Source of the DNA: a virus
Direction: 5' to 3' (one strand)
Length of the DNA stretch: 42,950 bases
IMG/VR virus record: IMGVR_UViG_3300032245_000811
Location: 1-42,950 of that record
Shown here: piece after piece, positions 1-42,950 of the stretch
Layout of the letters: each line of letters begins with the position of its first letter
How positions within the stretch are numbered: position 1 is the stretch's first letter
Position numbers and translations under genes: made by a program
Notes under the pieces: model-generated
Databases searched by the model: none
Seen by the model: only the letters and a program-made list of their open reading frames with translations
Told to the model about the DNA's origin: nothing

Positions 1-123
1 CCAAAGCCATTATGGGCTACTGTTGTCTCCATGAGACCTAGCGTCTTTGACGATGTAGTGTCTGTATCGTAGTCTGCTAGAGCAACAGTGACGTTAGTTC
101 CGGTGGCACCTGAGACGTACACA
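1..123. repeat. terminal direct repeat, left copy (circular closure)
   Basis: These 123 bases are identical to 42828-42950. The repeat lies inside the tail-fibre reading frame, and the frame continues correctly when the ends are joined. This is what an assembler leaves when it walks round a circular or circularly permuted molecule. A short physical terminal repeat is possible but less likely, because it would cut through a virion gene. Confidence 0.95.
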
Positions 124-680
124 GCCTTGCCTTTGGCAATCGATACGCCAGATGTGTTCTTAACGTATTGCTTCAGAACTGTAGTGAATGACGCCTCAAC
201 AGCTGTGTGAGTGTGCCCTAGCTGGCTGTACTGAGCGTCACCCTCAGCGTCTGTTAGGTAGATAGAGTGCGGATCTGCTTCCGCTACGTGAGACGCAACT
301 GCTGATGCAGCTGTCCCGGCTGGGTCGTAGGTGCCGTTGTGGTTGTGGCTTGAAAGAGACAGGCCTGTGGTCGGGTGAACGTGGTCGTAGCGGCTGGCGC
401 TCGTTCCAGTGCCAGGGGCCGCGGTCCCAAGGGCGAGCGGGGTACCATTGCTAAGGGTAAGTGCGCTTCCGGAGCCGGCCTCCAGGGCAGTAACTCGTGC
501 GCGTAGGGTCGAACCCTCATCTGAATCGAGCCAAACAAGGGTTGGCTCTACCGGATGGATGTCCTCCTCGAACTCCTCGTAATACTCGTCAGGAATCTCG
601 AACACGGTCTCAGCCGGGCCCTCAATGAGGAGCCCGTTCCACCGCAACGAGATAGGCCTTCCGAACTTAAAACGTGCCAT
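1..680 (-). CDS. tail fibre, N-terminal part (continues at 42827)
   Basis: This is the first 226 codons of a 752-residue tail fibre; the rest is at 41249-42827. The start is the ATG at 680, preceded by AAGGAG. The N-terminus (MARFKFGRP) and an acidic stretch rich in Glu and Asp (about residues 25-42) probably form the virion-attachment part. From about residue 85 the protein has HxH motifs (DHVHP, SHNHN, GHTHT) and a TYDPAGTAASAV repeat unit that recurs in the second part. HxH motifs bind metal in the T4 long tail-fibre needle, so a slender trimeric shaft is likely. The gene follows the metallopeptidase gene, with a promoter-like element in between. Confidence 0.9.
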   Translation of the reverse strand, partial: MARFKFGRPISLRWNGLLIEGPAETVFEIPDEYYEEFEEDIHPVEPTLVWLDSDEGSTLRARVTALEAGSGSALTLSNGTPLALGTAAPGTGTSASRYDHVHPTTGLSLSSHNHNGTYDPAGTAASAVASHVAEADPHSIYLTDAEGDAQYSQLGHTHTAVEASFTTVLKQYVKNTSGVSIAKGKAVYVSGATGTNVTVALADYDTDTTSSKTLGLMETTVAHNGF

Positions 681-700
681 TAAGACTCCTTAATGCTTCC

Positions 701-722
701 TATATATATCCAATCTTGTCAA
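701..722 (-). promoter_or_regulatory. TTGACA/TATATATA element, copy 2
   Basis: Read on the minus strand this is TTGACAAGATTGG followed by ATATATATA. It matches 8965-8986 at 20 of 22 positions. TTGACA overlaps the stop codon of the metallopeptidase gene, and the AT tract ends 20 nt before the fibre ATG. TTGACA is a perfect sigma70 -35 box, but the TATA tract begins only about 8-12 nt later, so the normal 17-nt spacer is missing. It is probably a promoter of the virion block; the type is not known. Confidence 0.55.
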
Positions 723-1105
723 GTGTTGGATGCAGGGAGGAGCTTGGCGACCACGTTAGACAGGTGGTCTGCCGCCCTTTCTACCTCAATTTCGTACAGA
801 TTCTGCAGCAAAGCATAGGCTTCGGTTCCAATTACCCCGTCAAGTGACTCAATAACCCGCTCTGCCCCTGCGTAGCTGACATGAAGCAGCTCATGTGCCA
901 CGATCCGGCGCTTCTCATCGAATGGTAGCGTCCAGAAATCGCTAGAAACACGAAGAGTAGCCGACCAAAGGTTGTCTGAGACCTCAATATCTGCCCAGTT
1001 GTCCTCTTCCGTTGGGTGTTTTGAGACCTTTACCGCCCACTGGGTGAGGCCCATGACGTTAAGTGACTTGTTTACGTAGTTCTGGAGCTCGTCAAGAGTG
1101 TCCAT
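719..1105 (-). CDS. putative zinc metallopeptidase (HExxH)
   Basis: This is a 128-residue protein with the motif AHELLHVSYAG at about residues 70-80, followed about 25 residues later by YEIEVERAADHL, which could supply the third zinc ligand (Glu). This arrangement is typical of gluzincin or SprT-like metallopeptidases. There is no signal peptide or membrane segment. The ATG overlaps the stop of the giant gene (TAATG), so the two are coupled and probably work together. Possible roles are trimming the giant virion protein or other virion proteins, or acting in the host after injection. The family is inferred from the motif only. Confidence 0.65.
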   Translation of the reverse strand: MDTLDELQNYVNKSLNVMGLTQWAVKVSKHPTEEDNWADIEVSDNLWSATLRVSSDFWTLPFDEKRRIVAHELLHVSYAGAERVIESLDGVIGTEAYALLQNLYEIEVERAADHLSNVVAKLLPASNT

Positions 1106-4100
1106 TAGATCCCCTCTAGCATCTTAGCCTGTCCAAGTGCGGTTGAAGTGTCCACCGGAGCAGCAGCCTGCACTTGTTGTGGCTGCTGAGGCGTGCTTAC
1201 AGGCATCTGAACCTGTGGTTGCGGAGCTGCTTGGCCTACATTTGCAGGCATTGGGGCACTGTGGTCTCCAGCAATCGCTGAATATAGTGTATCTGCAGCC
1301 ATCCAGCCGGCTGTGCTGCCAGCTAGGCCACCTGCAAACCCACCAACTGGGCCTCCAACGAGTCCAGCTGCGCCGCCAATGAAGCCGCCGGCTAGTGAGC
1401 CAGCCATCCCAGTAAGCGCACGGAGCATATCACCGCCCTGAGTGTATGTCAACCCTAGGCCCACTGCGGCAGCTGGCGCCCCACCTACGGCATGGCTAAG
1501 GACTTCGAACCCAGCCTGGATTGGAGCTCCGGCAAGGGCCATCTTTTTCTCTTCTTCGTTCTTGGCGATGAGGTAGGCACCAAGTGTACCGGCAATTGTG
1601 CCCCCGGCAATGGCGCCTTTTGTGCTGATCTTAGGCATCCACTTGCCCCTGACCTCAGGAAGCCCAGCAGTGCCAAGCGCCTCCGCAGCAACCGTGGCTT
1701 CTTGCCTATGCTTGAGGATCTGCTCAAGGTGCGCAGCCATCTGCTCTGCCTCAACTGGGTTAATGCCCGTGTTCCCGCGTCGCAGTCTGCTAATGAAGTC
1801 CTTAACTACTGGGTTGCCCCTGAACGCTTCCTCTTCCCACGAGTACTTGTGCCAGTTAGCGTCCTTCAACGTGAACGGACCGGCTGCATGCTCAAGGGAT
1901 GCATCAAGCTTACGCAACTTGAACCCACCAGTCTCTGGGTCTACCTCGAATGGGTTGTTGCTGCGCCACTCTTGAGGTACTGCCACCTCTCTGGCTGCCT
2001 GATCTACGCCTGAACGACGCAAGACTACGTCAAACATCTGGGCAAACCTTGCGCGGATAGCTGCGTCAAACATCTTATACGCGACAAACCTGCTACCGAA
2101 CTGTCCCTTTGCCTCAATAACCGGATCGTCAATAGCCTTAAGCAGGTCGTCCCATGTCAGGCCACGCTTTAGGATAACATCAAACTCTTGCTGGGTGATC
2201 TCGCCTTCTGCAAGCATCGTTGCGTATAGTCCCATGATCTCCTTGGCCATTGGGACTCTGCCGGTCATGTCTACGTCAAACGGCTGCGCCTTGGCCTTCT
2301 GCTGGTTTGGAGCAAGCGAGCCCTCAACAAGGCCGCCACCCCTACGGACAACCTGGAAGATATCGGATACGCCAAGCTCCCTAAGTGTGTTCTCCATTGC
2401 GTCAGCAGTCACAGTGCTGGCACGTCCTGCAATACCCTCATTGAACATGTAGTCGCTATCGAACGATGATCCCTTAGCATTGTACGGTGTAGGCGCCTCT
2501 TTCTGGCTGGCCCAGTACTGTCCATTTTCGCCCTTCTTAGGCGCAGTTGCGACAAGAACCCTGCGTACCTTAGCTTTTCCAATAGTCTCAGGAGATCCAA
2601 GCCAGAAGCCTAGTTTCTTAGTAGAGTCAACCTCTGGGTTATCGTTGACTCGTGTTACATACTGCATAATAGTTACAAGCTGATTATAGGCCTCTGGGCT
2701 AAGTTTATCCTCGTTTTGCCGTAGGAAGCTGGCAAACTGTTCGACTGGGATAAAGTCTTGGACAACACTTTTTCTAGTGTACGAGGTTTGAAGATTTGGA
2801 TTTGGGATAGAAACTTCTGGTCTGAGATGCACATCTGCGCCGGCATCGTTCTTGTACGAAAGAAGGTCAGATGGGATTTGCAAAACTCCGTCATTGTCGA
2901 AGACAATGTTCATTCCCTGAGCGATAGACTTACCGTTCGAGTTGCCAAGGCGCAGGTACGAGTCCAGCGTCTTCACAATGCTGTCGTAATCACCGTCTGC
3001 TGCCATGTGCTGCGAGAGCAGCATCCACGTTTCGTCTCGCAGCTCTGCAAGCTGCTCCGGAGTTGCGCTCTTAATGTACCGCTCGATTGCAGATCCAAGA
3101 GGGCGGATTGCATCTGTGGCTACCGGCTTGGCCTGTGGTGCAACAACATCTGGCGTTGGTGTAGTGTGCTTCTCAGCGTAGGCAAGTCGAGCAGAGGCCT
3201 CAGAAACAAGGCGCTTCTTTGTCTCGAGCGCCTGCTGAGCAGCATACTTCTCAGGCTGTGTCTTGGCATTCTTGAGGTCTGCTTGTGCCGACTTGAGAGA
3301 TTCCTTGGCATTAGCTAGTGTCTGACGTGCAGTCTCAATTGCGTCAGGATACTTCTTTACTACTCCCTTTTGCGACTCTCTAATTGCAACCATCGGGTCA
3401 ACGACTGCAGCTTTCTTTGCTATGGCAAGGTTCTTCTTGAGCTGCTCGATAGCTGCACCGCGCTCGTTGACAGGGAGCATCATGATTCGCTCAACCTCTG
3501 CAACTGTGACCTTGGACTTCTGGAACTCTTCCGCAGGTGCCGGCTGATCGACCTCCCTTTGGAATGTTTCCTCGCTCATCTGAGCGTCGTCTTCCAGCTG
3601 TTGGTAGATCTTATCGATGCTTACTGCCATCTCCGGATCTGCTGATCGTTCAAGCAAGAGCGAACGTGCAATCTCCTTCGCAAGGTTGCGCGCAGTCTCG
3701 TGCGTGCTGGTGTCGCCCTTTGACTTGATTGCGTCATGCTTTGCCTGAGCCTCTCGAAGGTTGGCGTATGCTTCGTTCATAAGCGCAACTCGGCCTTCCT
3801 CGGTAAGAGCTTCAGGGCGGTCTGGGTATTGAGTTGGAAGTTGCATATCCATAAGCCTGCGGAGTGTTTCCTGCGCAGCGCGTACGTTGCGAGCTGCCTT
3901 TCTCTCTTCTGTGTCGAATGAGAATAGTCCCTCACGCGTGCTGGCTTCGCGCATGTTCGAGTCGTAAACCTTCTTGAAGATAGACACAATCGGTTCGGCT
4001 GCAAGCGGGTCGTCGTTAAGTTCGCGCAAGATATCGTTTACAGCGATAGAGGCAAACGCCGGGCTGGCTACGCGCTGTGCATGGCTAAATAGGATATCCC

Positions 4101-7100
4101 TGTACTGGCCTGGCTTAGTTGCCGCGGCAAGCCTCTTCGTGCGAGCTAGAGCAAGCTCCCTGAACAGAGGAGAAGCATTGCCTGCGTCTGCCTGTCGCAT
4201 GCGTGCAGCATCTGTAGCTCGAGCGCGAAGCAACCAGACGTAGTCAGCAAGGAACTCAGCCCTCTCAGCCATGACTGCCTCTGGGAGAGGGGTATCACCT
4301 GTGGTCTCACGGAGAATGTCCATGGACGGAGCTGGCTCGTTGGCTGGAAGCACTGGGCTTACCGGCTCTGCCATTGGCTCATACCCAGCGGCACGAACTC
4401 GAGCTGTCTCGCGCTTCGCCTTGCTTGTTGCAGCCGCCTGGGCAATCGTGCTGTCTACAATGTCTGCCCGGATTGGCTGGCCGAAATGATTTTCTGCAAG
4501 ACCCTGGAGAACAAGGGCCTCGTAGTCCATCTCTCGGTCGCTAAGCAACCTAGATGGTAGCCCCTGCTCCTGCTTGGCCGTAACCGATGCGCCAGTCTCG
4601 CCGGCGTACGCAACTTGCTGAGGAATAGCCGAAGGGGCGTATTCACTTTGCTGTACCATTTCTGGCATGAACAATTGTTTAATGAACGGCTTGCCTGTTT
4701 CAGGATTGATTACCCTCTGCTCCTGTGGAATATCGACTCGGGCTCCACGCTTGTACGGGTATGTGTTCATATCTCCGACCACATCTCTCAAATCGATCTG
4801 CCCTCGTCGCAACATGTCGTACTCTGGTTCTGACAGGAGGCGCTCGATTAGGTCAACACCGTCTACAGTGAGACCAGGGGCAACCTCACTTGCGATAGCA
4901 AACCTAATGCCATCTTCGTATAGATAGTTGTATGAGAAATCGTCGAACACGTGCGTGGTTGGAAGGCCGTTCTCCATGATAACGTTTCCGTATTCATCAA
5001 ATGTATACGTTGTGCCGGTTCTATCGTCGTAGTGCTCATCTAGAGAAACCTTCGGTGTCTGGTCGTAACCGTCAAGATCTGCAGCCGTAAGCTCTCGTTC
5101 TCCACCACCGTCAGCATCTTCGTAAACAATGGTACCAATGTCTGCTGGACTTAGCTCTTCAATGACGTTACCATCGCCATCAAACAGGACATCCGTCAGG
5201 CTGAAAGACTCATCAAGCTCCGGCGTGACGTACTGCGGAATTGCCGGTACGTATGTGCCCTGGAATGCGCGGCCATCTGCCATGACGAGAGGGGACGTAT
5301 GCCTGAACGTCTGGTGGACAATCGGGTCAATATCTACCTTAAAGTAACCTTCTCTTTCGCCTGGCCATCTAACTTGATCTCCAAGATTAAATGGCTCTGT
5401 AATGATACTTCTTGCAAGCTCTGGATCTGTTTTAATTTTTTCTACAACCGGATCTCCTTCAAAGAACGCCATAGTGATTGAATCTGCTTCATAGTAAATC
5501 TTTCGGCCTTCAATCTCAATGAACGTGCCGCTTGCGTCCGATTGCGTCTTATATTTTTCAGAACCGATCTTTAGAATTCCGGTAAGCGGATCAATCCATC
5601 CAGGAGGATCAGTGATTGGCAGAGACATTGCAACGATTCTCTTGTTAATCCTGCTTCGGAGTCCATCTCGAGTTTTAATGACGCTAGCAGCATCGCGAGT
5701 GTATGGAATGATATGGTCGATAATAGTTTCGTAATCAGTTGTTCCATGGCGAAGACCGCCCATCTCTTTGCCAAGCAAGGCCTTGATAGCCTTGTTTAGT
5801 CTGGCCTCCTTTGTGAAAGACCTTTGCAGTGGAGGAATAGACGCGCTAGGATCTGTTGATACGTGGAATGCAATGGATGCCCGTGAAGTATTTACTCCAG
5901 AATTATAGAGTCCCTCGTATCCATCAGTGCTAAACCTATTCTGGAATCCCTCGAACTCATCGCTAACAAGACCGCGCTCGTCAAGGTCCATCCACCCCTG
6001 CGGGACAAGCCCATCCATGTCCATGACATAGCGGCGATACCCTGGATTGGTGTCGACAGTTCCACCGTATAGCGATGTCTCCTGGTGCACGTCGTATTCG
6101 AACCCAGGCTTACCATTGATCTTCCAGTACTCATCAATAGATGCAGGGTCAGTCAATCGCTTGATTTCAAGATACCTGGCAAGTGGATCATCAGAAAGAT
6201 GCTCTGTGGCTGCCATGATCTCAGTGCTGGCCTTTACGAACGTACCAGGGATTTCTGCGTCAAACAAACTTCTTCGATATGGGCTATACGTCCTAGCTCC
6301 TTCTCGAACTCCGGCCTTTGCTCGAGTCCTCTGCAACTCTGCTGTGGCTGGCGCCATGTCCTTGGTTCGGTCTCTACCGACGATTTCGCTCTGCATGTCG
6401 GACTCAAGACCGCGAAGAAGCATTGTAAGAGTATGAACCGGCAAGGCAATATCAGGATGGTCAGCATACTTCCGGAGCTTTGCCCACCGCTTTGACAGCG
6501 CCTCGACCCTTCGGTCTAGCTCAAGATCGGCTTCGTCGTGTAGTTTTTGAATTTTCTCTTCAGGGTCCTGGTTCAGCGCAAAGCGTGGTCTGTACTTGTA
6601 GTCACCTGCAAACGTCTCTTCCGGAACGCCAAGAGCCTTAAGGGCTTGCAGCACAACTTTATCTGCTGGATTTGCCTTTGGTCCGACTCCCTTCCAGAAC
6701 GCCTTAAACAGTCCATCATGTCGCAGCATAGATAGACCGGCTTCCATATTCGCGTCAGGGGCAATGCCGAATTTTGTCTCAACCTTGCCTCTCTTAACAC
6801 GCGAAGATTCCCAGAATGGGTTAGGAATTCTGGGCTTACTTCCGTCTTCAGGGAACATTGCATCATATTCTTGCTGCGACATACCGACTCCGAGCGCTTC
6901 TCCAAGTCCTTGCAGCTGAGCCGCGCTAGCAAGGATGTGCTCTGGCAGGATGGCCCTCTTGGCAATGCCAAGTAGCTTGCCCTGACGGATAACAGTGATG
7001 GTCCTTCGCGCCCTGGCTTGCCCGCCATATTCGCCGGACGTGCCTTGGATCTCACTCTGCAGTTTATCCATCTGCGACATCGAGTCGGCCTCTACCCGAG

Positions 7101-8862
7101 CGGTAGTAACCATTCGGTCGCGGGCCTCACGCCTAACCGCCTTCGCCTCTTGAACGCCTTGGTACTTTGCAATGCGCTCCGGCTCTGTGTCGTCTGGTCG
7201 GATCTTTCGAATGTCCAGGTGGAACTGCTTGGCATCTGGGTGCCAGCGCTTGTGCTCTCGCACTGCGTGGCCTGTGCCGCCGTCGTTCGGGCCATTAGGG
7301 GTTGGGTCAAACGAAAGAGTAATCATGCCGCTAGTTGCATCCTGAGCAATCCAGCGATTGCGTGCGATAAACGAGCTGATCTCTGTGTCGCTGCTGCGCG
7401 TCGGGCTGGCGCCGTTGCCAAATGTGACTACTGCCCCCTTGTCGATAGCCTGCTGCAGCTGTGCGATAGTGTCGCCAGGCTGCAGGCCAAGAGCTTTCGC
7501 AAACTGGTCGTGGTACAGGTTCGCCGTGCTACCAGATGTCATGAACCCGAGGTTGTCGAACTGAAGTCGTGGCGTCTCGCCAGGCACTTCCTTCATCATC
7601 AACTCGCCAGGCAGGTGTAGAACAAGGCCGCCGACTTTACCGTCGAGGAATAGTTGCACTGCCACGTGGTCAGACCAGGCGGCGCCGCCGGAAATCAGGA
7701 CGTCTGTCGGCCGCACAGTGCGGCTAACGCGATCCACCATAGCGTTAAAGTCATCCGCCGTAAGTCGAGCCCCGTCTTGGCCGCGTCCTGCTGTGCCAAC
7801 TACGGCAAGGTAGCGCTCGCCCTTAGGTAGGGTGTAGGCAGGCCGGTCTGGCCAGCGGCTGTTTGTCGACTTGTCGCTGGCGAACTCTGTCTTCTTGCCC
7901 TTACCCTTCTTTGGGGCCACCGGTTCCGCGGGGGTCGTCGCCGTTGTTAGTTTTTGGAGGGTCTGGTCCCCCACCGCAGGAGCCTCTGGGAGGCCGATTT
8001 CCGCCACGCTGGGCTTCGTTTCTGGGGTTCCTGGTGTCTTAGCACCCCCCACCGCATCAGCGACGCTCACGGACGTGTCTGTGGGCTTGATTACCTCTGA
8101 CGCCTGGGTGGGCTTGACGTCGGCTGCGCCGTAGATCCTCTTGCCGTAGGCGCTAGCCTCGTAGCCTTCTGAGGCGGCAAGCTCAGCGATGGGCCGAGTG
8201 GTCGTCTCTCCCGTAGCGCGGTTGAGCAGTACAGCCTGCCCGTCTGCCGTGCGCCCCTGGATTCGGTAGTTGCCCTTGACGCGGATGACCGCTACGGCCT
8301 TACCTTCCTTCGTCATGACCAGCATCTCACCAGGCCGGTACTCGTAGTCGTACTCGCGGCTAGTCGCCGTGCGTGTGCCCTTGATGACCTTGTCTGCGTT
8401 GCTGGTCTCGTCGCCAGGAACAGCCGGTGGCAGGGCTCCCTTCACGCCGGCCGTGTAGTCCATAGCCATGCGCTTCAGCTTGCGACCCTGGGTTAGTTCC
8501 TCGATCTGCTTGACTGCCTCTGGTTTAGAGAGGTCAGCTACGAGCTCGTACTCTAGGAAACTCTTGTACCCGGTTGTTACTGGCAGGAGGTCGGCTGGGG
8601 CCTCTGGAGCAGCAGCGGGCAAAGAAGTACCCCCAGCTGCCGGAGCGGAGGGGGCGGCAGCAGCTGGGGGCGTAGCGGCCGGTGCCTGGGAAGGAACAGG
8701 CGCCGGTGTAGCAACAACGGGCTTAGCCGGTGCCTCTGGGGCTGCCGGCTGTGGGACGTCGAACTCGGGCATGGACGACTGGACCTGCTGCTTGATCATC
8801 TCAAGCTTGGCCAGGATGTCCTGTGGGTCTAGTGGGCCTGGGCGCTTCTTTTGTTCTGCCAT
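1105..8862 (-). CDS. giant virion-associated (polyvalent-like) protein with SLOG-like domain
   Basis: This 2585-residue protein takes up 18% of the genome. The start ATG at 8862 has GGTGGGAG upstream. Residues 1-110 are Ala/Pro-rich and likely disordered. Residues about 350-545 look like a SLOG (DprA/LOG-type nucleotide-binding) domain: a hydrophobic strand then VVGTAGRGQDG, then ISGGAAWSDHVA, FIARNRWIAQDA and NDGGTGHAV, in the order expected for the family. Residues about 1820-1895 are a Lys/Ala-rich coiled coil. Residues about 2405-2530 are Gly/Ala-rich and hydrophobic and could insert in a membrane. The tail is Pro/Gln-rich. The rest is not recognised. It starts the virion block, so I infer a protein carried in the particle and injected, like known polyvalent proteins. 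No lysozyme or RNA polymerase motif was seen. Confidence 0.85.
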   Translation of the reverse strand: MAEQKKRPGPLDPQDILAKLEMIKQQVQSSMPEFDVPQPAAPEAPAKPVVATPAPVPSQAPAATPPAAAAPSAPAAGGTSLPAAAPEAPADLLPVTTGYKSFLEYELVADLSKPEAVKQIEELTQGRKLKRMAMDYTAGVKGALPPAVPGDETSNADKVIKGTRTATSREYDYEYRPGEMLVMTKEGKAVAVIRVKGNYRIQGRTADGQAVLLNRATGETTTRPIAELAASEGYEASAYGKRIYGAADVKPTQASEVIKPTDTSVSVADAVGGAKTPGTPETKPSVAEIGLPEAPAVGDQTLQKLTTATTPAEPVAPKKGKGKKTEFASDKSTNSRWPDRPAYTLPKGERYLAVVGTAGRGQDGARLTADDFNAMVDRVSRTVRPTDVLISGGAAWSDHVAVQLFLDGKVGGLVLHLPGELMMKEVPGETPRLQFDNLGFMTSGSTANLYHDQFAKALGLQPGDTIAQLQQAIDKGAVVTFGNGASPTRSSDTEISSFIARNRWIAQDATSGMITLSFDPTPNGPNDGGTGHAVREHKRWHPDAKQFHLDIRKIRPDDTEPERIAKYQGVQEAKAVRREARDRMVTTARVEADSMSQMDKLQSEIQGTSGEYGGQARARRTITVIRQGKLLGIAKRAILPEHILASAAQLQGLGEALGVGMSQQEYDAMFPEDGSKPRIPNPFWESSRVKRGKVETKFGIAPDANMEAGLSMLRHDGLFKAFWKGVGPKANPADKVVLQALKALGVPEETFAGDYKYRPRFALNQDPEEKIQKLHDEADLELDRRVEALSKRWAKLRKYADHPDIALPVHTLTMLLRGLESDMQSEIVGRDRTKDMAPATAELQRTRAKAGVREGARTYSPYRRSLFDAEIPGTFVKASTEIMAATEHLSDDPLARYLEIKRLTDPASIDEYWKINGKPGFEYDVHQETSLYGGTVDTNPGYRRYVMDMDGLVPQGWMDLDERGLVSDEFEGFQNRFSTDGYEGLYNSGVNTSRASIAFHVSTDPSASIPPLQRSFTKEARLNKAIKALLGKEMGGLRHGTTDYETIIDHIIPYTRDAASVIKTRDGLRSRINKRIVAMSLPITDPPGWIDPLTGILKIGSEKYKTQSDASGTFIEIEGRKIYYEADSITMAFFEGDPVVEKIKTDPELARSIITEPFNLGDQVRWPGEREGYFKVDIDPIVHQTFRHTSPLVMADGRAFQGTYVPAIPQYVTPELDESFSLTDVLFDGDGNVIEELSPADIGTIVYEDADGGGERELTAADLDGYDQTPKVSLDEHYDDRTGTTYTFDEYGNVIMENGLPTTHVFDDFSYNYLYEDGIRFAIASEVAPGLTVDGVDLIERLLSEPEYDMLRRGQIDLRDVVGDMNTYPYKRGARVDIPQEQRVINPETGKPFIKQLFMPEMVQQSEYAPSAIPQQVAYAGETGASVTAKQEQGLPSRLLSDREMDYEALVLQGLAENHFGQPIRADIVDSTIAQAAATSKAKRETARVRAAGYEPMAEPVSPVLPANEPAPSMDILRETTGDTPLPEAVMAERAEFLADYVWLLRARATDAARMRQADAGNASPLFRELALARTKRLAAATKPGQYRDILFSHAQRVASPAFASIAVNDILRELNDDPLAAEPIVSIFKKVYDSNMREASTREGLFSFDTEERKAARNVRAAQETLRRLMDMQLPTQYPDRPEALTEEGRVALMNEAYANLREAQAKHDAIKSKGDTSTHETARNLAKEIARSLLLERSADPEMAVSIDKIYQQLEDDAQMSEETFQREVDQPAPAEEFQKSKVTVAEVERIMMLPVNERGAAIEQLKKNLAIAKKAAVVDPMVAIRESQKGVVKKYPDAIETARQTLANAKESLKSAQADLKNAKTQPEKYAAQQALETKKRLVSEASARLAYAEKHTTPTPDVVAPQAKPVATDAIRPLGSAIERYIKSATPEQLAELRDETWMLLSQHMAADGDYDSIVKTLDSYLRLGNSNGKSIAQGMNIVFDNDGVLQIPSDLLSYKNDAGADVHLRPEVSIPNPNLQTSYTRKSVVQDFIPVEQFASFLRQNEDKLSPEAYNQLVTIMQYVTRVNDNPEVDSTKKLGFWLGSPETIGKAKVRRVLVATAPKKGENGQYWASQKEAPTPYNAKGSSFDSDYMFNEGIAGRASTVTADAMENTLRELGVSDIFQVVRRGGGLVEGSLAPNQQKAKAQPFDVDMTGRVPMAKEIMGLYATMLAEGEITQQEFDVILKRGLTWDDLLKAIDDPVIEAKGQFGSRFVAYKMFDAAIRARFAQMFDVVLRRSGVDQAAREVAVPQEWRSNNPFEVDPETGGFKLRKLDASLEHAAGPFTLKDANWHKYSWEEEAFRGNPVVKDFISRLRRGNTGINPVEAEQMAAHLEQILKHRQEATVAAEALGTAGLPEVRGKWMPKISTKGAIAGGTIAGTLGAYLIAKNEEEKKMALAGAPIQAGFEVLSHAVGGAPAAAVGLGLTYTQGGDMLRALTGMAGSLAGGFIGGAAGLVGGPVGGFAGGLAGSTAGWMAADTLYSAIAGDHSAPMPANVGQAAPQPQVQMPVSTPQQPQQVQAAAPVDTSTALGQAKMLEGI

Positions 8863-8870
8863 GTTCTCCC

Positions 8871-8951
8871 ACCCTCTAAGAGGGTATAGACTATCTATTT
8901 ATAACCCTTAGAACCGTAATCTAAGAGAGTATAACTCTCTAAGAGAGTAGT
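8871..8951. promoter_or_regulatory. two 15-bp palindromes and a half site in the giant-gene leader
   Basis: ACCCTCTAAGAGGGT (8871-8885) and ACTCTCTAAGAGAGT (8934-8948) are perfect palindromes around one central base, and TCTAAGAGAGTATA (8920-8933) is a half-matching third copy. All three lie between the promoter-like element at 8965-8986 and the giant-gene start. The nearest one touches the ribosome-binding site. They look like operators for a dimeric regulator. They could also act as small RNA hairpins that mask the start site. Confidence 0.6.
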
Positions 8952-8964
8952 TCTATTAGGGTTC

Positions 8965-8986
8965 TATATATATCCAACCCTGTCAA
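8965..8986 (-). promoter_or_regulatory. TTGACA/TATATATA element, copy 1
   Basis: The minus strand reads TTGACAGGGTTGG then ATATATATA. It is nearly identical to the element before the fibre gene (701-722). It lies about 100 nt upstream of the giant gene and its palindromic sites, at the head of the leftward virion block. The -35-like hexamer is perfect, but the distance to the TATA tract is too short for a standard sigma70 promoter. Confidence 0.55.
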
Positions 8987-9134
8987 GGCCTGACGCACAG
9001 TAAGAGTTTATTAAGGTTCCTTATCATTGGGGTAGCTCGGTGCCGGAAGGGCCGGTAACCCACTGCAGTGGTCGTATCAGCCGAATGCTGGGGGGAGACC
9101 CCCCTCAGCAAAAATCGGCTGCTAGGAGAACGGA

Positions 9135-9152
9135 CTGGTCTGCCCCCCATAG
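9135..9152 (+). repeat. C-run box, copy 1
   Basis: CTGGTCTGCCCCCCATAG. In this copy the box forms the left arm of a strong hairpin: GGTCT and CCCCC pair with GGGGG and AGACC just downstream (9152-9161). It differs from the other copies at one base (A for G before TAG). Confidence 0.8.
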
Positions 9153-9230
9153 GGGGAGACCGTGTCCGTGAACCTCCTACCACCGACGATGGAGAGATGT
9201 TCTCTCCTCGGTGAACCGTTGAGGGGGTAG

Positions 9231-9248
9231 TCGGTCTGCCCCCCGTAG
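9231..9248 (+). repeat. C-run box, copy 2
   Basis: TCGGTCTGCCCCCCGTAG, ending 32 nt before the ATG at 9281. A GGGGG run at 9223-9227 can pair with the C run. A TGCGCG/CGCGCA hairpin follows at once, then the Shine-Dalgarno AAAGGAG. Confidence 0.8.
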
Positions 9249-9280
9249 TGCGCGCATCGTCGCGCAGAAAGGAGCCAACA

Positions 9281-9616
9281 ATGGCTCAGGTAGTTCTCCG
9301 CGGACTCGTTCAGGGTTCGCACGAGCATCCGCTGGCAGCGGAGTACAAGCGCGAAGGCGCAGCGGATTCGTTCCGCGCAACCGCCCCCGTAGGCGCAAGC
9401 GCGGCAACCTTCGCAGCGGCTCGCATCGAGGAGGTTGATTCGGAGGACCGCGTCATCGGATTCTTCCCAGTCATCGCTCGCGGTGAGGTCGCGGAAGCGC
9501 TCCGCCAGTACCAGTGGCAGTTCGTCGAGATCGTTGCCAACGCATCCATCGACCGCAAGGGGGATTGGACGCTCAACGCAATGGTCGTCAAGCCCATCGA
9601 GGCCGAGGCCAAGTAG
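9281..9616 (+). CDS. unknown 111-aa protein
   Basis: The ATG at 9281 is preceded by AAAGGAG at 7 nt. The longer frame upstream would run through the hairpin leader and is not credible. The protein is soluble, with alternating beta-like segments (VVLRGLVQG; ARIEEV; RVIGFFPVIARGEV) and the ending TLNAMVVKPIEAEAK. No family was recognised. It stands alone, with a long structured leader before it and a strong hairpin after it, and its G+C content is higher than that of the genes that follow. This points to a separate, perhaps strongly expressed, transcript. Confidence 0.8.
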   Translation: MAQVVLRGLVQGSHEHPLAAEYKREGAADSFRATAPVGASAATFAAARIEEVDSEDRVIGFFPVIARGEVAEALRQYQWQFVEIVANASIDRKGDWTLNAMVVKPIEAEAK

Positions 9617-9628
9617 GTCTCAGGGAAC

Positions 9629-9652
9629 GGGGGGAGCCGCAAGGCTCCCCCC
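9629..9652 (+). terminator. strong GCAA-loop hairpin after the 9281 gene
   Basis: A perfect 10-bp stem (GGGGGGAGCC / GGCTCCCCCC) closed by a GCAA tetraloop, 13 nt after the stop codon. There is no T run after it, so it may be a U-less terminator, a 3' stabiliser or part of the next leader. A smaller CCG/CGG-type stem follows at about 9658-9674. Confidence 0.6.
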
Positions 9653-9696
9653 TAGTACCGCCCAACGGGCACGGTTGCATACCTGACGATGATGCG

Positions 9697-9769
9697 CGCA
9701 AGCTTGCGTCATAATCATACCTCAGCCTTGATACGATGGGCCGCATACTTATCCACATATGTTGATAAG
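9697..9769. other. candidate replication origin: DnaA-box palindrome
   Basis: Positions 9748-9769 form a 22-bp near-perfect palindrome. Its left half holds TTATCCACA (9749-9757), an exact DnaA box; the right half read on the other strand gives TTATCAACA, one base off consensus. A 12-bp perfect palindrome CGCAAGCTTGCG lies at 9697-9708. This gap (9617-9896) has no gene and lies near the divergence point of the leftward and rightward transcripts. The phage encodes a DnaB helicase but no initiator was recognised, so host DnaA could mark the origin. No further DnaA boxes were noticed, so this is suggestive only. Confidence 0.4.
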
Positions 9770-9840
9770 GGTGGACAGGTGGCCGGAGCATATGGGGAGG
9801 TAGTGTATTACCGCATAGCCCTCGCTCGTGGGTAGCCTCT

Positions 9841-9858
9841 CTGGTCTGCCCCCCGTAG
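9841..9858 (+). repeat. C-run box, copy 3
   Basis: CTGGTCTGCCCCCCGTAG, ending 38 nt before the GTG start at 9897. A hairpin GCATGT-CGGTT-ACATGC (9858-9874) begins at its last base, and the Shine-Dalgarno AAAGGAG follows. Confidence 0.8.
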
Positions 9859-9896
9859 CATGTCGGTTACATGCACAGTTGTAAAGGAGTTGACAA

Positions 9897-10088
9897 GTGG
9901 AATGCGCACAATGCGGAACCAAACTATCAATACAGAATGATAGTTATTTCTGCTCAGAAGAGTGCAAACAGGCACTAGCGGATGACTTTGAGTTGTATCT
10001 AGATTGGTACAATGACTATATGTCTGGCTATGATGTGCCAAGCTTTGAGAAAATCTCTAAGAAGCGCAAGCCTAAGGAGGAAGCATGA
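9897..10088 (+). CDS. small zinc-ribbon-like protein
   Basis: A 63-residue protein starting at GTG 9897, with AAAGGAG 7 nt upstream. It has CAQC at residues 3-6 and CSEEC at about 19-23. These four cysteines fit a small zinc ribbon. The rest is an acidic, Tyr-rich helix (LYLDWYNDYMSGYD) and a basic tail (KISKKRKPKEEA). It is the first gene of a rightward run of small genes. A DNA- or protein-binding role is possible; no family is known to me. Confidence 0.8.
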   Translation: MECAQCGTKLSIQNDSYFCSEECKQALADDFELYLDWYNDYMSGYDVPSFEKISKKRKPKEEA

Positions 10089-10315
10089 TCTGCCAAGCAA
10101 TGGAGAGTAACAGGCTATGTACCTATGAGGGTATCCGTACTATCAGAGGTAAGAAGGTACTTTGTATCTTACATATAGACGCATTCTTCAGGGGTGAACA
10201 GATTAAGTGGGCGCCGAAGCGACTCCTATCTTGGGAGGTTGAACGGCGCGTGGCCGCAGCGGTTGAGCGTGAGCGCATCCGCGCAATGAATGAGGAGTAC
10301 TATCGTGGATTGTAA
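10085..10315 (+). CDS. unknown 76-aa protein
   Basis: It starts at the ATG overlapping the previous stop (ATGA), with AAGGAGG 5 nt upstream. It is a basic protein with three cysteines (residues 3, 12 and 27), one histidine (LHIDAF) and a long charged helix at the C-terminus (WEVERRVAAAVERERIR). The Cys/His layout (Cx8C, then CILHID) resembles that of small phage zinc proteins, but no family was recognised. Confidence 0.75.
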   Translation: MICQAMESNRLCTYEGIRTIRGKKVLCILHIDAFFRGEQIKWAPKRLLSWEVERRVAAAVERERIRAMNEEYYRGL

Positions 10316-10415
10316 CTTTGGTATGTCCAGCTGGTGGGCAGGTGCTATCACCGGCATCACTGTAACAATAGCAGTAAAGTATATTATGGAAGGAGTCGAG
10401 AAATGGATGAAGTAA
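10305..10415 (+). CDS. membrane microprotein, 36 aa
   Basis: This small frame starts at GTG 10305, with GAGGAG 8 nt upstream, and overlaps the previous gene by 11 nt and the next by 13 nt. It starts MDCNFGMSSWW, then has one hydrophobic segment (AGAITGITVTIAVKYIM) and ends EGVEKWMK. An internal ATG (10323) would give a 30-residue form. It fills the only gap between its neighbours and sits next to another single-span protein. A holin, antiholin or host-membrane effector is possible. The evidence is the start site, the spacing and the hydrophobic profile only. Confidence 0.55.
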   Translation: MDCNFGMSSWWAGAITGITVTIAVKYIMEGVEKWMK

Positions 10416-10564
10416 TCACATCAGCAATCGGTTCATTCATAGGTGTATGGGCATTTGTTACATGCCTATGGATTAAAGATCGCATCCAGGAAATCCAGTC
10501 TTATCGCAAGGATAAGTTGGAGTTCAACCTTAGGAACGAGGCCAAGTTCCGCAATGATTTGTAG
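10403..10564 (+). CDS. small membrane protein, 53 aa
   Basis: The start is the ATG at 10403 with GGAAGGAG 7 nt upstream; the longer upstream frame lacks such a site. Residues 4-23 (VITSAIGSFIGVWAFVTCLW) form one membrane span, followed by a charged cytoplasmic-type tail (KDRIQEIQSYRKDKLEFNLR). It overlaps the preceding membrane microprotein out of frame, which suggests that the two are made together. The function is unknown. Confidence 0.75.
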   Translation: MDEVITSAIGSFIGVWAFVTCLWIKDRIQEIQSYRKDKLEFNLRNEAKFRNDL

Positions 10565-10572
10565 GAGGTAGT

Positions 10573-11040
10573 ATGGGTTACGATATCTACACAGTGGAAA
10601 CCAACGTAGAGTTGGCCGAGTACTTTGCGCGCAAGTATAAGTACGGATATCTCTTTGATATCCCGACCAAGCTTGAGCAGATGACTGGCGAAGAGCCATT
10701 CGTTATTCCAGCAGATGCTAAGTTCACAGGTTCTGGACAGGTATATTTCCGGTCCAATATCTGGGGCATGGCACCACTGCGTGAGTGGATGTATCTTGTA
10801 TGCAACTATGCTGGCGGTGATGCTGCCAAGTATGAGGCATTGCTAAACAAGACAAGCTTCAACGATGGAGAAGTTATTACTCCTGAAGAGATTCAGATGT
10901 TGTTCAATGATATGGATAAAATTAGTGATGACCAAATCAAAGCACTCTTTGAAGAGATGGGAGAGCGACCGCATCTCTTGACCGAATGGATTGATTACCT
11001 TGAGGTCGCGGCCAAACTGGGTGGTGCTCAGGTTTGGTAA
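10573..11040 (+). CDS. unknown 155-aa protein
   Basis: The ATG follows TAGGAGG at 5 nt and the previous stop by 8 nt. The protein is soluble and acidic, with many aromatic residues (GYDIYTVETN at the start, YFRSNIWGM in the middle). The C-terminal half is helical and acidic. Similar proteins of about this size are common among small-gene clusters of phages, but no function is known to me. It ends the first part of the rightward cluster; a 308-nt non-coding block follows. Confidence 0.8.
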   Translation: MGYDIYTVETNVELAEYFARKYKYGYLFDIPTKLEQMTGEEPFVIPADAKFTGSGQVYFRSNIWGMAPLREWMYLVCNYAGGDAAKYEALLNKTSFNDGEVITPEEIQMLFNDMDKISDDQIKALFEEMGERPHLLTEWIDYLEVAAKLGGAQVW

Positions 11041-11348
11041 TGATTCCGTGCCAGGTGCAGGCTGGCTAGTTGTTGGACGAAGAACCAACCGAGACGATAA
11101 GGCCATCAGGCTTGGGCTTGACTAGCAGGGGTGCTGATGGCAGTGAACTAGCGGAAGCGAAAGTTCATCTCCGCAAGGGGATAAGCGTCATAGATGCGAG
11201 AGTTCGGCGGTGCAAGGGGAGGGGAGTAGTTATCCCCTCCCCATCGCAACGCAGCAGGAGCACATGCGTACTTGGCGATGGCTTGGTGCGCTGCGGTCGG
11301 GCGTGCTGGTCTGCCCCCCGTAGCATTATAGAACCAGCAGGAGGTAAC
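11041..11348 (+). ncRNA. structured non-coding block, candidate RNA or leader
   Basis: No gene with a Shine-Dalgarno site is present, although one frame stays open from 11070 into the next gene. Hairpins follow each other: GTTGG/CCAAC near 11073-11090; CCATCAG (11103-11109) with CTGATGG (11134-11140); ATCTCC-GCAA-GGGGAT near 11167-11182; a perfect 10-bp stem GGGGAGGGGA/TCCCCTCCCC (11216-11242); and GCTGGT/ACCAGC enclosing C-run box copy 4. The stem sequences look made for RNA rather than protein. It could be a long leader for 11349, a stand-alone RNA, or a decayed gene. Confidence 0.5.
11306..11323 (+). repeat. C-run box, copy 4
   Basis: CTGGTCTGCCCCCCGTAG, identical to copy 3, ending 25 nt before the ATG at 11349. 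It is enclosed by arms GCTGGT and ACCAGC, and the Shine-Dalgarno AGGAGG comes right after. Confidence 0.8.
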
Positions 11349-11798
11349 ATGGAAAACGAGAACGGTACAGTCTCCATTAAGATGGAGTATGGGTTCCCGG
11401 ATCAGGACAGTGCAATGAAGGCATATGGTTCGTTGATGACGGCCATCGCTATGCTCAGGTCCTTTGGTAATAACACGCCACGGTTTAGGCTGAACTATTC
11501 GGAGACATTTGTTGGAGCCGAGCTTGAGTATCAGGCAGAGACTGGCGAGTCAGCACATGAGGCAGCAGAATGGACACATGAAATGCTTCATGAGTACTTC
11601 TCTATCTTGCAGATGTGCCTTTATCCATTGGCTTGCGCAGTTGCCAACACGCTTGGTGAGGAGCAGCCAGATAAAGAACTACTTCTCAATCCCAATGTGG
11701 ATCGTGCGGAGAAGTCCTTCGCAGATATGAATACAGAGGAGGTGATGGCAGCTATTAACAATATCCTCAATAGCAATAAGAAGGAGGACATTCAGTGA
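11349..11798 (+). CDS. unknown 149-aa protein
   Basis: The start is the ATG at 11349, with CAGGAGG 5 nt upstream. The frame is open further upstream, but that part runs through the hairpins and has no start site. The sequence is acidic and mixed alpha/beta (GTVSIKMEYGF at the start, a Met/Ala-rich helix, then RFRLNYSETFVGAELEY). HEMLH at about residues 77-81 resembles HExxH but has no supporting third ligand, so no protease is called. It heads a tightly packed run of four genes. Confidence 0.8.
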   Translation: MENENGTVSIKMEYGFPDQDSAMKAYGSLMTAIAMLRSFGNNTPRFRLNYSETFVGAELEYQAETGESAHEAAEWTHEMLHEYFSILQMCLYPLACAVANTLGEEQPDKELLLNPNVDRAEKSFADMNTEEVMAAINNILNSNKKEDIQ

Positions 11799-12019
11799 CA
11801 GATAAAGTATATTGTGACGGTACAACACACCGTGCAGTGTTGGAGTTCGTAACCTTTACGGAGGTTCCAGACTCTCATTCATCTGCGATTGTCGAAGGCA
11901 CACTTGAACAGGTGCGTGAGACAGTTGCAGAACTTAAAGCAGAGCAGCCTGGTAGTACATCAGTCTATGTGGATTGGTGCTGCCAAGAGTGCAAAGTAGA
12001 GGAGGTATCTAATGGGTAG
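11795..12019 (+). CDS. unknown 74-aa cysteine-containing protein
   Basis: It starts at GTG 11795 inside the previous stop (GTGA overlap), with AAGGAGG about 8 nt upstream. It is a small beta-rich protein (AVLEFVTFTEV; TSVYVDW) with CCQEC near the C-terminus and one Cys at residue 7, so a metal site is possible. No family was recognised. Confidence 0.7.
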   Translation: MTDKVYCDGTTHRAVLEFVTFTEVPDSHSSAIVEGTLEQVRETVAELKAEQPGSTSVYVDWCCQECKVEEVSNG

Positions 12020-12473
12020 CTTCAAGGACATCGATGTTCTGCGACGCAATCTTGAGCGTGCGCAGGGCTATACTGAGACAGCTCAGTATGAAGCCAGCAA
12101 TGCAGCCAGTGAGGCCAGCGATGCTGAAGACAATATGCGCAATGTATCAAGCGTGCTTGATGATCTTGCAGGTGCACTCGAGGAGGTCATCGGCTTCGAC
12201 CCGCATGACGCAGAGATTGCAATGCGCAATATCAAAGTGATTAGCAAGGTACTTGATATGTACATTGCTCGTCTTGATGCGGTACTTGAAGGCTCACACA
12301 ATGAGAGCGAGAAGCGATTTGCATATCTCGTTAGCATGATTGAGACCTTGACCTCATCCGATTCGTTCGGCAATACAATCTGGGATACAGGTTATATTGT
12401 CGACACGCAATGGGTTGAGAACTCGTATCAATATGTAATCAAACCAGTGAAGGAGGAAGAAAACAATGGCTAA
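12012..12473 (+). CDS. unknown 153-aa coiled-coil protein
   Basis: The ATG has AGAGGAGG upstream and overlaps the previous stop by 8 nt. Residues about 8-60 are Ala/Ser/Glu-rich heptad-like helix (YEASNAASEASDAEDNMRNV), followed by further helices up to about residue 115. The end (WVENSYQYVIKPVKEEENNG) looks beta-like and acidic. It may be an oligomeric host-interaction protein. The function is unknown. Confidence 0.75.
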   Translation: MGSFKDIDVLRRNLERAQGYTETAQYEASNAASEASDAEDNMRNVSSVLDDLAGALEEVIGFDPHDAEIAMRNIKVISKVLDMYIARLDAVLEGSHNESEKRFAYLVSMIETLTSSDSFGNTIWDTGYIVDTQWVENSYQYVIKPVKEEENNG

Positions 12474-12912
12474 GACTAACGACAAGTGCGGTGCACCAAA
12501 GCTCCGCGAACTACCTGCCGAGTTCAATGAGCAGGTTAGCATTGATGTGCCAAGCGCATCTATTGTTGGCTTGATTATGCAGGCATCACTGCCTGAACTT
12601 GCCAAGCGTGTTGCCAAGGGTAATAGTTACCACAACAGTGTGAATGGTAATATCAAGGCACTGAATGTGGCTACATCTCTTGACATGAAAGTCACGGAGA
12701 TCAACGACGCATGGGATGGGTATCATGGATTCAACCATGTTCTCAGTGATGCAGGGTTGCTGCGACAGTGGCGAGCGCAGAAGCCAGGTTGTGACTTCAC
12801 TGAGAATGTAGACACAGCTGACTTGTATGAGAACACAGTTGCTGAAGTCCATATCACCTTCACCAAGAAGTTGAAGGACAAGAAGTTCTTGGCGTCAAAG
12901 GGCGTCAAGTAA
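12466..12912 (+). CDS. unknown 148-aa protein
   Basis: The ATG has AAGGAGG upstream and overlaps the previous gene by 8 nt. The N-terminus is KTNDKCGAPKLRELPAEFNE; the centre holds YHNSVNGNIKALNVATSLD; the C-terminus is basic (FTKKLKDKKFLASKGVK). No signal peptide or membrane segment. No family was recognised. It ends a four-gene coupled run and is followed by a hairpin. Confidence 0.75.
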   Translation: MAKTNDKCGAPKLRELPAEFNEQVSIDVPSASIVGLIMQASLPELAKRVAKGNSYHNSVNGNIKALNVATSLDMKVTEINDAWDGYHGFNHVLSDAGLLRQWRAQKPGCDFTENVDTADLYENTVAEVHITFTKKLKDKKFLASKGVK

Positions 12913-12929
12913 TAACGCGCAGGGTGCAG

Positions 12930-12956
12930 CCGGATGGGGAGGGCGTCCTCATCCGG
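12930..12956 (+). terminator. hairpin between small-gene runs
   Basis: CCGGATGGGGA pairs with TCCTCATCCGG at 10 of 11 positions around a GGGCG loop. Outer pairs (GCAG/CTGC and GTG/CAC) extend it to about 12919-12969. There is no T run, and the next Shine-Dalgarno site (AGGAGG) follows at about 12971. It may be a partial terminator, an RNA-processing site or a stabiliser. Confidence 0.5.
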
Positions 12957-12979
12957 CACACGCTGCAATAGGAGGTAAT

Positions 12980-13333
12980 ATGTGTGGTGAATACAATGGC
13001 TGGGCCAACTATGAAACATGGAACATGGCTCTATGGATTGGCGAGATGGATGGATTGCCAGACATGATCTTCGAGCAAGCGCAAAGGGAAGTTGAAGAAG
13101 CATTCGATGATGATGAGTTCGACAAGTGGACTGCGACGCACTCGCTCGCAAAGTATCTCGAGGAACTATGTCATGAAGTCTTCAGCAATGAAGCATCAGA
13201 TAGTATCCAAGGGCCACTGGCTGATGCCATTGGTATGTATTATGCAACCGTAAGATGGCACGATATCGCAGAGAAGTACATCGATGAGGCAGCATACGAG
13301 ATGAAGATTAACCCATCAGCAATCGTAGTATAG
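12980..13333 (+). CDS. small phage protein with NGWxNYETWN motif
   Basis: A 117-residue acidic protein; the ATG has AGGAGG 5 nt upstream. The N-terminus CGEYNGWANYETWNMALWI carries a Gly-Trp-x-Asn-Tyr-Glu-Thr-Trp-Asn motif that I know from many small phage proteins of unknown function (a DUF7249-like group; I am not sure of that name). The body is helical with clusters of Glu and Asp. It lies in the rightward small-gene run and is probably a non-essential host-interaction protein. Confidence 0.75.
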   Translation: MCGEYNGWANYETWNMALWIGEMDGLPDMIFEQAQREVEEAFDDDEFDKWTATHSLAKYLEELCHEVFSNEASDSIQGPLADAIGMYYATVRWHDIAEKYIDEAAYEMKINPSAIVV

Positions 13334-13341
13334 GAGGTATC

Positions 13342-13965
13342 ATGACAGACTGGAGAGAAGATGCCATTGCATCAGAAGTGTTTGATGATGGCTTCGGATA
13401 TGCAATCAGGTATGATGAAGGATACGAGTACGACGAAAGGTTTTTCCAGATCTTTGCAACAGAGGGGAGTAAGAGATACATACCTGTCGATGTTGTGCTG
13501 GACCCAGCAGACCACTACGATGTAGAGAACAAGCTTGAGGCCGCAGCATACAAGCTTCCTCTATACATGATTGCTCATAGTGGAGTAAGCATTAGCGTTG
13601 ACCCGTTCAATGACCCATTCGATAGCGGACAATGTGGGTACGCAGTGCTAACTAAAGAAGATGTCAAGGCATTCGGATTCCTTGAAGAAAACTACGACAG
13701 CATCCTTCGTCTAGAGGTTGCGAACTACGATGCATATCTTCGTGGCTTAGTTGTGTATTGGACAGTCACTAAGGAGGAGAACTGCGGTAAGTGTGGACAC
13801 ACTGAAAGCAAAACGCTTGACTCATGTGGTGGCTATACCATTACTGACTTTGCTAGAATCAATGACATAATCAAGGAAGAAGTACTTCCTATGATCGAGT
13901 ATCATCGCAATGCAATGAAGGAGGCAGAGCATGCAGCAACAGCAACAGCAATCGGAAACGATTGA
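13342..13965 (+). CDS. conserved phage protein with DPFDSGQxGY motif
   Basis: A 207-residue protein; the ATG has AGGAGG 5 nt upstream. The centre has SISVDPFNDPFDSGQCGYAV, a motif I recognise from a group of phage proteins of unknown function (often DPWDSGQxG). A CGKCGH knuckle at about residue 150 could bind zinc together with nearby Cys. The last 35 nt overlap the next gene in another frame. No function is known. Confidence 0.75.
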   Translation: MTDWREDAIASEVFDDGFGYAIRYDEGYEYDERFFQIFATEGSKRYIPVDVVLDPADHYDVENKLEAAAYKLPLYMIAHSGVSISVDPFNDPFDSGQCGYAVLTKEDVKAFGFLEENYDSILRLEVANYDAYLRGLVVYWTVTKEENCGKCGHTESKTLDSCGGYTITDFARINDIIKEEVLPMIEYHRNAMKEAEHAATATAIGND

Positions 13966-14170
13966 GGTATCGTTCGAGTCCTTCCGGGCAGCAGTGAGCC
14001 GACATGTCGAGTCTCTCTGCGGCCTAGGACTGGACGACATCGAGGACTTCGATGTGTATGACTACTACCCTGGTGAGTCTGCTTACAAGGCAGACTACCA
14101 GGCGGGAGTCAAGGATGCAGCGGCAGCTGCAATCGAGAACGCAACTGGCTTCAGTGTAGTGGAGGATTAA
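13931..14170 (+). CDS. unknown 79-aa protein with Gln tract
   Basis: The ATG at 13931 has AAGGAGG 6 nt upstream, inside the previous gene. The protein starts with M and six Gln, then has an amphipathic helix (VSFESFRAAVSRHVES) and a Tyr/Asp-rich part (DVYDYYPGESAYKADYQAGV). The Gln run comes from a CAG/CAA repeat and may be a slippage site. No family was recognised. Confidence 0.7.
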   Translation: MQQQQQQSETIEVSFESFRAAVSRHVESLCGLGLDDIEDFDVYDYYPGESAYKADYQAGVKDAAAAAIENATGFSVVED

Positions 14171-14172
14171 AC

Positions 14173-14316
14173 ATGGAGATTAGTCTGAGAACTCTTGGCA
14201 TAGCCAAGTGTGTTGAGTGTGGCAAGGTGTTCGACCTTGACATCGAAGAGCAAGCAGCAGATTGGTACTATGGCCACGACTGCTACACAGAGGAGGAAGA
14301 TGATGCGAGTAACTGA
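14173..14316 (+). CDS. small zinc-ribbon-like protein, 47 aa
   Basis: The ATG at 14173 has GGAGG 8 nt upstream, just after the previous stop. CVEC (residues 13-16) and HDC (35-37) give three Cys and one His in zinc-ribbon order. The C-terminus is very acidic (EEEDDASN). It overlaps the next gene by 14 nt. Tiny zinc proteins of this type are common in phage small-gene clusters. The function is unknown. Confidence 0.65.
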   Translation: MEISLRTLGIAKCVECGKVFDLDIEEQAADWYYGHDCYTEEEDDASN

Positions 14317-14656
14317 TGTTGAGCTAGAAGACAAGGATGTCGTAGAGATATTCACCACTGCTCTTGAAGGTGGCATCGGGTACTGGGCAGTGTGCGATGA
14401 GTACCGGTGGCAGTACCTCTACGAAGACTGGGAGAACGATATTGTCAAGCCACTCGATGACGACCATGTACTTGTACTTCTATCAGATACAGAGGGTGAT
14501 GACTTCGAGAACTTGGAGTTGACACCAGCCAAGATAAAGGCCGGTGTCAAGTGGGTCCTCAACAACAGACCTGGGTTCAACATCTTCGACATCGACGCCG
14601 ATGCAGCTGATGTTATTGTCCAGGCCGGGTTGTTCGGAGAAATAGTTTACGCATAA
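14303..14656 (+). CDS. unknown 117-aa acidic protein
   Basis: Two ATG codons follow each other at 14300 and 14303; the second is 6 nt from AGGAGG and is preferred. The longer frame beginning at 14210 lies inside the previous gene and has no start site. It is strongly acidic (many Asp) with aromatic patches (YRWQYLYEDW) and ends GLFGEIVYA. Its size and charge resemble a DNA mimic or host-inhibitor protein, but there is no direct evidence. It is the last gene of the rightward block. Confidence 0.75.
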   Translation: MRVTDVELEDKDVVEIFTTALEGGIGYWAVCDEYRWQYLYEDWENDIVKPLDDDHVLVLLSDTEGDDFENLELTPAKIKAGVKWVLNNRPGFNIFDIDADAADVIVQAGLFGEIVYA

Positions 14657-14660
14657 CCAC

Positions 14661-14699
14661 AAATCCCTTAGTCAGACCGACTGACTAAGGGATTTTTTT
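14661..14699 (+). terminator. rho-independent terminator of the rightward block
   Basis: A perfect 15-bp stem (14661-14675 with 14681-14695), loop ACCGA, then a T run to 14699, starting 4 nt after the last stop. It has no T run on the other strand, so it works mainly rightward. About 15 nt later, TACCCCGTAGCA (14711-14722) resembles the right half of the C-run box. Confidence 0.95.
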
Positions 14700-14744
14700 G
14701 TTGAGTCGCATACCCCGTAGCAAGCACCTTGCGATGGGCAATGG

Positions 14745-15008
14745 CTAGTTGTCTAGCTGATTGCGATCCTTCTTTGAATCTGTGTACACTGCACGATTTG
14801 CCTTACGTGCGGGAGGGGGCGGTGCCTTTAGTTTCTCCGCGCCCGGCACATCCCTGGCGATGAGCCCCTCATGCAGCAGCTTGAACGCATCTGTCCACCC
14901 GGAATCGTAGCCCTCGTCGTAGGCCAGCTGGATAATCTCAGCTAGCTTGGACTGCGTGTGTTCGCATAGCTGGTCTTCGCAATCGCATGTGATCTTCAAC
15001 TGAAACAT
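14745..15008 (-). CDS. unknown 87-aa protein
   Basis: The start is the ATG at 15008, just after the DnaB stop, with AGGGGGT upstream; the longer frame lies inside dnaB. CDCEDQLCEH at residues 8-17 could be a metal knuckle. A helix (LAEIIQLAYDEGYDSGWTDA) and a Pro-rich tail (APPPPARKANR) follow. It is the last gene of the leftward DNA-metabolism block. No family was recognised. Confidence 0.7.
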   Translation of the reverse strand: MFQLKITCDCEDQLCEHTQSKLAEIIQLAYDEGYDSGWTDAFKLLHEGLIARDVPGAEKLKAPPPPARKANRAVYTDSKKDRNQLDN

Positions 15009-15009
15009 A

Positions 15010-16293
15010 CTACCCCCTGAAACTTGCGGTCGACTTAACGAACTCGAGATCACACACACCGGTCGGACCATTGCGGTGCTTGGCAATCTTGCAGCTGACT
15101 ACCTCAGACAGCTTGGTAAAGTCTGGCTGTTCCTTACGCCACAGCATGAGCACCATGTCTGCATCCTGCTCGATGGCACCTGAGTCACGCAAGTCAGAGA
15201 GCCGTGGCTCACCACTCTCACGGTACTCAGATGATCTGCTCAGCTGCGACAGTGCGATTACAGGTACGTCTAGCTCACGAGCTAGCGCCTTCAGCGCACG
15301 GCTGATGTCGGCCACCTCGTTCACCCGGTTAGCATCCTTGCTACCCTTGTCCGGCGACATGAGCTGTAGGTAGTCGACGATCACCAGATCAACGCCACGT
15401 TCTGCTGCTATCTTCCGGCACTTAGACCTGACGATGGCAGGAGTTGCTGCCGGCGCATCGTCAACGTAGATGTTCAGCTTCGACAGCGTATCGGCCCACT
15501 GCTCTAGCTCGCTGAGCTGGACTAGGTCGATGCCACCATTGCGGATAGCAGCGAGAGGGATGCCGGATGCTGATGACAACAGACGTGAGCCCACCTGCTC
15601 AGCGCTCATCTCGATAGAGAAGATAGCTACCTTCTTGCCTGCGATTGCAGCAGAGAGAGCCATGCTAGTGGCCAGTGCAGTCTTGCCTACGCTGGGCCGC
15701 GCTGCGAGGATGACCAGGTCAGACTTCTGCCAGCCTCCGGTGATGGCGTCGATCTGACCAATGCCTGAACGCACGCCGTGCTTAACGCCGTCGATAACGA
15801 TGGACTTGACACGGCCCTTGGTCATATTCATGAGGTCGGCTGCGTCTGACCACCGCACCTCACGTCGCCGGTTGGTGAGTGAGAAGAGGATCTTCTCTGA
15901 CTCATCTATCGCCTTGTTAGGGTCGTCTGAGTTTGCGTACGCAGTGCTGACTATGTCGGTGCCAGCCTTCACCAGCCCACGTACCACAGCCATGCGGTCG
16001 ACGATATTGAAGTAGCTGTCTGCATGCACCGATGTTGGAACTGATCGCGTCAGATCAGACAGGTACGTGGCCTCGATGTCGTGGCCGTTGGCGCTGAGCT
16101 GGTCCATAAGTGTGACCGTGTCGATGGCCACGTCCTTAGACCTAAGGTCCCTGATCGCGTGTGCAATATGCACATGCCGGCGGTCATAGAAGTCATCCGG
16201 TACCAGCTCGATGTCGTCGAGCACGGCGTTGTCGATAATGATCGAGCCGAGTAGTGAGCGCTCGGCCTCGCTATTGTGTGGTGTTGTGTTCAC
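15010..16293 (-). CDS. dnaB: replicative DNA helicase, DnaB family
   Basis: A 427-residue hexameric 5'-3' helicase that unwinds DNA at the phage fork. The N-terminal DnaB domain covers about 1-105 (EAERSLLGSIIID at the start). The RecA-like ATPase has Walker A ARPSVGKTA (198-206), catalytic Glu in SIEMS (E228), Walker B DLVIVDYLQLM (302-312), sensor Q350 in SQLSR and an arginine-finger loop KHRNGPTG (405-412). The start is GTG 16293 with AGGAGGGC upstream, sharing bases with the previous stop. No primase or polymerase gene was found, so it probably loads host primase and polymerase onto phage DNA. Confidence 0.97.
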   Translation of the reverse strand: MNTTPHNSEAERSLLGSIIIDNAVLDDIELVPDDFYDRRHVHIAHAIRDLRSKDVAIDTVTLMDQLSANGHDIEATYLSDLTRSVPTSVHADSYFNIVDRMAVVRGLVKAGTDIVSTAYANSDDPNKAIDESEKILFSLTNRRREVRWSDAADLMNMTKGRVKSIVIDGVKHGVRSGIGQIDAITGGWQKSDLVILAARPSVGKTALATSMALSAAIAGKKVAIFSIEMSAEQVGSRLLSSASGIPLAAIRNGGIDLVQLSELEQWADTLSKLNIYVDDAPAATPAIVRSKCRKIAAERGVDLVIVDYLQLMSPDKGSKDANRVNEVADISRALKALARELDVPVIALSQLSRSSEYRESGEPRLSDLRDSGAIEQDADMVLMLWRKEQPDFTKLSEVVSCKIAKHRNGPTGVCDLEFVKSTASFRG

Positions 16294-16565
16294 TACTGCC
16301 CTCCTAATGCTGATGCGAGGATCGTGATGTCGTCCTCGTTGAATACAATCTTACCACACTCGACATCAAAGATATCGCCATGCGCAATCTCGCCGCCGTC
16401 GATCTCGACGCAGCCCCAGGCATCGCACCTGAAGCAACCAATCGACGTGTCTTGCCGGCCATCACGCACTAGCTTGGGCGCATGATTAAGGCGCTCAGCT
16501 AGCCGCGCACCGGCTATCTCGAGCTGGCCGATCCTTGACCTAGACCTCCAGTAATCATTCCTCAT
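16293..16565 (-). CDS. unknown 90-aa protein before dnaB
   Basis: The ATG at 16565 has AAGGAGG upstream, inside the preceding small gene. The N-terminal third is basic (RNDYWRSRSRIGQLE). CFRCDAWGC at about 44-52 gives three Cys in knuckle spacing, with one more Cys at about 70; a zinc site is possible. The stop overlaps the dnaB GTG, so the two are coupled. A helicase partner or loader would fit the position but is not shown. Confidence 0.7.
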   Translation of the reverse strand: MRNDYWRSRSRIGQLEIAGARLAERLNHAPKLVRDGRQDTSIGCFRCDAWGCVEIDGGEIAHGDIFDVECGKIVFNEDDITILASALGGQ

Positions 16566-16716
16566 CTTCTTGCGCCTCCTTAACTCTGTCCCACATGTAG
16601 CATGGCTTCATCTTGCCAGCGTCAATCTTCTTCCTGTACTTGCCACAGATGGGGCACTCGCCGTGTCCGATGTCAGCGTCCTCCGTATCGATTGGCCGTA
16701 CGTTCGAGGTAGTCAT
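16555..16716 (-). CDS. small zinc-finger-like protein, 53 aa
   Basis: The frame starts at ATG 16716 with GGAGGG 5 nt upstream. It reads MTTSNVRPIDTED, then CPICGKYRKKIDAG, then KPCYMWDRVKE. Two Cys in CPIC plus a later Cys suggest a metal knuckle. It fills the gap between the RlpA-like gene (overlap 44 nt) and the next gene (overlap 11 nt). The function is unknown. Confidence 0.6.
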   Translation of the reverse strand: MTTSNVRPIDTEDADIGHGECPICGKYRKKIDAGKMKPCYMWDRVKEAQEDEE

Positions 16717-17107
16717 TGTATCCCTCCACCTTTACTTTGAGCACTCCCCTGCTCAAGGGGGCCAGCTGTATGAACGCTGCCGGTGACAAGTCTATCACAG
16801 TCTTGCTGTGTCCGCCGATGGCATCGCGTACCACTACAACTACGCACTTACTTGGCTTGCTGTACAGGCAAACCCTTACCTTGTACGGTTTGTCCCGGTA
16901 CTTAAAGCCATGCACCGCTGCGTACATGACTAGCTCGCCGCCCCGCCCACCGTCCTCTTTGCTGAGGTACGGTGAGCAGGTATTGCGGTAGCCACCGTAG
17001 CAGTACGTGGCCTTGTTCCCGGTGTAGCCGTACCACGTTGCCTGGCCAACCTGAACTCCCGAAGTATGGAAGGCCAGGGCAACGCTTAGAAGTATAGCAC
17101 TAATCAT
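16673..17107 (-). CDS. secreted RlpA-like double-psi beta-barrel protein
   Basis: A 144-residue protein with an N-terminal hydrophobic signal segment (MISAILLSVALAF), so it is exported. The rest matches the RlpA/expansin double-psi barrel: GQATWYGYTGN at the start, CSPYLS, a central MYAAVH, and VVVVRDAIGG...VIDLSPAAFIQLAPLSRGVLKVKVE, the typical core with the conserved DLS/aAF motif. RlpA proteins bind or cleave peptidoglycan. The start ATG 17107 is 6 nt from GGAGG. Position in the DNA-metabolism block is odd for a lysis gene. It may help wall degradation or be an envelope effector; whether it has catalytic activity cannot be told. Confidence 0.75.
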   Translation of the reverse strand: MISAILLSVALAFHTSGVQVGQATWYGYTGNKATYCYGGYRNTCSPYLSKEDGGRGGELVMYAAVHGFKYRDKPYKVRVCLYSKPSKCVVVVVRDAIGGHSKTVIDLSPAAFIQLAPLSRGVLKVKVEGYNDYLERTANRYGGR

Positions 17108-17330
17108 CAATCGCCTCCGTATTACGACCGTTCAAGATGGCATTCATCTTGCAAACGTCACAAGTACGGTAGTCGATGTGCTCGTGCTTTGTCAAGGGGT
17201 CAACTCTATCGAGACCCCCTAGCGACTCGTACTCTATGCCGAACTGTCGGCAGTATTCACGGAGTCCCAAGCCTAACCGCTTGGCATCCTCCTTGAAGAA
17301 ATCAGAAGCGTCCGGCTTTGACTTCTTCAT
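17100..17330 (-). CDS. unknown 76-aa protein
   Basis: The ATG at 17330 is preferred; a TTG at 17354 would add 8 residues. No strong Shine-Dalgarno site is seen, but the start lies inside the previous gene. It begins MKKSKPDASDFFKEDAKRLG, with a possible helix-turn-helix-like middle (LGLREYCRQFGIEYESLGGL). CDVC near the C-terminus may bind metal. It overlaps the RlpA-like gene by 8 nt. The function is unknown. Confidence 0.6.
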   Translation of the reverse strand: MKKSKPDASDFFKEDAKRLGLGLREYCRQFGIEYESLGGLDRVDPLTKHEHIDYRTCDVCKMNAILNGRNTEAIDD

Positions 17331-17541
17331 CTCGCCACTTGTTGGCCAGGTCAAGAGCTATCTGCCGCGCAGACTCTTGGCCTAGTAGCTCAGGTCCTTC
17401 ACCGATCTTGTGAGCGGTTATCTTATCTGAGCGGTTGTAGTACATGGCATGCACCTTCCATCCGCCGTCGCTGTACATGATCGTGACTGAGGCGTGCCGC
17501 TTCCCATCCTTGAGGATAGGTACGATCTCAATCTCCGGCAT
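17302..17541 (-). CDS. unknown 79-aa protein
   Basis: The ATG at 17541 shares bases with the previous stop (TGATG), the pattern used elsewhere in this block; starts at 17550, 17565 or GTG 17607 are also open. The N-terminus is strand-rich (PEIEIVPILKDGKRHASVTI; GGWKVHAMYY). The C-terminal part is a helix (ESARQIALDLANKWRDEEV). No family was recognised. Confidence 0.6.
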   Translation of the reverse strand: MPEIEIVPILKDGKRHASVTIMYSDGGWKVHAMYYNRSDKITAHKIGEGPELLGQESARQIALDLANKWRDEEVKAGRF

Positions 17542-17906
17542 CACGTACATTGATTGCATCCGCATGCCAACGTGTGGCTGCTGATGCCCCTCGATACCTC
17601 GCTCCACTTGTTCTGACCAAGCGCAATGAGGATCGCTGCGTAGTTCATCGTATCGACCAGCGCATCATGCAGCTCAGGCGTATACCAGCCCGGGTCCATG
17701 ATTAGCTTGCCACCTACGATGCGGCCATTCATTGAGTTAGCAATGCGGCCGACCTTGTCCATAGCCATGCGTGAGAACACGCCAACCGGGCCAAGGTTCT
17801 CTACGTTCACTGGACCATACGACTCCTGTCGCTGGACCATGATTGCGTGAGCTTCCTTGAATAGGTCTTCGAAGTACTGACCAAAGCTTGGTGGTACCTG
17901 ACTCAT
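17541..17906 (-). CDS. Nmad1/DUF1599-like protein (all-alpha NTP-pyrophosphatase type)
   Basis: A 121-residue helical protein. The core RQESYGPVNVENLGPVGVFSR, then MAMDKVGRIANSM, then ELHDALVDTMNYAAILIAL fits the Nmad1/DUF1599 pattern (YG near the start, RM..K..R, and E..DALxDxxNYA). Acidic residues in the last helix would bind Mg. Relatives are thought to hydrolyse or handle nucleotides, and some occur with modified-base pathways. No base-modification partner (for example PurZ or a thymidylate synthase homologue) was seen here, so nucleotide-pool control is the safer guess. The start ATG 17906 overlaps the previous stop. Confidence 0.6.
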   Translation of the reverse strand: MSQVPPSFGQYFEDLFKEAHAIMVQRQESYGPVNVENLGPVGVFSRMAMDKVGRIANSMNGRIVGGKLIMDPGWYTPELHDALVDTMNYAAILIALGQNKWSEVSRGISSHTLACGCNQCT

Positions 17907-18097
17907 CGCTTGCCTCCGATCACGAATAGTAGAAGCGCAAGTGAAAGCGCTTCGCCTGGACGTTCAGCACCCACCGCGAGACAGGCTGCGACTGAGACCG
18001 CCGCCCTCGTCGAGTACTGCGCGCTTGCTTTTCTAACTTCTGCAACCACCTTTGCTTTCTTGGACTGATAGGGTTTCTCATCAGGCGTTGTCGCCAT
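17903..18097 (-). CDS. unknown 64-aa protein with hydrophobic C-terminus
   Basis: The ATG has AAGGAGG 7 nt upstream. The N-terminus is basic (TPDEKPYQSKKAKVVAEVRK). From residue 32 it is Ala/Leu/Val-rich (AAVSVAACLAVGAERPGEAL, then SLALLLFVIGGKR), giving one or two weak membrane segments. It overlaps the neighbours on both sides. It may be a small membrane protein. The function is unknown. Confidence 0.6.
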   Translation of the reverse strand: MATTPDEKPYQSKKAKVVAEVRKASAQYSTRAAVSVAACLAVGAERPGEALSLALLLFVIGGKR

Positions 18098-18254
18098 TGG
18101 CGCCCTCCTTAGCTAGAACGTTTGCCGCACCAGCTGCGATATTGTCCGCATCCGGTACCTCCAACTCCTTAAGCCTAGTGCGAATGAGCTCGAAGATACG
18201 AGCCCATGACACAGCAAGGTCAAGGCTATTAAGCTTCTTCCGTGGTCTCTGCAT
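18081..18254 (-). CDS. unknown 57-aa protein
   Basis: The ATG at 18254 has GGAGG 5 nt upstream, inside the end of the resolvase-like gene; the longer frame has no start site. It is a single helical protein: MQRPRKKLNSLDLAVSWARI, then FELIRTRLKELEVPD, then an Ala/Asn-rich end. No family was recognised. It may assist the nuclease encoded just upstream. Confidence 0.6.
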   Translation of the reverse strand: MQRPRKKLNSLDLAVSWARIFELIRTRLKELEVPDADNIAAGAANVLAKEGANGDNA

Positions 18255-18573
18255 CACTGCCTCCAATAAGATTGAGGAAGTCAGTCTCCTCAATGATAAC
18301 TACTACCCTACGCTTAGCTCCGGAACCCGGAGCGTCACCGACTACGAGGAGCGGAACCTGGTCCGCCTTGCGCGGTACTGCCTGCAACCAGCGCCAGAAC
18401 TTCTCGCTAAACATCTGGCCACACTTGGCCTGGATGTTGAACTGTCCTGCCGCTACGTCTTCAGGCCCACCGTACTGGCCGACCCGTTTACCGCCAAACT
18501 TCTTAGCCACCTCACGCTCGAAGGCATTACCCCTCGAGCGATTGAGTCGGCCACGTCGAGACGCATCACTCAT
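18229..18573 (-). CDS. Holliday-junction-resolvase-like PD-(D/E)XK nuclease
   Basis: A 114-residue protein from ATG 18573 (AGGAGG 6 nt upstream; 8-nt overlap with the previous gene). SRGNAFEREVAKKFGGKRVG holds the helix with the first conserved Glu; GGPEDVA supplies the Asp; FNIQAKCG stands in the place of the E-x-K strand, with Gln instead of Glu; and SEKFWRWLQAV follows. The layout is that of small phage resolvases and VRR-NUC nucleases. It probably cuts branched DNA made by recombination or before packaging. The Q-x-K substitution is worth noting. Confidence 0.6.
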   Translation of the reverse strand: MSDASRRGRLNRSRGNAFEREVAKKFGGKRVGQYGGPEDVAAGQFNIQAKCGQMFSEKFWRWLQAVPRKADQVPLLVVGDAPGSGAKRRVVVIIEETDFLNLIGGSDAETTEEA

Positions 18574-18901
18574 CGAGCGCCTCCTTAACGGCATCGTCAA
18601 CGGTGTCCTCCAAGAACACCGGCATACCACGGCCGATGTAGGCACCGGCAATGTTATAGTCGAAGTACTCAACAGCCTGTTCGTACGCATCCTCAGAGAG
18701 CACAGCGCGCTCTTCGTCTGACGTATTAACCCTGTTGTTAATCTCCTCAACGATGTCGTTGGCAATCGTTTCGATGATTGCCTTCTTGCTATAGATGAAG
18801 ATGAAGACCTGGCCTCCCTCAGTGAACTGCTGTCCGACCCCGACCACACAGTGGTCGAAGCCGTCAGCCTTCCACGCTTCGATGCTGTCTACCAACCTCA
18901 T
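18566..18901 (-). CDS. unknown 111-aa protein
   Basis: The ATG at 18901 is 6 nt from GGGAG; an ATG at 18907 and another at 18922 are alternatives. It begins MRLVDSIEAWKADGFDHCVV, continues with VFIFIYSKKAIIETIANDIV and is acidic at the end (DTVDDAVKEALDE). The first half looks beta/alpha and the second half helical. It lies between the SSB-like and resolvase-like genes. The function is unknown. Confidence 0.65.
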   Translation of the reverse strand: MRLVDSIEAWKADGFDHCVVGVGQQFTEGGQVFIFIYSKKAIIETIANDIVEEINNRVNTSDEERAVLSEDAYEQAVEYFDYNIAGAYIGRGMPVFLEDTVDDAVKEALDE

Positions 18902-18914
18902 CGACATCTCCCGC

Positions 18915-19295
18915 CTAGGCATTCTTCCTCGTCCGAAGTGGGCCGTACTGTAGCGGCGCAATGTCCGACACCAACATGGTGTAGTACTGCTTGCCGTTGT
19001 ACTCACGGTCCTCGTTGAGCTTGCCTACCACGTGTACGTTAGGGCGAGGGTCCTTCTCCTGGGAGATGGCCCACTCGTATACCTTGGCAACGTGTGCCTC
19101 AGCCTCAGCGTCGAAGAAGCGTAGCGTGACGTAGGCGTATCGGTCAGGGGCTGCGTTAGCCCGGTCACCGTCAGCCCACTCCTCGTAGGCTGCGGTCTGC
19201 ATAGTACCGTACACCTCGAGATAGTTATTACCGTTCTTAGAAACCTTATTGACTGGCGTCTTCTTGTCGCTCAGCCAGATGTCAAGTCTTGCCAT
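18915..19295 (-). CDS. single-stranded DNA-binding protein-like (OB fold)
   Basis: A 126-residue protein just after the ERF gene, with TGATG coupling. Strands typical of an SSB OB fold are visible: ARLDIWLSDKKTPVNKVSKN, YAYVTLRFFDAEAEAHVAKV, and NVHVVGKLNEDREYNGKQYY followed by TMLVSDIAPL, the SSB-like closing part. The length is short and there is no acidic SSB tail; it ends in basic residues (RTRKNA). Position between the annealase and nuclease genes fits a recombination SSB. The assignment is from the pattern, not from a clear signature. Confidence 0.6.
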   Translation of the reverse strand: MARLDIWLSDKKTPVNKVSKNGNNYLEVYGTMQTAAYEEWADGDRANAAPDRYAYVTLRFFDAEAEAHVAKVYEWAISQEKDPRPNVHVVGKLNEDREYNGKQYYTMLVSDIAPLQYGPLRTRKNA

Positions 19296-19816
19296 CAGAA
19301 ATTAAACTCCCCTACTTCATCAGCCTTTTTCTTGGTTGGCTGTTGAACCACTCCGTTGAAGAGATCCTTAGCCTTAGCGGCAATGATCTCGTCATCCGTC
19401 TTGCCGTCTGCCTCTGGGTCATCACCTGTTGGGATGAGGAACCCTGTGAGCAGAGCGTACTTCAGTGCGCCGGTAGCTGCCTTATACGCAGCCTTGTCGC
19501 CGCTGTCCGCCCCGGTCCCGATTGACTGGAACGAGATGGTCTCGCCAGTGTCACCGTCCGTTAGCGTCCAAGTGAAGCGAAGAGTCAGCAGCGCCTGCTT
19601 GCCAGACGGTGTGAGCCCCTCGCTAATCACGTCGATGTTGGTCGGGGTCATTGACACGTTGAGCTTGCTCAGCTCAGCGCGCACCTTGTCCGCTACGGCC
19701 GAAGCCTGTACGAACTTGTACCCCTGGGCGCTGTTCGTGCCGCCCTTCTGCACGTAGCCAACGGCCTCCATGACCTTGGCAATCTTGCTAGCTAGCGTTA
19801 CCTTACCTGCTGTCAT
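19295..19816 (-). CDS. erf: ERF-family single-strand annealing protein
   Basis: A 173-residue protein from ATG 19816, with GAGGAGGGG upstream (the longer frame adds six unsupported residues). The N-terminus (LASKIAKVMEAVGYVQKGGT) and GYKFVQASAVADKVRAELS match the ERF superfamily, followed by LLTLRFTWTLTDGDTGE, IGTGADSGDKAAYKAATGAL and KYALLTGFLIPTGDDPE, the typical conserved core. ERF anneals complementary single strands and circularises phage DNA by recombination. It lies between the Cas4/RecB-like nuclease and the SSB-like gene, a full recombination set. Confidence 0.9.
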   Translation of the reverse strand: MTAGKVTLASKIAKVMEAVGYVQKGGTNSAQGYKFVQASAVADKVRAELSKLNVSMTPTNIDVISEGLTPSGKQALLTLRFTWTLTDGDTGETISFQSIGTGADSGDKAAYKAATGALKYALLTGFLIPTGDDPEADGKTDDEIIAAKAKDLFNGVVQQPTKKKADEVGEFNF

Positions 19817-20529
19817 TACTCCCCTCCTCTGCACTTAGTGAGCCACTGGCATCCTGCGCATGGCCACATCTTCTTAGGGTCCTTACCCTCCGGCACTGGA
19901 AGTCGGAACGGAATCCGCCCCTGCTCCCTAAACTTGTTGCCGATCTCGAGGACTCGCCTAGCCCTATCATACCACTCCCGCCCGATTGTGTACTCAGAGA
20001 TGTTGAAGTCATCCTTACTGACGTACACAACACGTGCTGCGATTTGCTGGTCGTAGATCTCCTCAGGGAGGAAACCATTGTACTCCAGCGCAAGCGCATA
20101 GCTAGCAGCCTGGATAGCATGCTCTGGCTTTGGCCCCTTAAGATACTTGAAACCGTTCGAGTTCATCGACTTCATCTCGATAACTTCCCATCCGTTTTCC
20201 ATGTGGTCCCTGTTCTTCCATTGAACAAGGTGGTCGATGTTTCCGGAGAAGTTGTACTTATCCATCTCCACCGGAACCTCAGACATGAACTCGTCAAACA
20301 AACCTGAGTCCCTGAGGTTGCGCTCGAACGTGTTGGCAATGACGTGACCCTGCTCGAAGATGCGGTATAGCCGGTCCTCAAATGGGTTAGTCACAGGCTC
20401 GCCGGTAGCGTCGTAGTACTGCTGACGCAGGCACGACCCCAGCTTGCTGCCACGGAAGAACGTACTAGCCGGACGCTCTTTACGGTTCGCCTTTAGACCC
20501 AAGTCAAAGGCACGTGCGATAGTCTCCAT
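19816..20529 (-). CDS. Cas4/RecB-like PD-(D/E)XK exonuclease with 4 Cys
   Basis: A 237-residue protein from ATG 20529, 6 nt from AGGAGG. It has Cys33 in GSCLRQQYYD, H62 in EQGHVIANTF, D99 in SGNIDHLV, E118-x-K120 in VIEMKS and Q140 in HAIQAASYAL, the catalytic order of the Cas4/RecB clan. C224, C227 and C233 (CAGCQWLTKC) close an iron-sulphur site with Cys33, as in Cas4 and AddB. It probably resects double-strand ends to give single strands for ERF. It is the first gene after the promoter at 20577-20605. No CRISPR array is present. Confidence 0.88.
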   Translation of the reverse strand: METIARAFDLGLKANRKERPASTFFRGSKLGSCLRQQYYDATGEPVTNPFEDRLYRIFEQGHVIANTFERNLRDSGLFDEFMSEVPVEMDKYNFSGNIDHLVQWKNRDHMENGWEVIEMKSMNSNGFKYLKGPKPEHAIQAASYALALEYNGFLPEEIYDQQIAARVVYVSKDDFNISEYTIGREWYDRARRVLEIGNKFREQGRIPFRLPVPEGKDPKKMWPCAGCQWLTKCRGGE

Positions 20530-20545
20530 GACCACCTCCTAATAG

Positions 20546-20582
20546 TAAGATCCCCAGTGGATCTCGTCCACTGAGGATCTTA
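20546..20582. promoter_or_regulatory. inverted repeat (16-bp arms) between promoter and cas4-like gene
   Basis: 20546-20561 and 20567-20582 are complementary with one mismatch, loop TCTCG. The right arm contains the -10 box of the promoter, so a dimeric repressor bound here would block it. As RNA, only part of the hairpin would be made, depending on the start point. No T run follows, so it is not a normal terminator. Confidence 0.65.
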
Positions 20583-20605
20583 TACCCCCCGGGTTTTGCT
20601 GTCAA
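20577..20605 (-). promoter_or_regulatory. sigma70-type promoter of the DNA-metabolism block
   Basis: On the minus strand TTGACA (20605-20600), 17-nt spacer with a GGGGGG run, TAAGAT (20582-20577). A perfect -35, good -10 and ideal spacing. It lies in the only sizeable gap of this part, just after the C39-like gene, about 50 nt before the Cas4-like start. Early transcription of replication genes by host RNA polymerase is the likely use. Confidence 0.8.
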
Positions 20606-20608
20606 GCA

Positions 20609-21313
20609 CTACAGCACTTTCTTAGTACCGACCCCTCCGACTGGCTTGGCTGGCTCCTTAGTAGGGGCGACCACCTTCGGTGCCTCTACGGGCTTCTTAG
20701 GTGCCTCTACGGGCGTTTTAACAGCGGTCCGCCGGACTGCAATCAGGCACCTCTTATGAGGAGCATCGCCCTTTGAGCTGGCGATAGCCTTAAGTTCCTC
20801 GAAGCTTACCGGCACAGCAAACTTTTCCTCGCCCTTGCCAGACATGGTTGGGTCTGCCCACTGCAGTACGCCATCCACCATGGCTGCGCATGTCATGTGG
20901 CCATACGTCTTGCCTGGCTTGCGCTTCTCGTACTTCTTGTGCCACTCGCTCATTAGGATATTAGGGTATCCACGTGCCTGCTCGACATTGATCATGACAA
21001 CTGCGCCGCCCTTCAGCGCGTTAACGACTTCAACCCAGTCGTGTGCATACGTAACCTTAAGTCCAGCAAGTGGACCTGCCTTTACCGTCTGCGCCAAGGT
21101 ACTAGGGCTTCCTTTTCCGTCGACATCGTGACGGCCAACCTTCTCGCCCCACTCCACAGCGTCGAACGACGTGAACGTAGAACCGGTAAGGTGGTTAGCC
21201 GCACAGGCCAGCGTGGCCCAGGCGCAGTCATCCATCCAATCATCTGAGAAATCTTTGGGCGTGCTCTTCCCTTCAATGTTATCCGTTTGCGTTACGATCT
21301 TCAGTCTATTCAT
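20609..21313 (-). CDS. C39-like cysteine peptidase, endolysin candidate
   Basis: A 234-residue protein. DDCAWATLACAANHLTG at about 28-44 gives a candidate nucleophile Cys30 in the DDCxxAxxA-type N-terminal helix. GHMTCAAMVDG gives His139 and LQWADP gives Asp154, the order of papain-like C39 peptidases. Similar domains begin many phage endolysins of actinobacterial phages. The C-terminal 40 residues are Pro/Lys/Val-rich, with the repeat KTPVEAPKKPVEAPKVV, and could act as a wall- or protein-binding tail. There is no signal peptide, so export would need a holin; the small membrane protein at 22391-22612 is close by. Confidence 0.6.
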   Translation of the reverse strand: MNRLKIVTQTDNIEGKSTPKDFSDDWMDDCAWATLACAANHLTGSTFTSFDAVEWGEKVGRHDVDGKGSPSTLAQTVKAGPLAGLKVTYAHDWVEVVNALKGGAVVMINVEQARGYPNILMSEWHKKYEKRKPGKTYGHMTCAAMVDGVLQWADPTMSGKGEEKFAVPVSFEELKAIASSKGDAPHKRCLIAVRRTAVKTPVEAPKKPVEAPKVVAPTKEPAKPVGGVGTKKVL

Positions 21314-21678
21314 TGTTTTCCTTTCTCGATAATGACACGTGCAATATCCAGCCAGTTGTCGGCAAACCTCAGGCCACGGTCGTCGATGTACGCCATGGCT
21401 GGAGGCTTTCCTTCTCCGGTATAGATGTCATCGTATGGGATTTCCCACCGCTCAAGAAGCTCACGCATCTCTCGCTCCCTCTCGTCCTTGTCTGGCCATT
21501 GGGCCCAGGATCTGGCAGAGTGGATGATAACCTTATACCCGGCATCACGCAGTACGTGCAGTGCGTCGACGCAGTCACGAGCTGGGACCAACGTGCCGAA
21601 GACCCTGACGACAATGGTGTCGTCAAAGTCCACGGCCACCGTGCGGTCAAAGTGCCGCTGGATTTCCTCTTCGGTCAT
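21310..21678 (-). CDS. HAD-superfamily phosphatase
   Basis: A 122-residue protein with the four HAD motifs: VDFDDT (D17, D19), S54 in IIHSAR, K91 in GEGKPPAMA and DD at 99-100 in AYIDDRG. There is no kinase domain. Short HAD proteins of this type in phages resemble the phosphatase half of polynucleotide kinase and may clean 3' phosphates at broken nucleic acid ends. The ATG overlaps the exonuclease stop (ATGA). Confidence 0.8.
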   Translation of the reverse strand: MTEEEIQRHFDRTVAVDFDDTIVVRVFGTLVPARDCVDALHVLRDAGYKVIIHSARSWAQWPDKDEREREMRELLERWEIPYDDIYTGEGKPPAMAYIDDRGLRFADNWLDIARVIIEKGKQ

Positions 21679-22391
21679 CGATGAAGGATATGCACCATCG
21701 GCTTAAGCTTGGCGTACACATCCCGGAGGACCAGCACGTCCGCCTCGCAGTGCTCGATGATCTTCTCGTATGCTGCACGGTCACCATGATCCGCATCGTC
21801 CCATGTACGTGGGTCGAGTGGAGTCTTGTGATTCTCAACACCGAAGTACTTGGACACATTGTCCAGAGACTTACGGCCAATTGCAATCGACGAGCCGGTC
21901 GCCTTGTACATCAGGTCAAGGTGCATGCGCGGGTTGTACGGCTTGAACCCGTGATACAACATGCGCGAGTTAAGAACAGGAACGTCGAACAGCTTTGAGT
22001 TCCAGCCGACGATCACGTCGTACTTGTCAAGCTCCTCGCAATACGCCTTCACCAAGACGCTATCATCCTGCCAGTTCTTACCAGGGTGAGTGTCGTGGCT
22101 AAGCGTGATTACATTCCCAAGACTGTCAGCGATAGAACCGCACAGCATGCGGCGCCAGTTGCTGAACGTAGTCTCGATATCGAAGTAGGCGATGTCGATC
22201 CCAACAAACGGTGGGGTCTTCGTCGTCTTCTTGTTAGCCGGCAGGAGGTCCTCCGGAATCCCCTCGGCATAGCGCTTATGGAACTTCTGAACCTGGTCCT
22301 TGCTCATGTTGAGCATCTCCCCAATCTTGGAGAAGGACAGGCCCTGCTCCTTGAGCGCACCGACGCGCTCTACTAGGTTGGCCTTTGCCAT
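21675..22391 (-). CDS. HTH + DEDD-family 3'-5' exonuclease
   Basis: A 238-residue protein. Residues 5-45 look like a resolvase-type helix-turn-helix (KEQGLSFSKIGEMLNMSKDQ). The RNase-H-like exonuclease starts at 63: YFDIETTF (D71, E73), VGWNSKLFDVPVLNSRML (D136), and HCEADVLVL (D218). The last motif is HCEAD, where the DEDDy type has Tyr (Y-x3-D); the His makes it resemble neither group exactly. It may be the polymerase-free proofreading-type exonuclease common in phages. The HTH fusion suggests that it is directed to DNA. Confidence 0.8.
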   Translation of the reverse strand: MAKANLVERVGALKEQGLSFSKIGEMLNMSKDQVQKFHKRYAEGIPEDLLPANKKTTKTPPFVGIDIAYFDIETTFSNWRRMLCGSIADSLGNVITLSHDTHPGKNWQDDSVLVKAYCEELDKYDVIVGWNSKLFDVPVLNSRMLYHGFKPYNPRMHLDLMYKATGSSIAIGRKSLDNVSKYFGVENHKTPLDPRTWDDADHGDRAAYEKIIEHCEADVLVLRDVYAKLKPMVHILHR

Positions 22392-22612
22392 TACTTACCT
22401 CCGTTCAAGGTGTCATACACCTTGGCTATCAGGGTAACTAGCCCGCCCACAATGGACGCGACAATCCCTGCCTTCCATTTTGCCTCAAGATCTCCGGCTT
22501 GTCTCGCCTTCCGCACAGCTTTGTTGCCGGCGTTATCCATCTCTAGGGCGCGGATACGCTCGTCGATCTCGTCAAGTTTGGATAGCAGTATTTCAAATTG
22601 GCGTTGTGTCAT
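22391..22612 (-). CDS. XhlA/holin-like membrane protein
   Basis: A 73-residue protein: residues 1-28 form a coiled coil (LLSKLDEIDERIRALEMD) and residues about 47-65 form one membrane span (WKAGIVASIVGGLVTLIAKV). This is the layout of XhlA-type holin partners. It overlaps the tail-protein stop (ATGA). Its place at the end of the tail genes, close to a C39-like peptidase, supports a lysis role. A second holin-like gene is at 40611-40823. Confidence 0.65.
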   Translation of the reverse strand: MTQRQFEILLSKLDEIDERIRALEMDNAGNKAVRKARQAGDLEAKWKAGIVASIVGGLVTLIAKVYDTLNGGK

Positions 22613-25026
22613 AGCTGGAATCTTTCAGGCCTCCCTGTGGCTCTCCCCCCGATGGCAACGCTTGTGCCGCTACCGTAGTCTCGGCTAGTAGGCGTTGGGT
22701 CTGGCTTAGGAGCCGGCGGAGCAGGCGGTGCTGCCGGCGGTCGTGTAGGCGTAGTTTGGTCTGGCTTCTTTGTACCTGGTGTGCTGGTCCACGATACGGC
22801 TGGACCCTTGAACTTGCTTGGCTTGACCAGGTCTAGCTGCAGTTCTTCGTGGCCATCAACCCTGGCAGTCCATTGCATCCCGCCTACGTTGTACAGGCCG
22901 GACACTTCGTCTGACGCAATGCCCACCGACTTGCGGCGGACCACAACGCGCACGGTTTCGCCAAGCTTAGGCGTACCAGATACCCCGATTGGACCGTAGA
23001 GTTCCGTCTTAAGCTGGACTGAGATGGCCTGAACGTCAGAGTCCTGACCCTTGTCGTTGATGATGCCCTGAGCGTAGTTGCCTGCGGACTGGGCAGACAG
23101 GAAGCCGGCCTGTGTTTCAACAACAGGCAGAGACGGATCGCTAAGATTATATTTAGAAACCTTAACAACTCCCTGACTCTTCACACCGGACGCGGCCTCT
23201 GTGCTGGAACCAATGAGGAAGTCTGTAGTAGGTACGACACGCACGGAATTGACCTTGTTACTAAGCTTTGACGTGACGTTAAACCCCTTGATCTTCCCCG
23301 GATATACCAGTACATCCTGTGCGTCTGGCGAGACAGAGTGGTTTACAATCAGGCTAGCACCAGTTGCCGAAGCCCCTGGTACGCCGTAGTAGTTGAATAC
23401 CACCTTGCTCCCGTCTAGTCGGGAACCCACCTCGATGTCTGCTAGTTCTCTAATAAAGTCTACTGGTCCTTGTCCTGCTGTTGTATATGGGTGCTTTACT
23501 GCACTAGCTGAAGTGTTCAGTTGGTTCAGGGTTGTAAACTTAACAAGGGGAACAAGAGCGGTATTAGTTTTATTTAGCGTACCACCCGTACTAGAACCGG
23601 ACGAGGAGGTACCAGCAGCTGTAACTATAGTCTTCCTGTCAGAAGAAATACTTGTAATGGCACCACTTGTGTCAGTGCTTACGCCAGACACCAGGGTACT
23701 ACCAGCTCCTGTAACGGTGTCTCCAACGAGGTAGTTCTCAGGCAAAGGGTTAGACATAGTCACAGTCTTTACAGACGAGGACATGGTGGTAGAGGTAACA
23801 GTTTCAGCAGAAACAGGGTAATCGTTCGACCTATCTAGCACGTACTGAGGGTCAGCCGGAGTGGCGAGCAGAGCAGTGATGGCACCAGGGACAGTATCGC
23901 TCTGGAGACCAGCTGTGAATGTGGTATCAAGGGCAGATGTTGAGTTGCCCCAGATGTACTGGTTATAGTCTGAGGTTGCATCTTTTGGGCTAAGGTTTCC
24001 AAGGTAATATGGAACTGCGTAGAACTCGTAGCTCACACCTTCAGTCAAGATAGACATGACGCGAGTACGGCCAGTGTGGTTCTCGTCAGAAGCGTTGTAA
24101 TGATTGGTTGGGCGTAGAGTAAGCTTGAAGTCAAGAGGCGCATTTAGTCCAGTGTATATACCACCAATCTCAATAGTGCTTGCCGCGTAGTAGTGCTCAG
24201 AATAGAAGTCCAGCAACGGGCCGCCTGGGCTGGCGTATAGAAGGAACCCAATCCTACCCTTGCTGGTGCTGCTTGTGCCGATTGAGAAGTTTCCCTCAAT
24301 GGTTTTGCCTGTCTCTCCGTCTTGAAAGTATGCGGTAGATGCGTCACGCCAGACGTACTGACATCCCTCAATTATTACTGCGCCTGTCTTCTTGCCGCTG
24401 CCATCCTCTTCATACGTAATCTTAATCTTGTCCTTGTCGCCCCAGGTGTTTCCTGACGTTCCAGGCTGCACATTGTCCGGGACGCCGTTGTAAATCTCTA
24501 CCTTTCCTACGTTAGGGTATGTAGAGTCAACTACTGCAACCCAGTATCCATGGCTCTTCTTTGCCAGGTCCTTGGAGATAGCAGATGCAATCCATGACTT
24601 GGGAGTTGTGCTGTCACCGCCGGCAGTAATGGACGTAGTGTCGGAACTAGGTACAGCTTTATCACCAATCTTTGGTCCATGAATCTGGGTATAGTATTTG
24701 TTAAGCGCAGTCATATAGTCCACGCCATTGATTACAATCTCGTTGACTCCTGCGTCGTAGTCCGTGATGATGCCAGACTGGATGTCTACATACTGACTGC
24801 CATCCCACCTCTGCACTGAGTAGTGCTGCTGCAGTGGCTGGATTAGCGGAGCTGCCGGATGGTCAACTGGCAGGGTGAAGAATGCATAGCCAGAATCATT
24901 GGCATATAGCTGAACACCGATGTCCCTAGCGTCCGGGATAACTGCAACCACCTGGTTCTTTGCGAACGGAGTGGCATCGTTATACGGCTTCATAGAGTAG
25001 ATGACGACGATGTTTTTGCGTGCCAT
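22609..25026 (-). CDS. tail-tip/hub protein (Tal-like, ReqiPepy6 gp37-like)
   Basis: An 805-residue protein. The N-terminal half is beta-rich with VQRWDGSQYVDIQSGIITDY, followed by a Tal-like region (GVNEIVINGVDYMTALNKYY), seen in Gram-positive phage tail-tip proteins. Residues about 412-485 are Ser/Thr/Gly-rich and look like an inserted loop. Residues about 755-782 are Pro-rich (TRPPAAPPAPPAPKPDPTPT). It follows the Dit-like gene by a TAATG overlap, the usual Dit-Tal order. It probably forms the hub that contacts the cell. The exact family is not certain. Confidence 0.65.
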   Translation of the reverse strand: MARKNIVVIYSMKPYNDATPFAKNQVVAVIPDARDIGVQLYANDSGYAFFTLPVDHPAAPLIQPLQQHYSVQRWDGSQYVDIQSGIITDYDAGVNEIVINGVDYMTALNKYYTQIHGPKIGDKAVPSSDTTSITAGGDSTTPKSWIASAISKDLAKKSHGYWVAVVDSTYPNVGKVEIYNGVPDNVQPGTSGNTWGDKDKIKITYEEDGSGKKTGAVIIEGCQYVWRDASTAYFQDGETGKTIEGNFSIGTSSTSKGRIGFLLYASPGGPLLDFYSEHYYAASTIEIGGIYTGLNAPLDFKLTLRPTNHYNASDENHTGRTRVMSILTEGVSYEFYAVPYYLGNLSPKDATSDYNQYIWGNSTSALDTTFTAGLQSDTVPGAITALLATPADPQYVLDRSNDYPVSAETVTSTTMSSSVKTVTMSNPLPENYLVGDTVTGAGSTLVSGVSTDTSGAITSISSDRKTIVTAAGTSSSGSSTGGTLNKTNTALVPLVKFTTLNQLNTSASAVKHPYTTAGQGPVDFIRELADIEVGSRLDGSKVVFNYYGVPGASATGASLIVNHSVSPDAQDVLVYPGKIKGFNVTSKLSNKVNSVRVVPTTDFLIGSSTEAASGVKSQGVVKVSKYNLSDPSLPVVETQAGFLSAQSAGNYAQGIINDKGQDSDVQAISVQLKTELYGPIGVSGTPKLGETVRVVVRRKSVGIASDEVSGLYNVGGMQWTARVDGHEELQLDLVKPSKFKGPAVSWTSTPGTKKPDQTTPTRPPAAPPAPPAPKPDPTPTSRDYGSGTSVAIGGRATGRPERFQL

Positions 25027-25880
25027 TAGAGCAGGGCCTCCCTGATTGTAATGCTAATGGTCTGTCCAGACTGGCCCACTACGCTTACCGACGATGTGCC
25101 TGGGGCTACGCTGAAGAAGGCGAACCCTGTCAACGTTGTGGGACTTGTTGACACTGCAGTCTTAAACGTATCCGTGATTGACGTGGCCGATGCCGAGTGT
25201 GACACGGTATCAGATCCAAGCGTGGCAGATGTAGCAGTCGACGACGTTAGGTTCCATGTCACCGTTGGCCATGCCACGGTGTTGCCGGTGTTGACGACAC
25301 TGATTGTGCCAGTGCCAGTACGGCTGAACGTCTGAGCTGTCTCGAAGTACTTGTATGGATCTTCTGCCATAAGTTGGACTGTCACCTTCTGCGAGTAGCC
25401 ACGCTCGGTCACCCCTGCCACTGAAGCATTGTTGATTGCGAACCTTGGCATAGCCACCGGCCGTACCATCATGTATAGGCTGTAGCTGCCACCGCCAACC
25501 TTAGGCTGTGAGAACGACAGCTTGCGTTGCCCATCAGCCTGGAGTGCAGCGTACACGCTGACATCCGCTGCCTTGGGCATGGCCTGTAGGGCAAAGTTAA
25601 GCGCGTCCATCTTTGCCCAGAAGTCTGTGTACGTGTTGCCATATACGGATAGGATCAGAGTGATCATGCGCCCACCAAGGTACGCGTCGTAACCGTCGAC
25701 TCCGTCTACCTGCGGGGTGTCCTCAACGAATGAGTTAACGCCAACTGACGAAAAGTCAACCTGCTCAATCATGTATCCAGAAATGGGAGCAGAGCCGATA
25801 TCGGCCGGCTCTCTAATGCTATTGATGTCCAGCGCCGCAGCGCCAGGACGCTGGATTGTGACAGCTGCGCTGAGATCCAT
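25026..25880 (-). CDS. distal-tail (Dit)-like protein
   Basis: A 284-residue protein. The N-terminal domain has GDDxxLG-type pattern YDAYLGGRMITLILSVYG and a helix WAKMDALNFALQAMPK as in Dit proteins. The second half is a Ser/Thr-rich beta domain ending in GQSGQTISITIREALL. Its position after the connector gene and before the Tal-like gene supports the call. The start shares TAATG with the previous stop. Confidence 0.6.
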   Translation of the reverse strand: MDLSAAVTIQRPGAAALDINSIREPADIGSAPISGYMIEQVDFSSVGVNSFVEDTPQVDGVDGYDAYLGGRMITLILSVYGNTYTDFWAKMDALNFALQAMPKAADVSVYAALQADGQRKLSFSQPKVGGGSYSLYMMVRPVAMPRFAINNASVAGVTERGYSQKVTVQLMAEDPYKYFETAQTFSRTGTGTISVVNTGNTVAWPTVTWNLTSSTATSATLGSDTVSHSASATSITDTFKTAVSTSPTTLTGFAFFSVAPGTSSVSVVGQSGQTISITIREALL

Positions 25881-26515
25881 TAGGGGTTCTTCCTTACTCT
25901 ACGTACTGCTTTGGAGATTGAAGTCCAGCGTCGGTCAGCTGCACCATACAGCTGGGCCAGCTGGATGCTGTTAGTATCAGATGCACCTGATGCAACCTGC
26001 CACTGCTGGAACCGGACGCGGTCCGAGATCAGCATGAACATTGCTTCCTTCTGGACCCAGGCACGCACGGCGTTAGTAGCGTCGTCGTCGAGCTCGATAG
26101 AGGACGCGTCAGACGTGGGCTGGGTATAGTGCTTGTATCCAAACACCCGCAGTGTACATCCGTCAGGCAAGACGAGATAGGGTGGCATGTGCAGTTTTCC
26201 ATTAATAAAGTCCCATCCACCAGTAGCTGAGGCATCTTGGGCAAACGGAACTGAAGCGATGAGCTTGCTGCTTTTATATGCGTCAACACGGTATACAGTG
26301 TCCAGCGTGAGCGTGTTGATAGTAAAGAATGCTCCAACAGCAGGAGCAGTGTACGCAACTTCTTCATAGGTCTCCTGTGGTCGGATACGCGAGACCTCTT
26401 GGACTCCCCACTTAATCATGTCGTTGACTTCGTCGTCACTCCATGTCTTGGTGGCACCAGAGTCACGCAGATCCCGCCGGACGATGGTCCTGAGTGATGA
26501 TAATGTGATTGCCAT
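25880..26515 (-). CDS. head-tail connector/adaptor protein
   Basis: A 211-residue protein with TLSSLRTIVRRDLRDSG and TWSDDEVNDMIKWGVQEVSR at the start, as in gp6-like adaptor proteins, followed by beta strands and helices (AVRAWVQKEAMFMLISDRVR). It lies just after the capsid gene and before the tail genes, where adaptors are found. The ATG has AAGGAG 6 nt upstream. Confidence 0.65.
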   Translation of the reverse strand: MAITLSSLRTIVRRDLRDSGATKTWSDDEVNDMIKWGVQEVSRIRPQETYEEVAYTAPAVGAFFTINTLTLDTVYRVDAYKSSKLIASVPFAQDASATGGWDFINGKLHMPPYLVLPDGCTLRVFGYKHYTQPTSDASSIELDDDATNAVRAWVQKEAMFMLISDRVRFQQWQVASGASDTNSIQLAQLYGAADRRWTSISKAVRRVRKNP

Positions 26516-26534
26516 AAGGTCTCCTTGCGGTTGC

Positions 26535-26560
26535 GGGGGCCGGGCCGAAGCCCGACCCCC
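26535..26560 (-). terminator. TTCG-loop hairpin after the capsid gene
   Basis: On the minus strand an 11-bp stem (one G-T pair) closed by a TTCG tetraloop lies 16 nt after the capsid stop. No T run follows. It may be a partial terminator or a 3' end that protects the capsid mRNA, giving more capsid than the downstream proteins. Confidence 0.65.
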
Positions 26561-26575
26561 ACTCCCTAGTTACGA

Positions 26576-27580
26576 TTAGAGCGTCGAAGCAACCGACTCC
26601 ACGCGGAGGTATCGCGGCTGGCCAGTCGAGGTATTGCTACCATCGAACTCGCCGGTCGTGCCCTCGCCACGGAGGATCGCACCGAAGCGCATCTTGAAGC
26701 CAAGCGTTGCAACCTGGGCGATTGGATCGCTGTGGTCGCCGCCCGGAGCCACGAAGTAGCTCTGGAGCGTCTGGCTGTCGCCTACGATGTAGGCATCAGG
26801 CCCGAACACGAACGTCGAGTGGATGGTGAGAGCACCACCAACGCCGCCAGTGAACGTCGCAGCCTGAGGAGAAACCATGAAGCGGACACCAGCATAGGCG
26901 CCGATTTCCCCATTGAGGAGCTCGAGCGACTTGGTGTACTTCGTGGCTTCAAGGAAGCCGTTCGCGCTTGTATCCGTCAGAAGGTCGAACTCGACCGAAG
27001 GATGGATGATTGCGCGGTAGAAACCGTCAGCAAACGTAGGAACGTTTGCGGCCTTAAGCTTGGCAACGGTTTGCTTGATCTCAAGACCAGTGAGCTTGTC
27101 GCCCGACTGAATCAGGGCACGCGAAGCGCGGCCTGCAGCGTAGCGAACATTCGTGCCCTGCTTGAGAACGTCGCGGATGATCTGGTCCATCGACTCGGTT
27201 GCGGCTCGTGCGAGGCGCTCCGAAGCGATTGCGATCAGGTCATGCGGGCTGTCGAGCTGAGCAAGATCTGAAATCTTAAGAACCTTACCGTACTGCTTAG
27301 GAATGAACGACTCGGTCGTAACCGTGAGGTCATACTCAGCAGGGGCTCCTGCCTCAGTAAGGGTATCCGCAATGCCAAGCGGAGTGAGGTCTGGGTAGCG
27401 CGCATAGCGAATCTCGTTGCTGCCCTTCTGGAAGCGGCCTGCCGTGTAGTTACCCGGCATTGCATGCACCAGTCGGTCACGCAGGTTCTCCTGAGCCTGC
27501 TGAGAAACGAGCTCCGTAATGAGCGCAGAATAAGCGTTTGAGCTGTTCGTATCGAGCAGCGCACGCGTCTGCGTAGCCAT
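26576..27580 (-). CDS. major capsid protein, N4-gp56 family
   Basis: A 334-residue protein with ATG 27580 and AAAGGAG upstream. The sequence matches the N4-gp56 capsid family: the N-terminal tail (LDTNSSNAYSALITELVSQQ), a LIAIASERLARAATESMDQ helix, GFYRAIIHPSVEFDLL and a C-terminal beta part. It assembles the icosahedral shell over the scaffold (the gene before). It is followed by a TTCG hairpin. Confidence 0.9.
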   Translation of the reverse strand: MATQTRALLDTNSSNAYSALITELVSQQAQENLRDRLVHAMPGNYTAGRFQKGSNEIRYARYPDLTPLGIADTLTEAGAPAEYDLTVTTESFIPKQYGKVLKISDLAQLDSPHDLIAIASERLARAATESMDQIIRDVLKQGTNVRYAAGRASRALIQSGDKLTGLEIKQTVAKLKAANVPTFADGFYRAIIHPSVEFDLLTDTSANGFLEATKYTKSLELLNGEIGAYAGVRFMVSPQAATFTGGVGGALTIHSTFVFGPDAYIVGDSQTLQSYFVAPGGDHSDPIAQVATLGFKMRFGAILRGEGTTGEFDGSNTSTGQPRYLRVESVASTL

Positions 27581-27597
27581 CTATGAACTCCTTTTGT

Positions 27598-28128
27598 TTA
27601 CTCGCCCCAAGGATTGCCAAGGGCAGCGATGTCCTTAACAATCTCGGATGTCGAGCGCTTCTTTCCGGTCGAAGGAATTTCCTTCGCCGGCTTGTTTGGA
27701 TCTACGAACTCCTGCTTTGGAGCTCCTCCTGTCTTCATTAGAGCCTCGAACTCTCGGGCCCGGTCCTCATCGGTCAGGTCCTTCGACTTCTCAACCCACT
27801 GAACGTAGGAAGGATATTCCTTGGACAGTCGCTCGCGCTGCTCGGCTTCCCGAGTAGCCTTAAGTTCCTGTTCCAAAGTGGCGATGCGTCGCTGCGCACG
27901 CTCAAACTCTGTGAGGCTTGCCTCTTCCATCTGGAGCTTCCAAGCCTGAACCTTATCGTATTCAGCCTTGATCTCATCCAGCTGCTTCTTGGTAGCCGTC
28001 AGAGCCTGGTCCTTGCCAGCAAGACGCTTCTTCCAAGTGGTGATGTCGTTGTCCTGGTCAGTGGCAGGCTCTACCTGCGACTGGGCCTGGTCGTTCAGCA
28101 CGACTTCGTCCGTCACTTTAACCTCCAT
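27598..28128 (-). CDS. scaffolding protein
   Basis: A 176-residue, charged, mostly coiled-coil protein (TWKKRLAGKDQALTATKKQ; EFERAQRRIATLEQELKAT), with a Lys-rich end (STGKKRSTSEIVKDIAALG). This is the composition and position (just before the capsid gene) of a scaffold. The ATG at 28128 has only a weak ribosome-binding site, so translation may be coupled to the previous gene. Confidence 0.8.
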   Translation of the reverse strand: MEVKVTDEVVLNDQAQSQVEPATDQDNDITTWKKRLAGKDQALTATKKQLDEIKAEYDKVQAWKLQMEEASLTEFERAQRRIATLEQELKATREAEQRERLSKEYPSYVQWVEKSKDLTDEDRAREFEALMKTGGAPKQEFVDPNKPAKEIPSTGKKRSTSEIVKDIAALGNPWGE

Positions 28129-28141
28129 TTACTTGTGACCC

Positions 28142-31100
28142 TTATGGGGTCTTTGATTTAAACAACTCGTCCAAAGTTGAACCAGTTGTTTCCAACGCGC
28201 CTAGCGGACCAATCGACGTGATGCTCCTTGCGAAGTCCTGGTTAAGGACTGCACCCGGGCTCCAGTCGGTACCGTTCGCCATGCGCTTATATAGATTGCG
28301 TGCCCATGCTGGTGGTACAGCTGTGACGTCCCATGGCACGCCTGGGAACATCATGGTCAGCATGTATACAGAGTTAGGATGCTCGTCAAGCCAGATGCCA
28401 ATACCTGGGTTTGTCTCCAGCTCGTACTCGAAATAGTCTCGTACGTGCATGTAGGCGGAGTACCCAGCCATCGGGGCCTGCGCACCGAACGGTCGCTTGA
28501 AGAGGAACTCGATCATCTCTGGAAGGATCTTCTTGAACATGTAGCTATATGGGTACATCGCCAGCCCCGGATGGTTAATCGTCCTTTCAAAGAATGACCG
28601 AGCAGATGGGAAGTACGTAGTCTTGTTGGCCTGGTCGAGAGCCATGGTGTACGCGTATTGGAACGCGTTATACACAGTCTCCTCTGCGCCGTGACGAGTT
28701 ACTACTGAGCTCATGCCATTGCCAAACTTAACTGCTAGGTCAGGCTTGTCTGCCACGCGTCGAACCATCTCGGCCTGTACCCCATCGCGGAACGCCTTAC
28801 CGTCTTTGATTGGATCTACTCCGCCACGGACGATTGAGTTCACTACGTCGTTTACTTCGTCAACGATATACTGGATATCTGTACTGAAGCCCTGGCCGAC
28901 GAGCATTGCCTCAAGGATCTTGCCGGTATGTGGATCAACGCCAAGCGGATCGGTGAAGTGCAACTGCGTGGCTAGGGACTCAAGTGCGCTGCGCTTGTGC
29001 TGCAGAAGCACCCAGTCTCGTCCGATCTTCTGCATGTCAGCATGGAAGGTCTTCTGGGCAGCCTTGACCATGTCAAGTGTTTCTTCCTTCATGTCTCCTG
29101 TGCTCTTTAGCTCACCCTCTGCGCGACGCAAAGCATTGCGTAGGTTGTTGGCAGAGTCAGAGAATCGAGATGCGTCGTAACCGGCATCAGCAAGGCTAGA
29201 CACATGCTTGTCCAGCGTGGCCATGTGCAGGGCCGGGTTAGCGAGGAGTTGCTCCTGCAACTGCGCCTGCGTAAGGATGCCTGCGCCTTGTCCAAGCACC
29301 TGCTCCTCAGAGGCAAACCGACCGCCGGTGATTAGCTCGCGTTGCGCATCGGCCCAAGCCTGTCGCTCAGGGTCTGGGATACGGCCGAATCCTACGCCTG
29401 CCGGGCGTGACACTTCGATGTCGTTCCATACTCGTCGAGGATCGCTGAGTCGCAAGCGGTAGTTTACGTAGTTAGTAAACATTGCTCGTGAGTCTGACGT
29501 TCCGTACTGTTCGACCAGAGCAGACCAGAGGTTGAAGTCTTTCTCACGCATAGTGTCAGAGAAAGTCTTTGCGGTGATGTCAAGAGCAAGCGCATCTCGA
29601 GCAGCCATCTTCCTATTAGCCAGGTCGTCGAGATGGCGGCCCTGCTTGAGGTTCTCCCATACGCCAGCCTGCATTACGATGTCATCGTACCGTCCGGTCA
29701 TAGCCTGTGCTACTGCGTCCTGCCGGAAGACAGCCATGAAGTTAGCGTTGTCTACGAACGACTGCGTCTCAGGCCCAACCTTAGTGAGATCCCGAAGCTG
29801 GCTTGCCGACACCATCTGTGCCTTCGTTCCGTCGGCCATCATGGAGAATACGGTGTCTCGGTCAACGCCACGTGCTGCATTTAGGATCGGGCTTTCAGCA
29901 TACTCCTGCAGCCAGTACAGTGGGTTCATTTTAAACTTAAGCGTTGGGTACCATTTGTCTGTCCACGCTGCAATCTGTGTCCCGAACTTACCTTCCTTTA
30001 GTCCGCCGGTAAAGTACTGCGTAGCTCCAACTACGTTGCGGTCGCCACGGAATGCAAACATGACTGCGTTCATTGGGTCAAACGTCTTGCCGAATGCATT
30101 GCCAGCAAAGTTATTAACAAACTGCTTGTACGTACCGGCTCCACCAACTTCATCGATAGCCTTCTTAAAGGAATCGGATACAGTCTTAGGAGATAGGCCC
30201 CTAGCAGATACTCCTTCTTGTACACCGCGAGCTACCAGTTCGTCGAGCACAGCGTCAACATGCTCTTGCCCAAGTCCGCCGCGTACAAGGTACGCTGCCA
30301 ACCTACGTCGAATTGAGTTAGTAACATACTTCTGTGGGATTGGTGAGAACAGGTTGTTCATGAACTTCTGGATTGTGTTTGGGTTATAATCCAGAATAGC
30401 CTTGCCGTTCTTCTGTGCAATCTTCTGCAGTCCGCTAGTAGACATATCAACAAACGGCATGACCTTGCTGGCCCACATCTGCCTCTGCCCAGGGGTTGAA
30501 CCAGGCATCTCAAGCAGCGCAGGCTTGTAGATCATGTTGTTCTCAGGTGCACGCACCAACCGGTACGCACCGCTATTGAAGGTGCGCACAATGTTTGGGT
30601 CTTTGCCAACCAGACGAAGTGCCTGCTCGATAGCGGAGAGATGGCGGTCTGAGAATCGGTTAACCGCAAGCCCGCTATCTACTGCTTCACGCAGGTACTT
30701 GTTGATCTGATCTGCATTCTTTAGGTCGCCGTGCACAATGCGGACGTCATCGAATTGTTCGGTTGCTCGCTTGGTCCAGGCAAGGCGAGCCTCGTCAAGA
30801 TTCTTAGCACCGCGCACGTCAGAGATAATATCCTTTAGGACCTTGTTGTATTCCGATCCCTCGACGTTGCTGGCCAGTGCGTTGTTCAGACGCTTAAGCA
30901 GCTTCTCTACCTCTTTCGCACCACCCTGTCGGTCAAACGCTCGTACTACGCGTCCATCCTGGGCAATGGTATCTGCAGATGTAGCAGCGCCAAGACGCTT
31001 CTCTGCTGCCTTCTCTAGAGATGCTGTGATCTTTGCCAAGGCGCTGTAGGCGTCAAGGAATGCAAGAGCCTTGTCCCTGAAGATATGGCCGCTAGATACA

Positions 31101-33154
31101 ATGTGAATCTTACCGGTCTTCTCAAAGATGGAACGGAGAGTGTCGACAGTCTGCTTGCCAAACCGCTGGGTCAGCGCGGTGGTGTTGCCGTTCATGATGT
31201 CATCAACAAAGGTGTTGTACATTGCTGCAGTCTTGGTAGACGTAGCATATCCTGTCGACTCTACTAGCAGCATTCGCTCAGCTGCCTCGCTTGCCGAATC
31301 AGCAGACTTGAGGAATCCATCAGGGGTGTAAAGGTCACCAAACGTTTTCTCAAACCATGAGTCAAACTGTGGTGCAACTTCCTCAAAGCTATGACCCATT
31401 GAGTTAACCAGGCTTGTAACGTGCTGTCGGGCTGTCGTCATGGCCTGAGCCTTAGATCCTACTTTGGCAACCAGCCTAATCTTTGTTCCCTGGATCTCAT
31501 CGACCGTCGCCCTGGAGAATTCAGCAAGTCCGCCCTCCTTGACCTTGCCAACCAGTTTGTTTTCGTATGTAATGCCGGATGCTCGCATAGCACCTAGCTC
31601 GCTGGCGTTCATCTGGCTCTCGATAAAGTTGCCAAGCTGTTTAATTTGAGGGAGCGCACGGCGTCCCTCCTTGGTTGCAGCTGCAACAGGATCGACATTT
31701 CGCAGGAACTCTACGCGGCTGCGGAGTTCGCTGATGCTGCCGGTATCAAACAGCTTGACAACGCCTGTGTCTGCGAAGACTGGGTCTTTGGCGATTGATC
31801 GCATCTCGTCCACAACCTCTTCGGTAGTGAACTTAACAGCAGCTCCGCTGCCGCGCTGCAGGATAAGTCTGTCAATGGCATCGTAGTAAAGTTTGCCGAT
31901 CTGTTCTGCTGCGTTGATGGCACGGTACTTGTTGCTACCGTTCATGATATGCTCTGTTCCAATGATGCCAAAGTTTGCCAGGCCCCTACCAGCCATGTTC
32001 TTAACTTCGTCGGCCTTGCCAAGGTGTTCAACAATACCGCTCAGCCCGGCCACATCCTCGTTGAGTTTGCCGCCAAGCTCCTTATAGACTCCGTGCCAGT
32101 TGGCTCCGAATAGTCCAGCTCCCATTCGCTTAAAGCCTTCGCCAAGTCCATCAGTTGCAGTCTTATATACGTCATACATTCCGGCGAGTACGCCTTCGTC
32201 CATGGCCTGTGATGCCTCAATTGCCTTCTTGGCTGTTGCGATCTGCTCTTCGGCAATGGCAATCCCTTCAGAGTTGCCAGCTTTCCTTGACATCTCAAGG
32301 CTCTTCTCAGCGTTTGCAATAGCTGCCTTGGCGTCTCTTCCGATGGCAAGTTTCTGGCCAAGGTTGAGACCTCGCTGCTTGTTGAGAATGACTGCCGCCT
32401 TCTGTGCGGAAGACAGTTCAGGAACCTCATCAACAACAGCCTTTCCTGCGTTGATCAGACCCTTGGCAGTCTCGAGACGTGCAAGCTGCGACTCAGCTGC
32501 GGTGGCAAACTTGCCAGCCTTACGTGCTGCAGCAAACCCGCCAGCTACAAGGCCAGGCAAGAACCCAACGCCGCCTGTTACGGCGCCTGCAGCCAGTGCA
32601 CCAGTTGTAGCACCTCCGACTGCGGCCAAAGGCTTCAGCATTCCAACCTTACCGAATACTGCTGGGGTAAAGTTAAGTGGATCGGTGAGCATCGTGAACA
32701 GCAAGTTAGCATCCTGGTTGTTTGACCATGCGCGCTGAGACTTGATCATGTAGTCAACGATAGCTCCGGTATCAGTCCCTGCATTGAGCATGTTCTGAAT
32801 GTCGGTAGGAAGATCCTGCCGACCTGTAACCTTGAGCCGCACGTTAGCAGCAAGGTTTGCAAGTATCTCGCTCGGGAGTGCTGCAAGCTGTAACCCTGCA
32901 CCGATTGCACCTCCGACCGGAGTCTTGCTGATGAAGTCAGCGGTTTCTCCAAGAAGAGGGATCTTGCTACCAATGTCAAACCCAGTCTTGATTACATCCT
33001 TGATACCGGCGCCCATGTTTGCAGCGAGCTGCTCGTCAGGGCGCAGCCCATTGAGCTTATCGTTACCACCAATATCAAGGCGGAACGCTAGATCGCGTCC
33101 GCTGATATCAGTGCTAGGTGGCCTGGTTGTGCTGGAGTAACCGACTAGTGGCAT
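28142..33154 (-). CDS. large virion protein, 1670 aa (ejection-type)
   Basis: A 1670-residue protein, start ATG 33154 overlapping the previous stop (TAATG). Residues about 172-216 are Gly/Ala-rich and hydrophobic (LAAVGGATTGALAAGAVTGG), able to enter a membrane. The N-terminal 500 residues are helical, with coiled-coil parts (LEMSRKAGNSEGIAIAEEQI). The C-terminus is aromatic-rich (YMFKKILPEMIEFLFKRPFG). No enzyme motif was found. Its size and its place between portal-side and scaffold genes suggest an internal protein ejected into the cell. A tape measure is less likely, since those follow the capsid gene. Confidence 0.65.
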   Translation of the reverse strand: MPLVGYSSTTRPPSTDISGRDLAFRLDIGGNDKLNGLRPDEQLAANMGAGIKDVIKTGFDIGSKIPLLGETADFISKTPVGGAIGAGLQLAALPSEILANLAANVRLKVTGRQDLPTDIQNMLNAGTDTGAIVDYMIKSQRAWSNNQDANLLFTMLTDPLNFTPAVFGKVGMLKPLAAVGGATTGALAAGAVTGGVGFLPGLVAGGFAAARKAGKFATAAESQLARLETAKGLINAGKAVVDEVPELSSAQKAAVILNKQRGLNLGQKLAIGRDAKAAIANAEKSLEMSRKAGNSEGIAIAEEQIATAKKAIEASQAMDEGVLAGMYDVYKTATDGLGEGFKRMGAGLFGANWHGVYKELGGKLNEDVAGLSGIVEHLGKADEVKNMAGRGLANFGIIGTEHIMNGSNKYRAINAAEQIGKLYYDAIDRLILQRGSGAAVKFTTEEVVDEMRSIAKDPVFADTGVVKLFDTGSISELRSRVEFLRNVDPVAAATKEGRRALPQIKQLGNFIESQMNASELGAMRASGITYENKLVGKVKEGGLAEFSRATVDEIQGTKIRLVAKVGSKAQAMTTARQHVTSLVNSMGHSFEEVAPQFDSWFEKTFGDLYTPDGFLKSADSASEAAERMLLVESTGYATSTKTAAMYNTFVDDIMNGNTTALTQRFGKQTVDTLRSIFEKTGKIHIVSSGHIFRDKALAFLDAYSALAKITASLEKAAEKRLGAATSADTIAQDGRVVRAFDRQGGAKEVEKLLKRLNNALASNVEGSEYNKVLKDIISDVRGAKNLDEARLAWTKRATEQFDDVRIVHGDLKNADQINKYLREAVDSGLAVNRFSDRHLSAIEQALRLVGKDPNIVRTFNSGAYRLVRAPENNMIYKPALLEMPGSTPGQRQMWASKVMPFVDMSTSGLQKIAQKNGKAILDYNPNTIQKFMNNLFSPIPQKYVTNSIRRRLAAYLVRGGLGQEHVDAVLDELVARGVQEGVSARGLSPKTVSDSFKKAIDEVGGAGTYKQFVNNFAGNAFGKTFDPMNAVMFAFRGDRNVVGATQYFTGGLKEGKFGTQIAAWTDKWYPTLKFKMNPLYWLQEYAESPILNAARGVDRDTVFSMMADGTKAQMVSASQLRDLTKVGPETQSFVDNANFMAVFRQDAVAQAMTGRYDDIVMQAGVWENLKQGRHLDDLANRKMAARDALALDITAKTFSDTMREKDFNLWSALVEQYGTSDSRAMFTNYVNYRLRLSDPRRVWNDIEVSRPAGVGFGRIPDPERQAWADAQRELITGGRFASEEQVLGQGAGILTQAQLQEQLLANPALHMATLDKHVSSLADAGYDASRFSDSANNLRNALRRAEGELKSTGDMKEETLDMVKAAQKTFHADMQKIGRDWVLLQHKRSALESLATQLHFTDPLGVDPHTGKILEAMLVGQGFSTDIQYIVDEVNDVVNSIVRGGVDPIKDGKAFRDGVQAEMVRRVADKPDLAVKFGNGMSSVVTRHGAEETVYNAFQYAYTMALDQANKTTYFPSARSFFERTINHPGLAMYPYSYMFKKILPEMIEFLFKRPFGAQAPMAGYSAYMHVRDYFEYELETNPGIGIWLDEHPNSVYMLTMMFPGVPWDVTAVPPAWARNLYKRMANGTDWSPGAVLNQDFARSITSIGPLGALETTGSTLDELFKSKTP

Positions 33155-36000
33155 TAGACTCCTCGCCTATCTGTTGGGCTATAAGGCTTTGGCTTAGATG
33201 GGTTGAAGCTGCTACCGCCTGATGGCGCCGGCGAAGGCGTTGTCGGAGCGGGAGCTGCCGGGGCAGGAGATGCCGGCTTCGGCGTTGTTGGCTTGCTTGG
33301 GTTAAAGAAATCGCCAAGGTTCCTAAATGCTCCACCGATGAAGTCACCGATTCCGCTTAGGTCAAGCCCATTTCCGGTACCAGCATTCTCAGGTCCATAA
33401 AACCCTTGTCCCATCCCCAATCCTGCAGCACCGCCTCTAGGCGCAGCTGGAGTCGGCTTTGGAGTTGTATTAAAGATAGGTGCATTGTTGTAATCAGGGT
33501 TTGATGGACTAAAGAATCCTTGACCCATGCCAAGACCGGCTGCGCCGCCAGGAGTTTGTGGTACGAACGCTGTTGGTACTGTATCTCCAAACATATCAGA
33601 GATGCGCTTGGTGATATCTCCGTACTGCCCAAACTTAGTGATAGATGTATCGATGTCGTACGTGCCAGGAATCCCAGGGATGCCCTTGTAGACAGCCTTT
33701 AGAATGTCGCTTTGGATAGGCTTATCTCGACCAGCCTGAGCTGCGATAAGCAGTGCATCGGCCAAGATCCTGTCCTTGCCGCGTGCAAACGAGAGCTCGA
33801 TTGCATCTGCAGTAGACTTAGGATCTGCAATAAACCCAGCGTACTGGTACTTATTAACATCGTTTTCACCAATGTTCATAATGCCAGCTCCTACGCCAGT
33901 TGACGAACGGCCGATGAATGCAGGGTCAGCTGGGTTGAAGATGTTCTTAAAGAAGTCGTTAAAGTTCTTGCCCTTTGCATCAAAGGCAGCTGTGCTGTCG
34001 ATGAAGATATTAGGCACGTTGCCAGACTGGCTGTTAATAAGCGAACTGTCGTTTAGGTCTACCCCTACAACGTTTGACATCCATCGCTTGAAGTCCTTGT
34101 AAGGAATGAGAATGCCGTTTGCAGCTGCGCCGTTTACTCCGTTGATCTGACCAACGATACGGACGAACATTGTGTCCTTAGCGCCGTTGTAACCAGTAGA
34201 CGTATTGCCACCAGTATTGAAGACCTGGATCGTCATGCCGGTGTTCTTCGCCCAGTCGACAGGGCTCTGCTCTGTCCCCTTCTCGTTGATGTTGACAGGC
34301 ATTGCAATACCGCCATAGGTCATCCCGCCAGTACTAATGACTGCCGGAACTCCGCCAGCCGGGGCCGTGCCCTCAAAGGCCACTACCTCACCGTTAGGCT
34401 TGATCATTACCTGGCCGCCGTTGTTTAGGACGTGCTTGCTCCAGGCCGTATTGAGAAGTGTATTCACAATAGACTTTGGGTTAATCATAGCAGTGCCGCC
34501 AAGGGTTGGCATATCCAGTGTCTTGTCCGCCATTGTTGCAGCTTTAGTCTGGATGTTAGTGAAATCGTCGTACGAGATCTTGCCATTCTCAATCGCAGTG
34601 ATGATCTCCTGTTGGCTGATTGTGCCACTCTTGTCGATGTCAGTAATGTTAGTACCGGCCACAAGGGAGGCAGGGAACTCGCCATTAGATAGGTCTCCAA
34701 CCCAGTTGAAGTTGCTGAGGTCCTGATCCTTGATGGTGGTCCCGAACATGCGCAGGGCTTGGAGCACTGCGTCTGGATGTCCGCCGGTAGCGTTGAGCGT
34801 TGTGCCCTCTCCGGTGAACATGACGCCAGCGCCAGCCAGGTTCGTGCGCAGGTCGTCCATGGCGTTGCCGCCGTAGGCGATACCAAACTCCATTCCGGAG
34901 TTCTTGACAAACGTTCCATTGGTAGACTTAAGCCTGAGCAGGTCAGCTGCAAGGCCGTCAGCGTAGTCGCCAGCATCAGCAAAGCCAGATGCCGACATAG
35001 TCGTCAGGTCCTGCTGGCCAGTAAGTGTAGCAGCGTAGAAGTCTGAAAGCACGTTTGGGTCTGCGTTCTGAATGATGTCAGCGTATACTCCCATGTATCC
35101 GCTGTTCTCACCGCTTGCAGCAGCAAACGTCTGAAGCAGCTCAAGAGCCGGGTAGCTTGTTTGCGTTGACGCAAGAGCCTCGTTGATAGCGTCAAGCATT
35201 GCAGGGTTGCCACTGTCTGCATATGACTGGATAAGCTTCTCGGCAGCAGCGTTCATGCTCCGCTGGATATCTTTCATCTGCTTGGTGTAGTTGTCGCGTG
35301 CGTCCACCTGGCCTTGCGTCTTAGCCTCAGATGCCGCTTGGGCCTGTAGGCCAAGGATAGTACGGTACTCCTTGCTGTCCTTGGTGAACCCAGCGTCTAG
35401 CGCTGACTGGAGCTGGCCCTTAAGCCAGCTGTTATAAGCACCTCGGCTGATGTCGCCGCTGTTAACGCCAGCAACTTTTCCGTCATTGAGCACGTCAAAC
35501 TTAGCGGTGAAGACAACGCCCTTAAGCTTGTCAGCCTGGACTGTGTCTCCGTTTGCCTCAAGATCTGCAATCTCCTGTGTAGCCCACGACTCGATGTCTG
35601 TAAGTCGGACCTCGGAGATCCCGCGGTTGGCGAACTCAGCTCCAAGAAGGCCAAAGTCAATCTGCGTGCCATCGTTCATTGCCCCGATAACAAGGTTCTG
35701 TACGTCAGTCCGGTAGCGGCTCTCAAACGAGGCCATTTGCGAGCTAAGCGTCTCGTACTCAGTAGAGCCAGGCGGGAACCCGGCAAGCATGTTACGATAG
35801 TACTGAAGGACAAACTCACCGTCTACGTTCTGCCCATTGAACTGGGCAGTGTATCGGCCGTCCTTCATGTTGGTATTGTATGAAGTCAAGATGGCTGACA
35901 TCTCATCATCCATCTGCTGCTTCAACAGTCTGTAGATAACGACGGACAGGTTCTGTGTTGTGCCTGCTCCTGCCCGACCGAACTTACCTCGTCGTGCCAT
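33154..36000 (-). CDS. large virion protein, 948 aa, with EF-hand-like loop
   Basis: A 948-residue protein from ATG 36000, with AAGGAG about 9 nt upstream. It begins with a basic stretch (MARRGKFGRAGAGTTQ) and long helical regions. DIDKSGTISQQE at about residues 450-462 fits the calcium-binding EF-hand loop (D-x-D-x-S-G-x-I-x-x-x-E). The C-terminus has two copies of GGAAGLGMGQGF (about 818 and 857) and a Pro-rich tail (KPASPAPAAPAPTTPSPAP). It follows the portal gene. It is probably a virion or ejection protein. No known family was recognised. Confidence 0.65.
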   Translation of the reverse strand: MARRGKFGRAGAGTTQNLSVVIYRLLKQQMDDEMSAILTSYNTNMKDGRYTAQFNGQNVDGEFVLQYYRNMLAGFPPGSTEYETLSSQMASFESRYRTDVQNLVIGAMNDGTQIDFGLLGAEFANRGISEVRLTDIESWATQEIADLEANGDTVQADKLKGVVFTAKFDVLNDGKVAGVNSGDISRGAYNSWLKGQLQSALDAGFTKDSKEYRTILGLQAQAASEAKTQGQVDARDNYTKQMKDIQRSMNAAAEKLIQSYADSGNPAMLDAINEALASTQTSYPALELLQTFAAASGENSGYMGVYADIIQNADPNVLSDFYAATLTGQQDLTTMSASGFADAGDYADGLAADLLRLKSTNGTFVKNSGMEFGIAYGGNAMDDLRTNLAGAGVMFTGEGTTLNATGGHPDAVLQALRMFGTTIKDQDLSNFNWVGDLSNGEFPASLVAGTNITDIDKSGTISQQEIITAIENGKISYDDFTNIQTKAATMADKTLDMPTLGGTAMINPKSIVNTLLNTAWSKHVLNNGGQVMIKPNGEVVAFEGTAPAGGVPAVISTGGMTYGGIAMPVNINEKGTEQSPVDWAKNTGMTIQVFNTGGNTSTGYNGAKDTMFVRIVGQINGVNGAAANGILIPYKDFKRWMSNVVGVDLNDSSLINSQSGNVPNIFIDSTAAFDAKGKNFNDFFKNIFNPADPAFIGRSSTGVGAGIMNIGENDVNKYQYAGFIADPKSTADAIELSFARGKDRILADALLIAAQAGRDKPIQSDILKAVYKGIPGIPGTYDIDTSITKFGQYGDITKRISDMFGDTVPTAFVPQTPGGAAGLGMGQGFFSPSNPDYNNAPIFNTTPKPTPAAPRGGAAGLGMGQGFYGPENAGTGNGLDLSGIGDFIGGAFRNLGDFFNPSKPTTPKPASPAPAAPAPTTPSPAPSGGSSFNPSKPKPYSPTDRRGV

Positions 36001-36003
36001 CTC

Positions 36004-38412
36004 TTATTCTCCTTGCTGTGGCACGCCGCCTTGAGCAGCCTGCAACATTGACATTAGATCAGCTCCACCACCCTGCGCGTTCTGCGGCAGGGATTCCTGT
36101 GGCGGCATAGCTGCCTCGCTTGGCGAGTTCAGCATCTCCATACCACCGGCCGGAGGGTTCATGCTAGCCATGGCCTCCATCGCGCTATTGCGCCCAGCTT
36201 CCGCTTGAGCCTGTGCGGCCTGCGGAGCCTGTTGCTGCATCTGGTTGAACATCTGGATGAGAGCACCCATCGTCTGCACAGCAGCCGGGTTGAGCGTTGC
36301 ATCTGTCTGCTCGTCTCGAATGAGGTCCTTCTCGCCCTCTGGGTCATTGACGCCCATGCGGTCCATGGCACGCTCAGCAGACCAGAGTCGGTTCTGGACC
36401 AGGTTGATGGCGGTCTGTGCAAGCTCAATCGTGTCTCGCGGAGTGAGCTCCGGAGGTGTGATAGCAAGCTGGTACTCGCCGTCGATAATGTTGGACACTG
36501 CCTTGTCCTTGATCTCCCACATTCGTGCGCACGTCTCCCAGACCTGGTTGATCCAGCTGTAGAGGAGCTTGCGCTTAGGAGAGATTCGTGCCTCGTAGTT
36601 GGCCATGAGCTGAGCGATAGCGCGGCTTGAGCCAAGAACGCTGGATGGCGCAAGGCCAAGCAGGAGTTCGTTGAGGCCGGAGGCTACAGCAAGTTCGCGG
36701 TCGATGCGCTTGTTGTAGTCCTCAACCTGGAACTGTGGGATGAACGGGTTGATCGACTCAATGCGGTTCCCTGCCCCTGGAGTAGATACCTGGTTAGGCT
36801 TGGGGATTGCGTTGGCCGGTACCTCGTCCGGTGCGTCTGGACCAACGAGCTGCCACATCTGTCCGCCAACGACTGAGTGGATCATCTGCGCCTGGGCGGT
36901 GATCTTCTCATCCTTCTCGCGGAGGAGTTGCTCGATGTCGTAAAGCTCTGGCTTGCCATACGGGCTGCCAGGGATCATGCTGTTCCTGAGTACAACGTAA
37001 GGGATAGCCCCCTCAAGTTCAGGATGCTCGCTGCGCTTGACGACAGTGTTGCCGACGATGATGACGTTGCAGACAAGCGGTGGCTTGCCTGGCTCGGTCG
37101 GGTGTTTGTACCAGTAGTCGAGAACCTCGATCTTCATCTGGTCGTATGCCGTCTGATATCGGATAGGATCTCGGTGATAGCTGTTCAGGTAGATGCTGGC
37201 GATAGGGTCATCGTGCGTGCTAGCAGATGTGTATGGGAACCACTTGTTCCCGTCATTTACAGGGATAACGTCAACGCCCCACTCTTCGAGCACAGCCTGT
37301 GGCGACAGGCCGTAGCTGTACAGCGCCCAGTCCACACGGCTGTAGTCAGAACTTCCATACCCAAGGTATAGGTTCTCTGGCGTGTCGACGATCTGGACAC
37401 GCGGCATCTTCTTTACCGGGTCCCAGTATACTTTGGCTGCAGTGGTTCCGTAAAGCGACTTGAGAAGGCAGGCTTCCTCGAGCCTGAGATCCATGTCGTT
37501 GCTGTCCCACCATGCGTAGAGCAGTCGCTCGCGTCGGTTGGCAGCATCTCGCTCCGGCATATCCGGACCAGTAGGGACATAGTTCACTACCGGGCTTACA
37601 GCCTGAAGCGACGCCGGGATGTTTACATAGGCTGCATGAAGGTTGACAGAAACGTGCGAGCGGCCTGAAAGCCGTGCACTTGGGTCCTCTGCCCAGTGGT
37701 CTGCACCGCCAAGGGTGAACGTGTTAGGGTGGTAGTAATGGTCGAACCGTCGGTAGATAGCACGCATCCGGTTCTGCTCAGGCTCGACAAGTTGCTTGCG
37801 GTTCATAGCCTCAAGTACGAGCATGTAGTCCTCGTTCTCTTCAGCAACCTGGCCAAGCTGGTTGAGTCGCTGGCGCTCGAGGGAGATGCTCCTCTTCTGC
37901 TGGTCTGTAAGGGCAGTTAGACTGGCGAACTTAGGAGTAATCTTTGCAGATCGTACCTTGCCGCCAGAGATGACGACATCGTTGATCGTTCGGCCAGCAC
38001 CGGCCTTAGTGGTCCTTCCGTTGGCAATGGCGCTAGGTCGATTACCACGCTTACGGCCCTTAACCTGTGCAGGCTCGAGCTCTGTCTTGATTGTCCCGCC
38101 CTGGACATTAATAGGCTTCTTCTTGCCACGGATCTCATCGCGGGCGTTCGAGATGGCAGCCTTGATCGCACCAATAGACGGATTGGGCGAATCAGTGTTT
38201 GCCGTCTGGGCCTCGGTCTTGATGAATCCACCTGGCACATTGACCTTAGGTTTCGACCCGCGCACCTGGCGGCGGGCTTCTTCAGTGTTCTTCTTGATGG
38301 CAGCAAGCTGTGCTGGTGTCGCAATCGTAGGGTCAGTCGTGTACAGCGAAGGCTGTGGCTTACCGTCTACGAAAGAGCCAGGTAGCTTCCTAATGCCCTT
38401 CCCTTTAGCCAT
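36004..38412 (-). CDS. portal protein
   Basis: An 802-residue protein from ATG 38412, with GGGGAG 8 nt upstream and an 8-nt overlap with the terminase. The N-terminus is basic and repetitive (GGFIKTEAQT, GGTIKTELEP). From about residue 190 it follows the podovirus-type portal layout, with ENEDYMLVLEAMNRKQLVEP, YAWWDSNDMDLRLEEACLLK, ELYDIEQLLREKDEKITAQA and a C-terminal Met/Gln/Ala-rich tail (FNQMQQQAPQAAQAQAEAG). The order terminase-portal supports the call. Confidence 0.85.
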   Translation of the reverse strand: MAKGKGIRKLPGSFVDGKPQPSLYTTDPTIATPAQLAAIKKNTEEARRQVRGSKPKVNVPGGFIKTEAQTANTDSPNPSIGAIKAAISNARDEIRGKKKPINVQGGTIKTELEPAQVKGRKRGNRPSAIANGRTTKAGAGRTINDVVISGGKVRSAKITPKFASLTALTDQQKRSISLERQRLNQLGQVAEENEDYMLVLEAMNRKQLVEPEQNRMRAIYRRFDHYYHPNTFTLGGADHWAEDPSARLSGRSHVSVNLHAAYVNIPASLQAVSPVVNYVPTGPDMPERDAANRRERLLYAWWDSNDMDLRLEEACLLKSLYGTTAAKVYWDPVKKMPRVQIVDTPENLYLGYGSSDYSRVDWALYSYGLSPQAVLEEWGVDVIPVNDGNKWFPYTSASTHDDPIASIYLNSYHRDPIRYQTAYDQMKIEVLDYWYKHPTEPGKPPLVCNVIIVGNTVVKRSEHPELEGAIPYVVLRNSMIPGSPYGKPELYDIEQLLREKDEKITAQAQMIHSVVGGQMWQLVGPDAPDEVPANAIPKPNQVSTPGAGNRIESINPFIPQFQVEDYNKRIDRELAVASGLNELLLGLAPSSVLGSSRAIAQLMANYEARISPKRKLLYSWINQVWETCARMWEIKDKAVSNIIDGEYQLAITPPELTPRDTIELAQTAINLVQNRLWSAERAMDRMGVNDPEGEKDLIRDEQTDATLNPAAVQTMGALIQMFNQMQQQAPQAAQAQAEAGRNSAMEAMASMNPPAGGMEMLNSPSEAAMPPQESLPQNAQGGGADLMSMLQAAQGGVPQQGE

Positions 38413-39907
38413 TTGTATACTCCCCAAAATAACTGAACACCGGCTTGCTTACCGGGTTCGATGGATTTCTGACCGCATGCCGAACCGACAGGGCCAGCGC
38501 CATAACGGCGTCTGTGTCCATGTGCTTGTCATTGAGCTTGTATCCCAACAACTGCCTACGAAGCTCCATCCATGGGCCTCGACGAGGGAACTTCACCTGT
38601 CCACGGTCAATGACCGCCTTTAGGTCTGCCAGAAGCTCAAGCTTCTTAGCCCTCGTGCCGCCGAAGTCATAGTCCCTCAGTGGCTTGATAATGCTGAACT
38701 CCTGGCGGAATAACTTCCCGCCGAATCCAGTTGAGTCAATGGTGCTTGTGCATTGAGCACCGTCTTGGTTGTATAGCAGATGTCCCTCTCGTACCATGTT
38801 GACTACTGCAGGGATTGTCTGCTTGCCAATCTTCCTTCTGCAGCGAACTCCAACCATGATATCTCGCTCTGTGTAGTCGATAGTGATTGCCCACGTAGCG
38901 TCTGACGAGATGCCAGGATCAATGCCCTGTGAGTATCGCCTACCCTTAGTGGGAGGGAACTCTTCGTCAAGTTCTACGAAGCACTGATCCACCATCTCTG
39001 CGTTGAAGTAGGCATCTCTAGACTCAATGAAGTAGCCGTCGATGTTCTGTGGTACTAGGTATTCTGCCTGCTGCCGGAGGATGGATTCAAAGGTCTCTGA
39101 GTTTAGGCCGTACCCTACGTTGTCCCTGGTTGATAGCCTGAAGCTCATGAACTGGTCATCTCGGTTAGGGTTCTGTGGATTGCCTAGCTCCCACAGGTCT
39201 GCGTAGTCGTTGATACCCTCAGTTGGTGTGCCGATGAAGTGGAGTTGTCCGCCAGTTGAGAGTCGTCGCAGATTCAGAACCTCTTGATAGATCATCAGTA
39301 GGTGCGGTTCGAATGCTGCCTCGTCGAACGAGATGCCATTCATGTCCTTTCCCAGAAGAGCCTTAGCCTTATCTTGGGTGGTGCGGAAGTGGATGTTGGC
39401 CCCTCCGAAGATTGGGTCAACCTTGATCCACAGGTACTCGCCACGGTACTTCTTCTCGAAGTTATACACCGGGCCGATCTCTTTCACGATTGGGCATCCA
39501 CGGCCCTTTTGGGCTGGGTGGCCACCTTGAAGAAGCATGGCCAATTCTCTATGCACCAGTTCAGCCGTTTCCTGCTGAATGCCTACGTGATACCATTCGT
39601 AAGGCTCGGTAGTCCAACGCTCCGCGTCTTCGACGCTTCCCTGCGTTGGGGGGCGTAGCCCCAGCTTGTAGGTGGCAGAGTGCAGGACCCCAACAGCCAT
39701 CCCCAAAGTCTTACCGGCCCGGTTGCCGGCGCTGCATACAGTGGTCAGGTATTTAGGCCTGAACCCAGTCTCATCGCGGGCAACCATTCCGTTCAGCCAG
39801 GCCAGTTGGCCCGGGTTGAGATTAACACCTAGCCAGCGAGAGGCAAAGAAACCGATGTCGGTCCGACCTCTGGCCAGATCTTGGGCAATCTCAGCATTAA
39901 TGTTCAA
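38405..39907 (-). CDS. terL: terminase large subunit
   Basis: A 500-residue packaging motor. The ATPase has Walker A CSAGNRAGKT (58-67), Walker B with ISFDEAAF (D195, E196) and the coupling motif GTPTEG (226-231). The RNase-H-like nuclease has D330 in GIDPGISSD, D391 in TIDSTGFGG and D464/D466 in HMDTDAVMALAL. It cuts and packages the concatemer into the prohead through the portal. Overlaps of a few bases on both sides link it to the 101-aa basic protein and the portal. Confidence 0.95.
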   Translation of the reverse strand: MNINAEIAQDLARGRTDIGFFASRWLGVNLNPGQLAWLNGMVARDETGFRPKYLTTVCSAGNRAGKTLGMAVGVLHSATYKLGLRPPTQGSVEDAERWTTEPYEWYHVGIQQETAELVHRELAMLLQGGHPAQKGRGCPIVKEIGPVYNFEKKYRGEYLWIKVDPIFGGANIHFRTTQDKAKALLGKDMNGISFDEAAFEPHLLMIYQEVLNLRRLSTGGQLHFIGTPTEGINDYADLWELGNPQNPNRDDQFMSFRLSTRDNVGYGLNSETFESILRQQAEYLVPQNIDGYFIESRDAYFNAEMVDQCFVELDEEFPPTKGRRYSQGIDPGISSDATWAITIDYTERDIMVGVRCRRKIGKQTIPAVVNMVREGHLLYNQDGAQCTSTIDSTGFGGKLFRQEFSIIKPLRDYDFGGTRAKKLELLADLKAVIDRGQVKFPRRGPWMELRRQLLGYKLNDKHMDTDAVMALALSVRHAVRNPSNPVSKPVFSYFGEYTNG

Positions 39908-40209
39908 GCGCTCTTCTTCTTCCCTTTGTTTCGTGCGCTGATGGCCTTGGCTTTAGCCTTGGCATCTGCTTTGCTACTAGCTCCCCACGCTTGAAGGGAG
40001 AGCAGGAGACGCGTCGGTCGCCCTTTGGAGTCTCGCTCCGGCCCGGGCATGTTACCCATGCGGGCCAGGAACGACGCACGACGCGGATTGTCTCCGGACT
40101 TAACCGGAGCCTTTAGCGTGCCACCCTTATAGGACGCACGCCCCTTAGCATTGAGCCCGCCGGCAGGGTTCTTACCTTCCTTGCGAGTCCAGGCTGGGGT
40201 CTTAGCCAC
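39904..40209 (-). CDS. basic 101-aa protein (AWTRKEGKNPAGGLN)
   Basis: The start is put at GTG 40209, 8 nt inside the previous stop, because the protein then begins MAKTPAWTRKEGKNPAGGLN, which I recognise as the start of a conserved phage protein; the longer frame adds 21 unrelated residues. The conserved part continues with GDNPRRASFLARMGNMPGPE and RPTRLLLSLQAWGASSKADA and ends very Lys/Ala-rich (KAKAKAISARNKGKKKSA). It occurs next to the terminase genes in other phages. A structural or DNA-binding role is possible. No enzyme motif. Confidence 0.7.
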   Translation of the reverse strand: MAKTPAWTRKEGKNPAGGLNAKGRASYKGGTLKAPVKSGDNPRRASFLARMGNMPGPERDSKGRPTRLLLSLQAWGASSKADAKAKAKAISARNKGKKKSA

Positions 40210-40435
40210 GCTGTGCCGCGGTGCGCTGACCAGCCTTGTTGGTGCCCATAACGTTCTTGCCGCCCTTGACACCCTTCTTCATCTTAGCCTTGGCCTTCTC
40301 AGCCTTAGACTCCATGGCAAGTTCCTTGCGGCCCTCGCCCTTCTCGTGCTTGCCCTTTGCGGCCTTGCTCTTGTACTTCTCTACCTTCTTGCCGTACTTC
40401 TCAGTCAAGAAAGCAGGCATCTTCTTACCTGCCAT
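40202..40435 (-). CDS. very basic 77-aa protein
   Basis: It starts MAGKKMPAFLTEKYGKKVEK and is over one-quarter Lys, with Ala/Gly (KAKAKMKKGVKGGKNVMG). The ATG shares bases with the previous stop (TAATG). It resembles neither known histones nor terminase subunits, but its charge suggests DNA binding or condensation. It is one of three adjacent basic genes before terL. Confidence 0.75.
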   Translation of the reverse strand: MAGKKMPAFLTEKYGKKVEKYKSKAAKGKHEKGEGRKELAMESKAEKAKAKMKKGVKGGKNVMGTNKAGQRTAAQRG

Positions 40436-40611
40436 TACTTCTTTCCTTTCAGAGGCTTCGCATTGCGAAGGCTCTTCCCTGCAGCGGCTGCTGCCTGGAA
40501 CTTCTTCTTGCCGTATTTCTTACGGCCGATTGAAGCTGCAAGTGCCTTAGGGTCTTTGACGCCTTTCTTGGCCAGCTTCTGAACCATCTTTTTAAATGGC
40601 GTGTAGGACAT
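40435..40611 (-). CDS. very basic 58-aa protein
   Basis: This small gene fills the gap between two called genes and links to both by TAATG overlaps. It begins MSYTPFKKMVQKLAKKGVKD, continues with KALAASIGRKKYGKKKFQAA and ends LRNAKPLKGKK. About one-third of its residues are Lys or Arg. The pattern GRKKYG and the AAA stretch resemble small DNA-binding virion proteins. The product may be packaged with DNA. Confidence 0.8.
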   Translation of the reverse strand: MSYTPFKKMVQKLAKKGVKDPKALAASIGRKKYGKKKFQAAAAAGKSLRNAKPLKGKK

Positions 40612-40823
40612 TATTCTCCCTTATTCCCGAACGCAACATCGTCCGGATTAAGCCAGCGAAGGATTACTGGGAGAACAGCTGCAAGACCCGCTGCCGCGAG
40701 CGAGCGAATGCCGTCACGGTTAAGGTCAAGAACGCTGTCCCCAAGCACGATCAGCTGGGCGATTACTGCGGCAAGGAATGAACGTCCCCAGGACGCCACT
40801 ACTGCCTTAAGTTCCTTGTTCAT
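40611..40823 (-). CDS. holin-like protein, two membrane spans
   Basis: A 70-residue protein with ATG 40823 and GAGGAGG 6 nt upstream. Two hydrophobic segments (SFLAAVIAQLIVLGDSV and IRSLAAAGLAAVLPVILRWL) are joined by a short polar loop; the tail is NPDDVAFGNKGE. This fits small class II-type holins. It overlaps the small-terminase candidate by 17 nt. With 22391-22612 it gives two holin candidates. Confidence 0.65.
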   Translation of the reverse strand: MNKELKAVVASWGRSFLAAVIAQLIVLGDSVLDLNRDGIRSLAAAGLAAVLPVILRWLNPDDVAFGNKGE

Positions 40824-41265
40824 TGTCTACCTCCTCTGCAATCAGAGTGTACGAACCACCGCCCAAAATGCCAGCCATCGCAACTGCTAGGCCGCGGTCG
40901 GCGTTCTTCTCTTTTCTTCGGTCCAGCATCTCCTGGGCCCGGAGTCCCTCCGACAGTGTCGGAACAAGATCCCCGTTCTCAACCATCTTGAAAACGTAGC
41001 CGCTTACAAGCTTGGCTAAATCATTGTTGACAGCCTCAATCTTGACTGCCTGCTGCACCTTCTTGGCTACCTCTTTACGAGCATTCATGTGCTCTTCCGT
41101 AAGGTGCTGGCGCTTGTGGTTTCCTAGGGTGATCCGGCTGATATAAGAATTCTCCGCCTTTAGCCACGCGCTGATCTTTACGTCGGACATTCCCTCTGTC
41201 ATCTTTCGATTGATTACGTCCACCAGTGGGCTTGCGCACACCGCGCATTTAGCTAGCACTTTCAT
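40807..41265 (-). CDS. terminase small subunit candidate
   Basis: A 152-residue protein. C7, C10 (CAVC) and H50, H54 (NHKRQH) frame a helix-turn-helix-like part (GMSDVKISAWLKAENSYISR), which fits a DNA-recognition domain; proteins of this kind lie upstream of terL in other phages. The C-terminal half is helical. It overlaps the fibre stop by 17 nt. The role is based on position and the HTH-like region. Confidence 0.6.
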   Translation of the reverse strand: MKVLAKCAVCASPLVDVINRKMTEGMSDVKISAWLKAENSYISRITLGNHKRQHLTEEHMNARKEVAKKVQQAVKIEAVNNDLAKLVSGYVFKMVENGDLVPTLSEGLRAQEMLDRRKEKNADRGLAVAMAGILGGGSYTLIAEEVDNEQGT

Positions 41266-42950
41266 TTACTTTCGCCTCTAGTTCTTCAACTCGCTTTCGA
41301 AGATGACGCACTGCAGAAATAAGAGGAACAACTAGCCTATCGTATTGAATTGTTTCTGCGTCGGCCCCATTGTGGACTACAAATGCATTTCCTTCAGGAT
41401 TTTCTCCCATCTCTTCGGCAAGGAAACCATACTGTCTAGGCGACTCTTCGCCATTAAGTTCAAAGTCTTTTTTATCATGGTACGAGACAGGGCTTACATC
41501 TAGGATTGCATCTGTGTCTTCCATATAGACAATGTTTGTCTTGAATCTTTCTGATGATGTGTCGTAGAAGATTCTCCATGGAGTTGCACCAGAAGCGTTG
41601 TACATTCTTGGGTTGAACGAGTTAGTGATAGTTGACGTCTGGTAGACGTTTAGAAACCTAATGCTGTCTGCCGTTGTGTCACCAAGTGTAACAGCACCGT
41701 TGAATGTTGCAGCACCACTAACTGTTAAAGATGTAAGCGACGGACTTGTGTCTGCAGTAAGTGTTACCGCTCCGCCCTCAACACCAGAGCCAGTAACGGC
41801 AATAAGAGAGTTTGCAGATGCAACTGTTGCAATGTAGTTCCCATTTGTAGATGTTCCAAGAGTGTGGTTATGGCTATCTGCATCTACTGACACGGTATAA
41901 ACATTGGCTGCTCCCAATGTAAACGATCCAGCTGTAACGGTTACGTCGCCATCTAGATCAAACGTCGTTCCAGTATGTGTATGGCCAGAAGTTGCTGCGC
42001 CGATATCGGCTGCAGCAAGAGCATCTGATCCGCCAGTAGAATGGCTTGTTTTGTGGGCGGTAGGTGTGCGAGCATCGCTAAGTCGTGAATCTGTTGTAAT
42101 AACTGCCGTACCAGTGATCTGGCTTGGCGAAATACCGCTTAGTGGATCGCTACCAGCTGCAGAATGCGTTGATGCGTGCGTTGTGGATGCGTAGCTGTGG
42201 CTGTGGCTGGAGGCTGCCGCTCCGATATCAGACGCGGTCAGAGCGTCAGTTCCGCCAGTGGAGTGAGAGGTCTTATGGGCGGTAGGGGTTCGTGCATCCG
42301 AAAGCCTGGAGTCCGACGTATACACCAGGTTAGCTGTGTTGCTGATCCCGTGAACTGAAGTCGTAGCGCTGTTATGCGTAGATACCGCAGATGCAGCCGT
42401 ACCTGCTGGATCATACGTTCCAGTATGGAGATGTGACGTACTTGACTTTCCAGCAAGATCTGTGACAAGGTTCGTTACATCGGATTCAGCGTGCGTATGG
42501 CTTGAGGCAGCGATACCAGCAGTGGCAAGTGTTTCGTTCTTCCAGTACCCACTTGCGTTATCGTATTGGATGATGTCATTGTCTGCTGGTGCGTCAGCGT
42601 CAACGTTGTGCAGCTCAGTCAACTCGTAGCCGTTTTGTACCTTAATGAACACTTCGCCATTGCTGGCATTCTTCCGGCTTACAACACCAATGTATACTGT
42701 GTGATATGGCTCAGAAGGAGCTGTTCCGTAGATAAGTCCACCAGCAGCCCCAAGCCATACTGGCACGCCTTCTGTTGCTGCTGCCGTTGTGTCAAATCCA
42801 GTAAGGATACCCTCAGTGACTACGTAGCCAAAGCCATTATGGGCTACTGTTGTCTCCATGAGACCTAGCGTCTTTGACGATGTAGTGTCTGTATCGTAGT
42901 CTGCTAGAGCAACAGTGACGTTAGTTCCGGTGGCACCTGAGACGTACACA
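41249..42950 (-). CDS. tail fibre, C-terminal part with S74-type chaperone
   Basis: This is the rest of the fibre started at 1-680; joined it is 752 residues. The shaft has a two-copy repeat (TDSRLSDARTPTAHKTSHST, then DAL and DIGAA) with many HxH motifs (SHSHS, GHTHTG). The C-terminal domain from about residue 645 matches the S74/intramolecular chaperone family: SSERFKTNI (candidate Ser and Lys of the self-cleaving dyad), ILDVSPVSYHDK, QYGFLAEEMGENP and a coiled-coil end (HLRKRVEELEAKVNE). Such domains help trimer folding and then cut themselves off. The fibre probably binds the host receptor. Confidence 0.9.
   Translation of the reverse strand, partial: VYVSGATGTNVTVALADYDTDTTSSKTLGLMETTVAHNGFGYVVTEGILTGFDTTAAATEGVPVWLGAAGGLIYGTAPSEPYHTVYIGVVSRKNASNGEVFIKVQNGYELTELHNVDADAPADNDIIQYDNASGYWKNETLATAGIAASSHTHAESDVTNLVTDLAGKSSTSHLHTGTYDPAGTAASAVSTHNSATTSVHGISNTANLVYTSDSRLSDARTPTAHKTSHSTGGTDALTASDIGAAASSHSHSYASTTHASTHSAAGSDPLSGISPSQITGTAVITTDSRLSDARTPTAHKTSHSTGGSDALAAADIGAATSGHTHTGTTFDLDGDVTVTAGSFTLGAANVYTVSVDADSHNHTLGTSTNGNYIATVASANSLIAVTGSGVEGGAVTLTADTSPSLTSLTVSGAATFNGAVTLGDTTADSIRFLNVYQTSTITNSFNPRMYNASGATPWRIFYDTSSERFKTNIVYMEDTDAILDVSPVSYHDKKDFELNGEESPRQYGFLAEEMGENPEGNAFVVHNGADAETIQYDRLVVPLISAVRHLRKRVEELEAKVNESAS
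42828..42950. repeat. terminal direct repeat, right copy
   Basis: Identical to 1-123. Joining the two copies gives a 42,827-bp circle and a single uninterrupted fibre gene. Confidence 0.95.

What the first reader, a model, noticed from the sequence alone, without database searches (positions are those of the whole stretch)
1105..8862. 2585-residue protein with SLOG-like nucleotide-sensing domain
The giant protein at the head of the virion block has motif order VVGTAGRG, ISGGAAWSDHVA, FIARNRWIA, GGTGHAV near residues 350-545, as in SLOG domains that bind nucleotides in DNA processing and defence signalling. A nucleotide sensor carried into the cell could block or read host signals (for example anti-defence). 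Most of the rest is unrecognised and may hold more effector domains.
Basis: partly seen in the sequence, partly recalled or inferred. Interest (0 to 1): 0.65.

Follow-up and report, generated by a model that had tools for sequence, protein, structure and literature searches.

The report
SLOG–ASCH cassette on giant phage protein
A 2585-residue protein encoded next to the structural genes of an uncultivated phage carries two small nucleotide-type domains near its start (a SLOG domain and a likely ASCH domain) that its relatives keep or swap, so it is probably a virion protein that delivers a nucleotide-binding or anti-defence module into the bacterium.

Summary
One minus-strand ORF (window 8862→1105, 2585 aa) carries all four motifs, in order, at residues 354-361, 390-401, 498-506 and 528-534. 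An AlphaFold model of residues 95-560 is confident for this domain. Its top PDB matches are ShosA and DprA proteins, with a LOG protein lower down; viral matches include phage SLOG proteins. So the SLOG reading is supported at fold level. The family, seen in about 60 phage, plasmid and bacterial loci, is not covered by a Pfam, PHROG or NCBIfam model.

Relatives swap parts of this N-terminal cassette (DUF7831, an unidentified domain, a possible zincin) but keep SLOG in every relative whose N-terminus is present. SLOG, parts of ASCH and a Gly-rich C-terminal segment are the best-conserved stretches. Gene order giant→128 aa→tail fibre→…→terminase-like→portal is conserved. The same SLOG, followed by ASCH, sits on a crAss-type virion RNA polymerase in another phage.

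Best reading: a new SLOG–ASCH variant of the known "polyvalent" injected phage proteins. Presence in virions, injection, ligand and anti-defence role are inferred, not shown. Residues 557-2400 remain unidentified.

The parts
1105..8862 (-). Giant protein CDS, 2585 aa; domain coordinates below derive from it (residue r = 8862-3(r-1) down to 8862-3r+1)
   Evidence: relatives
8101..8574 (-). ASCH-like domain, residues 97-254 (KGTRTATSR motif, PGE, EGY)
   Evidence: Pfam ASCH E 0.0022; 19.3 bits against a cut-off of 21.2, E 5.4e-5 in the record search; mostly high pLDDT, beta-rich AF2 model; conserved in relatives
7825..8100 (-). Linker, residues 255-346; relatives L001, L002 and L016 carry extra domains here
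   Evidence: low pLDDT; relaxed dN/dS 0.20-0.54; alignments
7195..7824 (-). SLOG domain, residues 347-556
   Evidence: AF2 pLDDT mostly 85-98; Foldseek matches ShosA, DprA, LOG, YspA/cpYpsA; family of about 60 loci
7783..7797 (-). GTAGR motif, residues 356-360, loop after strand 1
   Evidence: 96-100% conserved
7666..7692 (-). SGGAAWSDH motif, residues 391-399
   Evidence: 96-100% conserved; partly the search seed
7357..7362 (-). RN motif, residues 501-502
   Evidence: 100% conserved
7273..7281 (-). GGT motif, residues 528-530
   Evidence: 92-100% conserved
1228..1662 (-). Gly-rich C-terminal segment, residues 2401-2545
   Evidence: 46-62% identity over residues 2451-2550 even to distant giants; phrog_167 tape measure E 0.0012 at 2374-2527
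719..1105 (-). 128-aa gene directly downstream, always next to the giant in relatives

Best explanation
The protein is a phage 'polyvalent' virion protein. Most of it (about residues 557-2585) is a fast-evolving carrier ending in a Gly-rich segment, probably packed in the virion and ejected with the DNA. Its N-terminus (about residues 97-556) is a modular cassette with a fixed SLOG domain and a swappable partner, ASCH in this phage. On entry the cassette is exposed in the cytoplasm, where the SLOG domain binds (or cleaves) a nucleotide-type host signal, most likely an ADP-ribose derivative used by NAD-based defences, and the ASCH domain acts on RNA or a modified nucleoside. Shown: SLOG fold by prediction, likely ASCH, cassette swapping, purifying selection, conserved synteny, the same domain on another phage's virion-type RNA polymerase. 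Inferred: packaging, ejection, ligand, anti-defence effect.
For: AF2 model of residues 95-560: mean pLDDT 80, both domains mostly above 85, linker disordered. Foldseek PDB: ShosA E 2.9e-4; DprA (3maj, 5mll, 3uqz) and LOG protein TM1055 with probability about 1. Viral: YspA/cpYpsA SLOG of Gordonia phage GMA3 and a DprA-like protein. About 60 homologues in phages, plasmids and bacteria, mostly stand-alone 170-250 aa proteins. SLOG is kept in all 9 giants with an intact N-terminus found by a backbone-only search, while ASCH, DUF7831 and other domains vary. Conservation peaks are SLOG, ASCH segments and the C-terminus. Cassette GC 0.60-0.62 against 0.51-0.54 for the rest. Synteny. L028 matches the DNA-dependent RNA polymerase 6vr4 (E 8.8e-20) and carries SLOG then ASCH at its C-terminus; crassvirus RNA polymerase proteins were found in virions by mass spectrometry (PMC10172136). 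Injected polyvalent proteins are an established proposal (PMC5512222), and phage SLOG domains are proposed to sense or process ADP-ribose derivatives (PMC9503650).
Against: No virion proteomics. No clear transmembrane segment (maximum hydropathy 1.3). The carrier could not be folded (pLDDT 44) or matched. The best structural matches are DprA-type proteins, which bind DNA (own knowledge), not proven ADP-ribose binders. Sequence-level links to DprA and YAcAr are weak.
Confidence: 0.5

Rival explanations
1. The SLOG domain is DprA-like: it binds single-stranded DNA or ends of the incoming genome and protects or processes it; no nucleotide signal is involved.
For: DprA proteins and ShosA are the top PDB matches; the only profile-profile signal to DprA aligns the RN motif with DprA's RRNRIISG (E 0.008); plasmid and bacterial homologues are fused to UvrD helicases.
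Against: Most homologues are stand-alone without a DNA-binding partner; the profile match is short and weak.
Confidence: 0.22
2. The cassette regulates the carrier: SLOG senses a nucleotide and switches on an early activity of the giant protein, for example transcription or DNA entry.
For: SLOG and ASCH are also attached to a crAss-type virion RNA polymerase; PMC9503650 proposes that fused SLOG domains act as sensors.
Against: No polymerase or other enzyme is recognised in this carrier.
Confidence: 0.13
3. The protein is structural (tape measure or internal core) and the N-terminal domains are remnants or assembly aids with no role in the host.
For: Synteny and the tape-measure match.
Against: Motif residues are intact and under purifying selection; SLOG is better conserved than the carrier.
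Confidence: 0.1

Closest known systems
Polyvalent proteins of phages and conjugative elements (Iyer et al. 2017, PMC5512222)
   Same: Large multidomain protein encoded with the portal-terminase block, combining conflict-type domains; predicted to be packaged and injected
   Different: The words SLOG and ASCH do not occur in that paper's main text; here SLOG is the fixed element of the cassette
SLOG superfamily (DprA, LOG, YspA/cpYpsA; viral SLOG survey PMC9503650)
   Same: Predicted fold and the order of glycine-rich and RN motifs; phage occurrence; helicase fusions
   Different: Not covered by a Pfam, PHROG or NCBIfam model; embedded in a giant protein, whereas viral SLOGs are described as typically stand-alone
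crAss-like phage virion RNA polymerase (PDB 6vr4)
   Same: A related phage protein (L028) carries the same SLOG plus ASCH
   Different: The window protein has no detectable polymerase domain; its SLOG falls in a different supported group
ASCH domain (PF04266)
   Same: TRTATSR-type motif, beta-rich predicted fold
   Different: Scores just under the curated cut-off (19.3 against 21.2 bits)

Membership tests
SLOG superfamily | Rossmann-type alpha/beta fold matching known SLOG structures | tested here: met
   AF2 pLDDT mostly 85-98 and Foldseek top matches ShosA, DprA, later LOG; the table does not state which residues align, but only this half of the model is Rossmann-like
SLOG superfamily | Conserved residues after strand 1 and after a later strand | tested here: met
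   GTAGR and SGGAAWxDH nearly invariant
SLOG superfamily | Binds or cleaves a nucleotide | not testable with these tools
   no biochemistry
YAcAr/YspA SLOG family (PF10686) | Matches the family model | tested here: not met
   best 14.4 bits against 28.2; no match in eight records
LOG phosphoribohydrolases | PGGxGTxxE catalytic motif | tested here: not met
   sequence reads NDGGTGHAV; relatives mostly (D/E)GGTxxTW without the glutamate; motif definition from own knowledge
DprA | Profile match to DprA | tested here: inconclusive
   fold match; best profile E 0.008 over 31 columns
ASCH (PF04266) | Model score above curated cut-off | tested here: inconclusive
   19.3 against 21.2 bits, E 5.4e-5; E 0.0022 in hmmscan
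Polyvalent phage protein | Several conflict-type domains in one protein of the portal-terminase block | tested here: met
   SLOG plus likely ASCH; synteny
Polyvalent phage protein | Packaged in the virion and injected | not testable with these tools
   needs mass spectrometry of virions
crAss-type or N4-type virion RNA polymerase | Detectable polymerase domain | tested here: not met
   no Pfam or PDB match for the conserved carrier regions; most of the carrier could not be modelled
NADAR (PF08719), for the insert in relatives L001, L002, L024 | Matches the family model | tested here: not met
   no match at E 10; resemblance by eye only

The most novel reading that the evidence does not exclude
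Phages of several kinds load the same SLOG(-ASCH) module onto unrelated giant virion proteins, so that a neutraliser of NAD-derived immune signals enters the cell with the genome, before any phage gene is expressed.
Probability: 0.28. Interest if true: 0.78.

Novelty: new variant of a known kind. Interest (0 to 1): 0.52.

Why it matters
Many bacterial defences signal through NAD-derived nucleotides. A SLOG module carried in by the virion would act before transcription, unlike most known phage sponges, which must first be expressed. The family is small, conserved and stand-alone in many phages and plasmids, so it is easy to express and test, and its place on two unrelated giant proteins gives a concrete hypothesis about what virion cargo is for.

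Tried and rejected
Wrong-strand translation. Sequence search of the domain against PDB: nothing significant. AF2 of carrier residues 780-1390: pLDDT 44, Foldseek noise. Whole-protein Pfam: nothing significant. NADAR for the L001/L002/L024 insert: no family match. Profile comparison with DprA and YAcAr: first attempts used wrong reading frames or strands for some rows; the corrected DprA run is weak, and the YAcAr alignment had only three members. Tree: giant SLOGs other than L024 form one supported group and crAss-type ones another, but one origin is not ruled out, and one ASCH row was included by mistake.

Full report
Observation. The window is an IMG/VR virus record whose ends share an exact 123-bp repeat, so the genome is probably complete at about 42.8 kb. 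The ORF at 8862..1105 is on the minus strand and encodes 2585 aa.

SLOG domain. Pfam, PHROG and NCBIfam scans of the whole protein or of homologues gave no significant family, only weak YAcAr (E 0.034) and phrog_289 (E 0.0016) matches for one homologue. Translated searches found homologues at 30-40% identity in two cultured phages (Erwinia phage UCB24, Delftia phage RG-2014) and 14 plasmids. A profile search found 50 viral loci and 16 bacterial loci. Most homologues are stand-alone proteins of 170-250 aa; others are fused to UvrD helicases or lie in giant proteins. The AlphaFold model of residues 95-560, built on 55 sequences, has mean pLDDT 80, with residues about 345-558 mostly at 85-98. Foldseek against PDB ranks ShosA first (E 2.9e-4, probability 1.00), with DprA structures at probability about 1 and the LOG protein TM1055 at 0.97. 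The viral library returns a YspA/cpYpsA SLOG protein of Gordonia phage GMA3 and a DprA-like protein. Amino-acid kinases also appear in the PDB list with lower probability, as expected for Rossmann-like folds. The table does not say which residues of the model aligned.

ASCH domain. Residues 97-254 match Pfam ASCH at E 0.0022 and at 19.3 bits, E 5.4e-5, in the record search, just under the cut-off of 21.2. The predicted structure is beta-rich with high confidence, and the motif TRTATSR is invariant or nearly so in relatives, including a weakly similar domain behind the SLOG of L028. I treat this as a likely ASCH domain.

Modularity. L001 and L002 are about 88% identical to the window protein over the long C-terminal part but differ at the N-terminus. 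L001 has ASCH, an unidentified 169-aa domain, then SLOG; L002 has a region with a possible HExxH zinc-peptidase motif, the same 169-aa domain, then SLOG; L016 has ASCH, DUF7831 (E 2.3e-15), then SLOG; L017-L021 and L090 have ASCH then SLOG; L024 has SLOG followed by the 169-aa domain. The 169-aa domain looks NADAR-like by eye but no NADAR model matches it. In a search with the C-terminal region only, all nine giants with an intact N-terminus carry SLOG, so retention is not an artefact of searching with SLOG. Against distant relatives the best-conserved stretches are SLOG (36-64% per 50 residues over 351-450), parts of ASCH, and residues 2451-2550; most of the rest is 5-30%. dN/dS is 0.01-0.23 in SLOG and 0.20-0.54 in the linker. 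The cassette is richer in GC (0.60-0.62) than the rest (0.51-0.54), which fits acquisition as a module but does not prove it.

Delivery. The giant is followed by a 128-aa gene, the tail-fibre gene, two small genes, a 500-aa gene at the place expected for the terminase, and the portal, and this order holds in the relatives examined; several of them lacked a detectable tail-fibre match. The neighbours include a major capsid protein and an adaptor. The C-terminus weakly resembles a tape-measure family and is Gly-rich, but hydropathy shows no clear transmembrane helix. Independently, L028 is a 2576-aa protein matching the DNA-dependent RNA polymerase 6vr4 (E 8.8e-20) with the same SLOG at residues 2164-2318 and an ASCH-like domain after it. 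Crassvirus RNA polymerase proteins are detected in virions and thought to be ejected (PMC10172136). The presence of the module on two kinds of giant protein, one of a type known to be virion cargo, is the best indirect evidence for delivery. It is not proof for the window phage.

Mechanism. Published analyses propose that viral SLOG domains sense or process ADP-ribose derivatives made by host immunity and note helicase fusions (PMC9503650). I judge ADP-ribose-type ligands the most likely target, but the closest solved structures are DprA-like, and DNA binding is a serious rival. The LOG catalytic motif is absent, so LOG-type hydrolysis is unlikely.

Novelty. The 2017 polyvalent-protein paper does not mention SLOG or ASCH in its main text, and the 2022 survey describes viral SLOGs as typically stand-alone. 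Only three papers in the library hold both terms. Within that limited library, a SLOG cassette on a virion-block giant appears undescribed. It is a new variant of a known kind.

Limits. Residues 557-2400 remain unidentified. No experimental data were found for this phage, and its host is unknown.

Noticed in passing
window 1-123 and 42828-42950: Exact 123-bp terminal repeat; the record is probably a complete genome and the tail-fibre gene runs across the ends.
   Followed up: yes
L028:3512-11242: crAss-type virion RNA polymerase-like giant (2576 aa) with SLOG and ASCH-like domains at its C-terminus.
   Followed up: partly
L001:4725-5231, L002:872-1378, L024:8114-8575: Rare 169-aa domain that resembles NADAR by eye; no family model matches.
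   Followed up: partly
L002:359-751: Possible zinc metallopeptidase motif (HEYQH) in place of ASCH.
   Followed up: no
L005:9394-12774, L067:5442-8924, L073:5457-8954: SLOG domain fused to the C-terminal part of long proteins; L005 is annotated as UvrD helicase on a mobilizable Acidovorax plasmid.
   Followed up: partly
window 28142-33154, minus strand: A second giant ORF (1670 aa) between portal and capsid genes with no Pfam or PHROG match.
   Followed up: no
window 38405-39907, minus strand: 500-aa gene at the terminase position with no match among cultured phages.
   Followed up: no
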